Of a DNA stretch of 40,472 nt, positions 1 through 40,472 are shown piece after piece (position 1 is the stretch's first letter; the number at the start of each line of letters is the position of its first letter). Under the pieces are notes generated by a model. That model made no database searches and was not told where the DNA came from. It saw only the letters and a list, made by a program, of their open reading frames with translations. Made by a program: the position numbers and the translations under genes. Source of the DNA: Phycisphaerales bacterium (GTDB lineage Bacteria; Planctomycetota; Phycisphaerae; Sedimentisphaerales; Anaerobacaceae). The stretch lies in the NCBI GenBank assembly GCA_020352515.1, contig CP070678.1:3609014-3649485 (forward strand). Direction: 5' to 3'.

Positions 1-2742
1 GTGCGTGCCGTCTTCGGGGAAAAAAAGCAGAACAGCGTATGGGCGGATTGGCGAACGCTGACAGCCTTGGCAGGCACGGATTTGTGGAGTGAGCAAGCCA
101 AGGTCGCCGCCGCGGATCTGGAGCAAGCATTGGGCATGCCCGTAGCCTTTAGACAGTTCTGTTGCTCTTCATACGGTTTTACAGACCCGCCTGCATGGGG
201 TGATGCCGCCCGCTATCTGCGGGCGATGGCCAAATGCAGGTACTATGTAGGTGTGGGAAGAGGCAGTGGTCCCGGCCAGGGATTGTGCGATGCAGTGTCT
301 CTCGGATGTATATGTCTTGGTGAGAGGAATAAGCCGTTCCACAGAATGATATGCCATCCGTGCTGTCTTTGTGATAGTAAAGACGACATTCCTTTGATGC
401 TAAAGAGAATCGCTGCATCAGTTGAGCTGCAGGAGGAAATCCTGGTTTGGCAGGATAAGATGCTGAGGGAGCACTTTGTGGAGAAGCCGCTCGCCGTGCT
501 CAACAGGGCTGTTGAGATTAAGGCCGGCAAAACGCCGCGACGGTGGTCGAAGCAACAGAACATTACTCTATTTTCGATACCCAAAGCGTTTCGGGGTGAC
601 GACGCCGTCAGGCAGCGCAATGCCATCAAGAGCTGGATGCTGCTGGAGCCCCAGCCGGAAATAATCCTTTGTGGTGATGACGAGGGGGTGGCCGAGGTGG
701 CTTCGGAATTCGGGCTGAGCCATCTGCCCGACGTCCGGCGGAACGGCTATGGCACACCTTTGGTCAGTGATTTGTTTGAAAAGGCTCAGGTGTCGGCCTC
801 GCATGACGTTCTTGTGTACGTCAACGCGGATATTATTCTGCTGAATGATTTCATGCCGGCGGTCCACCGATGTGGGGAGTATTTTGATGAGTTTCTGATG
901 GTCGGTCGGCGATGGGACGCCGACGTTTCCGAACCGATTGATTTCGACGCCGGGGATTGGCAGGACAGGTTGCGGCGATTCATCCATACGGAAGCTTTTC
1001 TGCACGCTGCGACGGGAATTGACTACTTCGTGTTTACCCGGTACTTGTGGCCTATCATTCCTGACTTCGGTCTCGGACGCACCGTATGGGATAACTGGCT
1101 CGTTGGAAAGCCTATTGGCGACGGTAAGCCGGTTGTGGATGCAACGGATGCGGTGACCGCGATTCATCAGAACCACAAATTCGTTCCTTTCGGCCGGCGC
1201 CGCGAGGAGGAAACCGTCAATCTCACGTTGGCAGGCGGCAGCGATTCTTTGCGATTTACGACCCACGCAGCCTGGAAAGTGACGCCTTATGGGGTTGTGG
1301 CAAGACACGTGGGCGAAATTCTTGAAGACAATGACTTTGGCGCGGCCCTTATGTGTATGGCCGGAGTATTTCAGCAGGCGCCCGAGACTGTCAGAAGGCA
1401 GTATGAGAGCTACGTGTCTTATACAAGGCCCGAGAGGTTGAAAAGAATTGCAGACGCCGCAAAAAGCCTGCTTAGTCTGAACGCGAAGAACGGGAATCTA
1501 AGGCGCTTGTTGTCCCAATTGCACCAGATCGACCGTGCGAAGCTCATAACTGCGACGCGGCCCGACTCTCGCGCCAACACCGCCACCGAAGCATTATTTG
1601 ACAAAGGTGTAAACAATTTGAGCCCGGGAAATGACCGGCAAGTGTCGGGCGCTTTTGACCGGGCCTCGCAGACCCGCGCGCAAATACCTCACGTGGATGG
1701 GGCGCGAACCGCTGCCTGTGTCGGCCACGGAGCCGCGAGCTTGGCCGCAGAGGTCTGCGGAGCCGCATTTGCCGGGCAGTATGAGCGCGGCGGCGCGGGC
1801 AGACCGCCTCGCCAAATACACAGCGGTGTGGCAGAGCCGGAGCAGTCACCCGATTTGCAGGTAGAAGCCGGATATATATGTTCCCCGGCAGAGCGCGCCG
1901 AGCGAGAGGCACACTCGGAATATGGCCCTTTGGGCTTGCTTCCGTCGCGGTGCTGGCCGGCATCGTCGAGCCTTCAAAGCGCCCGGCGGACCACAGAGCA
2001 AGACTCCTCAGGCAAAAACACAGGTGGAAAGTGTCGTCAGATGTTGGAAACGTTGCCCTCAGAGAAAGCGCGATTGGTCGACGTCGAGCCTCGTGATGTG
2101 ATGGCCGCCAAGCAGACTCTCAAATCGTACTATTGCTCGCGTCTTGGAAATGTGTGGCAGAGCGCTGGCGCGCCCGTCTGGTTTGACCACGAAATTGACT
2201 ATCACTTGTGGCCCAAGAACCTATTCTGGATCGAGAGGGGGGTCTTCGGGCGGCTCGTTATGTCACCCGGCTGCAAAGTCCTGGACCTGTGCTGCGGCGA
2301 CGGGTATTTCAGCGATATCTGGTTCTCGACGATAGCGGGGCATATCGACGCGTGTGACAACGACGAAGATGCCTTGCGCTTCGCGGCGCAAAGGCACTTG
2401 AATGCGAAGGTCGCATACCATCGGGTGAACATACTGACACAGCCGCTGCCGTCAACGGACTACGATGTCGTTGCGTGGTTCGAGGGGATAGAGCATTTCT
2501 CAGAGCAACAGATAGGACAGGTTTTGGAGAAGATCCGCTCCTCGCTGGCTTCCGGAGGGCGCCTGGTAGGTTCTACCCCGCTGGTAACTCGGCAGGGACG
2601 TTGTGGAAATCGGCAGCACGACAGGGAATTCGACAGCCAAGGGGACCTCGAGGGTGTTTTGAAGATCGTCTTTGGCGATGTTCGGACGTGGGCTACCGTC
2701 TATCCCGGGAGGACGACCTGCTATTTCCACGCGAGCGAATAG
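1..2742 (+). CDS. Multi-domain glycosyltransferase-methyltransferase (5' end outside window)
   Basis: The reading frame is open from the first base (GTG), so the gene probably begins upstream. Residues about 1-170 look like the C-terminal half of a GT-B type glycosyltransferase, with a Gly-rich stretch SGPGQGLCDAVSLGC near 89-103. Residues about 188-470 resemble a GT-A-like module with a VNADI acidic motif. This module matches by eye the third module of the next gene: both have an AI-x-(S/T)W stretch, a later G-x-PLV, and a final N-(A/S)-DI. Residues about 680-913 form a SAM-dependent methyltransferase whose motif I is VLDLCCGDGYF. Between the domains, residues about 545-680 have an odd Cys-, Arg- and Ser-rich composition and no recognisable fold. 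The gene ends 16 nt before the giant glycosyltransferase gene and is probably cotranscribed with it. Sugar transfer and methylation of a surface or flagellar glycan is inferred. Confidence 0.75.
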   Translation: MRAVFGEKKQNSVWADWRTLTALAGTDLWSEQAKVAAADLEQALGMPVAFRQFCCSSYGFTDPPAWGDAARYLRAMAKCRYYVGVGRGSGPGQGLCDAVSLGCICLGERNKPFHRMICHPCCLCDSKDDIPLMLKRIAASVELQEEILVWQDKMLREHFVEKPLAVLNRAVEIKAGKTPRRWSKQQNITLFSIPKAFRGDDAVRQRNAIKSWMLLEPQPEIILCGDDEGVAEVASEFGLSHLPDVRRNGYGTPLVSDLFEKAQVSASHDVLVYVNADIILLNDFMPAVHRCGEYFDEFLMVGRRWDADVSEPIDFDAGDWQDRLRRFIHTEAFLHAATGIDYFVFTRYLWPIIPDFGLGRTVWDNWLVGKPIGDGKPVVDATDAVTAIHQNHKFVPFGRRREEETVNLTLAGGSDSLRFTTHAAWKVTPYGVVARHVGEILEDNDFGAALMCMAGVFQQAPETVRRQYESYVSYTRPERLKRIADAAKSLLSLNAKNGNLRRLLSQLHQIDRAKLITATRPDSRANTATEALFDKGVNNLSPGNDRQVSGAFDRASQTRAQIPHVDGARTAACVGHGAASLAAEVCGAAFAGQYERGGAGRPPRQIHSGVAEPEQSPDLQVEAGYICSPAERAEREAHSEYGPLGLLPSRCWPASSSLQSARRTTEQDSSGKNTGGKCRQMLETLPSEKARLVDVEPRDVMAAKQTLKSYYCSRLGNVWQSAGAPVWFDHEIDYHLWPKNLFWIERGVFGRLVMSPGCKVLDLCCGDGYFSDIWFSTIAGHIDACDNDEDALRFAAQRHLNAKVAYHRVNILTQPLPSTDYDVVAWFEGIEHFSEQQIGQVLEKIRSSLASGGRLVGSTPLVTRQGRCGNRQHDREFDSQGDLEGVLKIVFGDVRTWATVYPGRTTCYFHASE

Positions 2743-2758
2743 AGCAAGAGGCTTATGA

Positions 2759-5700
2759 ATGAATGATATCCCTGTAATTCTTGTATGTTACAACCGGCCC
2801 TGGCACACCGCACAAGTTCTCAAGGCCCTGTTGGAGCATGATGTGCGGAACCTGTATATCTTCTCGGATGGGCCGAGAACGGACAGGGATATTGACGGCG
2901 TCCGGACGACTAGAAAGCTGTTCGCGACTGTCAGGTGGACCAGGCCCGAAATCATCGAGCGCTCCGAGAATATGGGTCTTGCGCGGAGCGTCGTGAGCGC
3001 CGCCAATTACGTGTTCGAGAAGCACGACAGGCTGATACTGCTTGAAGACGACTGCGTTCCGGGAAAGTACTTCTTCGATTACATGCAAGCGTGTCTCTCG
3101 AAGTATCGGGATAGCGAAAAAGTCTTCGGAATCAACGGATATACGGTGCCGATTCCCGAGGGCCTGCTGAAAGACTATCCCTATGACGTATATTTCTACC
3201 CCCGAATCGGAAGCTGGGGCTGGGCGACCTGGAAGAGGGCATGGAAACACTACGATCCCGACCTGTCCAGACTTTACAATCAGGTCACAGCCAATGGCAT
3301 TGACATCACGCAGGGCGGCGCGGACATACCCGCGGCCGTACGGGCGCTGCTGAGCGGGCAGCTCAAAGACGTCTGGACGCTCAACTGGGTTCTGTCTGTA
3401 TACCTGAAGGGCGGATGCTACGTATACCCCACCACTCCGCATATCCAGAATGTCGGGCTGGACGGGACCGGCGTGCATTGCGGCACCGCAAGGCACGTTG
3501 ACAATCCATGTCCCGCGCGCGAGCCCAGGAGATTTCCAGATACAATTATTCTCAATAAGGCTCTGATAGGCAACTACAACAGCTATTTCGGCGGGCCGGC
3601 GAAGTCTGCGAAGGTGGTTCAGGGCCCGGGCGCAAAGGTACTTCGAGGGGCCGCCGCCGACCGTCAAGAGTGCGAATCTGGCAACAGGACAGGGCGCAAG
3701 CGCCTGTCGATAGTGCACGTCAACACGCACGATTTTGCGGGAGGCGCGGCGAAGGTTGCCTGGCGGCTGGCAGAAGCTCAGCGCGGTGCCGGGCACGATT
3801 CGAAGATGGTTGTCGGCGAGAAGACGACCAACTCGCCGCACTCCTTTTCGTTTCCGATCGAGACGGACAGGTCGCTGCGAAGCCGCTGTGTGCGGGAGGG
3901 CCGGCTCTACTACGAGCACCATGGCAGTCACAAGCTGATTTACAACCCGCTGCTGCGTTCGGCCCACATCGTGCACCTGCACAATCTGCACGGCGGCTAC
4001 TTCAACCCTTTTTCGATTTCGGCCCTCTCACATCTCAAGCCGACGGTTTGGACCCTTCACGACATGCAGGCGATTACGGGCCACTGCGCGCATTCGTTCG
4101 ATTGTCAGCGATGGGAAAATGGCTGCGGACAGTGTCCGTATCCCGGGATTTATCCTGATATCCGTGTCGATACGAGCGAGCAGCTTTGCCGCGACAAGCA
4201 ACAGATCTACGACAATTCATATCTAACCATCGTTACCCCCTCGCGATGGCTCAAGGACAAGGTCGAGCGAAGCATTCTTAGAAATCATCCCGTTGAGCTG
4301 ATATACAACGGCGTGGATACCGACGTTTTCAAGCCTTACGACAAAAGACGGAGCAGGGAGAAATTCGGGGTGCCCGCCGACGCGCTGGTAATCGGGGCCG
4401 TGGCCCACTTCGGCGCGTTGAAGAATTCGTGGAAAGGGGGCAATTACACGCGCTCCGCCTTGAATGCTCTGCGGAACAAGCTTGACGACTTTGTCTTTGT
4501 CAACATAGGCGGCGAATGCCGCACCGACGATCCGCGAATCATGAACATACCGCTCATAACCGACGAAAACGAGCTTGCTCAGGCATATTCGGCGCTTGAC
4601 ATCTTCCTGTACACTCCCGTGGCGGATAACTGTCCGCTTGTGGTCCTCGAGGCGTTGTCCTGCGGGATTCCCATCGTGACTTTTGACACGGGCGGGGTGC
4701 CGGAATTGGTGCGGGACGGCGTGGATGGTTTAGTTACAGCCTATACGGACGTCGCTGCGGTGACGGCGGCTCTGAAGAGGCTCACCGCTGACCCGGATAT
4801 GCGGGCTGAATGTGGTCGCAACGCGCGCCTGCGAGCCACGGCCGAATTCGACCATAAAGTAATTGCCGCCCGGTACCAGAGGCTGTACGAGAGCTGTTTG
4901 CACCAGCGCGCCCGGGAACCGCTTAAGGTCAGGTTGTTTCCTGTTGGGGAAATCCCGGAGGTTGTTTTGAGCGATGTCTTTCTAAAGGCTGAGGACTTTA
5001 AGAAAAGCCTGACGCCCGGGACGCCGAAAGAGCAAGACGCTCAGGCAAAGCCCGATTCTCCCGGACGCCGAAACGTGGGGCCGACCGTTGCCACGAGCAT
5101 AGGGCCGAAAGGGATTGCAAGGCAGGCGGCGGCCATACAAACCTGGCAGAAGCTCGGCTTTCACGTTGTCTCTCTCAATTGTGCCAAGGAAATAGCGACA
5201 CTGCACAGATCGTTTCCCGGCGTTGAGTTCGTTCGGACGGCCCGGGATGCCGGAGAGAAGTTCGGCAGGCCTCTTGTGTACTTCGACGATGTGATGGATT
5301 ATCTTAGGGCGTGTGACTCGCAGCTCTGCGGAATCATAAATTCAGATATCTTCGTCGTCGGTGATGAGGCTGTTACCCGCTTTATTCAGGAGCAGGCCGC
5401 GGGCTCCCTCGTGTACGGCTCGAGGACGGATGTCGATTCGTTGGCGGTATTGAATGGTCGAGTCTATCACGAGGGATTCGACTTCTTCTTCTTCGACAGG
5501 TCAATAATCCCGCACCTTCCCGAATCGGACTTTTGTATCGGCCTGCCGTGGTGGGACTACTGGCTGCCGCTTATTATGACCATGGAAGGTGTTCCGATGA
5601 AGAGATTTGTTGCTCCATTCGCTTACCATCTCAGGCATGGAGCAAAGTGGTCTGGAGAACACTGGACCTACCTTGGCTGGCGTTTCCTCAATTATTTGCT

Positions 5701-8700
5701 GAGCAATATCAGCAGGAATTTTCACGAGGACCCCGATACGAACCTCTGGGCTTCATTGGGGCGGCTCATGTCGGCTTATCACGATGAGGAGCTCAGACTG
5801 AGCCACAGAAAAAACACCGACAAGATATCGGGCGGCGCCCTGTGCCGTTGCGTACTTGATTTTCTGGCGAGCAACACGCAGAGAATCTATCACGGCAGGG
5901 ATGACCTGCCTGTCGGGCGCCCTACAATTGCCGCGGCGGGCAAGAGGGACGATTTGCCCCAGCAGAGTAACCGGCCGTCGGCGGCTCAACAGAACGGGTC
6001 CGCAGAAGAATACGATGCCAGTGTAATAGTCTGCACCAAGGACCGGGCCGGTCTGCTCGACCGGATGCTTGGCAGTCTGAAGGAGGCGACGAAGGGTATA
6101 AGCTGTGAAGTTATTGCGGTCGAAGGCGGCTCCGGCGACGGCACGCAGGGCGTTTTGCACAAGCACGGTGTAACGAGAATCTACAGTGAAGCCGAATGTC
6201 TCGGCGAGGGCAGGCACTCGTGGCCGAGGTTGTACAACTTCGGATTCAGAAAAGCCAAAGGCCGGTACGCAATGTACGCGAGCGACGATGTCGTTTTCGG
6301 CAAAGGGGCCGTATCTCAAGCCGTCAGAACACTGAACGGACAGGCGGATTCGGTTGCGGGAGGTATCTTCTTCTACAGGAACATCCGAGCCGTAGATCCC
6401 GGTTGGGAGAAATACGGTATCGATTTTACCTACGGCTGCAAGCTCCTGATGAACTACGGCCTGTTCAGGCTCGATTGTTTCCGTGAGGTAGGGGGGCTGG
6501 ACGAGTCGTACGAGTTCTACTGTGCGGATTCGGATTTCTGCTACAAGCTCTATGAGCGCGGCCGCCAGCTTATCCCCTTGCCGGCGTGCCTGGTGACTCA
6601 CAACAACGTCTTGGACGCCCAAAAAATGGCGAACATGGCCGCCAGCAACCGTGACATAGAATTGCTGCTGCGGCGGTGGAGCCGTCTTGTCTCTCCGGAA
6701 ATTCCGAACCCGAGGCGCCTGATCTGGGACGAGGGTATTCTCGCACCGCTTGATTTGCCGAACCAGTTGGAGAGAGTGGATTCGAGCATTGAGAGTTTCT
6801 GGCATGGTCTGGCGTGTTTCCAACATGGTCTTTTCAAGGAGGCGCAGGGAGCATTCATTCAGGCGCTCAGATCAGGGTGTGACCACTGGCAGGTGCTTCG
6901 GTACCTGGCCAAAGCATCGCAGATGGGCGGAGACGAGGTCACGGCGCAGTGGGCGGGCGGATACCTGTCGAAGCCGATGCCTGGTTTCACAAGAGCCGGC
7001 GATTCTGTCGAACAATATGACGGAGAGAATCGGGCGGCGATCCCGCCGCGAGCGCCGGCAACTGTGCGAAGTCTGACGGAAAAGGCGGCGGCCGGCCCGG
7101 CGGGTGGTCTTGTCGGCCTGATATTCAGCAAGAACCGGGCCATGCAGCTTCAGGCCACGTTGAAGTCCTTAATGCTGCGCTGCCGAGACATCAATGACGC
7201 GGACTTGTATGTTCTCTACAAGGTCACAAACGAGCTGCACCGGCGGCAGTACGGCCGGCTGAGAGAACGGTTCTGCAACGTAAACTTCATTGAGGAAACC
7301 CAGTTCAAAGAACAGGTTCTGACGGTCGCGGGCCGGTATGAATATGTCATGTTCATGGTCGATGACAACCTATTCGTCAGAGATTTTAGCCTTTCCGACG
7401 TCGTGGAAGCTCTGCGGCGTAACAGTGACGCCCTTGGCTTCTCGCTGAGGTTGGGCACGAATACGGATTACTGCTACAGCCTCGACGCCTGCCAGAGGCC
7501 GCCCGAGTTCGAGCAGGCCGGTGACGGGATTGTCAAGTACAACTGGACACGAGCGGAAAACGACTATGGCTATCCGCTGGAGGTGTCGAGTTCCGTCTAC
7601 GCCGCGACCGACGTCATGGCGTTGTCTTCGCGGCTGGAGTTCGAAAATCCCAATACGCTCGAGGCTTCGATGGCGGCCAATGCCGGACTATACGCCCGCG
7701 CGAAGGGCAGCCTGCTGTGTTACGAGCGCTCGGTCACGTTCTGCAACCCCGTGAACATGGTCCAGTCGGTCTGTCCCAACAGGGTAGGCCGGAACTCCGA
7801 GTATTCGGCCGACACCCTGGCCCAAATCTTTGAAAGAGGCGGCAGGATAGATGTCGACCGGTACAACGGTTTTGTCCCCAACTCCTGCCACCAGGAGGTT
7901 GTTCTCCAGATTGTTGACTCATTGCCGAACGCCGCGGCAACCTCGGCTGCTGCGGGTCCGCCCATCGAGAATAGCCGTCGACCGCAGGACGCCGAGCCGA
8001 AATTCTCCATCGTGATGGCGAACTACAATAACGCCCGCTATGTTGCACAGGCCATAGAATCCGTCTGTAAACAGACCTTTGAGGATTGGGAGCTGATAAT
8101 TGTCGAGGATTGCTCCACAGACAATTCGGCGGATGTGATATCACCGTATTTGAGTGACAATCGAATCCGGCTGGTTCGGCACGGGCAGAACCGCGGGTAT
8201 ACCGCTGCTTTGAAAACCGGCATTGCGAACGTTCGCTCGGAGGATTTCGGCATCCTTGACAGTGACGACTGTCTCAAGACGGAAGCCGTCGAGAAGATGT
8301 ACCGGTGGCACATTGAGCGTCCCGACTGCGGTTTCGTATACTCACAGTTTGTGTATTGTGATGAAAATCTGGCTGAAACGAGAATCGGGTTCTGCCGGGA
8401 GATACCTGCCGGCAAAACGAGTCTTGACGCAGGGGTGGTCAGCCATTTTAAGACCTTCAAGCTCCGCGACTATCTCAAAACCTCCGGATACGACGAGAAC
8501 ATTCTATACGCCGAAGATATCGATATTGTCTACAAGATGGAGGAGGTGACGCGTTTGAAATTCGTCGATGAATGCCTCTACCTGTACAGGCAGGCGCCTG
8601 CGTCGCTGAGCCGTTCGAAGGACAAGATCAACATCGCTATAATGTCGAGAGTCAAGGCGAGGATAAACGCTCTCAGGAGAAGATGCAGCGCGTTGGCTGA

Positions 8701-9100
8701 AGCGACCGAGGGCAGTTTCGACGAGCTGTTTCGTGAGGCGGTCGATAATGCCAAAAGAGAATACGAGGATGTCGCGCAGTATCTTGTGATACTCAAGGAT
8801 TTGTACAAGAGAGGGATGCTGGACGGTCTGAATCTGCCGGCTGAGATATCGAGATTGCAGATTGAGGAGGCCGTTCTCTGGCTTGCGGCTAATGTGAGCT
8901 TGCGGTTCGACAGGCTGTTCGAGTTTCTCCAAGAGCAAAATAACATAGGTGGACGGTCGTCCACCGTTTCCGAAGGTGGTGCGCGATGCGACATGGTCCG
9001 GTATGCCGAGCACCGGCGATGGCACGGAGATTATGACAAACCCGGACCTTCCCGTATGAACGGCCGCGGCGCCGCCTGCCCATCCGGCAAAATACTATAG
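2759..9100 (+). CDS. Giant multi-module glycosyltransferase (2113 aa)
   Basis: One uninterrupted frame carries about six glycosyltransferase modules. Module 1 (residues ~1-270) is GT-A-like, with a DD pair at 97-98. Module 2 (~315-715) is GT4, with a C-terminal signature DNCPLVVLEALSCG. Module 3 (~775-1010) resembles the second domain of the preceding gene. Module 4 (~1083-1290) is GT2, with VIVCTKDR and ASDDVV. A short TPR-like helical segment follows (~1348-1404). Module 5 (~1450-1720) is GT-A-like, with a VDDN motif. Module 6 (~1747-2060) is GT2, with VMANYNN and LDSDDC and a helical tail. Linkers are Pro/Ala/Gly-rich. The start at 2759 is supported by AGAGG about 6 nt upstream; the ATG at 2755 meets a stop after two codons. 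Acceptor and donors are unknown. The position before fliD and near flagellin suggests filament or surface glycan assembly. I see no signal peptide, so it is probably cytoplasmic. Confidence 0.9.
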   Translation: MNDIPVILVCYNRPWHTAQVLKALLEHDVRNLYIFSDGPRTDRDIDGVRTTRKLFATVRWTRPEIIERSENMGLARSVVSAANYVFEKHDRLILLEDDCVPGKYFFDYMQACLSKYRDSEKVFGINGYTVPIPEGLLKDYPYDVYFYPRIGSWGWATWKRAWKHYDPDLSRLYNQVTANGIDITQGGADIPAAVRALLSGQLKDVWTLNWVLSVYLKGGCYVYPTTPHIQNVGLDGTGVHCGTARHVDNPCPAREPRRFPDTIILNKALIGNYNSYFGGPAKSAKVVQGPGAKVLRGAAADRQECESGNRTGRKRLSIVHVNTHDFAGGAAKVAWRLAEAQRGAGHDSKMVVGEKTTNSPHSFSFPIETDRSLRSRCVREGRLYYEHHGSHKLIYNPLLRSAHIVHLHNLHGGYFNPFSISALSHLKPTVWTLHDMQAITGHCAHSFDCQRWENGCGQCPYPGIYPDIRVDTSEQLCRDKQQIYDNSYLTIVTPSRWLKDKVERSILRNHPVELIYNGVDTDVFKPYDKRRSREKFGVPADALVIGAVAHFGALKNSWKGGNYTRSALNALRNKLDDFVFVNIGGECRTDDPRIMNIPLITDENELAQAYSALDIFLYTPVADNCPLVVLEALSCGIPIVTFDTGGVPELVRDGVDGLVTAYTDVAAVTAALKRLTADPDMRAECGRNARLRATAEFDHKVIAARYQRLYESCLHQRAREPLKVRLFPVGEIPEVVLSDVFLKAEDFKKSLTPGTPKEQDAQAKPDSPGRRNVGPTVATSIGPKGIARQAAAIQTWQKLGFHVVSLNCAKEIATLHRSFPGVEFVRTARDAGEKFGRPLVYFDDVMDYLRACDSQLCGIINSDIFVVGDEAVTRFIQEQAAGSLVYGSRTDVDSLAVLNGRVYHEGFDFFFFDRSIIPHLPESDFCIGLPWWDYWLPLIMTMEGVPMKRFVAPFAYHLRHGAKWSGEHWTYLGWRFLNYLLSNISRNFHEDPDTNLWASLGRLMSAYHDEELRLSHRKNTDKISGGALCRCVLDFLASNTQRIYHGRDDLPVGRPTIAAAGKRDDLPQQSNRPSAAQQNGSAEEYDASVIVCTKDRAGLLDRMLGSLKEATKGISCEVIAVEGGSGDGTQGVLHKHGVTRIYSEAECLGEGRHSWPRLYNFGFRKAKGRYAMYASDDVVFGKGAVSQAVRTLNGQADSVAGGIFFYRNIRAVDPGWEKYGIDFTYGCKLLMNYGLFRLDCFREVGGLDESYEFYCADSDFCYKLYERGRQLIPLPACLVTHNNVLDAQKMANMAASNRDIELLLRRWSRLVSPEIPNPRRLIWDEGILAPLDLPNQLERVDSSIESFWHGLACFQHGLFKEAQGAFIQALRSGCDHWQVLRYLAKASQMGGDEVTAQWAGGYLSKPMPGFTRAGDSVEQYDGENRAAIPPRAPATVRSLTEKAAAGPAGGLVGLIFSKNRAMQLQATLKSLMLRCRDINDADLYVLYKVTNELHRRQYGRLRERFCNVNFIEETQFKEQVLTVAGRYEYVMFMVDDNLFVRDFSLSDVVEALRRNSDALGFSLRLGTNTDYCYSLDACQRPPEFEQAGDGIVKYNWTRAENDYGYPLEVSSSVYAATDVMALSSRLEFENPNTLEASMAANAGLYARAKGSLLCYERSVTFCNPVNMVQSVCPNRVGRNSEYSADTLAQIFERGGRIDVDRYNGFVPNSCHQEVVLQIVDSLPNAAATSAAAGPPIENSRRPQDAEPKFSIVMANYNNARYVAQAIESVCKQTFEDWELIIVEDCSTDNSADVISPYLSDNRIRLVRHGQNRGYTAALKTGIANVRSEDFGILDSDDCLKTEAVEKMYRWHIERPDCGFVYSQFVYCDENLAETRIGFCREIPAGKTSLDAGVVSHFKTFKLRDYLKTSGYDENILYAEDIDIVYKMEEVTRLKFVDECLYLYRQAPASLSRSKDKINIAIMSRVKARINALRRRCSALAEATEGSFDELFREAVDNAKREYEDVAQYLVILKDLYKRGMLDGLNLPAEISRLQIEEAVLWLAANVSLRFDRLFEFLQEQNNIGGRSSTVSEGGARCDMVRYAEHRRWHGDYDKPGPSRMNGRGAACPSGKIL

Positions 9101-9124
9101 GACCTTGGAGGTTCTGCGCCGGTC

Positions 9125-9151
9125 GGCCGGTCACCTGTCGTCGGTCCGGCC
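9125..9151 (+). terminator. GC-rich stem-loop after the giant glycosyltransferase gene
   Basis: GGCCGG pairs with CCGGCC and an inner ACC pairs with GGT around a 7-nt loop, leaving a 2-nt bulge. It begins 24 nt after the stop codon. No T-run follows, so it is a weak candidate for an intrinsic terminator and may instead stabilise the 3' end of the mRNA. Confidence 0.35.
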
Positions 9152-9176
9152 CTGTGGGTAAATATATGACAGGCAA

Positions 9177-9203
9177 TTAAGTGAAGGAGCCTTTGGGCGA
9201 TAA
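9177..9203 (+). promoter_or_regulatory. Sigma28-type promoter for fliD
   Basis: TTAAGTGA, 11 nt, then GGCGATAA. Against the FliA consensus (TAAAGTTT, N11, GCCGATAA) this is 5/8 and 7/8 with exact spacing. It lies about 80 nt before the fliD start. A matching site occurs before the flagellin gene, which supports late, filament-class control. Confidence 0.6.
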
Positions 9204-9285
9204 AGAAGGTTGGGTTAGCGTTCACTTGCCGCAGCCTGTGCGCATAATTGGAGCAAAGGCTACATAGAGAAGAAGGGCGGGCAAA

Positions 9286-11640
9286 ATGTCAACCATACGT
9301 CTTCCAGGACTTCAATCTGGCATAGACACAGCGTCGCTTATAGAGCAGTTGATGGCCCTTGAACGGCGCACACTCAATGTCTGGGAGCAGCGCAAAAGCC
9401 TCTGGGAAGAGCGAAAGGAAGCACTCGGCACGCTTGAAACGAAGCTGCGCGACTTGAGAAATGCGACCCGCTCGCTCTCCGACGCCGATACGCTCCGCGC
9501 CTATACGATCGCTTCCAGTGATGAGGACAAGCTCACTGCCGAGGCGTCAAACGATGCTTTTGAGGGTAATCACACGGTCGTAATCAACCAACTGGCCACC
9601 GCCGAGCGATGGGTTCATGCCGACGGCCTAAAATATGCCGAGGATTATGTCGGCGCAGGCACCTTCATATATTCCTACAATCACAAGGAAGTGACCGTCA
9701 CAACCACTGCGACAACTACGCTCGAAGAGCTGGTCGGCTTGATCAATAACGACGCGGATAATCCGGGCGTTACGGCAGGTCTGCTTCACTATAACGATGC
9801 TTTTCACCTTGTTCTGAACGGCAATGAAGCGGGTTCCGACTATAGAATCTCGATAAATCAAAGCAGCACGGAAATCTGGGAGGCCGACAGCGCTTTTACG
9901 GTCGGCAGCGACGATGCGGTATTGACCACGAAGATTACACAGTTGGATCAGTTCGGCGGTACTCTCGAGGGCGGAGAAGTGATCGAAATAACCGGGACCG
10001 ACCGCTACGGCAATGCCATTACCCAGGTGGACCTGAGCATTACAGAGAACACCAAGCTAAGCCATCTGGTCGACGAAATCAACGACGCCTTCGACGGCAA
10101 CGTAAAGGCCACGCTCGAAAACGGCAAGATTGTCGTGACGGATGGTTTCGCCGGCACGAGCAGTCTGACGGTGGCTTTGACCTACAACGCCAACGGCTCT
10201 TCTGCGACGCTTACGCTGCCCGCGATGGCTGTTTCGGCAGAGGGCGGCAGTACTACGGCCGACCTGGCTGGATTTGCCGCATCCTATTTCACTCTAACCC
10301 AGACCGCGCAGGAATCCAAGATCAAGGTTGACGGCTATCCTTCGGTCACGGCGGTCGAAGAGGTGCAGGAGCTGGTCCACACGCAGGCGGCGACCAGCGG
10401 AGTTTTTGCCCTCAGCTACGGCGGCCAGACAACCGCACCCATCGCATATAATGCCGGCGTTGCAGAAATCCAGGCGGCCCTCGATGCGCTTTCGAGCGTT
10501 AATCCCGGAGATATAACGGTCGGTGGTGATCCCTTGAATGTATCGGGAACTCTTACGTTCACGTTTGCAGACACTCTGGGTGACGTCAGTGGAATTCTGA
10601 TTGATTGCTCGGCCCTGAGTGACAATTACACAGTAACCGAGCAAACCAAGGGTGTCGATGCCTGGATCGGCCGCAATTCCAACACGGTCGACAACGTAAT
10701 TCACGGTGTGACGCTCCATTTGCACGATACCACGGATGCGAGCGGCGAGCAAATAACGCTGACCAGGGACATACAATCGGTCAAAGACAAGCTGAACACC
10801 ATGGTCGAAGCCTATAACGCCGCGGTGGAATATGTGAAACAGAAAACGGCCTACGACGAGATAACAAAAACTGCGGGCGTCCTCATGGGGGACTTCGTTG
10901 TTTCGACAATAAAGTACGGATTTCGCGGGCCGCTCGTGCAACAGACGGCCGGATTCATAGACGACCTCGACACGTTTCTGACGCCGGGAAATATAGGGCT
11001 TGTGCTCGACAGAGACGGGGTGTTGAGCCTGGATACGAGCGAATTTGACAAGGCTATAGCCGAGGACTACCAGGGTGTGCTGGCGATCATCGGCGCCGAC
11101 AAGACCGGCAGCAGCAACAGCAACACAATCAAGTTCTACGGCGCCAGCAGCGAGTATACAACCGCGGGCGAGTACGATGTTCAGGTGACAATAAGCGGTG
11201 GGGTCATAACCGGCGCCAAGATGAAGCTCGCAAGCGAGTCAACCTACCGCGACGCAACGTACAGCGGTAATATCGTCACCGGGGACAGCAGCTTTGACGA
11301 CAACGGCGACCCCGTTTATGCTGAAAATGGTCTGCAGGTCAGCATTGACCTGGGCACGGACGGCGTCTACACGGCAACTGTGCGCGTAAAGCAGGGCTTC
11401 ACAGGAAGAATGGAAGATCAGCTCGACAGAATGCTCAGAGCTACAACGGGCTCAATGATAATCAATCAGGAACACGTGAACGATCAGATCAAGGTGCTGG
11501 AGGACAAAATCGAGCTTGAAGAAGCCCGCTTGTCCCAGAGGGAGACAAGATTGATCAGTCGCTTTGCCCGCCTCGAAGCAACGCTGGCCCTGTTGCAAAG
11601 CCAGATGGCCGCCGCAGGGATCATTAACATACAACGATAG
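9286..11640 (+). CDS. fliD: Flagellar cap protein FliD (hook-associated protein 2) with an inserted domain
   Basis: FliD forms the cap at the filament tip and guides flagellin polymerisation outside the cell. The N-terminus has the family signature (LPGLQSGIDTASLIEQLMAL, residues ~6-25) followed by a helical D0/D1 region. The C-terminal FliD_C part (from ~485) ends in a long coiled coil (~715-775). At 784 residues it is much longer than the 450-500 typical of enterobacteria. Part of the excess is a segment at ~370-450 that splits the usual 'KVDG...NTVDNVIHGVTL' region; it starts GVFALSYGGQTTAPIAYNA and looks like a repeat module of large secreted proteins. A GGGCGGG stretch lies 5 nt before ATG. 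The gene stands between the giant glycosyltransferase and the convergent minus-strand flagellar operon, with a sigma28-like promoter upstream. Confidence 0.93.
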   Translation: MSTIRLPGLQSGIDTASLIEQLMALERRTLNVWEQRKSLWEERKEALGTLETKLRDLRNATRSLSDADTLRAYTIASSDEDKLTAEASNDAFEGNHTVVINQLATAERWVHADGLKYAEDYVGAGTFIYSYNHKEVTVTTTATTTLEELVGLINNDADNPGVTAGLLHYNDAFHLVLNGNEAGSDYRISINQSSTEIWEADSAFTVGSDDAVLTTKITQLDQFGGTLEGGEVIEITGTDRYGNAITQVDLSITENTKLSHLVDEINDAFDGNVKATLENGKIVVTDGFAGTSSLTVALTYNANGSSATLTLPAMAVSAEGGSTTADLAGFAASYFTLTQTAQESKIKVDGYPSVTAVEEVQELVHTQAATSGVFALSYGGQTTAPIAYNAGVAEIQAALDALSSVNPGDITVGGDPLNVSGTLTFTFADTLGDVSGILIDCSALSDNYTVTEQTKGVDAWIGRNSNTVDNVIHGVTLHLHDTTDASGEQITLTRDIQSVKDKLNTMVEAYNAAVEYVKQKTAYDEITKTAGVLMGDFVVSTIKYGFRGPLVQQTAGFIDDLDTFLTPGNIGLVLDRDGVLSLDTSEFDKAIAEDYQGVLAIIGADKTGSSNSNTIKFYGASSEYTTAGEYDVQVTISGGVITGAKMKLASESTYRDATYSGNIVTGDSSFDDNGDPVYAENGLQVSIDLGTDGVYTATVRVKQGFTGRMEDQLDRMLRATTGSMIINQEHVNDQIKVLEDKIELEEARLSQRETRLISRFARLEATLALLQSQMAAAGIINIQR

Positions 11641-11854
11641 GCTCCGGAATCATCACACGAGGAGCAGATGTTTCTCCTGGGAATTCTCCGCGGGCCTTAA
11701 AGTCTCAAGCCAATAGCAGTACGCGTCTGCGGAGGACGACCTTCCTACAACTCGCCTCTTTCATATTGCCGGGGGTGCGGCCTCGCGGTGGATAATTGTG
11801 GTGTGACCCTCGTGATTGCGCACTTGTGCGCAGTTGATAGACCGGGTTCTGAGC

Positions 11855-12931
11855 TTAACCCTGCCTGTACCTTCGGCGCCGCAGGCGATAGATCATGGCC
11901 AGCACCTCTGCGACCGCCACATAGAGAGCATCGGGAATGGGCTCGTCGAGCCGCACCGTAGAGTAGATCGTCCTGGCCAGCTCCGGCCTTCTCACCACGG
12001 GCACGCCGTATGCCCGCGCAACCTCCCTGATCTTCTCCGCCAGGTGGTCCGCTCCTTTGGCAACCAGCACGGGCGCATCCATACTCTTTGCGTCGTAGCG
12101 AAGAGCAACTGCAACGTGGGTCGGGTTGACAAGCACCACGCTCGCCTTGGGTACTTCCTGAAGCATGCGCTTCAGGGCCGCCTGGTACTGAATCTTTCGG
12201 ATTCGACTTTTGACCTCCGGCGCGCCTTCTGTCTGCCTGCGGTCTTCCTTTACTTCCTGCTTTGTCATTCTCAGCTCTTTGCGATACTTCCATTTCTGGT
12301 AGGTCGCATCCGCCGCGCCGATGACGAGCAGCGCGAGGCAAACCCGTATCATAAGCCCCAAGATCATCTTTCCGATAACGAGGAGTATCTGCAGCGACCA
12401 GGCCCATCGCAGCGTTGTGAGCATATCAAGCTTGTCCTGGAGGTAATACCAGGCGATAAGCGAAACGAAAAGTAGCTTCAATATGGAAACCAGCAGGCGC
12501 ACAAAGGACCTCGCATTTACCAGTCTGCCCATTCCGACGACCGGGTTGATCGAGTTCAGATCGAGCCTGACGGCTCCGGGGGCGAAATTCGGGCCGCTGA
12601 AGGCGATACTGCCGAGGATCGCCCCGACCGAGAGCGCCGCAAAGAACGGACAGACCACAAGCGTCAAATCCATGATTTTTGAATTCATAAAACTCATAAA
12701 AGCCTTGTTGTCCCTGAAGACAGAAGTGTCCAGTGACATTCCCTGCTTCATTTGTGCGACGAACCACCGCATAAGGTCCGGGGCAAGGAACGACACGGTT
12801 GCCACCAGAACGAGGATCGACACAAATGACAGTAATTCCTGGCTCTGAGGCGTTTGCCCCTTTTCTCTTGCCTTGGCCAGCCTCCGCGGCGTTGGCTGTT
12901 CGGTTCTCTCTGCGGCCGGGTTATCTGGCAT
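11855..12931 (-). CDS. flhB: Flagellar type III export gate protein FlhB
   Basis: FlhB is the inner-membrane export-gate subunit that switches substrate specificity from rod/hook to filament proteins, working with FliK. The 358-residue product has the family N-terminus (ERTEQPTPRRLAKAREKGQ), four hydrophobic segments within residues ~30-215, and a cytoplasmic C-domain carrying the self-cleavage motif NPTH (~265-268) in the context VVLVNPTHVAVALRYD. Length is normal. It is the last gene of the minus-strand flagellar run, 84 nt downstream of fliR, and converges on fliD. The 214-nt gap to fliD holds a perfect 6-bp hairpin (TGCGCA, 4-nt loop, TGCGCA at 11817-11832) without a T-run. Confidence 0.97.
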   Translation of the reverse strand: MPDNPAAERTEQPTPRRLAKAREKGQTPQSQELLSFVSILVLVATVSFLAPDLMRWFVAQMKQGMSLDTSVFRDNKAFMSFMNSKIMDLTLVVCPFFAALSVGAILGSIAFSGPNFAPGAVRLDLNSINPVVGMGRLVNARSFVRLLVSILKLLFVSLIAWYYLQDKLDMLTTLRWAWSLQILLVIGKMILGLMIRVCLALLVIGAADATYQKWKYRKELRMTKQEVKEDRRQTEGAPEVKSRIRKIQYQAALKRMLQEVPKASVVLVNPTHVAVALRYDAKSMDAPVLVAKGADHLAEKIREVARAYGVPVVRRPELARTIYSTVRLDEPIPDALYVAVAEVLAMIYRLRRRRYRQG

Positions 12932-13015
12932 GGCTTGTACCCGTCAGGATGATTCTCTTGTGGAGCCTTGCAATCATTCTACATCCTCTGTCGGCTTCAG
13001 TCTGTCATCGTGTCC

Positions 13016-13768
13016 CTAAAGCGGCAGCAGCACCCCCATCCAGTCGGCGAATTCGGCGACAAAGGCATTGATGAACGGCAGCAGAATCCCGATCAGCAGC
13101 AATCCAAGGCCCACGCGCAGCGGGAAGCTGATAAACAGAATATTCATTTCCGGGGCTATGCGCGCCAGCACAGCGAGCACAACCATCAGCAGAAGAAATG
13201 CGGCCAGCAGTGGTGCGGCCAATCTCAAGCCCGCCACCAGCAGTGTCGAGCCCGCTTCGACCACACCCTGAACAAGAACAGGAACCGTTGGCATGCTCCC
13301 CGCCGGAAAGGCCTGATAGCTCCGGTTCAGCGCCAATAGGAACAGGTGATGACCGTTTGCGCTGAGAAAAAGGATTATGAATATCATCTCGAAGAACATG
13401 CCAAGCGGTTGAGCACTCTCGCCGGTCAGCGGGTCCAGAATCTGGGCCATCGTGAAACCCATTTGCTGCTCGATTATATTGCCGCTCAACCTGACGGCAT
13501 AGAATACAAGAGCGGCGATAAGCCCGAGAGTAAATCCGTAAACTGCTTCAATACCAAGAAGCAGTATTGCCTCGAATGTTGAAATCGGTTCGGGACCTGT
13601 GGAAAAGGGGACCGTAATCGAGAAAAAGACCGACGTCAGGACTGTGGCCGCGACTTTTATGTTGCGCGGGATGCTTCTCCAGCCGAAGACCGGCAGGACC
13701 AGAAAGAATGCCGAGGTCCTCGTCAGAACCATTCCAAAACCCAGCAGCTTGGCAACGACCGGATCCAT
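13016..13768 (-). CDS. fliR: Flagellar export gate protein FliR
   Basis: FliR is a polytopic inner-membrane component of the FliP-FliQ-FliR export channel at the centre of the MS ring. The product is 250 residues, the usual size, and consists almost wholly of hydrophobic helices. Family features include the region LPVFGWRSIPRNIKVAATVL near residues 25-44 and GNIIEQQMGFTMAQILDP near 95-112, typical of the FliR/SpaR/EscT family. The start ATG lies 3 nt after the fliQ stop codon, so the two genes are probably translationally linked. The gene order fliO-P-Q-R-flhB is the standard one in bacteria. Confidence 0.96.
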   Translation of the reverse strand: MDPVVAKLLGFGMVLTRTSAFFLVLPVFGWRSIPRNIKVAATVLTSVFFSITVPFSTGPEPISTFEAILLLGIEAVYGFTLGLIAALVFYAVRLSGNIIEQQMGFTMAQILDPLTGESAQPLGMFFEMIFIILFLSANGHHLFLLALNRSYQAFPAGSMPTVPVLVQGVVEAGSTLLVAGLRLAAPLLAAFLLLMVVLAVLARIAPEMNILFISFPLRVGLGLLLIGILLPFINAFVAEFADWMGVLLPL

Positions 13769-13771
13769 GAA

Positions 13772-14041
13772 TCATCGCCCAATGTTTTGTATGTGGCTGA
13801 AGATGCTGTTCGTGAATCCGAGTATCACCTGGAGCATCCACCCGCCGAAAAGCAGCGTTACCGCGCCTACCGCCAGGAGCTTGGGGACTATGGTTAGCGT
13901 CATGTCACGTACGGAGGTGACTGCCTGAAAGAGAGTAACAACCACCCCGACTACCATGCAGGTCACGAGAATCGGAGCCGATAGAATCAAGGCCGTCTCG
14001 AGCGTATGGCGGCCCAGGTATAGAACAAAACTGTTGTCCAT
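13772..14041 (-). CDS. fliQ: Flagellar export gate protein FliQ
   Basis: FliQ is a small two-helix membrane protein that packs around FliP/FliR in the export gate. The 89-residue length and two hydrophobic hairpin segments (~15-40 and ~52-75) match the family. The conserved centre VTLFQAVTSVRDMTLTIVPK (~34-53) corresponds to the familiar 'QA-T-I-E-TL-F-PK' signature. A GGAGAG sequence about 8 nt before the ATG supports the start. It lies 27 nt downstream of fliP and 3 nt upstream of fliR in the same operon. Confidence 0.96.
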   Translation of the reverse strand: MDNSFVLYLGRHTLETALILSAPILVTCMVVGVVVTLFQAVTSVRDMTLTIVPKLLAVGAVTLLFGGWMLQVILGFTNSIFSHIQNIGR

Positions 14042-14068
14042 CTTGAGTGCTCTCCAGGCAGAATCCCA

Positions 14069-14914
14069 TTATTTGAAGCCCATGCTGAGGCTCTTGGCCA
14101 AGAGGCCCCAGCCGTCGACAAGTACGAACAGTATTAGCTTGAAAGGCAGCGAAATCATCACCGGTGGCAGAAGCATCATTCCGGCGCTCAGCAGAACGCT
14201 GGCAATAACCATGTCTATCAGCAGGAAGGGGATGAACAAAAGGCAGCCTATTTCGAACGCCGTCCTGAATTCGCTTATGACAAATGCCGGGACGACTATG
14301 TGCATGCCGAGCTCCATGCCGTTGGCGGGAGGCTCCGCTTTTGCCATCTGCACGAAAAGCGCCAGGTCCGCCTTGCGGCTCTGCCGAAGCATAAACTCCT
14401 TCATACAATCCCCCGCCCGCCGGCCGGCGGCGGCAAAGTCGATCTCGTCCGCAAGATACGGCCGGACACCCACCTCGTTGATTTTGCTGAACGTCGGGGC
14501 CATAGTGTAGAGAGTCAGAAACAACGCCAGGCCCATGATCGCGATGGTCGGCGGTATCGTCTGCGTGGTCAGCGCCCTGCGGACAAAAGACAGCACGATG
14601 ACTATCCGAGTAAAAGAGGTCATCATTACCAGCAGGCTCGGCAGAATCGCAAGCCCCGTGAAGATTATGACGAGTTTGACCGGCGTGGACCAATCTTTGC
14701 CTTCGGTCTCGCTGCTTGTCGCCTTGTCCACGACCGTCATCAAATCACCGATGCTGGGAATACCCGGTTTCTCAGTGGTCTGTGCGGCGTCATCGTCACT
14801 GCGGACCGCGGGCTCCGGCCGCCCGGACGCATTGTCCGCCTGCCCAAGAGAGCTTTGGGCCGGGACGCAAACAGCAAGGGCCAGAATGAGGATATTGATT
14901 AGCCGTCCCGTCAT
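14069..14914 (-). CDS. fliP: Flagellar export gate protein FliP
   Basis: FliP forms the pentameric core of the flagellar export channel. The 281-residue product starts with a cleavable signal peptide (~1-24, ending near SSLGQA), as is usual for FliP. After a charged, low-complexity spacer (~25-80) come the membrane helices. The conserved family stretch LPSLLVMMTSFTRIVIVLSF is at ~94-113, and FVISEFRTAFEIGCLLFIPF sits before the last helices. Its ATG overlaps the fliO stop codon by one base (TGATG), indicating coupled translation. Confidence 0.96.
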   Translation of the reverse strand: MTGRLINILILALAVCVPAQSSLGQADNASGRPEPAVRSDDDAAQTTEKPGIPSIGDLMTVVDKATSSETEGKDWSTPVKLVIIFTGLAILPSLLVMMTSFTRIVIVLSFVRRALTTQTIPPTIAIMGLALFLTLYTMAPTFSKINEVGVRPYLADEIDFAAAGRRAGDCMKEFMLRQSRKADLALFVQMAKAEPPANGMELGMHIVVPAFVISEFRTAFEIGCLLFIPFLLIDMVIASVLLSAGMMLLPPVMISLPFKLILFVLVDGWGLLAKSLSMGFK

Positions 14915-15390
14915 CAGTCAACCGCCTCATATTCCGGTGGTGAATCCGCGACAGCGTCGTCTATATCGGCCAGCTTCGCGATATGTTCCCTTGTACTGCC
15001 TATAAGGACAAGCTGCCCATCTATCTTCAACAAGTGTACCGCCTTGCGCGGCCCGAGGTAGGCAGTCTCGATCACCCTGATACGTTTGCCGGGCAGGTTG
15101 GCAATCTTTGGAATGAGCCGGCGCGAGGCGTAAATCGCGGCCGCCCCGAGGACTACAACCAGCAGGACAACTAACATCATCTTGAAGAACAGTTCCGGCG
15201 TGCCGGGGCCCTTATCCGCTCCCGCAGAGAAGTTCGGATCGCCGGTCGACAGTGAGACGCTCTTGGATTCCGGACTATTTGGCTTGGACTCTTCCCCGCT
15301 CGATCGCACTGTCCGCACCAAAGCCGTGCCACCCAGAACGACGGCCGCCAGAAACACAACGACTTTTTTCTTTTGTGCTGCCACGCTCAA
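14914..15390 (-). CDS. fliO: Flagellar biosynthesis protein FliO
   Basis: FliO assists assembly of the FliP ring. The 158-residue product has a hydrophobic N-terminal segment (~9-25), a polar spacer, a second membrane helix (~68-86, rich in Val/Leu) and a small conserved cytoplasmic domain (RIRVIETAYLGPRKAVHLLKI, split across ~102-122) characteristic of FliO. The start is TTG at 15390 or GTG two codons later; neither has a strong Shine-Dalgarno sequence. It is the first gene after a 188-nt gap that contains a sigma54-like promoter, so fliO-fliP-fliQ-fliR-flhB may form their own transcription unit. Confidence 0.9.
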   Translation of the reverse strand: MSVAAQKKKVVVFLAAVVLGGTALVRTVRSSGEESKPNSPESKSVSLSTGDPNFSAGADKGPGTPELFFKMMLVVLLVVVLGAAAIYASRRLIPKIANLPGKRIRVIETAYLGPRKAVHLLKIDGQLVLIGSTREHIAKLADIDDAVADSPPEYEAVD

Positions 15391-15426
15391 AATGAACCCG
15401 TATACGATACCTGGAAGTAGTAGTTA

Positions 15427-15441
15427 GCAAATCGCGTGCCG
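15427..15441 (-). promoter_or_regulatory. Sigma54-type promoter for fliO-fliP-fliQ-fliR-flhB
   Basis: Read on the minus strand, the site is CGGCACGCGATTTGCT (15 core bases plus a trailing T). It has the GG and GC dinucleotides 12 nt apart and only one mismatch to TGGCACG-N4-TTGCW. The start of transcription would fall near 15415, about 25 nt before the fliO start. It is the third sigma54-type site in this flagellar locus. Confidence 0.7.
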
Positions 15442-15578
15442 GAACGAGGAAATGCGTGTTTAAGGGCAATCAAGGCCCGTTTCCGGTCGGGAGAGGACAG
15501 CGGATAGGACAAGTTGTCGAATAACTTGACAGCGCGCCGAGCACACCGAAATTACCACGGTACAAAGGGCTGTCCCGC

Positions 15579-16313
15579 TTAATCGCCCGTTCCGACCACC
15601 GCTATGGAAATCTGGGCTTGGTCTGAGATTGAGCTGCCCCTGCCCACCCAATCGCCGCCGGCGCCGGCACCCCAGGAATAGACGGACAATTTGGCCCGCG
15701 CGGACAATTGCTGCCTAATGAAATCTGCAACGGCCTGGGCCCGCCTGGCCGAGAGCAGCCACCGCTCTCTTTCGCCTGTAACGTCATTCGATACGCCGAG
15801 TACAAGGAGCCTGAGCGTATCGGCCCGCGGTGCCTGCCGCAGATTACGACAGAACTCAGCCAGAGAGTTCTTGGCCGCTTCGTTCAGCGTTGCGTCGCCC
15901 TTGGAAAAATGAATGTCGGTTGCCGAAAAGCCCGTCGTTTTCCCGGCTATTTGAAGGGGCGTCTCTGTCATCGAGCGCATAAGTCTCCTGAACATGCGAC
16001 GAAGCGTCTCCTCGCGTGCGTCTATACTCCTGGTCTCGACGGACAGGTCCGGCTCCTTCACCGAGTGCTTGATCTTGACCGCGCCGAAATCAGGAGCCGG
16101 TCTCTTGCCCACTAAAACGCCGATTCCCAGATTCTTGATGGACTCCAGAAAAGAATCCCGCCCCTTGCTCAGAAGCTCGGGATCCTGGACACTTGACAGG
16201 CTGAGCAGCATCACGAAGAAGGTCAAAAGCAGCGTCACCATGTCCGAGAACGTGACGATATACGCAGGGACCTTCGGAACGCCGCTCCAACCTGATTGAC
16301 GCTTGCCGTTCAA
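15579..16313 (-). CDS. motB: MotB-like stator protein (second copy)
   Basis: MotB subunits anchor the MotA/B stator to peptidoglycan and conduct ions. The single membrane helix (~17-42) carries the essential channel aspartate at residue 24 in TFSDMVTLLLTFFVMLLSL. The periplasmic part ends in an OmpA-like peptidoglycan-binding domain (~125-240), with the helix LLSARRAQAVADFIRQQL. Length 244 is close to normal. It starts with TTG, and this codon overlaps the stop of the preceding motB-like gene by 4 nt (TTGA), so the two are translationally coupled. It is more canonical in the OmpA helix than its neighbour. Whether the two copies form a heterodimer or serve alternative stators cannot be told from sequence alone. 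Confidence 0.88.
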   Translation of the reverse strand: MNGKRQSGWSGVPKVPAYIVTFSDMVTLLLTFFVMLLSLSSVQDPELLSKGRDSFLESIKNLGIGVLVGKRPAPDFGAVKIKHSVKEPDLSVETRSIDAREETLRRMFRRLMRSMTETPLQIAGKTTGFSATDIHFSKGDATLNEAAKNSLAEFCRNLRQAPRADTLRLLVLGVSNDVTGERERWLLSARRAQAVADFIRQQLSARAKLSVYSWGAGAGGDWVGRGSSISDQAQISIAVVGTGD

Positions 16314-17014
16314 TTGCAGATGCTCCGATCAAGTATGGCAATCTCTAGCGTACGTCCCCCTCCCGCCGCCCCGCCGTTCTCTTCGATGGCTTCTATGTCC
16401 TCTTTACTTACACTGCTTGCCATCGAGATGCCAAGTTTGCTCTTCTCGGTGCCTTGCCGGGCCAGGTATTCCACAACCGCCCAGGCACGCTCAAGCCCCA
16501 GCTCATTAACCTTGCTCTCGCCTCCGGGACCGTTTTCGCTGATGACCACTCGGCCCGGCAGCGAAGCTTCTTTCAAAAACGAAGCCAAAACCGAAAGAGT
16601 TGTACGACCTTCCGAAGAAATAGCCGCCCCCTTACCCCAAAAGATGTTCGCCGATGAAATGAGCAACACCCGCTGGCTACGGAAGTCCACGGGCTCTGTT
16701 TCTTCTTTTGAGCCTTCCTTCAGGTTTTTATTCAAGGTTGTCTTTTCGCTGCCCGTGTCCAGTTCCTCGGTCGGCTCGATCTGCCTCTGGGACAGAAATG
16801 TGTCCTTATTTTTCACTTCAGGCGGATTCACCGAATGCATCGCGCCGGTGAAAATCACCTTCGCCTTAAAGAAGACTTTTTCATCAAAGGACGAAAAACT
16901 CAGCAACAGCACAAAGAAAGTCAGCAAGAGTGTCATGCAATCACTAAAGGTGACCATCCATTCAGGCGCGCCTTGTTGCTCCTGCAATTCCGGCTGTCTG
17001 TTGCGGTGTCTCAT
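16310..17014 (-). CDS. motB: MotB-like stator protein (first copy)
   Basis: The 234-residue protein has the MotB plan: a short cytoplasmic N-terminus, one membrane helix (~19-42) with the channel Asp at residue 25 (TFSDCMTLLLTFFVLLLSF), a plug and linker region rich in charged residues, and a C-terminal OmpA-like region. The peptidoglycan-binding helix survives only in part (NELGLERAWAVVEYLARQ) and the end of the domain is divergent. It starts 1 nt after the motA stop codon and overlaps the next motB-like gene. This arrangement (motA-motB-motB') suggests a stator built from one MotA and two different MotB subunits. Confidence 0.88.
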   Translation of the reverse strand: MRHRNRQPELQEQQGAPEWMVTFSDCMTLLLTFFVLLLSFSSFDEKVFFKAKVIFTGAMHSVNPPEVKNKDTFLSQRQIEPTEELDTGSEKTTLNKNLKEGSKEETEPVDFRSQRVLLISSANIFWGKGAAISSEGRTTLSVLASFLKEASLPGRVVISENGPGGESKVNELGLERAWAVVEYLARQGTEKSKLGISMASSVSKEDIEAIEENGGAAGGGRTLEIAILDRSICN

Positions 17015-17015
17015 C

Positions 17016-17789
17016 TTAGATCGTTGCCTTTACCTCTTCCCGTCGGCCCTGTGAGACAAATGCCTGCATCTTCTCACGAACCGCCGTTGGATTGTCGCCC
17101 CGCGCCATGGCGCAAACACCCTCGGTAATCATTTCCATCACGGTTGCCTCCGCCTTGGAATGGAGACCAAGCTTGCCCGCAAGAGGTATAAAAACCAAAT
17201 TGGCGGCAAGCGCGCCGTAGAAAGTCGTGATCAGGGCGGTTGCCATTCCCGTGCCGATCCCCGACGGGTCCGTGAGGTTTGTAAGCATCTGAACCAGCCC
17301 GATAAGAGTGCCTATCATGCCGAAGGCCGGGGCCGCCGCGCCCATAAACTCCAGTATCTTCTTTCCGGTTGAATGTCGTTCCTGAAGGCGCTGTGTCTCC
17401 AGGTCCAGCAGATCCCGGATATCTTCGGCATCCTGTCCGTCCACAAGCATCTGAAGGCCCTTGACGAAGAACGCGTTGTCTATCTTGGTAAGCTCCTGCT
17501 CCAAAGCCAGAGCGCCGTCACGCCTGTTTATTGCGGCGTAATTGACCATCTTCTGGATTAGCTCGGCCTGCGCTGGTATTCTTGTAAAAATCGTTTTTTT
17601 GACAATCGAAAATATGGCGAGGAATTGCGGCAGCGAGAAGTGTATCAGCGTCGCGCACAGCATCCCCCCTATGGTTATTGCCAGTGACGGCAAATTGACG
17701 AATATCTTCCAGCCCCCGGTCCCCGCGAAAATGGCGCCGAAAACAATGCCGAAGCCAAAAAGTATCCCCACTATTGTTGCAATGTCCAT
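17016..17789 (-). CDS. motA: Flagellar motor stator protein MotA
   Basis: MotA forms the ion-driven ring around the MotB dimer and applies torque to FliG. The 257-residue protein has the usual four membrane helices: two at the N-terminus (~1-22 and ~33-52) and two near ~150-172 and ~182-204. A cytoplasmic loop between them carries an R-R-D-G-x-L-x-L-E stretch at ~89-97, which fits the region of MotA residues that contact FliG. The two conserved prolines of the channel are present, at 154 (GAAAPAFGMIGTLIGL) and 202 (FIPLAGKL). The start ATG lies 4 nt after the motE-like stop codon and has only a weak A-rich leader. Confidence 0.95.
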   Translation of the reverse strand: MDIATIVGILFGFGIVFGAIFAGTGGWKIFVNLPSLAITIGGMLCATLIHFSLPQFLAIFSIVKKTIFTRIPAQAELIQKMVNYAAINRRDGALALEQELTKIDNAFFVKGLQMLVDGQDAEDIRDLLDLETQRLQERHSTGKKILEFMGAAAPAFGMIGTLIGLVQMLTNLTDPSGIGTGMATALITTFYGALAANLVFIPLAGKLGLHSKAEATVMEMITEGVCAMARGDNPTAVREKMQAFVSQGRREEVKATI

Positions 17790-17793
17790 GAGT

Positions 17794-18489
17794 CTATTCT
17801 TTTTCTTTTATCTTTTTTAGTTTCTGACAGAACTTAGCGGCGACCGCCGGCTCGGCGGCGGCCAGTTCGGCCAATAGGTTTGCCTTTGTTCGCTCGGTCA
17901 TGTAGTGCAAAATCTTCACGGCATCGTCGCCGTTGCTGCCTTGTGTCTGGCTCATGCTCGCCAGTATCTTGCCCGCGCTCGCTGAGTCCATCTTATCGTA
18001 GGCGGCTGCAAGGGACTCAAGATTCGCCCTCTCCGTCTTGGCAATCTCGATCATGCTCTTATCCAGCTTGTCACGCTGCTCCTTAAGACCTGCAACAGCG
18101 GCGGCAAGCTCAACACGCAAGTTTTCGAGATTCGTGATATCGTTACGTATTGATTCTCGCGCTATCTCCAATCTCTCCTGTTGCGTCCTGAGGCTCTCGA
18201 TCCGGCTTTCGTACTCCTGGATCTTCTCACGAACCTCGCAGATAAGGCTCTTTAGCCGTTTTTCCGTCATGGCCCGTTTCATCCGGCTTTCGGCTGCCTC
18301 ATCGAGGCTCGAGCCAAATACCCCTGATTCGGCCAAATTGGGTTCATGATGCGCGCCGGCGAAAGCATCTTCGGTTCCCCCCTGGGTCCCTGTCTGTCGC
18401 GGTGCGCCGGTAAGCCAGGCAACACCGAATGTGCCCCCGAAGCTTATCAGCCCAGCCGCTGCTGTGATTATTATCATCTTCTTGCCCAC
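17794..18489 (-). CDS. motE: MotE-like protein (MgtE N-domain/coiled coil)
   Basis: This 231-residue protein has one N-terminal membrane helix or signal anchor (~4-26), a polar spacer, a long coiled coil (~70-145) and a C-terminal helical repeat region (~155-225) with the alternating AAAYDKMDSASAGKILASM / AVKILHYMTERTKANLLAEL pattern of the MgtE intracellular N domain. MotE proteins with this plan act as periplasmic chaperones of stator proteins in alphaproteobacteria, and related genes lie beside fliJ in many phyla. The start is GTG with AGGAG 8 nt upstream. The position between fliJ and motA-motB fits a role in stator assembly, but the exact function is inferred. Confidence 0.75.
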   Translation of the reverse strand: MGKKMIIITAAAGLISFGGTFGVAWLTGAPRQTGTQGGTEDAFAGAHHEPNLAESGVFGSSLDEAAESRMKRAMTEKRLKSLICEVREKIQEYESRIESLRTQQERLEIARESIRNDITNLENLRVELAAAVAGLKEQRDKLDKSMIEIAKTERANLESLAAAYDKMDSASAGKILASMSQTQGSNGDDAVKILHYMTERTKANLLAELAAAEPAVAAKFCQKLKKIKEKE

Positions 18490-18605
18490 GGCTTATCTCC
18501 TGCCTGTTCTCTTGAACCCTCGAATTCCGGCAATTGCCCCCGAACCCGAGGAAACCATATTCGCATTATTGATCCAACAAGAATATTCAAACCTGTCTTT
18601 GCCTT

Positions 18606-19061
18606 TCATTCAAACGCGGAGGAGTGCCTTCGTGCAAAACCGAGAACAGTCCTTTCGTCCATCTCTTTTTGCTCAAGCGCTTCTTGTTCCCTTATGTACT
18701 TTGCCTCCGCCTCAGCCTGCAGCTTCTCAAGACCCTGCTTGAACTTTCGGGCCTTCATGACCTCGGCGATCTTTTCCGCTTGTTTTGACTCGATCTCCGC
18801 CGCCCTGTCTTCAAGCTCCTTGATTGTCTTGTCGCTCACTGTCGAGTATTTGAGGAATAGCTCTTGTTCGCCCAGACGTTTTTGGGGATTCTCGCGGGCT
18901 AAACCGCGCATTATATCCTCCAAGATTCTCTTTTGTGACAGCAGCTCACTTCGCGTCCGTGTAAGCATTTCAGTTATCTCAAGCAACTCTGCCTTCTTCA
19001 CCTGCTCCTGTTTCGCTGCTACATCAAGAACACGTTGTAATCGCCACACGAACCGTTTCAT
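18606..19061 (-). CDS. fliJ: Flagellar export chaperone FliJ
   Basis: FliJ is a soluble coiled-coil protein that sits in the centre of the FliI ATPase ring and promotes export. The 151-residue product is almost entirely helical with heptad-like spacing, starts with the family-typical MKRFVWRLQRVLDVAAKQE, and has the normal size. It begins 8 nt after the fliI stop codon, with AGAGG before the ATG. The downstream 116-nt gap to the motE-like gene shows no clear promoter. Confidence 0.9.
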   Translation of the reverse strand: MKRFVWRLQRVLDVAAKQEQVKKAELLEITEMLTRTRSELLSQKRILEDIMRGLARENPQKRLGEQELFLKYSTVSDKTIKELEDRAAEIESKQAEKIAEVMKARKFKQGLEKLQAEAEAKYIREQEALEQKEMDERTVLGFARRHSSAFE

Positions 19062-19069
19062 TTTGGCCT

Positions 19070-20485
19070 CTAATTTTCGACCGCTTCTACGTTAACGCTC
19101 AGAAGTTCATCCCAGGATTCGGTAATGGCAATCAAACGCCTGACGGTCTCATCCAAATCCGTTCGTTCTCGAATGGGCTGAACAAGAAAATCGCTTATCC
19201 TGTCGATCAGTGCGATTGCTCCATCGATCCGACGATTGCTCCCGGGCGAAAAGACGCCGATATTAATCAAGTCTTCCGCGTCGATGTATGTGGCGTATAT
19301 CTCTTTGAGTTTACGGGCGGCGGACCTTTGTTGCTCGCTCACTACCGCGGGCATCAGTCTGCTCACACTCGCCAAAATGTCCACGGCCGGATAATGTCCC
19401 CGGTCGGCCAGCTTTCTTGAAAGAACTATATGGCCGTCCAGAAGGCTCCTTGAACTGTCGGCAACCGGGTCCGCAAGATCGTCGCTCTCGACCAGAACCG
19501 TCAGAATTCCGGTTATGCTGCCCCTCTCGGCACACCCGAGACGTTCAATCAGCCGCGGCATAAGCGAGAACACACTCGGGCAATAGCCTTTGGCCGCCGG
19601 GGGTTCGCCGGCAGTGAGCCCGATCTCTCGCTGAGCCTGTGCAAAACGCGTGAGAGAATCCATCATGAACAGGACGTCGTGACCTTTATCCCTGAAATAC
19701 TCGGCGACGGTAACAGCCACAAACGCCGCCTTCACCCTCTGAATGGGCGGTGAATCCGAGGCCGCAACCACGACCACGCTGCGGGAAAGACCCTGCGGCC
19801 CAAGGTTCTCTTCCAGAAACTCACGAACCTCCCTGCCCCGCTCACCTATCAGCGCCACCACGTTGACCGATGCGTCACTTGAATTGGCAATATCACCCAG
19901 AAGAACACTCTTACCGACACCGCTGCCCGAAAAGATGCCTACCCTCTGTCCCCTGCCACAGGTCAGCAGACCGTCTATCGACCTGATGCCCAGGGCCAGA
20001 GGCTTGGTGATCTTTTCCCGGCTCAACGCTGGAGGGCTGCTTGCGTCCAATGCCCTCGCCTCGCTGCCTGCCAGAGGGCCCTTGCCATCGATGGGCTCTC
20101 CCGACCCGTTTACGACTCTGCCAAGTACGGCCTCGCTTAACCTGATGTGGCGGGGAGTCACCCGTGCTGTCACGCCATCGCCCGGCGATATCCCTTCTAT
20201 ACGTTCCAGAGGCAGCAGAATCAGATGCTCGTTGTGGAAGCCCACCACCTCCGCAAGAACACGGCGACCGTCACGGATGTGAATCCCGCAAAGCTCGCCC
20301 AGCCCGACCGCCGGACCGTTGGACTCCACCCTTAGACCTGAGACCCTCACCACAGAGCCCCGGCAATCCGAAAGGCTCACGTCTCGCAGAACCGAGTGCA
20401 ATTTCTCAAAATCTATCGCCCCGCCGTCCTGATCCTGCTGCGCACCCCGCTGCTCGTCTGCGTTTTCAACTTGAATGCCCGTCAT
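19070..20485 (-). CDS. fliI: Flagellum-specific export ATPase FliI
   Basis: FliI is the cytoplasmic ATPase that, with FliH and FliJ, delivers substrates to the export gate. The 471-residue protein has the F1-beta-like fold. The Walker A motif SGSGVGKS is at 186-193, and the Walker B aspartate is near 276 in VLFMMDSLTRFAQAQREIGL. The family stretch GEPPAAKGYCPSVFSLMPRL follows. The first ~30 residues form a polar extension. The ATG comes 3 nt after the fliH stop codon. The catalytic motifs look intact. Confidence 0.97.
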   Translation of the reverse strand: MTGIQVENADEQRGAQQDQDGGAIDFEKLHSVLRDVSLSDCRGSVVRVSGLRVESNGPAVGLGELCGIHIRDGRRVLAEVVGFHNEHLILLPLERIEGISPGDGVTARVTPRHIRLSEAVLGRVVNGSGEPIDGKGPLAGSEARALDASSPPALSREKITKPLALGIRSIDGLLTCGRGQRVGIFSGSGVGKSVLLGDIANSSDASVNVVALIGERGREVREFLEENLGPQGLSRSVVVVAASDSPPIQRVKAAFVAVTVAEYFRDKGHDVLFMMDSLTRFAQAQREIGLTAGEPPAAKGYCPSVFSLMPRLIERLGCAERGSITGILTVLVESDDLADPVADSSRSLLDGHIVLSRKLADRGHYPAVDILASVSRLMPAVVSEQQRSAARKLKEIYATYIDAEDLINIGVFSPGSNRRIDGAIALIDRISDFLVQPIRERTDLDETVRRLIAITESWDELLSVNVEAVEN

Positions 20486-20488
20486 GTG

Positions 20489-21112
20489 CTACTTTGCCTT
20501 TACAAGTGCTTTGCCTATCAGTTCAAGATGTTCGTTGATAAATGACTCCACTATTCCCTTCGGGCTCTCGATCAGACACTCCGCCCGCCCCACATTCGCA
20601 TCCGGGACAAGCTTCGCCCCGGCCAATATGTCACGCGGTCCGTCTTTCTGCGCCTTTTGGCAGCAAGAAAGGTCCTGGGGATTCAGATGAATGACTATAT
20701 CGCCGGAGCGAGGCGCCTTTTTAAGAGCTTCGCGGACAATCGATTCTATCTGATAGCCCCCCTTATCAACTTGTTGCACCAGTATCTTTCTGGCAATCTC
20801 AACCGAGAGCTTTGCAATTTCTTCACGGTGTCTGGAGAATGCCGTATTGTAAAGCTCGCTGAGCCTCTCAATCAGGTTTTTAGACACCTCCAGCGTTCGG
20901 GATAGCTCGGCCTTCTGGGCCTCGATATCCCGCATCGCGGCGTTTGTGGGATCTGCGTCTGGACTTGTCGCCTCACCGCGCGACCGTTCGACATCGGCAG
21001 CGCCCGTCCGAGCCTCACGCATGTCGTGTGAAGCGGACCCGCCGTAGCCGTCCAGTATCTCTGCCGAGGCAAACGGCTCTGCAACGTTAATCCTGAGCAT
21101 GTCCGGCGCCAT
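20489..21112 (-). CDS. fliH: Flagellar export ATPase regulator FliH
   Basis: FliH dimers bind FliI and tether it to the C-ring. The 207-residue product has a disordered polar N-terminus (~1-60), a long central coiled coil (~60-110) and a C-terminal V-ATPase E-subunit-like domain (IVREALKKAPRSGDIVIHLN near 124-143), as expected for the family. Its start overlaps the end of the preceding fliG paralogue by 26 nt and is supported by GAGGAG about 6 nt upstream inside that gene, indicating coupled translation. Sequence conservation in FliH is low, so the call rests on the C-terminal domain and on synteny. Confidence 0.87.
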   Translation of the reverse strand: MAPDMLRINVAEPFASAEILDGYGGSASHDMREARTGAADVERSRGEATSPDADPTNAAMRDIEAQKAELSRTLEVSKNLIERLSELYNTAFSRHREEIAKLSVEIARKILVQQVDKGGYQIESIVREALKKAPRSGDIVIHLNPQDLSCCQKAQKDGPRDILAGAKLVPDANVGRAECLIESPKGIVESFINEHLELIGKALVKAK

Positions 21113-22115
21113 ACTGCTCCTCTATGAACGTAAGCTCGCCCCGCTCATACATCTCCTGCAGATGCTGAGTGATCTTAGCTCTGGCCTTTGCGATATCTTT
21201 CTTCCCGGCCGTCGAACGCGCCGCTGCGGCCGCCTTCAAGGCCGCTGCTGTCTCGGCGCCGATATTGGACAGTATCTTTGCTGAGATTTCTTCCTTGGAG
21301 TCGGTCAGGGCCAACGCCAATTCGCTTACCTCGGCCCCGCCGAGCGCTTCTTCGAGCGACCTGTCGTCCAAATCCGGAATATCCTCCCATACGATCGTCA
21401 GTTCGGCGAGCATTGCGCCCATGTCGTCGTCCTGTCTTTTCATGACGCCAATCAAGCCGTCTCTAAGCTCCTTGCCGAGCCCGCGCAGAGTCACGGCCAG
21501 CTTGCGAACAGGTTGTTCATAGCAGTTACCCGCACCCGTGTTCTTGTCGTGTGTGACAACGGTCTGAAGTTGCACAAGAACCCTTTGTGCCATACGTTCT
21601 TTGGCGTCCGGCGGCATCGTCGCGCACGTGCGTATTCTGCCGGCAACGCTCACCCTAACGCCTTCGGCCAGGAGCCCGAGAACCTCCACGTGTTTCCGGG
21701 CGGGCAGTTCCGACAGCACCACCGCCGCGGCAAGAGGGCGTTCATTTTCCAGAACTGCGGCGAGCGATTCCGAATCCGCCGAGCGAATTGACTCGAAGGG
21801 GTCATCCCTTTGGGCAAGGGCCCGTACCTGGGACTGGATTTCCACGGATCTCCGCTCGCCCGCCGTACAGCTCAGCAACTCTTTGAAAAACCCTCCGACA
21901 TGAAATGCCTTGTTGTCATGAAGCGAATCTCGAAACTGCCGGGCAAGCGTCAGACTCTGCCTGTCACCGGCGTGGCCGGCAACATTGAGCTGTGCCAATT
22001 CCACGGCCAGCTCCTGAACCACTTCCGTATCAATGCCTTTGAGCAATTCGGTCGCAGTGGCCGCATCGAGACTCGTTAATAGCATCGCAGCTTTTTGTTT
22101 GCCCGTTAGCGCCAC
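21087..22115 (-). CDS. fliG: FliG paralogue lacking torque residues
   Basis: The 342-residue protein aligns along its whole length with the neighbouring FliG (both begin MALTG-QK) and has the N, middle and C domains. Key sites have decayed. The middle-domain EHPQ motif reads ERPL (125-128). By eye, the C-terminal positions corresponding to E. coli K264, R281, D288, D289 and R297 are T271, E288, A295, A296 and G304, so none of the torque charges remains and one is reversed. The DDRS turn of the C domain (250-253) is kept. The gene starts with GTG, 83 nt after the first fliG, and overlaps fliH. A structural role in the switch ring, or a partner of the normal FliG, is inferred. It is a full-length gene with no frameshift. 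Confidence 0.85.
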   Translation of the reverse strand: MALTGKQKAAMLLTSLDAATATELLKGIDTEVVQELAVELAQLNVAGHAGDRQSLTLARQFRDSLHDNKAFHVGGFFKELLSCTAGERRSVEIQSQVRALAQRDDPFESIRSADSESLAAVLENERPLAAAVVLSELPARKHVEVLGLLAEGVRVSVAGRIRTCATMPPDAKERMAQRVLVQLQTVVTHDKNTGAGNCYEQPVRKLAVTLRGLGKELRDGLIGVMKRQDDDMGAMLAELTIVWEDIPDLDDRSLEEALGGAEVSELALALTDSKEEISAKILSNIGAETAAALKAAAAARSTAGKKDIAKARAKITQHLQEMYERGELTFIEEQYGAGHAQD

Positions 22116-22198
22116 TTCGATTCCACCTGTCTTCCTGCCCCGGCCGCTGATTTCACGATTCTGTCACGAACACGGTTCGCTTCCCTGCCGGGCTGTAC

Positions 22199-23191
22199 CT
22201 AACGCTGCATTCGCAGCGAGCCGTCCTCGTTGGCCTCCCGAAGAGGCTTGACGACTTCTTCTCTTGCGTCGAGAATCTCTTTTTCGAGCGGCTCCTGCAT
22301 CAGGGATGATTCCTCATCCAGTGCAGCAACAAGCCGCTCGGATATGTTCGAACGTATTTTTTGCACTATCTCTTCGTCCGCGCCGTAAAGGGCTATCGCC
22401 AGCTTGCCTGCGTCCACCGCCCGAAGCGCTTCCTGCAGAGACCTGTCCGCCACTCTTGGAATATCCTGCCACGTTATCATCAGACGTCTGACCGTTACAG
22501 ACGTCTCCTGGTCTTGTTTGGCTATCTCGTCAAGAAGCCGGTTTCTAAGGTCCTGCTCCAGACCGCTCAGCATGATCGCCAGTTTCCGAAGCGCCTGCTC
22601 CGGCCTCTTCGGAACGGTCTTCCCTTCGAGACTCTCCAGCCGCTTGTTCACCGTCGCCGCTATGCGCTCCCTGACCTTCGCGCCGATAGGCTCCGGGTTG
22701 GTAAGCTTGTGAACCGTCTTCAGGCACGTCTCTTCACTCAAGAGCGACATTACCTCCTGGCCTTTCTTTGTTCCCAGTTCCGAAAGAACTACCGCAACGG
22801 TTTGCGGATGCGCGCCTTCCAGAGCAAGGGCGATGTCGTCCGTGCCCGCCGACCGGATACCGGCAAAGGGGTCCTTCCTGTCGATCACTTTTCTGACCTG
22901 AGACTGAATCTCCTCGGCCTTGTCCTTGTCAAGCAGGCTCAACAACTGCTCGTTGATGAACCTTCTTATGTTGAGCCTCGATGTTTGCCCTTTTTGCAGT
23001 GAGCTGCAAAACTCACGGGCAATGCTCGCTTGTTCTTTGTCATCCACATAACCCGAAGCGTCCATTCGCGCCAGTTCAACAGCGATTTCTTGAACCACTT
23101 CAGGATCAAAACCCTTGAGCAGTTCGGTGGCTGTTCGGGCGTCCATGTTCATCAACAGCAGTGTGGCTTTCTGCCTGCCTGTAAGCGCCAT
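22199..23191 (-). CDS. fliG: Flagellar motor switch protein FliG
   Basis: FliG is the rotor protein that binds FliF and FliM and interacts with MotA. The 330-residue length is standard. The N-domain starts MALTGRQKATLLLMNMD. The EHPQ motif is present as AHPQ (127-130). The C domain contains DIPRVADRSLQEAL. By eye, torque positions equivalent to E. coli R281, D288 and D289 are R286, E293 and E294 (charge kept), while K264 and R297 positions are Y269 and L302. This is therefore the more canonical of the two tandem copies. The start is ATG with GAGAAGG upstream; fliF lies 140 nt upstream. Confidence 0.93.
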   Translation of the reverse strand: MALTGRQKATLLLMNMDARTATELLKGFDPEVVQEIAVELARMDASGYVDDKEQASIAREFCSSLQKGQTSRLNIRRFINEQLLSLLDKDKAEEIQSQVRKVIDRKDPFAGIRSAGTDDIALALEGAHPQTVAVVLSELGTKKGQEVMSLLSEETCLKTVHKLTNPEPIGAKVRERIAATVNKRLESLEGKTVPKRPEQALRKLAIMLSGLEQDLRNRLLDEIAKQDQETSVTVRRLMITWQDIPRVADRSLQEALRAVDAGKLAIALYGADEEIVQKIRSNISERLVAALDEESSLMQEPLEKEILDAREEVVKPLREANEDGSLRMQR

Positions 23192-23331
23192 CGTGCCTTC
23201 TCGTGCTTCCTAAAGTTCGGGTCCAAAATCTGTGATTCAAGCCAACAAGCGGCGAGGTTTGTGTTTCCGCCTCGACCGGTTTGCCACTTTTATTCGGTGT
23301 GAAAAACACAACGACTCGTATTTCCCCACTC

Positions 23332-24831
23332 TCATTCTCCCTTTTCTGAAAGCCAGCTTGCGAACAACTGTTTGACCTGTTCCGGATTTTCCTGTAAAGC
23401 GGTCGCAATCTGCTTGCGAAGCGCCAGAGGCTCGACAGGCTCATCTCCTGGTGTCAGAAGACCGGCGGCCTCGGACGCCTCGGGCAGCTTCTCCCGCTTT
23501 GCCTTCGCGCCCGTCTTTCTCTTTGCAGTACCGAATATCCTGAGCACAAGCATCGCGCAAACCGCCATTATCCCCATAGACGCCTGGCGCGCAATTGCCA
23601 TATAACGGGGCCAATTCGACGGCTCTTCGTCGGCCGGAGGCTCAGGTCGGCGTTTGAATCTTACGTCAACCACTTTGATTGACGTAGTGTCCTCGAGACC
23701 CAGAGCATTCTTGATAATCTCCTGAACGTCCGAGACCTCCAGCATCTTCGCCGCCTCCGTATCGTTGGCATCCGCGTCAGGGGCCGACAGATCGACAAAC
23801 GCCGCCACTTTCAGCGACGTTATCTTGCCCGGCAGAACCACCTCCTGTCTGACCGTCTTGCCGACCTCGTACTCCGTCGTGATTGTCTCTCCCTTCTTTG
23901 TCCGGCCGGGCGTGCTCTGTTTGCCGTCGGCCGAGGTGCCCTCTGTTCCGGTTTCGGACTCGTTCGTGATCTCCTCCTTTAAGGCCACTCCTTTTGGCTG
24001 TGGGGTCTCCGTGAGTATATTGACGCTGTTCATGTCGATAACCGCGCTGACCTTGACCGCCGCCCGCCCGGGACCCAGAACCGCTGTGAGCATGTCCTCG
24101 ACCTTCTGAGACAGGTTCTGTTCGACCCTCTCCCTGTAATCCTGGACCGTGCCGGCGCCGTTGACAAGACTCTGATCCGATTCGCTGGAAAGAAGGCGTC
24201 CCTGGCTGTCAACCACGGTGACATTGTCGGACTTCAGCCCCTCAACGCTTCCGGCGACCAGATGTGTAATCGCCGCTATGTTCAGGGCGCCGACTTTGTA
24301 GCCGGCTCTGAGCCGCAGAACAACCGAGGCGCTTGTTTCCTCCGCTTCTGAGACGAAGAGCCTTTGTTCGGCGGTTACTATGTGAACACGTGCGTGAACC
24401 ACGCCGTCTATCATTTGAATGCTCTTGGCAAGCTCGTCCTGCAGCGCACGCTTGAGGTTGACATTCTGAACAAAGGGGCTCACGCCGATCTTCTCATCGT
24501 CGAATATCTTGTAGCCGGTCTGCTCCGCCACCGGCAGCCCTTCTTTTGCCATGTCCAGGCGGAGTTGATAGACTTTCTCTTTGGGAACGTAGATGCTTGT
24601 GCCGCCGCTTCGCAACTCGTATGCTATCCCTTCTTCACCGATTTTCTCGGTGATCTTGGCAGCTTCTTCAGGGGCCAGTTGCTGGTAAAGCATTCTCATG
24701 TCGGGCTGTCTCGCCCAGTGCGCCAGGAAACCGCCCGTGATGACAAGCGCCAGAACGACAGCGACCAGCAGGGCTCGTTGAATCGGGCCGATGTTTTGCC
24801 AGATTGCCTGTATTTTCCGGAAGAGTTCCAT
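23332..24831 (-). CDS. fliF: Flagellar MS-ring protein FliF
   Basis: FliF builds the MS ring in the inner membrane, the platform for the switch and export gate. The 499-residue protein has an N-terminal membrane helix (~18-40), the YscJ-like ring domains (~45-215, including PFVQNVNLKRALQDELAKSI), a second periplasmic domain with a polar, low-complexity insert (~285-320), a C-terminal membrane helix (~415-435) and a cytoplasmic tail that ends in the FliG-binding segment (about 470-499, QVKQLFASWLSEKGE). The size is slightly below the enteric 560. AAGGA stands before the ATG. The order flgB-flgC-fliE-fliF-fliG is standard. Confidence 0.96.
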   Translation of the reverse strand: MELFRKIQAIWQNIGPIQRALLVAVVLALVITGGFLAHWARQPDMRMLYQQLAPEEAAKITEKIGEEGIAYELRSGGTSIYVPKEKVYQLRLDMAKEGLPVAEQTGYKIFDDEKIGVSPFVQNVNLKRALQDELAKSIQMIDGVVHARVHIVTAEQRLFVSEAEETSASVVLRLRAGYKVGALNIAAITHLVAGSVEGLKSDNVTVVDSQGRLLSSESDQSLVNGAGTVQDYRERVEQNLSQKVEDMLTAVLGPGRAAVKVSAVIDMNSVNILTETPQPKGVALKEEITNESETGTEGTSADGKQSTPGRTKKGETITTEYEVGKTVRQEVVLPGKITSLKVAAFVDLSAPDADANDTEAAKMLEVSDVQEIIKNALGLEDTTSIKVVDVRFKRRPEPPADEEPSNWPRYMAIARQASMGIMAVCAMLVLRIFGTAKRKTGAKAKREKLPEASEAAGLLTPGDEPVEPLALRKQIATALQENPEQVKQLFASWLSEKGE

Positions 24832-24928
24832 CGAATCCTTGCCCCTGCCGTCTGCCCGTACTCAAAGCACGCGGGGAAAGCGTTCTTGGCCGGCCGCGAG
24901 ACTCTGTCGGCCTAAACCCAGTGCCCGC

Positions 24929-25252
24929 TTATAACGGCATGTTCATCGTTTGCTTATAGGCCTCAATCAACTTGTTCCGGACACCCACAAGAAGCTTAAA
25001 ACTCATGTCAGCCTTTGCCACGGCTGAGACCACAGTGGTGATATCGTCGCTCTTGCCCGACAGCAAATCCGTCATGGAGGCTTCCGAAGACCGCTGGAGG
25101 CCGTCAACCTCCGATACGTACTTCTCAATGGCCTTGATCGTATTCGCAAAGCCGGACTTCTCTCCACCGGAACCGCTTGCCTTGCCCGCTCCGGTCGTCT
25201 CAAACACCTTTCCGGACAGCAGTGAGTTAACGTTCGCGTCTAAATTGATCAT
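24929..25252 (-). CDS. fliE: Flagellar hook-basal body protein FliE
   Basis: FliE links the MS ring to the proximal rod. The 107-residue product matches the family in size and in its C-terminal helices. These contain the signature VVSAVAKADMSFKLLVGVRN (~73-92), followed by a KLIEAYKQTMNMPL end. The N-terminal third is Gly/Ser-rich. GGAGAAG precedes the ATG. It lies 17 nt after flgC; 97 nt separate it from fliF, where no promoter was recognised. Confidence 0.93.
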   Translation of the reverse strand: MINLDANVNSLLSGKVFETTGAGKASGSGGEKSGFANTIKAIEKYVSEVDGLQRSSEASMTDLLSGKSDDITTVVSAVAKADMSFKLLVGVRNKLIEAYKQTMNMPL

Positions 25253-25269
25253 GCTTCTCCATTTACATT

Positions 25270-25692
25270 TCAGCGTAGTAATTCGAGCGTGGTCTCCACC
25301 ATCCGCTGGTAACGTTTTAGAACCGCCGCATTCGCCTGGTAAGCGCGCGCCGCCACGTTCAGGCTGATCATTTCGACCGGCAGGTCCACGTTGGGCATGG
25401 TCACATACCCCTGCGCATCGGCGTGAGGATGGCCGGGTTTGAGAATCCGGGGCAGTTCGCTCATGTCGGCCGCTATTTCCGCCAGGCTGACGCCGCCGAT
25501 ACCATCGTCCTCGGTCTCAAATATGGTCTGCAGCCTGCGGTAGGGCTTGCCCGTCCCGTCGTCCGTTGATCGTGCGTTCGCGACATTGGACGAAATCACC
25601 TTCATGTTCCTGTCCTGCGCTCGCAGACCTGAGATAGCTATGTCTATCGGGCCCGGATTGCTGACTTCCATTGGATTCACCTGCTTTGTCAC
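25270..25692 (-). CDS. flgC: Flagellar basal-body rod protein FlgC
   Basis: FlgC is a proximal rod subunit exported by the flagellar type III system. The 140-residue product has the family N-terminus (IDIAISGLRAQDRNMKVISSN, split across ~16-36, including the NVAN element) and the C-terminal D0 helix (EMISLNVAARAYQANAAVLK). The long form starts at GTG 25692. ATG 25671, eight codons into that form, has AGGTG 6 nt upstream and gives a start nearer to homologues, so the true protein may be 133 residues. It is the second gene of the flgB operon. Confidence 0.94.
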   Translation of the reverse strand: MTKQVNPMEVSNPGPIDIAISGLRAQDRNMKVISSNVANARSTDDGTGKPYRRLQTIFETEDDGIGGVSLAEIAADMSELPRILKPGHPHADAQGYVTMPNVDLPVEMISLNVAARAYQANAAVLKRYQRMVETTLELLR

Positions 25693-25745
25693 TTTCTCCT
25701 TGTCATCGTCTCACGCTGCAAGGTCGGATGCTCGAGGTCCACAGC

Positions 25746-26105
25746 CTACTTCACGCTCATTGCCAGCTCCATCTGCTTGTATCTCTTGTCAAGCAGCCGG
25801 ATGAACGCCTTGTGCCGAAGCGTATTCTTAACCATTTGGCCCACCTCCGTCTCCAGACTGACGTCGTTGCCGTTCGGTTTCACCGGCGTCACATTGGGCT
25901 GGTAAAGCTCCGGCTCAATCTCGTCCGGTTCGAAAGTCCCTCCGCCAGCCAAAACTTTGGCGAGCAGCTCCTCGAACTTAATGTCAACCCTGCGGTACCC
26001 CGGTGTTTCAAGATTTGCGATATTGTTCGCTATGGCCCTCTGCCTTAGGCCCTCGGCCTTTATGCCGGCCTCAAGGAGAGCCTCTATGTTGCCTGTACCG
26101 GACAT
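25746..26105 (-). CDS. flgB: Flagellar basal-body rod protein FlgB
   Basis: FlgB is the most proximal rod subunit. The 119-residue protein carries the flg_bb_rod motif with RQRAIANNIANLETPGYRRV (~22-41) near the N-terminus and a C-terminal helical region (VGQMVKNTLRHKAFIRLLDK). GGGGAA lies about 6 nt before the ATG. It is the first gene of the minus-strand operon, about 39 nt downstream of the start of transcription predicted from a consensus sigma54 promoter. Confidence 0.95.
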   Translation of the reverse strand: MSGTGNIEALLEAGIKAEGLRQRAIANNIANLETPGYRRVDIKFEELLAKVLAGGGTFEPDEIEPELYQPNVTPVKPNGNDVSLETEVGQMVKNTLRHKAFIRLLDKRYKQMELAMSVK

Positions 26106-26155
26106 CTGTGTTCCCCGATATTTCTAAACAAACGTCATCTGCTCGTTGACAATCT

Positions 26156-26170
26156 GCAATAACCGTGCCA
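26156..26170 (-). promoter_or_regulatory. Sigma54 promoter for the flgB operon
   Basis: On the minus strand the site reads TGGCACGGTTATTGCA, an exact match to TGGCACG-N4-TTGCW. Transcription should start near 26144, giving a 39-nt leader before flgB. Sigma54 control of rod and basal-body genes is common where flagellar class II genes depend on an NtrC-type activator; no such activator gene is in this window. Confidence 0.85.
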
Positions 26171-26488
26171 GGTGCCCGAATATGCCAGTCTTCGGCCTCC
26201 GAACCGCGATTTCGTCCCAAAAACGCTCAAAATTCGGGTGACCGGCCTGTGTGCAGACCCTCCAAGCGTCAGCTTTCTGTACAACCGTTCGGTAAACTTT
26301 ACAACCGCAGTCAGTCGCGCGAAAACCGCCCCCTGCCGCACGTAAACCGGAACTTTTTGCCAGAATGCCGGAATATCTCTCCTCGCTGCCAAGGTCCGAG
26401 GTTCCCGCAAATTTGCGCGACACTTTGTCAAAGCGTAAGTCCATTAACAGCAACGAGTTAAGACTTACCTGCAACTTGCCCGAAATCG
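26171..26488. other. Divergent flgB/fliK control region
   Basis: About 410 nt separate flgB from fliK and hold no convincing gene; the short frames here have no recognisable content. Besides the two sigma54 promoters at its edges, the region contains two direct copies of TACAACCG (26280-26287 and 26300-26307), spaced 20 nt, about two helical turns. They lie roughly 140-160 nt upstream of the flgB start point and about 210-235 nt upstream of the fliK start point, a distance suited to enhancer-binding activators. No binding protein is identified. Confidence 0.4.
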
Positions 26489-26504
26489 TGGCACAAGAAT
26501 TGCA
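26489..26504 (+). promoter_or_regulatory. Sigma54 promoter for fliK
   Basis: TGGCACAAGAATTGCA has perfect -24 and -12 elements with correct spacing. The predicted transcription start, near 26515, is only two bases before the first ATG of fliK, so either the mRNA is leaderless or translation starts further in. Confidence 0.85.
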
Positions 26505-26516
26505 AATGGAACTCGT

Positions 26517-28274
26517 ATGCAAGTATGTTCTTCGATATGTACGTTGACGCCCGGCGTTGGCCAGGGGAGAGTCGCTTCGCACGGACTATCGGCATCCGGT
26601 CAAAGCCGGTCCGTTAGGATTTCCACACGCAGACCCGAGGACAAAGCTAATCCCGGAGCCCAAAGGGCCGATAATCCGCCCGATTGTGTTAAAGAGAGAC
26701 CCGCCGATGGCCGTCGGGCAAACTTCGGCGCGGCCTTAGAGAGGGAAGTTCTGCCCACAAAACGTGTCAAAAGCCTTGGCAGGGGAAGGTCCGAACCTGA
26801 GAGCTTGACCGCGGTTGCCTCCACGGTCAAGCCGGTATCGCCGTTGGTAGGCAAGGGCGGACCTGCGAACTCTGGAGCGGCGGTGGTTGAGTCGGTTGGA
26901 ACGCAAATCGACGAGCGACGCGGGCGGGAGTCACTCGCAAGGCTCTCGGGCCAATCAGTACGGGCTCGCGCCGCTTCTCGGGTCCTTCAGCACTCTCGAC
27001 CAATATCTCGCCTCTCCGGACTGAACGGCCAGGGAGAACCCGTTTCGCAGGCGTCCGTCCGGGTCGCCGGAAGAACATACGGGCCTGACCCCGCTAATCC
27101 GCTGCCGCACAAGAGACTTGCCCTCTCAGCGGCCAACCAAGAGACAGTACAGGCCGAAAAATCCCACACTAACCCGCCTGGCCCGGCAATTAGCCCCGAC
27201 TCTCCTCGATTGCGGCAAGCCGCGTTGATCCCAAATCAGCACAGCCCCGGTGGGACGCCCGCCAACCAGCACGGCCTCTCGAGCACGCGAAACCCCAAGA
27301 ATGTGACGTCGGGTAACGCCGCCGGTACCGAAAAGCCGTCATCGCAGGGTGGAAAACCGGCTATCGCGGATCAAGCCGGGCCTGTCCGTGCGCCGGGTAC
27401 ATTGGATGCCGCAACCCCCGTCCCGGAAGGCGAATTCCCACAGCGGGAGCCGCGGTCGACCGAGATTGCCGCGCGCAGCTTGGCGGCTGAGGTTGCAAGA
27501 ACAAATGGTCAAGCAACCAGCGCCCCCTCGCCGGGTAACGCACGGGCGGCAACCTTGAACGCAGAGGCCGGCAGGCCGAGGGTGGCGGGGGAACGCAAAC
27601 AGTCTATTCTACAGGACCCACAGGCGGCCGGGACGCGGGTCAATGCCGAACAACAACCGCCTCGCAATGGACAGCCCTCTGCGCATAGTGCCGACGTGAA
27701 TCCACCCCAGGCGGTCTTCCACGAGAATAGTCAACAGCCTGCCGTTGTCGGACCGCAGCCTGAGCCTGCGTACGCTACGAAGGCCCCCGCCGGTGCGCCC
27801 CCAGGTAATACCGCCACTCTCAGCGAGCAGATTCAGGAATCTGTCGCCACTGCCCTGCGACAGGCCGATCGCCGGATCACTGTCCGCCTGAATCCGCCGG
27901 AGCTCGGAAAAGTGTTTATTAGGTTTCACAGGGACAAGGAGCAGATTACCGGTCTCCTGGAAGTCACGAGGGCTCAGACCAGAACGGAGATACAGCAGGC
28001 ATTGCCTCAGATACTCCGGACTCTCGAGGACTCGGGTGTTCAGATAAAGCGGATTGAAGTCTCCCTGGAAAGCGAGCAGCAGCAGTCCTCATCCGGGGAC
28101 CGCACAGCGGCCGAGCAACACGGGGCTCCATACGAACAGGGAACCCCGACCAATTCATACGACTGGGAACCTGACGGTTTTCCGGGCGACCGGCCCTCTG
28201 GTAAATTGAACACCGGGTTTACCGGACTTGGCCAGCCTGTCCTCACGGACGAATCGGTCAACGTGCTCGTATAG
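26517..28274 (+). CDS. fliK: Flagellar hook-length control protein FliK
   Basis: FliK measures hook length and triggers the FlhB specificity switch. Residues 1 to ~430 are long, Pro/Ala/Gly/Gln-rich and apparently disordered, as expected for the ruler part. Residues ~435-525 form the conserved Flg_hook domain with ITVRLNPPELGKVFIRFHRD and a following helix (IQQALPQILRTLEDSGVQIK). A polar tail follows. At 585 residues it is within the wide range of the family. The start is uncertain: ATG 26517 lies two bases after the predicted sigma54 start point and lacks a Shine-Dalgarno; an in-frame TTG occurs at 26544. No flgD or flgE follows; an opposite-strand glycosyltransferase gene lies downstream. 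Confidence 0.85.
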   Translation: MQVCSSICTLTPGVGQGRVASHGLSASGQSRSVRISTRRPEDKANPGAQRADNPPDCVKERPADGRRANFGAALEREVLPTKRVKSLGRGRSEPESLTAVASTVKPVSPLVGKGGPANSGAAVVESVGTQIDERRGRESLARLSGQSVRARAASRVLQHSRPISRLSGLNGQGEPVSQASVRVAGRTYGPDPANPLPHKRLALSAANQETVQAEKSHTNPPGPAISPDSPRLRQAALIPNQHSPGGTPANQHGLSSTRNPKNVTSGNAAGTEKPSSQGGKPAIADQAGPVRAPGTLDAATPVPEGEFPQREPRSTEIAARSLAAEVARTNGQATSAPSPGNARAATLNAEAGRPRVAGERKQSILQDPQAAGTRVNAEQQPPRNGQPSAHSADVNPPQAVFHENSQQPAVVGPQPEPAYATKAPAGAPPGNTATLSEQIQESVATALRQADRRITVRLNPPELGKVFIRFHRDKEQITGLLEVTRAQTRTEIQQALPQILRTLEDSGVQIKRIEVSLESEQQQSSSGDRTAAEQHGAPYEQGTPTNSYDWEPDGFPGDRPSGKLNTGFTGLGQPVLTDESVNVLV

Positions 28275-28314
28275 TGTCGGCGCAACCTGTGCCCCTGCGG
28301 TTCTCTCGGACTGC

Positions 28315-28336
28315 TGGCCCGTCTTCTCCCGGGCCA
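28315..28336. terminator. Stem-loop between convergent fliK and glycosyltransferase genes
   Basis: TGGCCCG and CGGGCCA form a perfect 7-bp stem around an 8-nt loop, within the 63 nt between the two stop codons. It could act on both strands, but neither side has a clear T-run. Confidence 0.35.
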
Positions 28337-28337
28337 A

Positions 28338-29354
28338 TCACAAATCGACCTTTCTGCCGTGCCATTTGTGACGCGCGGTTTCAATGGATCTCAGGAAAGC
28401 TTCCCTGAAGCCGCCCTTGGAAAAACGCTCGCTCACGGTCTTGCGTGCCTGGCGGCCCATCGCCACCGCTAAATCTCGGTCTTTCAGCAGTCTCTCGGCG
28501 TATCGCCCCAGCTCGTCGGGCTCGTCGCTGAGAAAACCGCTGACCCCGTGCTCGACCGGAGAGCCCGGGTGCCGGTTGCCCACAACCGGCATCCCCGCCG
28601 CCATTGCCTCTAATGTTGCCATGTTGTATCCGTCTTCGAGCTTCGGGTCGGCGGTGTGGATGTAGAAACGGTGACTTTGCAGCATCCTCTTGAGGTCCTC
28701 CCAGTTCCGGGCGGCCGTAACCTGTGGCATGCCCGGGTTGTGACCGACAATCTGAATCGGCAGCCCGCCAAACGCTCTATCGTGAAGGTCCCATAATAGT
28801 ATTCTCTTGCGACTTTCAACAAAATTACAAATCCGAAGCCCGCATGCGTTCTCCCCGCTGTAAGGAAGATAATCCTCCGGATCAGCGAAGAACGGGACTA
28901 CATCCTCGGTGAAGCCCCAGGACCTGCCCTTAAGCTGCGAAACCGCCACGGCGTGGCCCCCGACCATATCCAGGTAATTATGAAGCAGCTCCTTCATCTG
29001 TGCCGGCTCAACGTCGGACTTCTCTTCGAGCATCCGGCCTTCGAGCGTAGAGTGAATAACAATAAGCCGTGGCTCACTGCGGTGCTTCACATCCAGTAAA
29101 TCGGCGATATTATGCCCGATAATGCAGTAGTAGCGCTTACGGGATTCCAGCGCTTCGGATAAGCTCACAAATTGGCAGCCGGTCGGTACGGGTCGTATCT
29201 GTTCGTCCCAGGCTTGTTTATATCGGCCTTTGAGTCCCGTGATGACATCGAGGCCGTACCCCAGCACCCCAAGCTGGTACACCCACGCTTCGTGGCAGTT
29301 GAATACCATCAGGGTTCGCTCGACCGCTGGCTCTCCGGTTTCCTGCATTTCCAT
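28338..29354 (-). CDS. Family 4 glycosyltransferase
   Basis: The 338-residue product has a GT-B layout. The C-terminal half contains the nucleotide-sugar signature EDGYNMATLEAMAAGMPVVG (~243-262), where the first acid of the E-x7-E motif is Asp, and a following helix typical of GT4 (GRQARKTVSERFS). The N-terminal half is shorter and divergent. There is no signal peptide or membrane helix. The gene lies on the minus strand between fliK and flagellin, so filament modification is a reasonable guess from position alone. No promoter was recognised in the region shared with flagellin. Confidence 0.8.
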   Translation of the reverse strand: MEMQETGEPAVERTLMVFNCHEAWVYQLGVLGYGLDVITGLKGRYKQAWDEQIRPVPTGCQFVSLSEALESRKRYYCIIGHNIADLLDVKHRSEPRLIVIHSTLEGRMLEEKSDVEPAQMKELLHNYLDMVGGHAVAVSQLKGRSWGFTEDVVPFFADPEDYLPYSGENACGLRICNFVESRKRILLWDLHDRAFGGLPIQIVGHNPGMPQVTAARNWEDLKRMLQSHRFYIHTADPKLEDGYNMATLEAMAAGMPVVGNRHPGSPVEHGVSGFLSDEPDELGRYAERLLKDRDLAVAMGRQARKTVSERFSKGGFREAFLRSIETARHKWHGRKVDL

Positions 29355-29602
29355 GGCCGGAATATACGCACATTAAGAGGCATCGGCAAGCATTATTCCT
29401 CCATATCTCGCCTTCCCGGTGCAGCCGCCCCGCTTGGCGCCGCCCACCGCAGATCCGGGCCGGGGTCCGGTTCTTGCCGCCCGATTTCGCAAATTTTTCA
29501 TTTTCTTTCGCCCTCGCTGCCTCTGCGCCCCCTTATCAGTATCCGCAGCCAAAACATTACAGGTCCGGCAATTCCGCCACTATTTCGGCCAAAAAAAATC
29601 CC

Positions 29603-29629
29603 TTAAGTTTTCCATTTCTTGACCGAGAA
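29603..29629 (+). promoter_or_regulatory. Sigma28-type promoter for flagellin
   Basis: TTAAGTTT, exactly 11 nt, then ACCGAGAA; against the FliA consensus this is 7/8 and 6/8. The leader to the flagellin ATG would be about 100 nt. A weaker second candidate (TAAA at 29681, GCCGGGAA at 29699, spacing one base short) lies closer to the gene. The rest of the 382-nt region 29355-29736 shows no gene. Confidence 0.6.
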
Positions 29630-29736
29630 TGGCCATTGGAGACGTGTTTTAAGGGCGGCTGCTTGATGCCGCGCTCGATTTAAACTGGGCTTGACAGGGC
29701 CGGGAAATGTTTTGTCATTTTTAAGGAGCGAAAGAC

Positions 29737-30555
29737 ATGTTAGCAATCAAGAACAATCTTATGGCGGTAAACGCCGCTCGACAGCTGGGGCGAACGTACG
29801 AAATGCTGGCAAGATCCGTCGAAAGACTTTCTTCCGGCCTTCGGATCAACGGCGCCAAGGACGATGCGGCAGGCTTGGCCGTTCGCGAGCTAATGCGGGC
29901 GGATATTGCAGTCATGCAGCAGGGCACACGAAACGCCCGCGACGGGATCAGCATGCTCCAGACAATGGAAGGTGCGCTGGCCACAGTGGATGACATCCTT
30001 GTGCGTATGCAGGCTCTCGCCGAGCAGGCCTCTACCGGCTCGTATTCTTCCGCGCAGCGATACATCATGCACCAGGAGTTCGACGAGCTGCGCTTGGAAA
30101 TCGACCGTATCGCATCATCCACCAAGTTCAACGGCATCAGCATGCTCGACAATAGCACCACCGTGTCGATCCAGTTCGGCGAGCTGACCAACGACAAGAT
30201 CGACGTTGCCGGCAGCATAATGACCAGCGCCGCGGCCGGCCTGAACGTTACGGGTCTGGCAATAGACACGGTTGGGGGCGCCCAGTCGGCAATCGCAAAG
30301 CTCGATACCGCCATCGGCATCAAGGACGAGGCCCGCGCAAAGTTCGGTTATAAGATGAACCGCCTCGAAAGCGCCGTGAATGTTCTCAGCGTCACGTCCG
30401 AAAACCTCATGGCTTCCGAGTCGCGTGTTTCTGATGTCGACGTAGCCACCGAAATGGCGGCGCTGACCAGAAACCAGGTTCTGTCACAAGCAGGTATCGC
30501 CATGCTCGCACAGGCAAACACGATGCCTCAGATGGCGCTGCAGTTGCTCGCATAA
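29737..30555 (+). CDS. fliC: Flagellin
   Basis: This is the filament subunit. At 272 residues it consists essentially of the conserved D0/D1 helices, with only a short middle (~140-185) and no D2/D3 outer domains. The N-terminus has the signature SVERLSSGLRINGAKDDAAG (~28-47), and the C-terminus the D0 end LSQAGIAMLAQANTMPQMAL. The middle contains several Ser/Thr residues (for example DNSTTVS and SIMTSAAAGL), possible sites of O-glycosylation given the glycosyltransferases nearby. AAGGAG lies 10 nt before the ATG. Likely sigma28-controlled. fliS follows after a strong hairpin. Confidence 0.96.
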   Translation: MLAIKNNLMAVNAARQLGRTYEMLARSVERLSSGLRINGAKDDAAGLAVRELMRADIAVMQQGTRNARDGISMLQTMEGALATVDDILVRMQALAEQASTGSYSSAQRYIMHQEFDELRLEIDRIASSTKFNGISMLDNSTTVSIQFGELTNDKIDVAGSIMTSAAAGLNVTGLAIDTVGGAQSAIAKLDTAIGIKDEARAKFGYKMNRLESAVNVLSVTSENLMASESRVSDVDVATEMAALTRNQVLSQAGIAMLAQANTMPQMALQLLA

Positions 30556-30592
30556 GAGCAGAACGGCGAAAATCCATACGAGATCAGCATTA

Positions 30593-30628
30593 GGGGGGAT
30601 GGTGCACCGAAAGGATCACCATCTCCCC
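30593..30628 (+). terminator. Strong hairpin between flagellin and fliS
   Basis: Two 12-nt arms, GGGGGGATGGTG and CACCATCTCCCC, pair fully with a single G-T wobble around a 12-nt loop, starting 38 nt after the flagellin stop codon. No T-run follows, so it may be a partial terminator or an mRNA 3'-end stabiliser that lets flagellin exceed FliS. Confidence 0.6.
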
Positions 30629-30731
30629 ATGATTTAGAACCTGATAACAAGGCTTCGAACCTCGTCTGCCCCACTGTCTGGGAAGTCGCGTTCGGGCCTT
30701 GGACATGCCAGACGCAGGCCGGAGCAATATT

Positions 30732-31091
30732 ATGAATGGAGTCTCAACATACAAGGACACATCGGTCACCACACAGAGCAGTGGGCGCCTTGTAGTCATC
30801 CTCTACGACGGGGCAATCAAATTCCTCAGACTGGCAATCAAGGAATTGGAAGCGAAAAACTACGAGGCAAAAGGCCGGTACATAAACAAGGCCCTCGACA
30901 TAATCAACGAGCTCAACATGGTGCTCGATATGGAAGGCGGCGGTGAGGTGGCCGCCAATCTACGCAAGCTATACACGTTTATGACCGGGCACCTCAACGA
31001 GGCCAACACAAAGTGCGACCCCCGGATGGTTCAGGAGGTAATCACATTGCTGGAAGAGCTTAACAAGGGCTGGAAAGCGATAACAGGCTAA
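30732..31091 (+). CDS. fliS: Flagellin export chaperone FliS
   Basis: FliS binds the C-terminal D0 helices of flagellin in the cytoplasm and prevents early polymerisation. The 119-residue four-helix protein has the family N-terminus (MNGVSTYKDTSVTTQSSGRL) and the conserved VVILYDGAIKFLRLAI helix (~22-37). The start at 30732 is chosen over an in-frame ATG at 30699 because GGAG lies 7 nt upstream and because homologues begin here. It sits 176 nt after flagellin. The 280-nt region after it, up to 31371, contains no gene I can support. Confidence 0.94.
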   Translation: MNGVSTYKDTSVTTQSSGRLVVILYDGAIKFLRLAIKELEAKNYEAKGRYINKALDIINELNMVLDMEGGGEVAANLRKLYTFMTGHLNEANTKCDPRMVQEVITLLEELNKGWKAITG

Positions 31092-31371
31092 TTGCTCAAA
31101 GAATCCCGACTGCAGTAATAAGGCCGGCAGACAGGTATATCCCGCTTGTCCCGGCTTGCCCCCCTACCAAAAGAACCTCTTTTTTGCCCCCAGGACACGC
31201 GCCTGCGTGAACGCCGGCAGACTACCACACTTCGAAAATATAGCCTCGAACCGCTGCTTTTGCCGATACTATACGGTGAAAGACCGATATCACAGCGATT
31301 TCGCAAAGAACAAGCAACAAATCGGTCCGATACCGGGGTTTCGGAAATAGGGTAGGTTCTGAGAGGTCCGC

Positions 31372-33156
31372 GTGAGTGAGAGCCGCAACTTGGAAGTCCG
31401 GGAGGCTGTTTCTGTAGGCCTGAGCAGTGCGAAGGACAGGCTCTGTCAAGTCCTGAGCGCCGCAAGAGTCGCCTTGCAGTCCGGGCGACTTCAGCAGGCC
31501 GCCGACCTCCTCGATGATCGGACTGTCGCGATAATCTCGGATACACTCCCACCGGACCCCGCTCAAAAGAGCCTCCTGTTCGAGCTTGCAGAGATACTGT
31601 GGAAGACCGGAAAGGAGGCTCAAGCCGAGAAGTGCTATGAAAAGATACTCGCCCTCGGACCGGACGCTGCGGCGTACAACAAGCTCGGCAGCCTTTACCA
31701 GTACATGGGCCGAATACACGAGGCTTTGCAGTGCCAGAGACAGGCCGTCGAGGCCGAACCTGATAGGCCCGAACTCTGGGCCAATCTCGCAAGAGTACTT
31801 ATGGAAACGGGCGATTTGCAGGAGGGAATCGACCTGCTCCGAAAGGCCCTCAAGGCAATGCCCGGCAACGCCCAGGCCCACTCCAACCTGCTCTTTCGCC
31901 TTCACCAACTGCAAAATCTTGACCCTCAGAAACTTTTTGCAGAGCACAGGCAGTGGGGCCGCATTCATGCTCCGCCGGCCATGGCGGCACCGTCACATGA
32001 TAATGTCTACGATGTTGACCGAAAACTGAGGGTCGGCTACATCTCCCCGGACTTTCGCAGGCACTCGGTGGCATATTTCTTCGAATCCCTGCTCGACGGT
32101 CACAACCGAAGGGCCGTCGAACTGTACGGCTACGGCAGCGTGGAGTTCCCTGACCAGGTCACCGAGCGCCTCAAGGAAAAGTTCGATTTCTACCGAGATA
32201 TTCGCAATGTGGACGACGACGCGGCCGCCGCCTTGATTCGACAGGACAGCATAGACATACTCGTGGACCTCTCAGGACACGTCGGAGACAATCGCCTGCT
32301 CGTCCTGGCGCGAAAGCCCGCCCCGATTCAGGTCACGTACCTCGGCTACCCCGATACAACCGGCATGCAGGCCATCGACTACCGCCTGACGGATATGCTC
32401 GCCGACCGCCCCGAAGCACAGAAACTCCACACCGAGGAGCTGGTCTTCCTGCCGGAGGGATTCCTCTGCTACAGGCCGCCGGATTTCGCCCCGCCCGTCG
32501 CGCCGCTGCCCGCCGGTGAAAAGGGCTACATTACCTTTGGCACGTTCAACAACAATTGCAAGATAAACCCGGTCATAGGCAAAATATGGGCCGAAGTGCT
32601 TGGCTCAGTCCCCGGGTCCCGTCTGTTGTTGAAGCTCAAGGGAGGCGATGCCCTGCAGTTGAGAGACCGGTATATACGTCGCTTTGAGCGGTGGGGCGTC
32701 GATCCCGCGAGGGTCGGTCTCTGTGGGTGGAAATCTCCCGATCAGCATCTGCAACTGTACGGCCAGATCGACATCGCCCTCGATACCTATCCGTACAACG
32801 GCACCACAACCACCTGTGAGGCGCTCTGGATGGGCGTGCCGGTAATTACTCTCATCGGGCAATGCCACGCCTCCAGGGTGGGGCTCAGTATTCTGAACCG
32901 CGTCGGCCTGGAGTTCTTTGCGGCCTCGACGCCCGGAGAGTATGTTGCCAAGGCGGTCTCGCTTGCGACCAGCCGGGCGGCCCTCGGGCGAATTAGAGAC
33001 TCGATGAGGGCCAGAATAGCCGCCTCAGGGCTTTGTTACGCCAAGGGGTTCGCTCGTCACGTGGAAGCCGCTTATCGACAGATGTGGCGCCGATGGTGTC
33101 GGGGTCGGCGCCCGCCTCGCACCGGTGGGCCCTGTGGGAAGGAGAGCGGACTGTGA
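31372..33156 (+). CDS. TPR/O-GlcNAc transferase-like protein (GT41)
   Basis: The 594-residue protein joins an N-terminal tetratricopeptide region (~60-185, e.g. AAYNKLGSLYQYMGRIHEAL) to a GT41 catalytic domain of the OGT/SPINDLY type (~218-580). Family landmarks are LRVGYISPDFRRHSV (219-233), APIQVTYLGYPDTTG (317-331), TFNNNCKINP (391-400) with Lys397 at the place of the UDP-binding lysine of human OGT, and NGTTTTCEALWMGVPVITL, followed by a C-terminal helical end. Such enzymes add O-linked sugars to Ser/Thr of proteins. The GTG start has GAGAGG 5 nt upstream. Its stop codon overlaps the next start (GTGA). Located after flagellin and fliS, it is the best candidate in the window for direct flagellin O-glycosylation; the target is inferred. 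Confidence 0.88.
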   Translation: MSESRNLEVREAVSVGLSSAKDRLCQVLSAARVALQSGRLQQAADLLDDRTVAIISDTLPPDPAQKSLLFELAEILWKTGKEAQAEKCYEKILALGPDAAAYNKLGSLYQYMGRIHEALQCQRQAVEAEPDRPELWANLARVLMETGDLQEGIDLLRKALKAMPGNAQAHSNLLFRLHQLQNLDPQKLFAEHRQWGRIHAPPAMAAPSHDNVYDVDRKLRVGYISPDFRRHSVAYFFESLLDGHNRRAVELYGYGSVEFPDQVTERLKEKFDFYRDIRNVDDDAAAALIRQDSIDILVDLSGHVGDNRLLVLARKPAPIQVTYLGYPDTTGMQAIDYRLTDMLADRPEAQKLHTEELVFLPEGFLCYRPPDFAPPVAPLPAGEKGYITFGTFNNNCKINPVIGKIWAEVLGSVPGSRLLLKLKGGDALQLRDRYIRRFERWGVDPARVGLCGWKSPDQHLQLYGQIDIALDTYPYNGTTTTCEALWMGVPVITLIGQCHASRVGLSILNRVGLEFFAASTPGEYVAKAVSLATSRAALGRIRDSMRARIAASGLCYAKGFARHVEAAYRQMWRRWCRGRRPPRTGGPCGKESGL

Positions 33157-34136
33157 AACGGTTTGCGTTGATTGGAGCCGCGGGATACGTTGCCAAACGC
33201 CACATGCGGGCAATAGAGCAGACGAACAACACGCTTGTCGCCGCTCTGGACAAGAGCGATTCGGTCGGTGTCATCGATTCCTATTTCCCGGAGGCCGATT
33301 TCTTCACCGAATTTGAGCGATTCGACCGTCACATCGAGAAGCTCAAGCGCCAAGACGGACGCAGGATTGACTATGTCTCTATCTGCTCGCCTAACTACCT
33401 TCACGACGCCCACATTCGTTTCGCCCTGAGGGTGGGCGCGGACGCCGTCTGCGAGAAGCCGCTGGTCTTGAATCCGTGGAACGTCGATGCCCTGGCCTCG
33501 ATGGAGTCAGAGAGCGGCCGAAAAGTATATAACATACTCCAGTTGCGTCTTCATCCGGCAATTATCGCGCTCAAGCAAGACGTCGAATCCTCAAACCGGA
33601 CGAAAAAGTATGATATTGATTTGAGCTACATTACCGCTCGGGGCCGGTGGTACCGTTTCTCGTGGAAGGGTGACGTCTGCAAGTCCGGCGGCATCGCAAC
33701 GAACATCGGCATTCATTTCTTCGATACGCTAATTTGGATTTTTGGCCCCGTCCAGGATACCTGCGTTCATCTTTGCGAACCGACCCGGGCGGCCGGATTG
33801 ATGGAGCTGCAGAATGCCAGAGTCCGCTGGTTCCTCTCAATTGACCCGGCCGATCTGCCGGGCGGGCCCGCCGGCAAGCCGTCGAAGACTTTTCGCTCAA
33901 TCAGAATCGGGCCGGATGAGGTCGACTTCTCCGATGGATTTGACGATTTGCACACCTCCAGCTACGCCCACATACTGAGCGGCCGGGGCTTCGGACTCCA
34001 AGAGGCCCGGCCCGCTGTCGAGGCTGCATATTGCATCCGTCACGCAAAGCCCGTGGGACTCAGGGGCGATTATCATCCTTTTCTGCTTCGGTCGAGACGT
34101 GAGGCTTTTGCGGGTGCGATCGGGGCGCAGGCGTGA
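33153..34136 (+). CDS. wlbA: Gfo/Idh/MocA dehydrogenase, WlbA/WbpB-like
   Basis: The 327-residue protein has an N-terminal Rossmann fold beginning KRFALIGAAGYVAKRHMRAI, the CEKPLVLN motif (~103-110) typical of Gfo/Idh/MocA oxidoreductases, and the family C-domain (KSGGIATNIGIHFFDTLIWI). It most resembles WlbA/WbpB, which oxidises UDP-N-acetylglucosaminuronate at C3 using NAD in the route to 2,3-diacetamido-2,3-dideoxyuronic acids. The GTG at 33153 overlaps the stop codon of the OGT-like gene (GTGA), with GGAGAG upstream. The next gene encodes the matching acetyltransferase. The transaminase (WbpE-like) and the C6 dehydrogenase (WbpA-like) are not in the window. Confidence 0.85.
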   Translation: MKRFALIGAAGYVAKRHMRAIEQTNNTLVAALDKSDSVGVIDSYFPEADFFTEFERFDRHIEKLKRQDGRRIDYVSICSPNYLHDAHIRFALRVGADAVCEKPLVLNPWNVDALASMESESGRKVYNILQLRLHPAIIALKQDVESSNRTKKYDIDLSYITARGRWYRFSWKGDVCKSGGIATNIGIHFFDTLIWIFGPVQDTCVHLCEPTRAAGLMELQNARVRWFLSIDPADLPGGPAGKPSKTFRSIRIGPDEVDFSDGFDDLHTSSYAHILSGRGFGLQEARPAVEAAYCIRHAKPVGLRGDYHPFLLRSRREAFAGAIGAQA

Positions 34137-34173
34137 TTGAATGTGCCACAGTTTGTTGTGAAAAGAACTATAT

Positions 34174-34833
34174 ATGTCTGAAACCGACTATTTTGTTCAT
34201 GAATCCGCCTGTGTTGACCGGCCCTGTCGGATAGGCAGCGGTACGAAGATATGGCACTTCTCACATGTGATGAAAGATGCGGAGATAGGCTGCAATTGCA
34301 TACTCGGCCAGAACGTGCATGTTGCCGGCGGCGTGGTAATCGGCGATAACGTCAAAATCCAGAACAACGTCTCGCTTTACGCCGGCGTGATTGTCGAGGA
34401 TGACGTGTTCCTCGGCCCCTCCTGTGTTTTGACCAACATCAAAAACCCAAGGTCACAGGTAAACAGGCACGCTCTCTACGAAAAGACCGTTCTCCGTCGC
34501 GGCGCTACTGTCGGCGCAAATGCAACGATAATCTGCGGCGTCGAATTGGGCCGATACTGCTTCATTGCCGCCGGCGCCGTCGTCGGCCGGGATGTCCCCG
34601 ATTACGCGCTGATGGTCGGGGTGCCGGCAAGGCAGGACGGCTGGGTGAGCCGTCACGGCATTCGCCTGCCTCGGCCTGATTCGGATGGAATTATGGTCTG
34701 TCCGGAAAGCGGCTACGCATATAGGCTCATCGAGCCTGATCTGCTGCGCTGCCTTGACCTGGATGAGGACCGACCGCTCCCCCCTGACAAGGCCGTCGGA
34801 AGGGCCTTCTGTGCTGATCCTATCAGAAAGTAG
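34174..34833 (+). CDS. wlbB: Hexapeptide N-acetyltransferase, WlbB/WbpD-like
   Basis: The 219-residue protein is a left-handed beta-helix acyltransferase with imperfect hexapeptide repeats over ~15-150 (IGCNCILGQNVHVAGGVVIG, then VEDDVFLGPSCVLTN). The family's KNPRSQVNRH loop at ~90-99 and the C-terminal PARQDGWVSRHG and CPESGYAYRL motifs match WbpD/WlbB, which acetylates the 3-amino group of UDP-2-acetamido-3-amino-2,3-dideoxyglucuronate. It ends with ~18 residues more than I expect of relatives. It lies 37 nt after wlbA, probably in the same operon, though no clear Shine-Dalgarno precedes the ATG. Confidence 0.88.
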   Translation: MSETDYFVHESACVDRPCRIGSGTKIWHFSHVMKDAEIGCNCILGQNVHVAGGVVIGDNVKIQNNVSLYAGVIVEDDVFLGPSCVLTNIKNPRSQVNRHALYEKTVLRRGATVGANATIICGVELGRYCFIAAGAVVGRDVPDYALMVGVPARQDGWVSRHGIRLPRPDSDGIMVCPESGYAYRLIEPDLLRCLDLDEDRPLPPDKAVGRAFCADPIRK

Positions 34834-34939
34834 CCGACTCTCCAATTACCCTTGGAACGGAGAAAACGGGAGCCCAGGACCTTTGGCGCGTTCCGCGCTT
34901 GGCCGCATGCCGTTCTTGCTCCTATCCGTCGCGAACCCG

Positions 34940-36619
34940 TCAGTTCTCGTACGCCGCTCTGCCCACGGTGTCGGTCGGACCGGCAAAGCCCGGCCCGCCG
35001 GCGGCCACAAAGCCGCCGCTGGCCCCGGATTTGTCCTTGCTGACCCAGAACGAATAAAGGCTGCCGTTCTTCAAGTGAAAGCGGAACCGCACCGGTTTGC
35101 CCGCAATGGCCGACAGATCGTCGGCGCCGTTCCAGGCAATCGCCTCCAAAGTCGAATCGCCTCTGGTTGGCCTGCAGGAGGACTTCGCAAATGGCTTTAT
35201 TACCTTGCCTTCAGCATCGAGCACCTCGACCAGCAGTTCGCCTGCCGGGGCATCGATGTTGACAAACAGGTGCTTGCCCGCGAAGCGCACGCATGTGGTA
35301 GTCAGAACGCCGGGTTCATCTCCCGCATCCATTGAGGCAAATCCGTCGCGGCGCATTATCGCCAGGCCTGTGTTGCAGTTGCCGTCCCAGAAACGGTCGC
35401 CCAGCGCCCTGCCGCTGACGTAAAAGTATAGCTTGTCACGCACTATCAGGCAGCAGCCGCCCGCGCTCTGCACGTTGCCCCAATTCCAGGCGCCCTCAGT
35501 CGGATTGACGGTGAGAAATCTCTCTCGGTCGGGGCGGTAATAGTGGAAGCCGTCCCGGCTGAAACCTGCCAGCACCTCGTTGCGCTTCTGAATCTTCAAC
35601 CTGGCGCACTCGCCGTTGGGAGGTCCCTGCCAGATCGAGAACAAGCCGAGCATGAGGCTCTCATAGGCCACCGCATCATGATTATAAAGCTGCGGCTCGA
35701 TACCGCTGTACTTGGAATCAGGATGGTGTGGGTCCAGCCGGTCGGCGCACAGCCACAGCACAGACCCCTCCGCCCCCTGTCTGGCCCCGGCGATTGCATC
35801 GGAATGCTCGACGTACGCCCGCGATCTGCCCACCGCGGGCCGCCCCGTACGCAGGCCGAAAACCCATTTCCTGCGGAACGGGTTGTAGTGAACCGTTGTG
35901 CGGTCGCCGATCCTGGTGGCGCTCGTAGCCAGCGGTTCGGACCAGTGAACCCCATCGGCCGAACAGCGCAGAGCAAGGCTCCACCTCTCCGGGACGGGCG
36001 TGGTGACAAACATCTTGTACCGGCGCTGCGGATCCGTCTCGAAAAGGTCAAGCCAGACAGTGCTCGAATCACGGTAGCGTCTGTCACCTGTCGGCTCGAC
36101 GTCCCGGTGACTTAACACTTCGTTGGTGCCCGGCCGTACGTCCAAGGAAGGCTTGTCCCAGTGAATCCCGTCCCTGCTCGTCGCCAGGCACGTGCTGGCG
36201 ATATAGCCGCCCATGTACCACATCTTGAACAGCTTGTCTCTCGGGTCGTAAAACACGCCGTCGCTGAATGGGGCCGCGGCCAGCGCGCTGTCTCCCCGTT
36301 CCCAGGGCCTGTCCGGCTTCAGGATGGGATTGTCCGCATGATACTGCGGCCTGTGGTAGCTGCGATTAAGGGTAGTCTGCTCGATCAGGAAATCGTCCAC
36401 GAATAGTTGGCGGCCCACATCGATAGGGATTACTCGCGGTGGATTTTTTAGATAAGGCGCCTGCATCGGCTCACGCGTCAGCTCCTTGACCTCGGGTGGC
36501 CACTGCCCTGGCAGCGTAATGCCGTTATACAATGTCTCGCTGGCCGCGAGCCTCAATGCTGCGAAAGTCATCAAGATTGCGGACAACGCCGCTTGTTTTG
36601 GCCGCCTAAATCCCATCAT
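34940..36619 (-). CDS. Secreted beta-propeller protein, glycosidase-like
   Basis: The 559-residue product begins with a signal peptide (~1-27, ending near RLAASE). The body shows the repeated 'S-x-DG-x-HW' pattern (TSRDGIHWDKPSLD, CSADGVHWSEPL, FSRDGFHYYRP) found in five-bladed propellers related to GH32/GH43-type sugar hydrolases, and an early RQLFVDDFLIEQ motif that is frequent in planctomycete secreted proteins. A C-terminal beta-sandwich-like part (~430-535) follows. I cannot identify catalytic acids, so enzymatic activity is not proved. It is convergent with wlbB and appears unrelated to motility. Confidence 0.75.
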   Translation of the reverse strand: MMGFRRPKQAALSAILMTFAALRLAASETLYNGITLPGQWPPEVKELTREPMQAPYLKNPPRVIPIDVGRQLFVDDFLIEQTTLNRSYHRPQYHADNPILKPDRPWERGDSALAAAPFSDGVFYDPRDKLFKMWYMGGYIASTCLATSRDGIHWDKPSLDVRPGTNEVLSHRDVEPTGDRRYRDSSTVWLDLFETDPQRRYKMFVTTPVPERWSLALRCSADGVHWSEPLATSATRIGDRTTVHYNPFRRKWVFGLRTGRPAVGRSRAYVEHSDAIAGARQGAEGSVLWLCADRLDPHHPDSKYSGIEPQLYNHDAVAYESLMLGLFSIWQGPPNGECARLKIQKRNEVLAGFSRDGFHYYRPDRERFLTVNPTEGAWNWGNVQSAGGCCLIVRDKLYFYVSGRALGDRFWDGNCNTGLAIMRRDGFASMDAGDEPGVLTTTCVRFAGKHLFVNIDAPAGELLVEVLDAEGKVIKPFAKSSCRPTRGDSTLEAIAWNGADDLSAIAGKPVRFRFHLKNGSLYSFWVSKDKSGASGGFVAAGGPGFAGPTDTVGRAAYEN

Positions 36620-36761
36620 CAGTCTCCTTTCAGGTGCCTCTTTGCCCTTTCCGGCTGCAGGGCCATGCCAAATGCGGTTCCGAGAATTCGGGCCAGCGCA
36701 GCCCTACTATGCCGTGACAAGCCGCGTCGTGAACATGAAAGCCAACCGCCGAGGGCACGGT

Positions 36762-37340
36762 CTAATCCACCAATATCAGCCCGTAGTAGTTCGGGCACTG
36801 ACGTTCCGTTCTCACCACCTCTATCGGAAATCCTGCCTTTTTCGCCGTCGTGAATACGTCTATCCCGCAGGCCTCCATCGCCGGCCGGGCCCGCTCGGCG
36901 TGCCGGCACTGTCCTTCCTCCACGGGGCACTTCTTGCAGAGGTAGCAGGATCCGGCGCCGAGGCCGAAGGCCTTCCATGCACCGCGAAGGAAGATGCTCC
37001 GCTCAAGGTCCGCCACTGTCGCTTTGACGTCTGCCTGGCGGTCACAGTGTATCAGCACCGCCCTTTGGTAGCCGTCGAGCACCTTCCGCATCTGCTCCGG
37101 CTCGGGCGTGAACGGCGGACAAACAAGACATTGGCCGTAGCCATCACACCCGAACCGGCATTTCAACCGGACCCACGCCGCGGTTTCCACGTCGGACGGA
37201 GAGACCACGCGGGCGTCCACTACACCGCCCTGTCGCCTCGCAAGACGACATAGCTCATCATCGGAAAGAACCGATTCTCCTGCTTTGATCTTTCTCTTTC
37301 CACCCACCTGAAGCCCTGTCAATAACAATTCGACAGCCAT
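36762..37340 (-). CDS. DUF2284 cysteine-rich protein, predicted metal-binding
   Basis: With the ATG at 37340 the product is 192 residues, the usual size for DUF2284. It contains CRFGCDGYGQCLVCPPFTPE (C-x3-C-x5-C-x2-C) near the first third, then CYLCKKCPVEEGQC, a later lone Cys, and the family end NYYGLILVD. The cysteines probably bind an Fe-S cluster or metal; no reaction is known to me. An upstream in-frame start at 37457 would add 39 residues without family similarity; AAGGA lies about 13 nt before the chosen ATG. Confidence 0.78.
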   Translation of the reverse strand: MAVELLLTGLQVGGKRKIKAGESVLSDDELCRLARRQGGVVDARVVSPSDVETAAWVRLKCRFGCDGYGQCLVCPPFTPEPEQMRKVLDGYQRAVLIHCDRQADVKATVADLERSIFLRGAWKAFGLGAGSCYLCKKCPVEEGQCRHAERARPAMEACGIDVFTTAKKAGFPIEVVRTERQCPNYYGLILVD

Positions 37341-37737
37341 GAACTCAAGGTCCTTCAGAGGTCGTTTATACCCTTGTTCTTCCCTGCTGGCAATACAGTT
37401 TCGCGATATTAGGCAAAGCGCTGCTTTTGCCTGTAACCAAAGTCGAATCTTGCCCACTATCAGGGTAAAGGGCTCTGGCGCAGAACGTCAATAACGCCGA
37501 TATGCGGCAGCTTGGACCAGCTTGGCTGGCAGTCAACATAGAATGAGTCTGCAGCCCCATTCTTTGGAGCACGGATGAGTTTCCGGCAGACGTGTCCCCA
37601 TGGCCGGGCTCGGCCCAAGAACCGCTTTCACCGAAGATTTTTGACAATAATGGTCGTTCAGGCTCGTCTGCATGGCGTGTTTGTGCAGGGGGCCGTGAGG
37701 AGTATGAATGAAAACCGTCAGTGGAAAGGAGCTTGGA
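37341..37737. other. Non-coding gap between divergent genes
   Basis: This 397-nt stretch separates the minus-strand DUF2284 gene from the plus-strand methyltransferase gene. I see no gene, repeat or clear promoter in it. The long minus-strand frame that crosses it is an antisense shadow of the downstream genes. Confidence 0.4.
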
Positions 37738-38646
37738 ATGTTGAAGAAGACTACGTTTTGGATTCTGGTTGCGTTCACGCTGGTGGGCGTGGCGGTCTTG
37801 GTGGCCCAGGAGGGGCCGGGCGGCCGAATGCGCAGAGGCGGAGGCGGTCCCGGCGGGCAGGGGCGATTCATGGGGCCGCAGTTTGGTGAGTGGTTCAATG
37901 AGATCTCCGCCGCCTACGAGAAAAATGACAGAGAGCAGATGGGCCGGCTTATCGCGGAGATGAAGCCGAGAATAGAGAGAATGCAGGCCGGCACGGGCAG
38001 ACCCGGCGGCGGGCCGCCCCCAGGTATGGGCAGGTTCCCGCGAGGCGGCGGCGAACAGTCGTCTCTTGACAGCTCGCCTTTGGCCAAGAACGACGCCGAA
38101 AAGAAGATTCTGGGCGTGCTCAACGATATGAACAGCAGCCAGCGCCGCGGGATGATGAACGTCCCCGTGGCCGACGGCAGGCTCCTGAGGCTGCTCGCCG
38201 AGACACTCGGGGCCAGGCACGTCGTGGAGATCGGCACATCCAACGGCTATTCCGGAATCTGGTTCTGCCTTGCACTGCAGAAGAGCGGCGGCAGGCTTAC
38301 CACACACGAAATCGACGCCAGGAGGGCCTCGCTCGCCCGCGAGAACTTCAAGCGCGCCGGCGTCGACAAGCTCGTCACGCTCGTGGAAGGCGACGCCCAC
38401 GAGACGGTCAAGAAGCTCAAGGACCAGATAGACATACTGTTCCTCGATGCCGACAAGGAAGGATACATCGACTACCTCCAGAAGCTGCTTCCGCTGGTGC
38501 GTCCCGGGGGTCTGATTGTCGCACACAATATCGGTCCCGGGCGGAGCGATCCGCGATACATCGAGGCTATCACTACCAATCCCGACCTGGAGACGGTCCT
38601 CTATCAGCAGGGCGGCGGCGTCAGCATCACGCTCAAGAAGCGCTGA
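37738..38646 (+). CDS. SAM-dependent O-methyltransferase with an N-terminal signal peptide
   Basis: The 302-residue protein starts with a signal sequence or membrane anchor (MLKKTTFWILVAFTLVGVAV, then a possible cleavage after VAQ) and a Gly/Arg/Pro-rich spacer (~25-105). The C-terminal ~180 residues are a class I methyltransferase of the COMT/CCoAOMT-like type, with motif I VVEIGTSNGYSGIWF and an acidic LFLDADKEGYIDYL motif that would bind metal in O-methyltransferases. AAGGA lies 7 nt before the chosen ATG; an in-frame ATG ten codons upstream is possible but fits the signal peptide less well. Export of a SAM-dependent enzyme is unusual, since SAM is cytoplasmic. The substrate is unknown. 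Confidence 0.8.
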   Translation: MLKKTTFWILVAFTLVGVAVLVAQEGPGGRMRRGGGGPGGQGRFMGPQFGEWFNEISAAYEKNDREQMGRLIAEMKPRIERMQAGTGRPGGGPPPGMGRFPRGGGEQSSLDSSPLAKNDAEKKILGVLNDMNSSQRRGMMNVPVADGRLLRLLAETLGARHVVEIGTSNGYSGIWFCLALQKSGGRLTTHEIDARRASLARENFKRAGVDKLVTLVEGDAHETVKKLKDQIDILFLDADKEGYIDYLQKLLPLVRPGGLIVAHNIGPGRSDPRYIEAITTNPDLETVLYQQGGGVSITLKKR

Positions 38647-38712
38647 TAGCCATTGACAGGGATGTCGTTTTCGGTCATATTGCGCCCAAACGATGCTTTT
38701 GAAGGGATGAAA

Positions 38713-40092
38713 ATGGAGCAAGCCGACAGCACGGAGTTTCGCCGAGTTCTTGGCCCCTGGAGCGCGGGGGCTCTGATTGCCGGCTCGATCATAGGAACTG
38801 GCATATTCATTTTCGTCTCCGGCGTGGCCGGGCGCCTGCCGAGCCGACCGGCGATCATTGTCGCCTGGACACTCGGGGCAATGGTCGCCTCCTGCGGCGC
38901 CCTGTGCCTGGCCGAACTGGCGGCCGCATACCCGCAGACCGGCGGAATATATGTGTTTCTCCGCCGGTCGTACGGGCCCGCCGTCGCCTTTATGTACTCG
39001 TGGGCCAAGTTCCTCATTATGCGTCCGGGCAGTCTGGGGATCATGGCGGTCGCCTTTGCCGGGTTTTGTGCCGCTTTTATTGGCGTTGGCTCCGTAGCGA
39101 ATCCCTGGGTCGAAAGGGCAATAGCTATCGGCTCGGTGCTGGTCCTGACCGGCATCAACGTTGTCGGCGTTCGCACGGGCGCCGTGGTCCAGAATGTTCT
39201 GACGGCCGTCAAGATTCTGTGTCTGATGGCCATTATCGTGGTTGCGGGAGCTTTTGCGGTCGGTGTGCTCTCTGCTCATCCGGTGGAGGTGGAGCCGGCC
39301 GAGCCGCCGACCGGTTCGTTTGTCGTATTGTTCGGTGCCGCGCTGATTGCGATCATGTGGACGTTTGGCGGCTGGGACGAGTCGCCTTTCGTCGCCGAGG
39401 AGGTGCGAAATCCCGAGCGAAATCTGCCGCTGTCGATATTGGGCGGCCTGTGGATTGCGGCGCTGCTTTTTGTGCTGGTCAACGCTGCATATCTGGCGAT
39501 ACTTTCGCCGGCCGAGATGGCCGGTTCCGGCATAAGGACGGCGCCGCTGGCAATGGAGCGTGCCGTTGGAGGCGGCGCGAACAAAGCGCTGACTCTGGCG
39601 CTCATGATCTCGACATTCGGGGCGGCAAACGGCCTGGCGCTGACCGGCGGCCGAATCGCGTACGCGACGGGACGGGACCAGCCACTTTTCCGCTGGTTCG
39701 CGAGTACAAGCCCGCGGACCAAGACACCCATCCGGAGTCTGAGCTTCCAGGCTGTTCTTACGATCGCGGCGATACTGGTTTTCGGCAATCCGCTGAAGCT
39801 GCTCTTCTACACGGGTCTGGCATACTGGCTCTTTGCGGGGCTTTCGGCCGGTGCGGTTGTTATTCTGAGGGGTCGCGAGCCCGATCGCAAGCGGCCGTTC
39901 CGCGTGTGGGGCTACCCCGTCCTGCCGGCGCTGTTCATCGTCGCGTGCGGGGTGATGGGCGTCTCGGTAATCGTCACCGACAGGCCCAATGCGATTGTGA
40001 CAGTTTGCATCCTTGCGGTCGGGGCAGTGGCCTACTTCATTCAGTCCAGGGTATGGCCCGCCGCCGGCGGAGGTTCTGGTAGAGAACGCTGA
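38713..40092 (+). CDS. APC-family amino acid permease
   Basis: The protein of about 459 residues is highly hydrophobic with about 12 predicted membrane helices. The first helix has the APC signature AGALIAGSIIGTGIFIFVSG, and later FGGWDESPFVAEEVRNPERN marks the cytoplasmic loop after TM6, typical of the LAT/APC group. Such proteins move amino acids by antiport or proton symport. GAAGGG lies 6 nt before ATG 38713; ATG 38707, directly after that sequence, is an alternative. The gene follows the methyltransferase gene on the same strand after 66 nt and may be cotranscribed. The substrate cannot be read from the sequence. Confidence 0.88.
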   Translation: MEQADSTEFRRVLGPWSAGALIAGSIIGTGIFIFVSGVAGRLPSRPAIIVAWTLGAMVASCGALCLAELAAAYPQTGGIYVFLRRSYGPAVAFMYSWAKFLIMRPGSLGIMAVAFAGFCAAFIGVGSVANPWVERAIAIGSVLVLTGINVVGVRTGAVVQNVLTAVKILCLMAIIVVAGAFAVGVLSAHPVEVEPAEPPTGSFVVLFGAALIAIMWTFGGWDESPFVAEEVRNPERNLPLSILGGLWIAALLFVLVNAAYLAILSPAEMAGSGIRTAPLAMERAVGGGANKALTLALMISTFGAANGLALTGGRIAYATGRDQPLFRWFASTSPRTKTPIRSLSFQAVLTIAAILVFGNPLKLLFYTGLAYWLFAGLSAGAVVILRGREPDRKRPFRVWGYPVLPALFIVACGVMGVSVIVTDRPNAIVTVCILAVGAVAYFIQSRVWPAAGGGSGRER

Positions 40093-40472
40093 TGCGCGGG
40101 CGTGGGGGCTTGGCGAGCGGTATTTCATGGTGTATCTCGACGGCGGGGGCGGCCAGTTGCTGTGAAGGGGGGCGGAGGAGGCGAGAGGTCCGGGTGGGAG
40201 ACGACGGGGCTCCGGGATGGTAGTTTGGGTGAAGACGAGAATAGACCCGAGTGGTGGTTTGGGTGAAGGCAAGGGCGGGTGGTAGTGGTAGTGTGGGCAA
40301 TTTGGGATGATATGCCTGGCGCGGGGGTTTGGGTAAATAAGAAGCGAAATCGAATTGGGTTCGTTTGGGTTCGTTTTTTGCGGGAGTGTGGGATTTTGGG
40401 GGTGTAAGTCCTTGTAGTGTAAGGGGTTAGGGGCGGTTTTGGGCAATTGGGTTCGTTTTTTTGCCGGTCGGA
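40093..40472. repeat. G/T-rich intergenic region with repeated motif
   Basis: The last 380 nt contain no gene. The plus strand is strikingly G- and T-rich and poor in C. TTGGGTTCGTTT occurs three times (40355-40366, overlapping 40365-40376, and 40447-40458), and TTTGGGT(G/A)AA occurs at 40224, 40258 and 40328. Read on the minus strand, these give a spurious frame rich in Asn, Pro, Thr and Lys (KTNPNEPNS), a pattern I associate with dispersed intergenic repeats of Phycisphaerae genomes. The window ends inside it. Confidence 0.6.

Follow-up and report, generated by a model that had tools for sequence, protein, structure and literature searches.

What is a single protein of 2113 residues, built of glycosyltransferase-like modules, doing beside the flagellar gene fliD? 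In the window, i.e. the whole stretch of 40,472 nucleotides analysed here, the giant gene occupies positions 2759..9100 (+ strand, as for all features below unless stated). It is one intact frame with an ATG start, it encodes a protein of ~237 kDa, and it contains no N. No clear transmembrane segment appears in its 2113 residues. The fliD gene (9286..11640, with FliD_N and FliD_C Pfam matches) follows after 185 bp, confirming exactly the single chain beside fliD first described from the sequence alone. The gene upstream (1..2742) has lost its start in a 100-N scaffold gap that immediately precedes the window. It comprises a GT-B-like end, a module that we call U2 (571-1260), a TPR-like stretch and then a methyltransferase (2279-2560).

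Pfam matches and manual boundaries delimit six glycosyltransferase-like modules (M1 to M6) in the giant, with a short TPR between M4 and M5. M2 (3692..4933, aa 312-725) is a GT4 of GT-B fold, both by Pfam (Glyco_trans_1_4, 70 bits for a cut-off of 27) and by its fold match to MshA (3c4q, VIA Z 31.9 over 342 residues, rmsd 3.1). Its EX7E site reads D623-x7-E631, with D in place of the first E, and is invariant in eight homologues. M4 (5996..6763, aa 1080-1335) and M6 (7970..8923, aa 1738-2055) are GT2 modules: Glycos_transf_2 matches three stretches of the giant (154 bits for a curated cut-off of 23.3) and both modules match GT-A folds (VIA Z ~20-22 over 162-227 residues). M4 keeps E1117, and D1177/D1257 in M4 and D1836-D1837/D1920 in M6 are conserved at 90% or more, i.e. 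the DXD and the catalytic Asp are kept. The closest solved relative of M6 by sequence is the chondroitin polymerase K4CP. The TPR-like helical pair (6785..6970, aa ~1343-1404) forms four helices in the AlphaFold2 model and is kept beside M4 in relatives (segment T).

The three other modules are M1 (2759..3544, aa 1-262), M3 (5030..5914, aa 758-1052) and M5 (7106..7924, aa 1450-1722). M1 carries an LEDD motif (E96-D98) and has homologues in three genomes (G131, G133 and G006, the last used for alignment); it belongs to no Pfam family, its hit to GNT-I reaching E=0.07 only, and it has no match among PDB sequences. M3, with an N861-S-D863 motif, and M5, whose VDDN (1534-1537) is invariant in 17 genomes, have no credible match to a Pfam family and no PDB sequence match at E<=1. 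By profile comparison M1 aligns with M6 at 93% (hhalign), M3 with U2 at 97.7% and with the GT2 module M4 at 20%, and M5 with M4 at 6-18%; in each case the acidic motif falls in register with the GT2 DXD. From these profiles M1 clearly, and M3 and M5 weakly, appear GT-A-like with their motif on the DXD site. Catalytic motifs are retained in every module family. The structure of the giant was predicted as two halves, with middling confidence (mean pLDDT 58 and 69.6); M2, M4 and M6 are usable in these models, unlike the second halves of M1 and M5. M1, M3 and M5 are barely tested by fold because M2, M4 and M6 filled the fold searches. The sequence-only reading, which counted at least one GT4 module and two clear GT2 modules besides three GT-A-like ones and a TPR-like segment, is thus borne out by Pfam or model for M2, M4, M6 and the TPR, while M1, M3 and M5 are weaker cases than it implied. 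The chain ends in a tail (8969..9094) that resembles the last ~40 aa of an extra GT2 module of relatives (37% over 43 aa by tblastn, in frame, E=0.003) and is probably what remains of a seventh module that was deleted.

We then surveyed fliD neighbourhoods without bias in the 89 readable genomes of the order, searching the two nearest co-directional genes on the 5' side of fliD for a multi-glycosyltransferase frame. Such a frame is present in 57 of them: 36/51 in group f1, 18/22 in f7, 2/9 in f2, 1/1 in f3, 0/2 in f4 and 0/4 in f5. The longest frame per locus has a median of 1932 and a maximum of 4014 residues, and reaches at least 1000 aa at 55 of the 57 loci. Loci lacking a giant usually read flgK-flgL-(TPR)-~210 aa gene-fliD; the giant therefore occupies the flgL-fliD interval. 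Strong homologues of the window protein (>200 bits) were found in 15 of 60 relatives, 13 of them on the fliD contig and the two others on contigs of only 4.9 and 5.2 kb. As plain counts, in an underpowered comparison, they occur in 13/42 genomes with fliD vs 2/18 without. The association with fliD, at first a single case, is a conserved pattern beyond one coincidence.

Giants are not exclusively flagellar as a protein type, an idea that we rejected: G036 has a 1380-aa multi-glycosyltransferase frame and no detected FliD, and contig C89 of G022 encodes a 2308-aa protein of this kind away from fliD. It had been asked at the outset whether such proteins always accompany unrelated surface genes in genomes without flagella; these off-locus cases exist but form no consistent pattern.

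Relatives differ by modules that were gained, lost or exchanged, with the changes falling on domain borders; species pairs such as G062/G064 and G098/G099 differ by one module. Fused homologues of the same order are found in other assemblies (2336 aa in G002, 2292 aa in G112). In three close pairs of relatives all 300-codon blocks have a dN/dS of 0.09-0.31, showing purifying selection from end to end, and block-wise dS ranges from 0.08 to 1.02 within one pair. Radical-SAM, methyltransferase or Maf domains are built into some of the chains. Maf (PF01973) is a flagellin-modifying glycosyltransferase family; it matches in G001, G022, G081, G097 and others, with no match in the genome of the window, and in the corresponding protein beside fliD in G001 it is fused to three GT2 stretches.

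The flagellin gene (29737..30555) is short (272 aa, little beyond D0-D1). It had been described as close to the giant; it does belong to the same flagellar cluster but lies about 20 kb away. A GT4-like glycosyltransferase gene (28338..29354, - strand) diverges from it, at the same position in G002 and G022. Beside flagellin lies fliS (30699..31091), followed by a 594-aa frame (31372..33156) with N-terminal TPR families and a C-terminal Glyco_transf_41 match (161.7 bits), i.e. an OGT/FlmG-like GT41 and likely the initiating transferase. Then come a Gfo/Idh/MocA dehydrogenase (33033..34136, its true start probably within this range), WbpB-like by size and context and also found after GT41 in G013, and a hexapeptide sugar acetyltransferase (34174..34833), WbpD-like by context. 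The flagellin-fliS-GT41 cassette is shared by the window genome (G000), G002, G013, G021 and G022. GT41 is present in 26/62 genomes with fliD vs 2/27 without (p=0.001, phylogeny ignored). It is present in 13 of the 36 class-A f1 genomes and missing from many giant-bearing genomes, where another initiator must therefore serve. The giants' neighbours include epimerases, methyltransferases, TPR, radical SAM and sugar-nucleotide genes, with LegB-, LegC-, HddA- and HddC-like genes below curated cut-offs. Transferase and sugar genes are thus inserted among filament genes, in loci that vary between related genomes.

We consider it likely that the giant acts as principal elongating enzyme in a flagellin-glycosylation island; the very large, swappable chains that the order keeps at fliD probably serve to decorate the filament with sugars. 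The cytoplasmic TPR-GT41 enzyme would start the glycan by attaching the first sugar(s) to Ser/Thr residues in flagellin, and perhaps in FliD as well. Sugars of several kinds would then be added by the giant, each module contributing one or more, from donors supplied by the nearby sugar-nucleotide genes, and flagellin would be exported once decorated. Fusion would fix enzyme stoichiometry, and the glycan could be altered by insertion, loss or swap of a module. What we infer here is that the modules are active enzymes, that flagellin accepts the sugars, that GT41 initiates and in which order the sugars are added. Giants also found off fliD, the lack of GT41 in many giant-bearing genomes and a flagellin ~20 kb away count against the flagellin-island reading, as does the weakness of the profile match that, with the fold pattern, marks M3 and M5 as glycosyltransferases. 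A fixed-order assembly line within the giant is a plausible hypothesis; what the comparison of relatives shows is module exchange at domain borders. Its strongest form is doubtful, namely that a single chain, up to ~4000 residues long, would encode the flagellar glycan by the order and identity of its transferase, radical-SAM and methyltransferase modules, and that module exchange would rewrite it.

The fusion could be mechanistically meaningless, an operon of separate transferases having drifted into one frame whose modules work alone. This is compatible with an elongating role in flagellin glycosylation and deserves serious, if minority, weight. The T/M5 border is indeed where the modules come apart in G013 (through one in-frame stop), G033 and G081, and f7 genomes carry M5-M6 as a gene of ~700 aa. 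Such splits at module borders, raised from the start as a possible rule among homologues, nevertheless form no consistent pattern: long chains are the rule, and elsewhere in the window genome glycosyltransferase matches come from frames of 246-533 aa, so fusion is favoured at the fliD locus.

It is unlikely that the product of the giant is a polysaccharide of the cell surface (O-antigen, capsule or exopolysaccharide) and that its gene lies in the flagellar cluster just because insertions are frequent there. The kinship of M6 with K4CP, the frame of G036 and the U2-type modules of other phyla, mostly stand-alone proteins of ~300 aa near other transferase genes, would fit this explanation. But the site 5' of fliD is kept in most readable genomes, GT41 is linked to flagellin, Maf is fused in G001, and no flippase, polymerase, initiating phosphoglycosyltransferase or ABC exporter is among the 25 commonest Pfam families of 114 neighbouring genes. 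That the target is FliD or another axial protein (FlgK, FlgL) instead of flagellin is very improbable: fliD is the nearest conserved neighbour of the giant, but GT41 adjoins flagellin-fliS, well-studied systems modify flagellin (PMC7591256, PMC4065374), and the interval still ends in fliD at loci without a giant, so closeness to fliD may only mark the insertion site. An assembly artefact or chance frame, suggested by the scaffold gap just before the window, was rejected as practically impossible given a frame without N, independently assembled genomes of other species that share the fused order, and purifying selection along whole chains.

The giant is one case of an order-wide pattern, neither an oddity nor an assembly error. 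It belongs to a family with six or more modules, other enzyme types fused in and one fixed genomic place, which suggests that these poorly cultured bacteria have filaments with heavy and variable glycosylation. Natural swaps, insertions and splits provide ready pairs for testing module order against glycan structure, and fusion against channelling. If the assembly-line reading were true, these chains would be a glycan equivalent of the modular synthases that make polyketides and peptides.

Flagellin glycosylation islands, or flagellar hypervariable regions, are described in Enterobacteriaceae (PMC4875605), Geobacillus (PMC5109656) and Clostridium, where the region lies between flgB and fliD (PMC13317340). 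The loci described here resemble them by their site in the filament cluster beside fliD/fliC, their variable glycosyltransferase, sugar-nucleotide and methyltransferase genes and their strain-to-strain variation. They differ in that the islands have separate transferase genes (1-3 in Enterobacteriaceae, up to five in Geobacillus) whereas here these are mostly fused, into 1000-4014 residues. In the literature searched, which covers subscription papers little, no description of giants of this kind beside fliD turned up. Maf-type glycosyltransferases are represented by the domain in the G001 giant, and by none in the window genome. FlmG of Caulobacter is a cytoplasmic flagellin O-glycosyltransferase of 596 aa made of TPR and GT-B (PMC7591256); the TPR-GT41 frame of the window, known from its sequence, is similar in build, size and position beside flagellin, but FlmG works alone while a giant elongating chain is added here. 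The bacterial multi-module glycosyltransferases of known function that we found described have two or three modules (PMC11231755, PMC13411425). Like K4CP, heparosan synthase 2, WbdA and WbbB (PMC13411425, PMC11231755), the giant carries several glycosyltransferase modules on one polypeptide, with M4 and M6 matching GT-A folds; unlike these two- or three-module enzymes, which make repeat polymers, it joins six modules, drawn from several sequence families, and is encoded at a flagellar locus.

The giant multi-glycosyltransferase (GT) protein is encoded by one unbroken reading frame of 2113 residues (window 2759-9100, + strand), and fliD (9286-11640, +), with the Pfam domains FliD_N and FliD_C, starts 185 bp 3' of it. 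The window (G000:C1:3609014-3649485) directly follows a 100-N scaffold gap, which truncates the gene in front of the giant; the giant frame itself contains no N, and its codon-position GC pattern is even except in the last few codons. The C-terminal ~40 residues of the giant look like the end of an extra GT2 module carried after M6, the sixth module, in relatives and, judging from sequence, are likely a deletion scar. No transmembrane segment is clearly recognisable in the protein (~237 kDa; 19-residue hydropathy at most 1.61), as would be expected of a cytoplasmic enzyme. In the upstream gene (window 1-2742) the residues after module U2, a relative of the giant's third module M3, and the TPR-like part, at about 1545-2080, look degenerate relative to relatives; the frame also encodes a fused methyltransferase, while the relatives' gene stops after the TPR.

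The sequence-only reading had proposed about six GT modules in this protein. Six modules (M1 to M6) in one chain are indeed present, but their assignment as transferases is graded: well supported for M2, M4 and M6 (Pfam and fold), and lower, from profile alignment, for M1 (likely), M3 and M5 (both plausible). Pfam matches comprise Glycos_transf_2 (three stretches) and GT4 families, and the PDB sequence matches are BshA-type GT4 enzymes for M2 and the chondroitin polymerase K4CP for M6. In AlphaFold2 models of the two halves (mean pLDDT 58 and 69.6), M2 resembles GT-B enzymes (MshA 3c4q, Z 31.9, 342 residues, rmsd 3.1), M4 and M6 resemble GT-A enzymes (Z ~20-22, e.g. 6p61, WrtF, TarP), and M4 and M5 are separated by a helical pair. 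Scans that took in 10 homologues of M3 and 17 of M5 placed neither module in a Pfam family, and no PDB sequence relative was found for either. In profile-profile alignments the LEDD of M1, NSD of M3, VDD of M5 and NAD of the related module U2 all register with the DXD of GT2 modules, with a probability of 93% for M1 and weakly for M3 and M5; the motif residues are kept within every module family.

Matches to the giant above 200 bits were found in 15 of 60 relatives searched, 13 of them with fliD on the same contig; the other two contigs measure 4.9 and 5.2 kb. For an unbiased survey we started from fliD itself and read upstream. fliD is present in 62/89 genomes of the family and 113/161 of the order. 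Among readable loci, mostly from draft MAGs and counted without regard to shared ancestry, a multi-GT frame is one of the first two co-directional genes upstream of fliD in 57 of 89 genomes of the order. The longest such frame per locus has a median of 1932 and a maximum of 4014 residues (at least 1000 in 55 loci, at least 2000 in 26, at least 3000 in 6). Most readable loci without it show the order flgK-flgL-(TPR)-~210 aa gene-fliD, which places the giant between flgL and fliD.

In many phyla the U2-type module (YVNADI motif; window 571-1260; loci L107-L169) forms a protein of its own, of ~300 aa, but in Sedimentisphaerales-type genomes it is part of giants next to fliD. Named relatives of the module carry such fliD-linked giants, and by them the surveyed order is Sedimentisphaerales-like. 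Large GT chains also occur outside the order: Desulfovibrio sp. UBA6079 (L124) encodes a multi-GT protein of 2421 aa, in which local profiles detect six modules. One relative, G022, has two adjoining giants, 1692 and 2308 aa long, that contain GT2 modules (contig C89, L211, 2167-14211), the larger with two Maf-type domains, and no fliD alongside within the stretch read.

The content of the giants varies. That of G064 (4014 aa) carries four GT2 stretches, a radical SAM domain with SPASM, and TPRs; that of G003 (3706 aa) six GT2 stretches, three Glyco_trans_1_2, one GT4 and one B12-binding radical SAM domain. The G141 giant combines GT2, GT4 and GT9, the G001 giant, directly adjoining fliD, a Maf-type domain (PF01973) and three GT2 stretches, and further giants include methyltransferase or NTP-transferase domains. 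Module counts in distant giants are minima, because detection used profiles built in this analysis.

Modules are also gained, lost, swapped and split. Residues 310-752 and 1065-1419 of the window giant match 2-446 and 447-806 of a G022 chain, from which M3 is cleanly missing and which has an insert of ~410 residues ahead of M5. The giants of G062 and G064 are colinear save for a ~570-residue stretch in G064. Those of G098 and G099, whose FliD are 88.5% identical, share 82% over the C-terminal half and have no detectable similarity across the N-terminal ~1250 residues. The chain is split at the border between M5 and the TPR-like piece preceding it in G013 (by one in-frame stop), G033 and G081, and in one genome group of the survey (f7) M5-M6 often form a separate ~700-residue gene before fliD. 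Along the chains of three close pairs dN/dS is 0.09-0.31, an even purifying selection; between G002 and G112 dS jumps between blocks, from 0.08 to 1.02, the pattern expected from block-wise recombination.

Elsewhere in the window a short flagellin (29737-30555, 272 aa) is followed by fliS, a TPR-GT41 gene (31372-33156; GT41, the OGT/FlmG-like family), a Gfo/Idh dehydrogenase and a hexapeptide acetyltransferase. Flagellin-fliS-GT41 recurs in G002, G013, G021 and G022, in G013 with both sugar genes. GT41 is found in 26/62 fliD-bearing against 2/27 fliD-less genomes, phylogeny being ignored. Among 114 genes near giants, TPR, GT2, radical SAM, epimerase and methyltransferase families are commonest. 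A second Flagellin_N match lies elsewhere in the genome (G000:C1:3167144-3167533, frame of 395 aa). TPR-GT41 genes form arrays in six genomes (G026, G072, G090, G091, G110 and G111): a single genome can hold as many as ~20 GT41 matches, several of them within one frame. Where their fliD loci can be read, these genomes lack a giant, which might reflect another way of glycosylating. Two adjacent, similar ORFs (window 21087-22115 and 22199-23191) resemble tandem fliG paralogues. The large ORFs 34940-36619 and 37366-40470 have no Pfam match at E<=0.001; the latter may be a non-coding open frame.

Given the flagellin-fliS-GT41 cassette, the FlmG-like layout of its GT41 gene and the sugar-gene neighbours, the best explanation for the giant's locus would be a flagellin-glycosylation island whose elongating enzymes are fused, position and family pointing to this function. 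The alternative that the fusion has no meaning is compatible with such an island, as one concerns the job of the protein and the other the weight of its fusion.

FlmG glycosylates Caulobacter flagellins in the cytoplasm, and the window TPR-GT41 gene shares its TPR and GT domain layout (PMC7591256). In Aeromonas, flagellin is reported to be glycosylated before chaperone binding (PMC4065374). Glycosylation islands adjoining fliC or fliD are already known (PMC4875605, PMC5109656, PMC13317340). Our literature search found no account of chains of six or more GT modules at a flagellar locus. The bacterial multi-GT enzymes of known function that our search found have two or three modules (PMC11231755, PMC13411425), whereas the window giant has six, at a flagellar locus.
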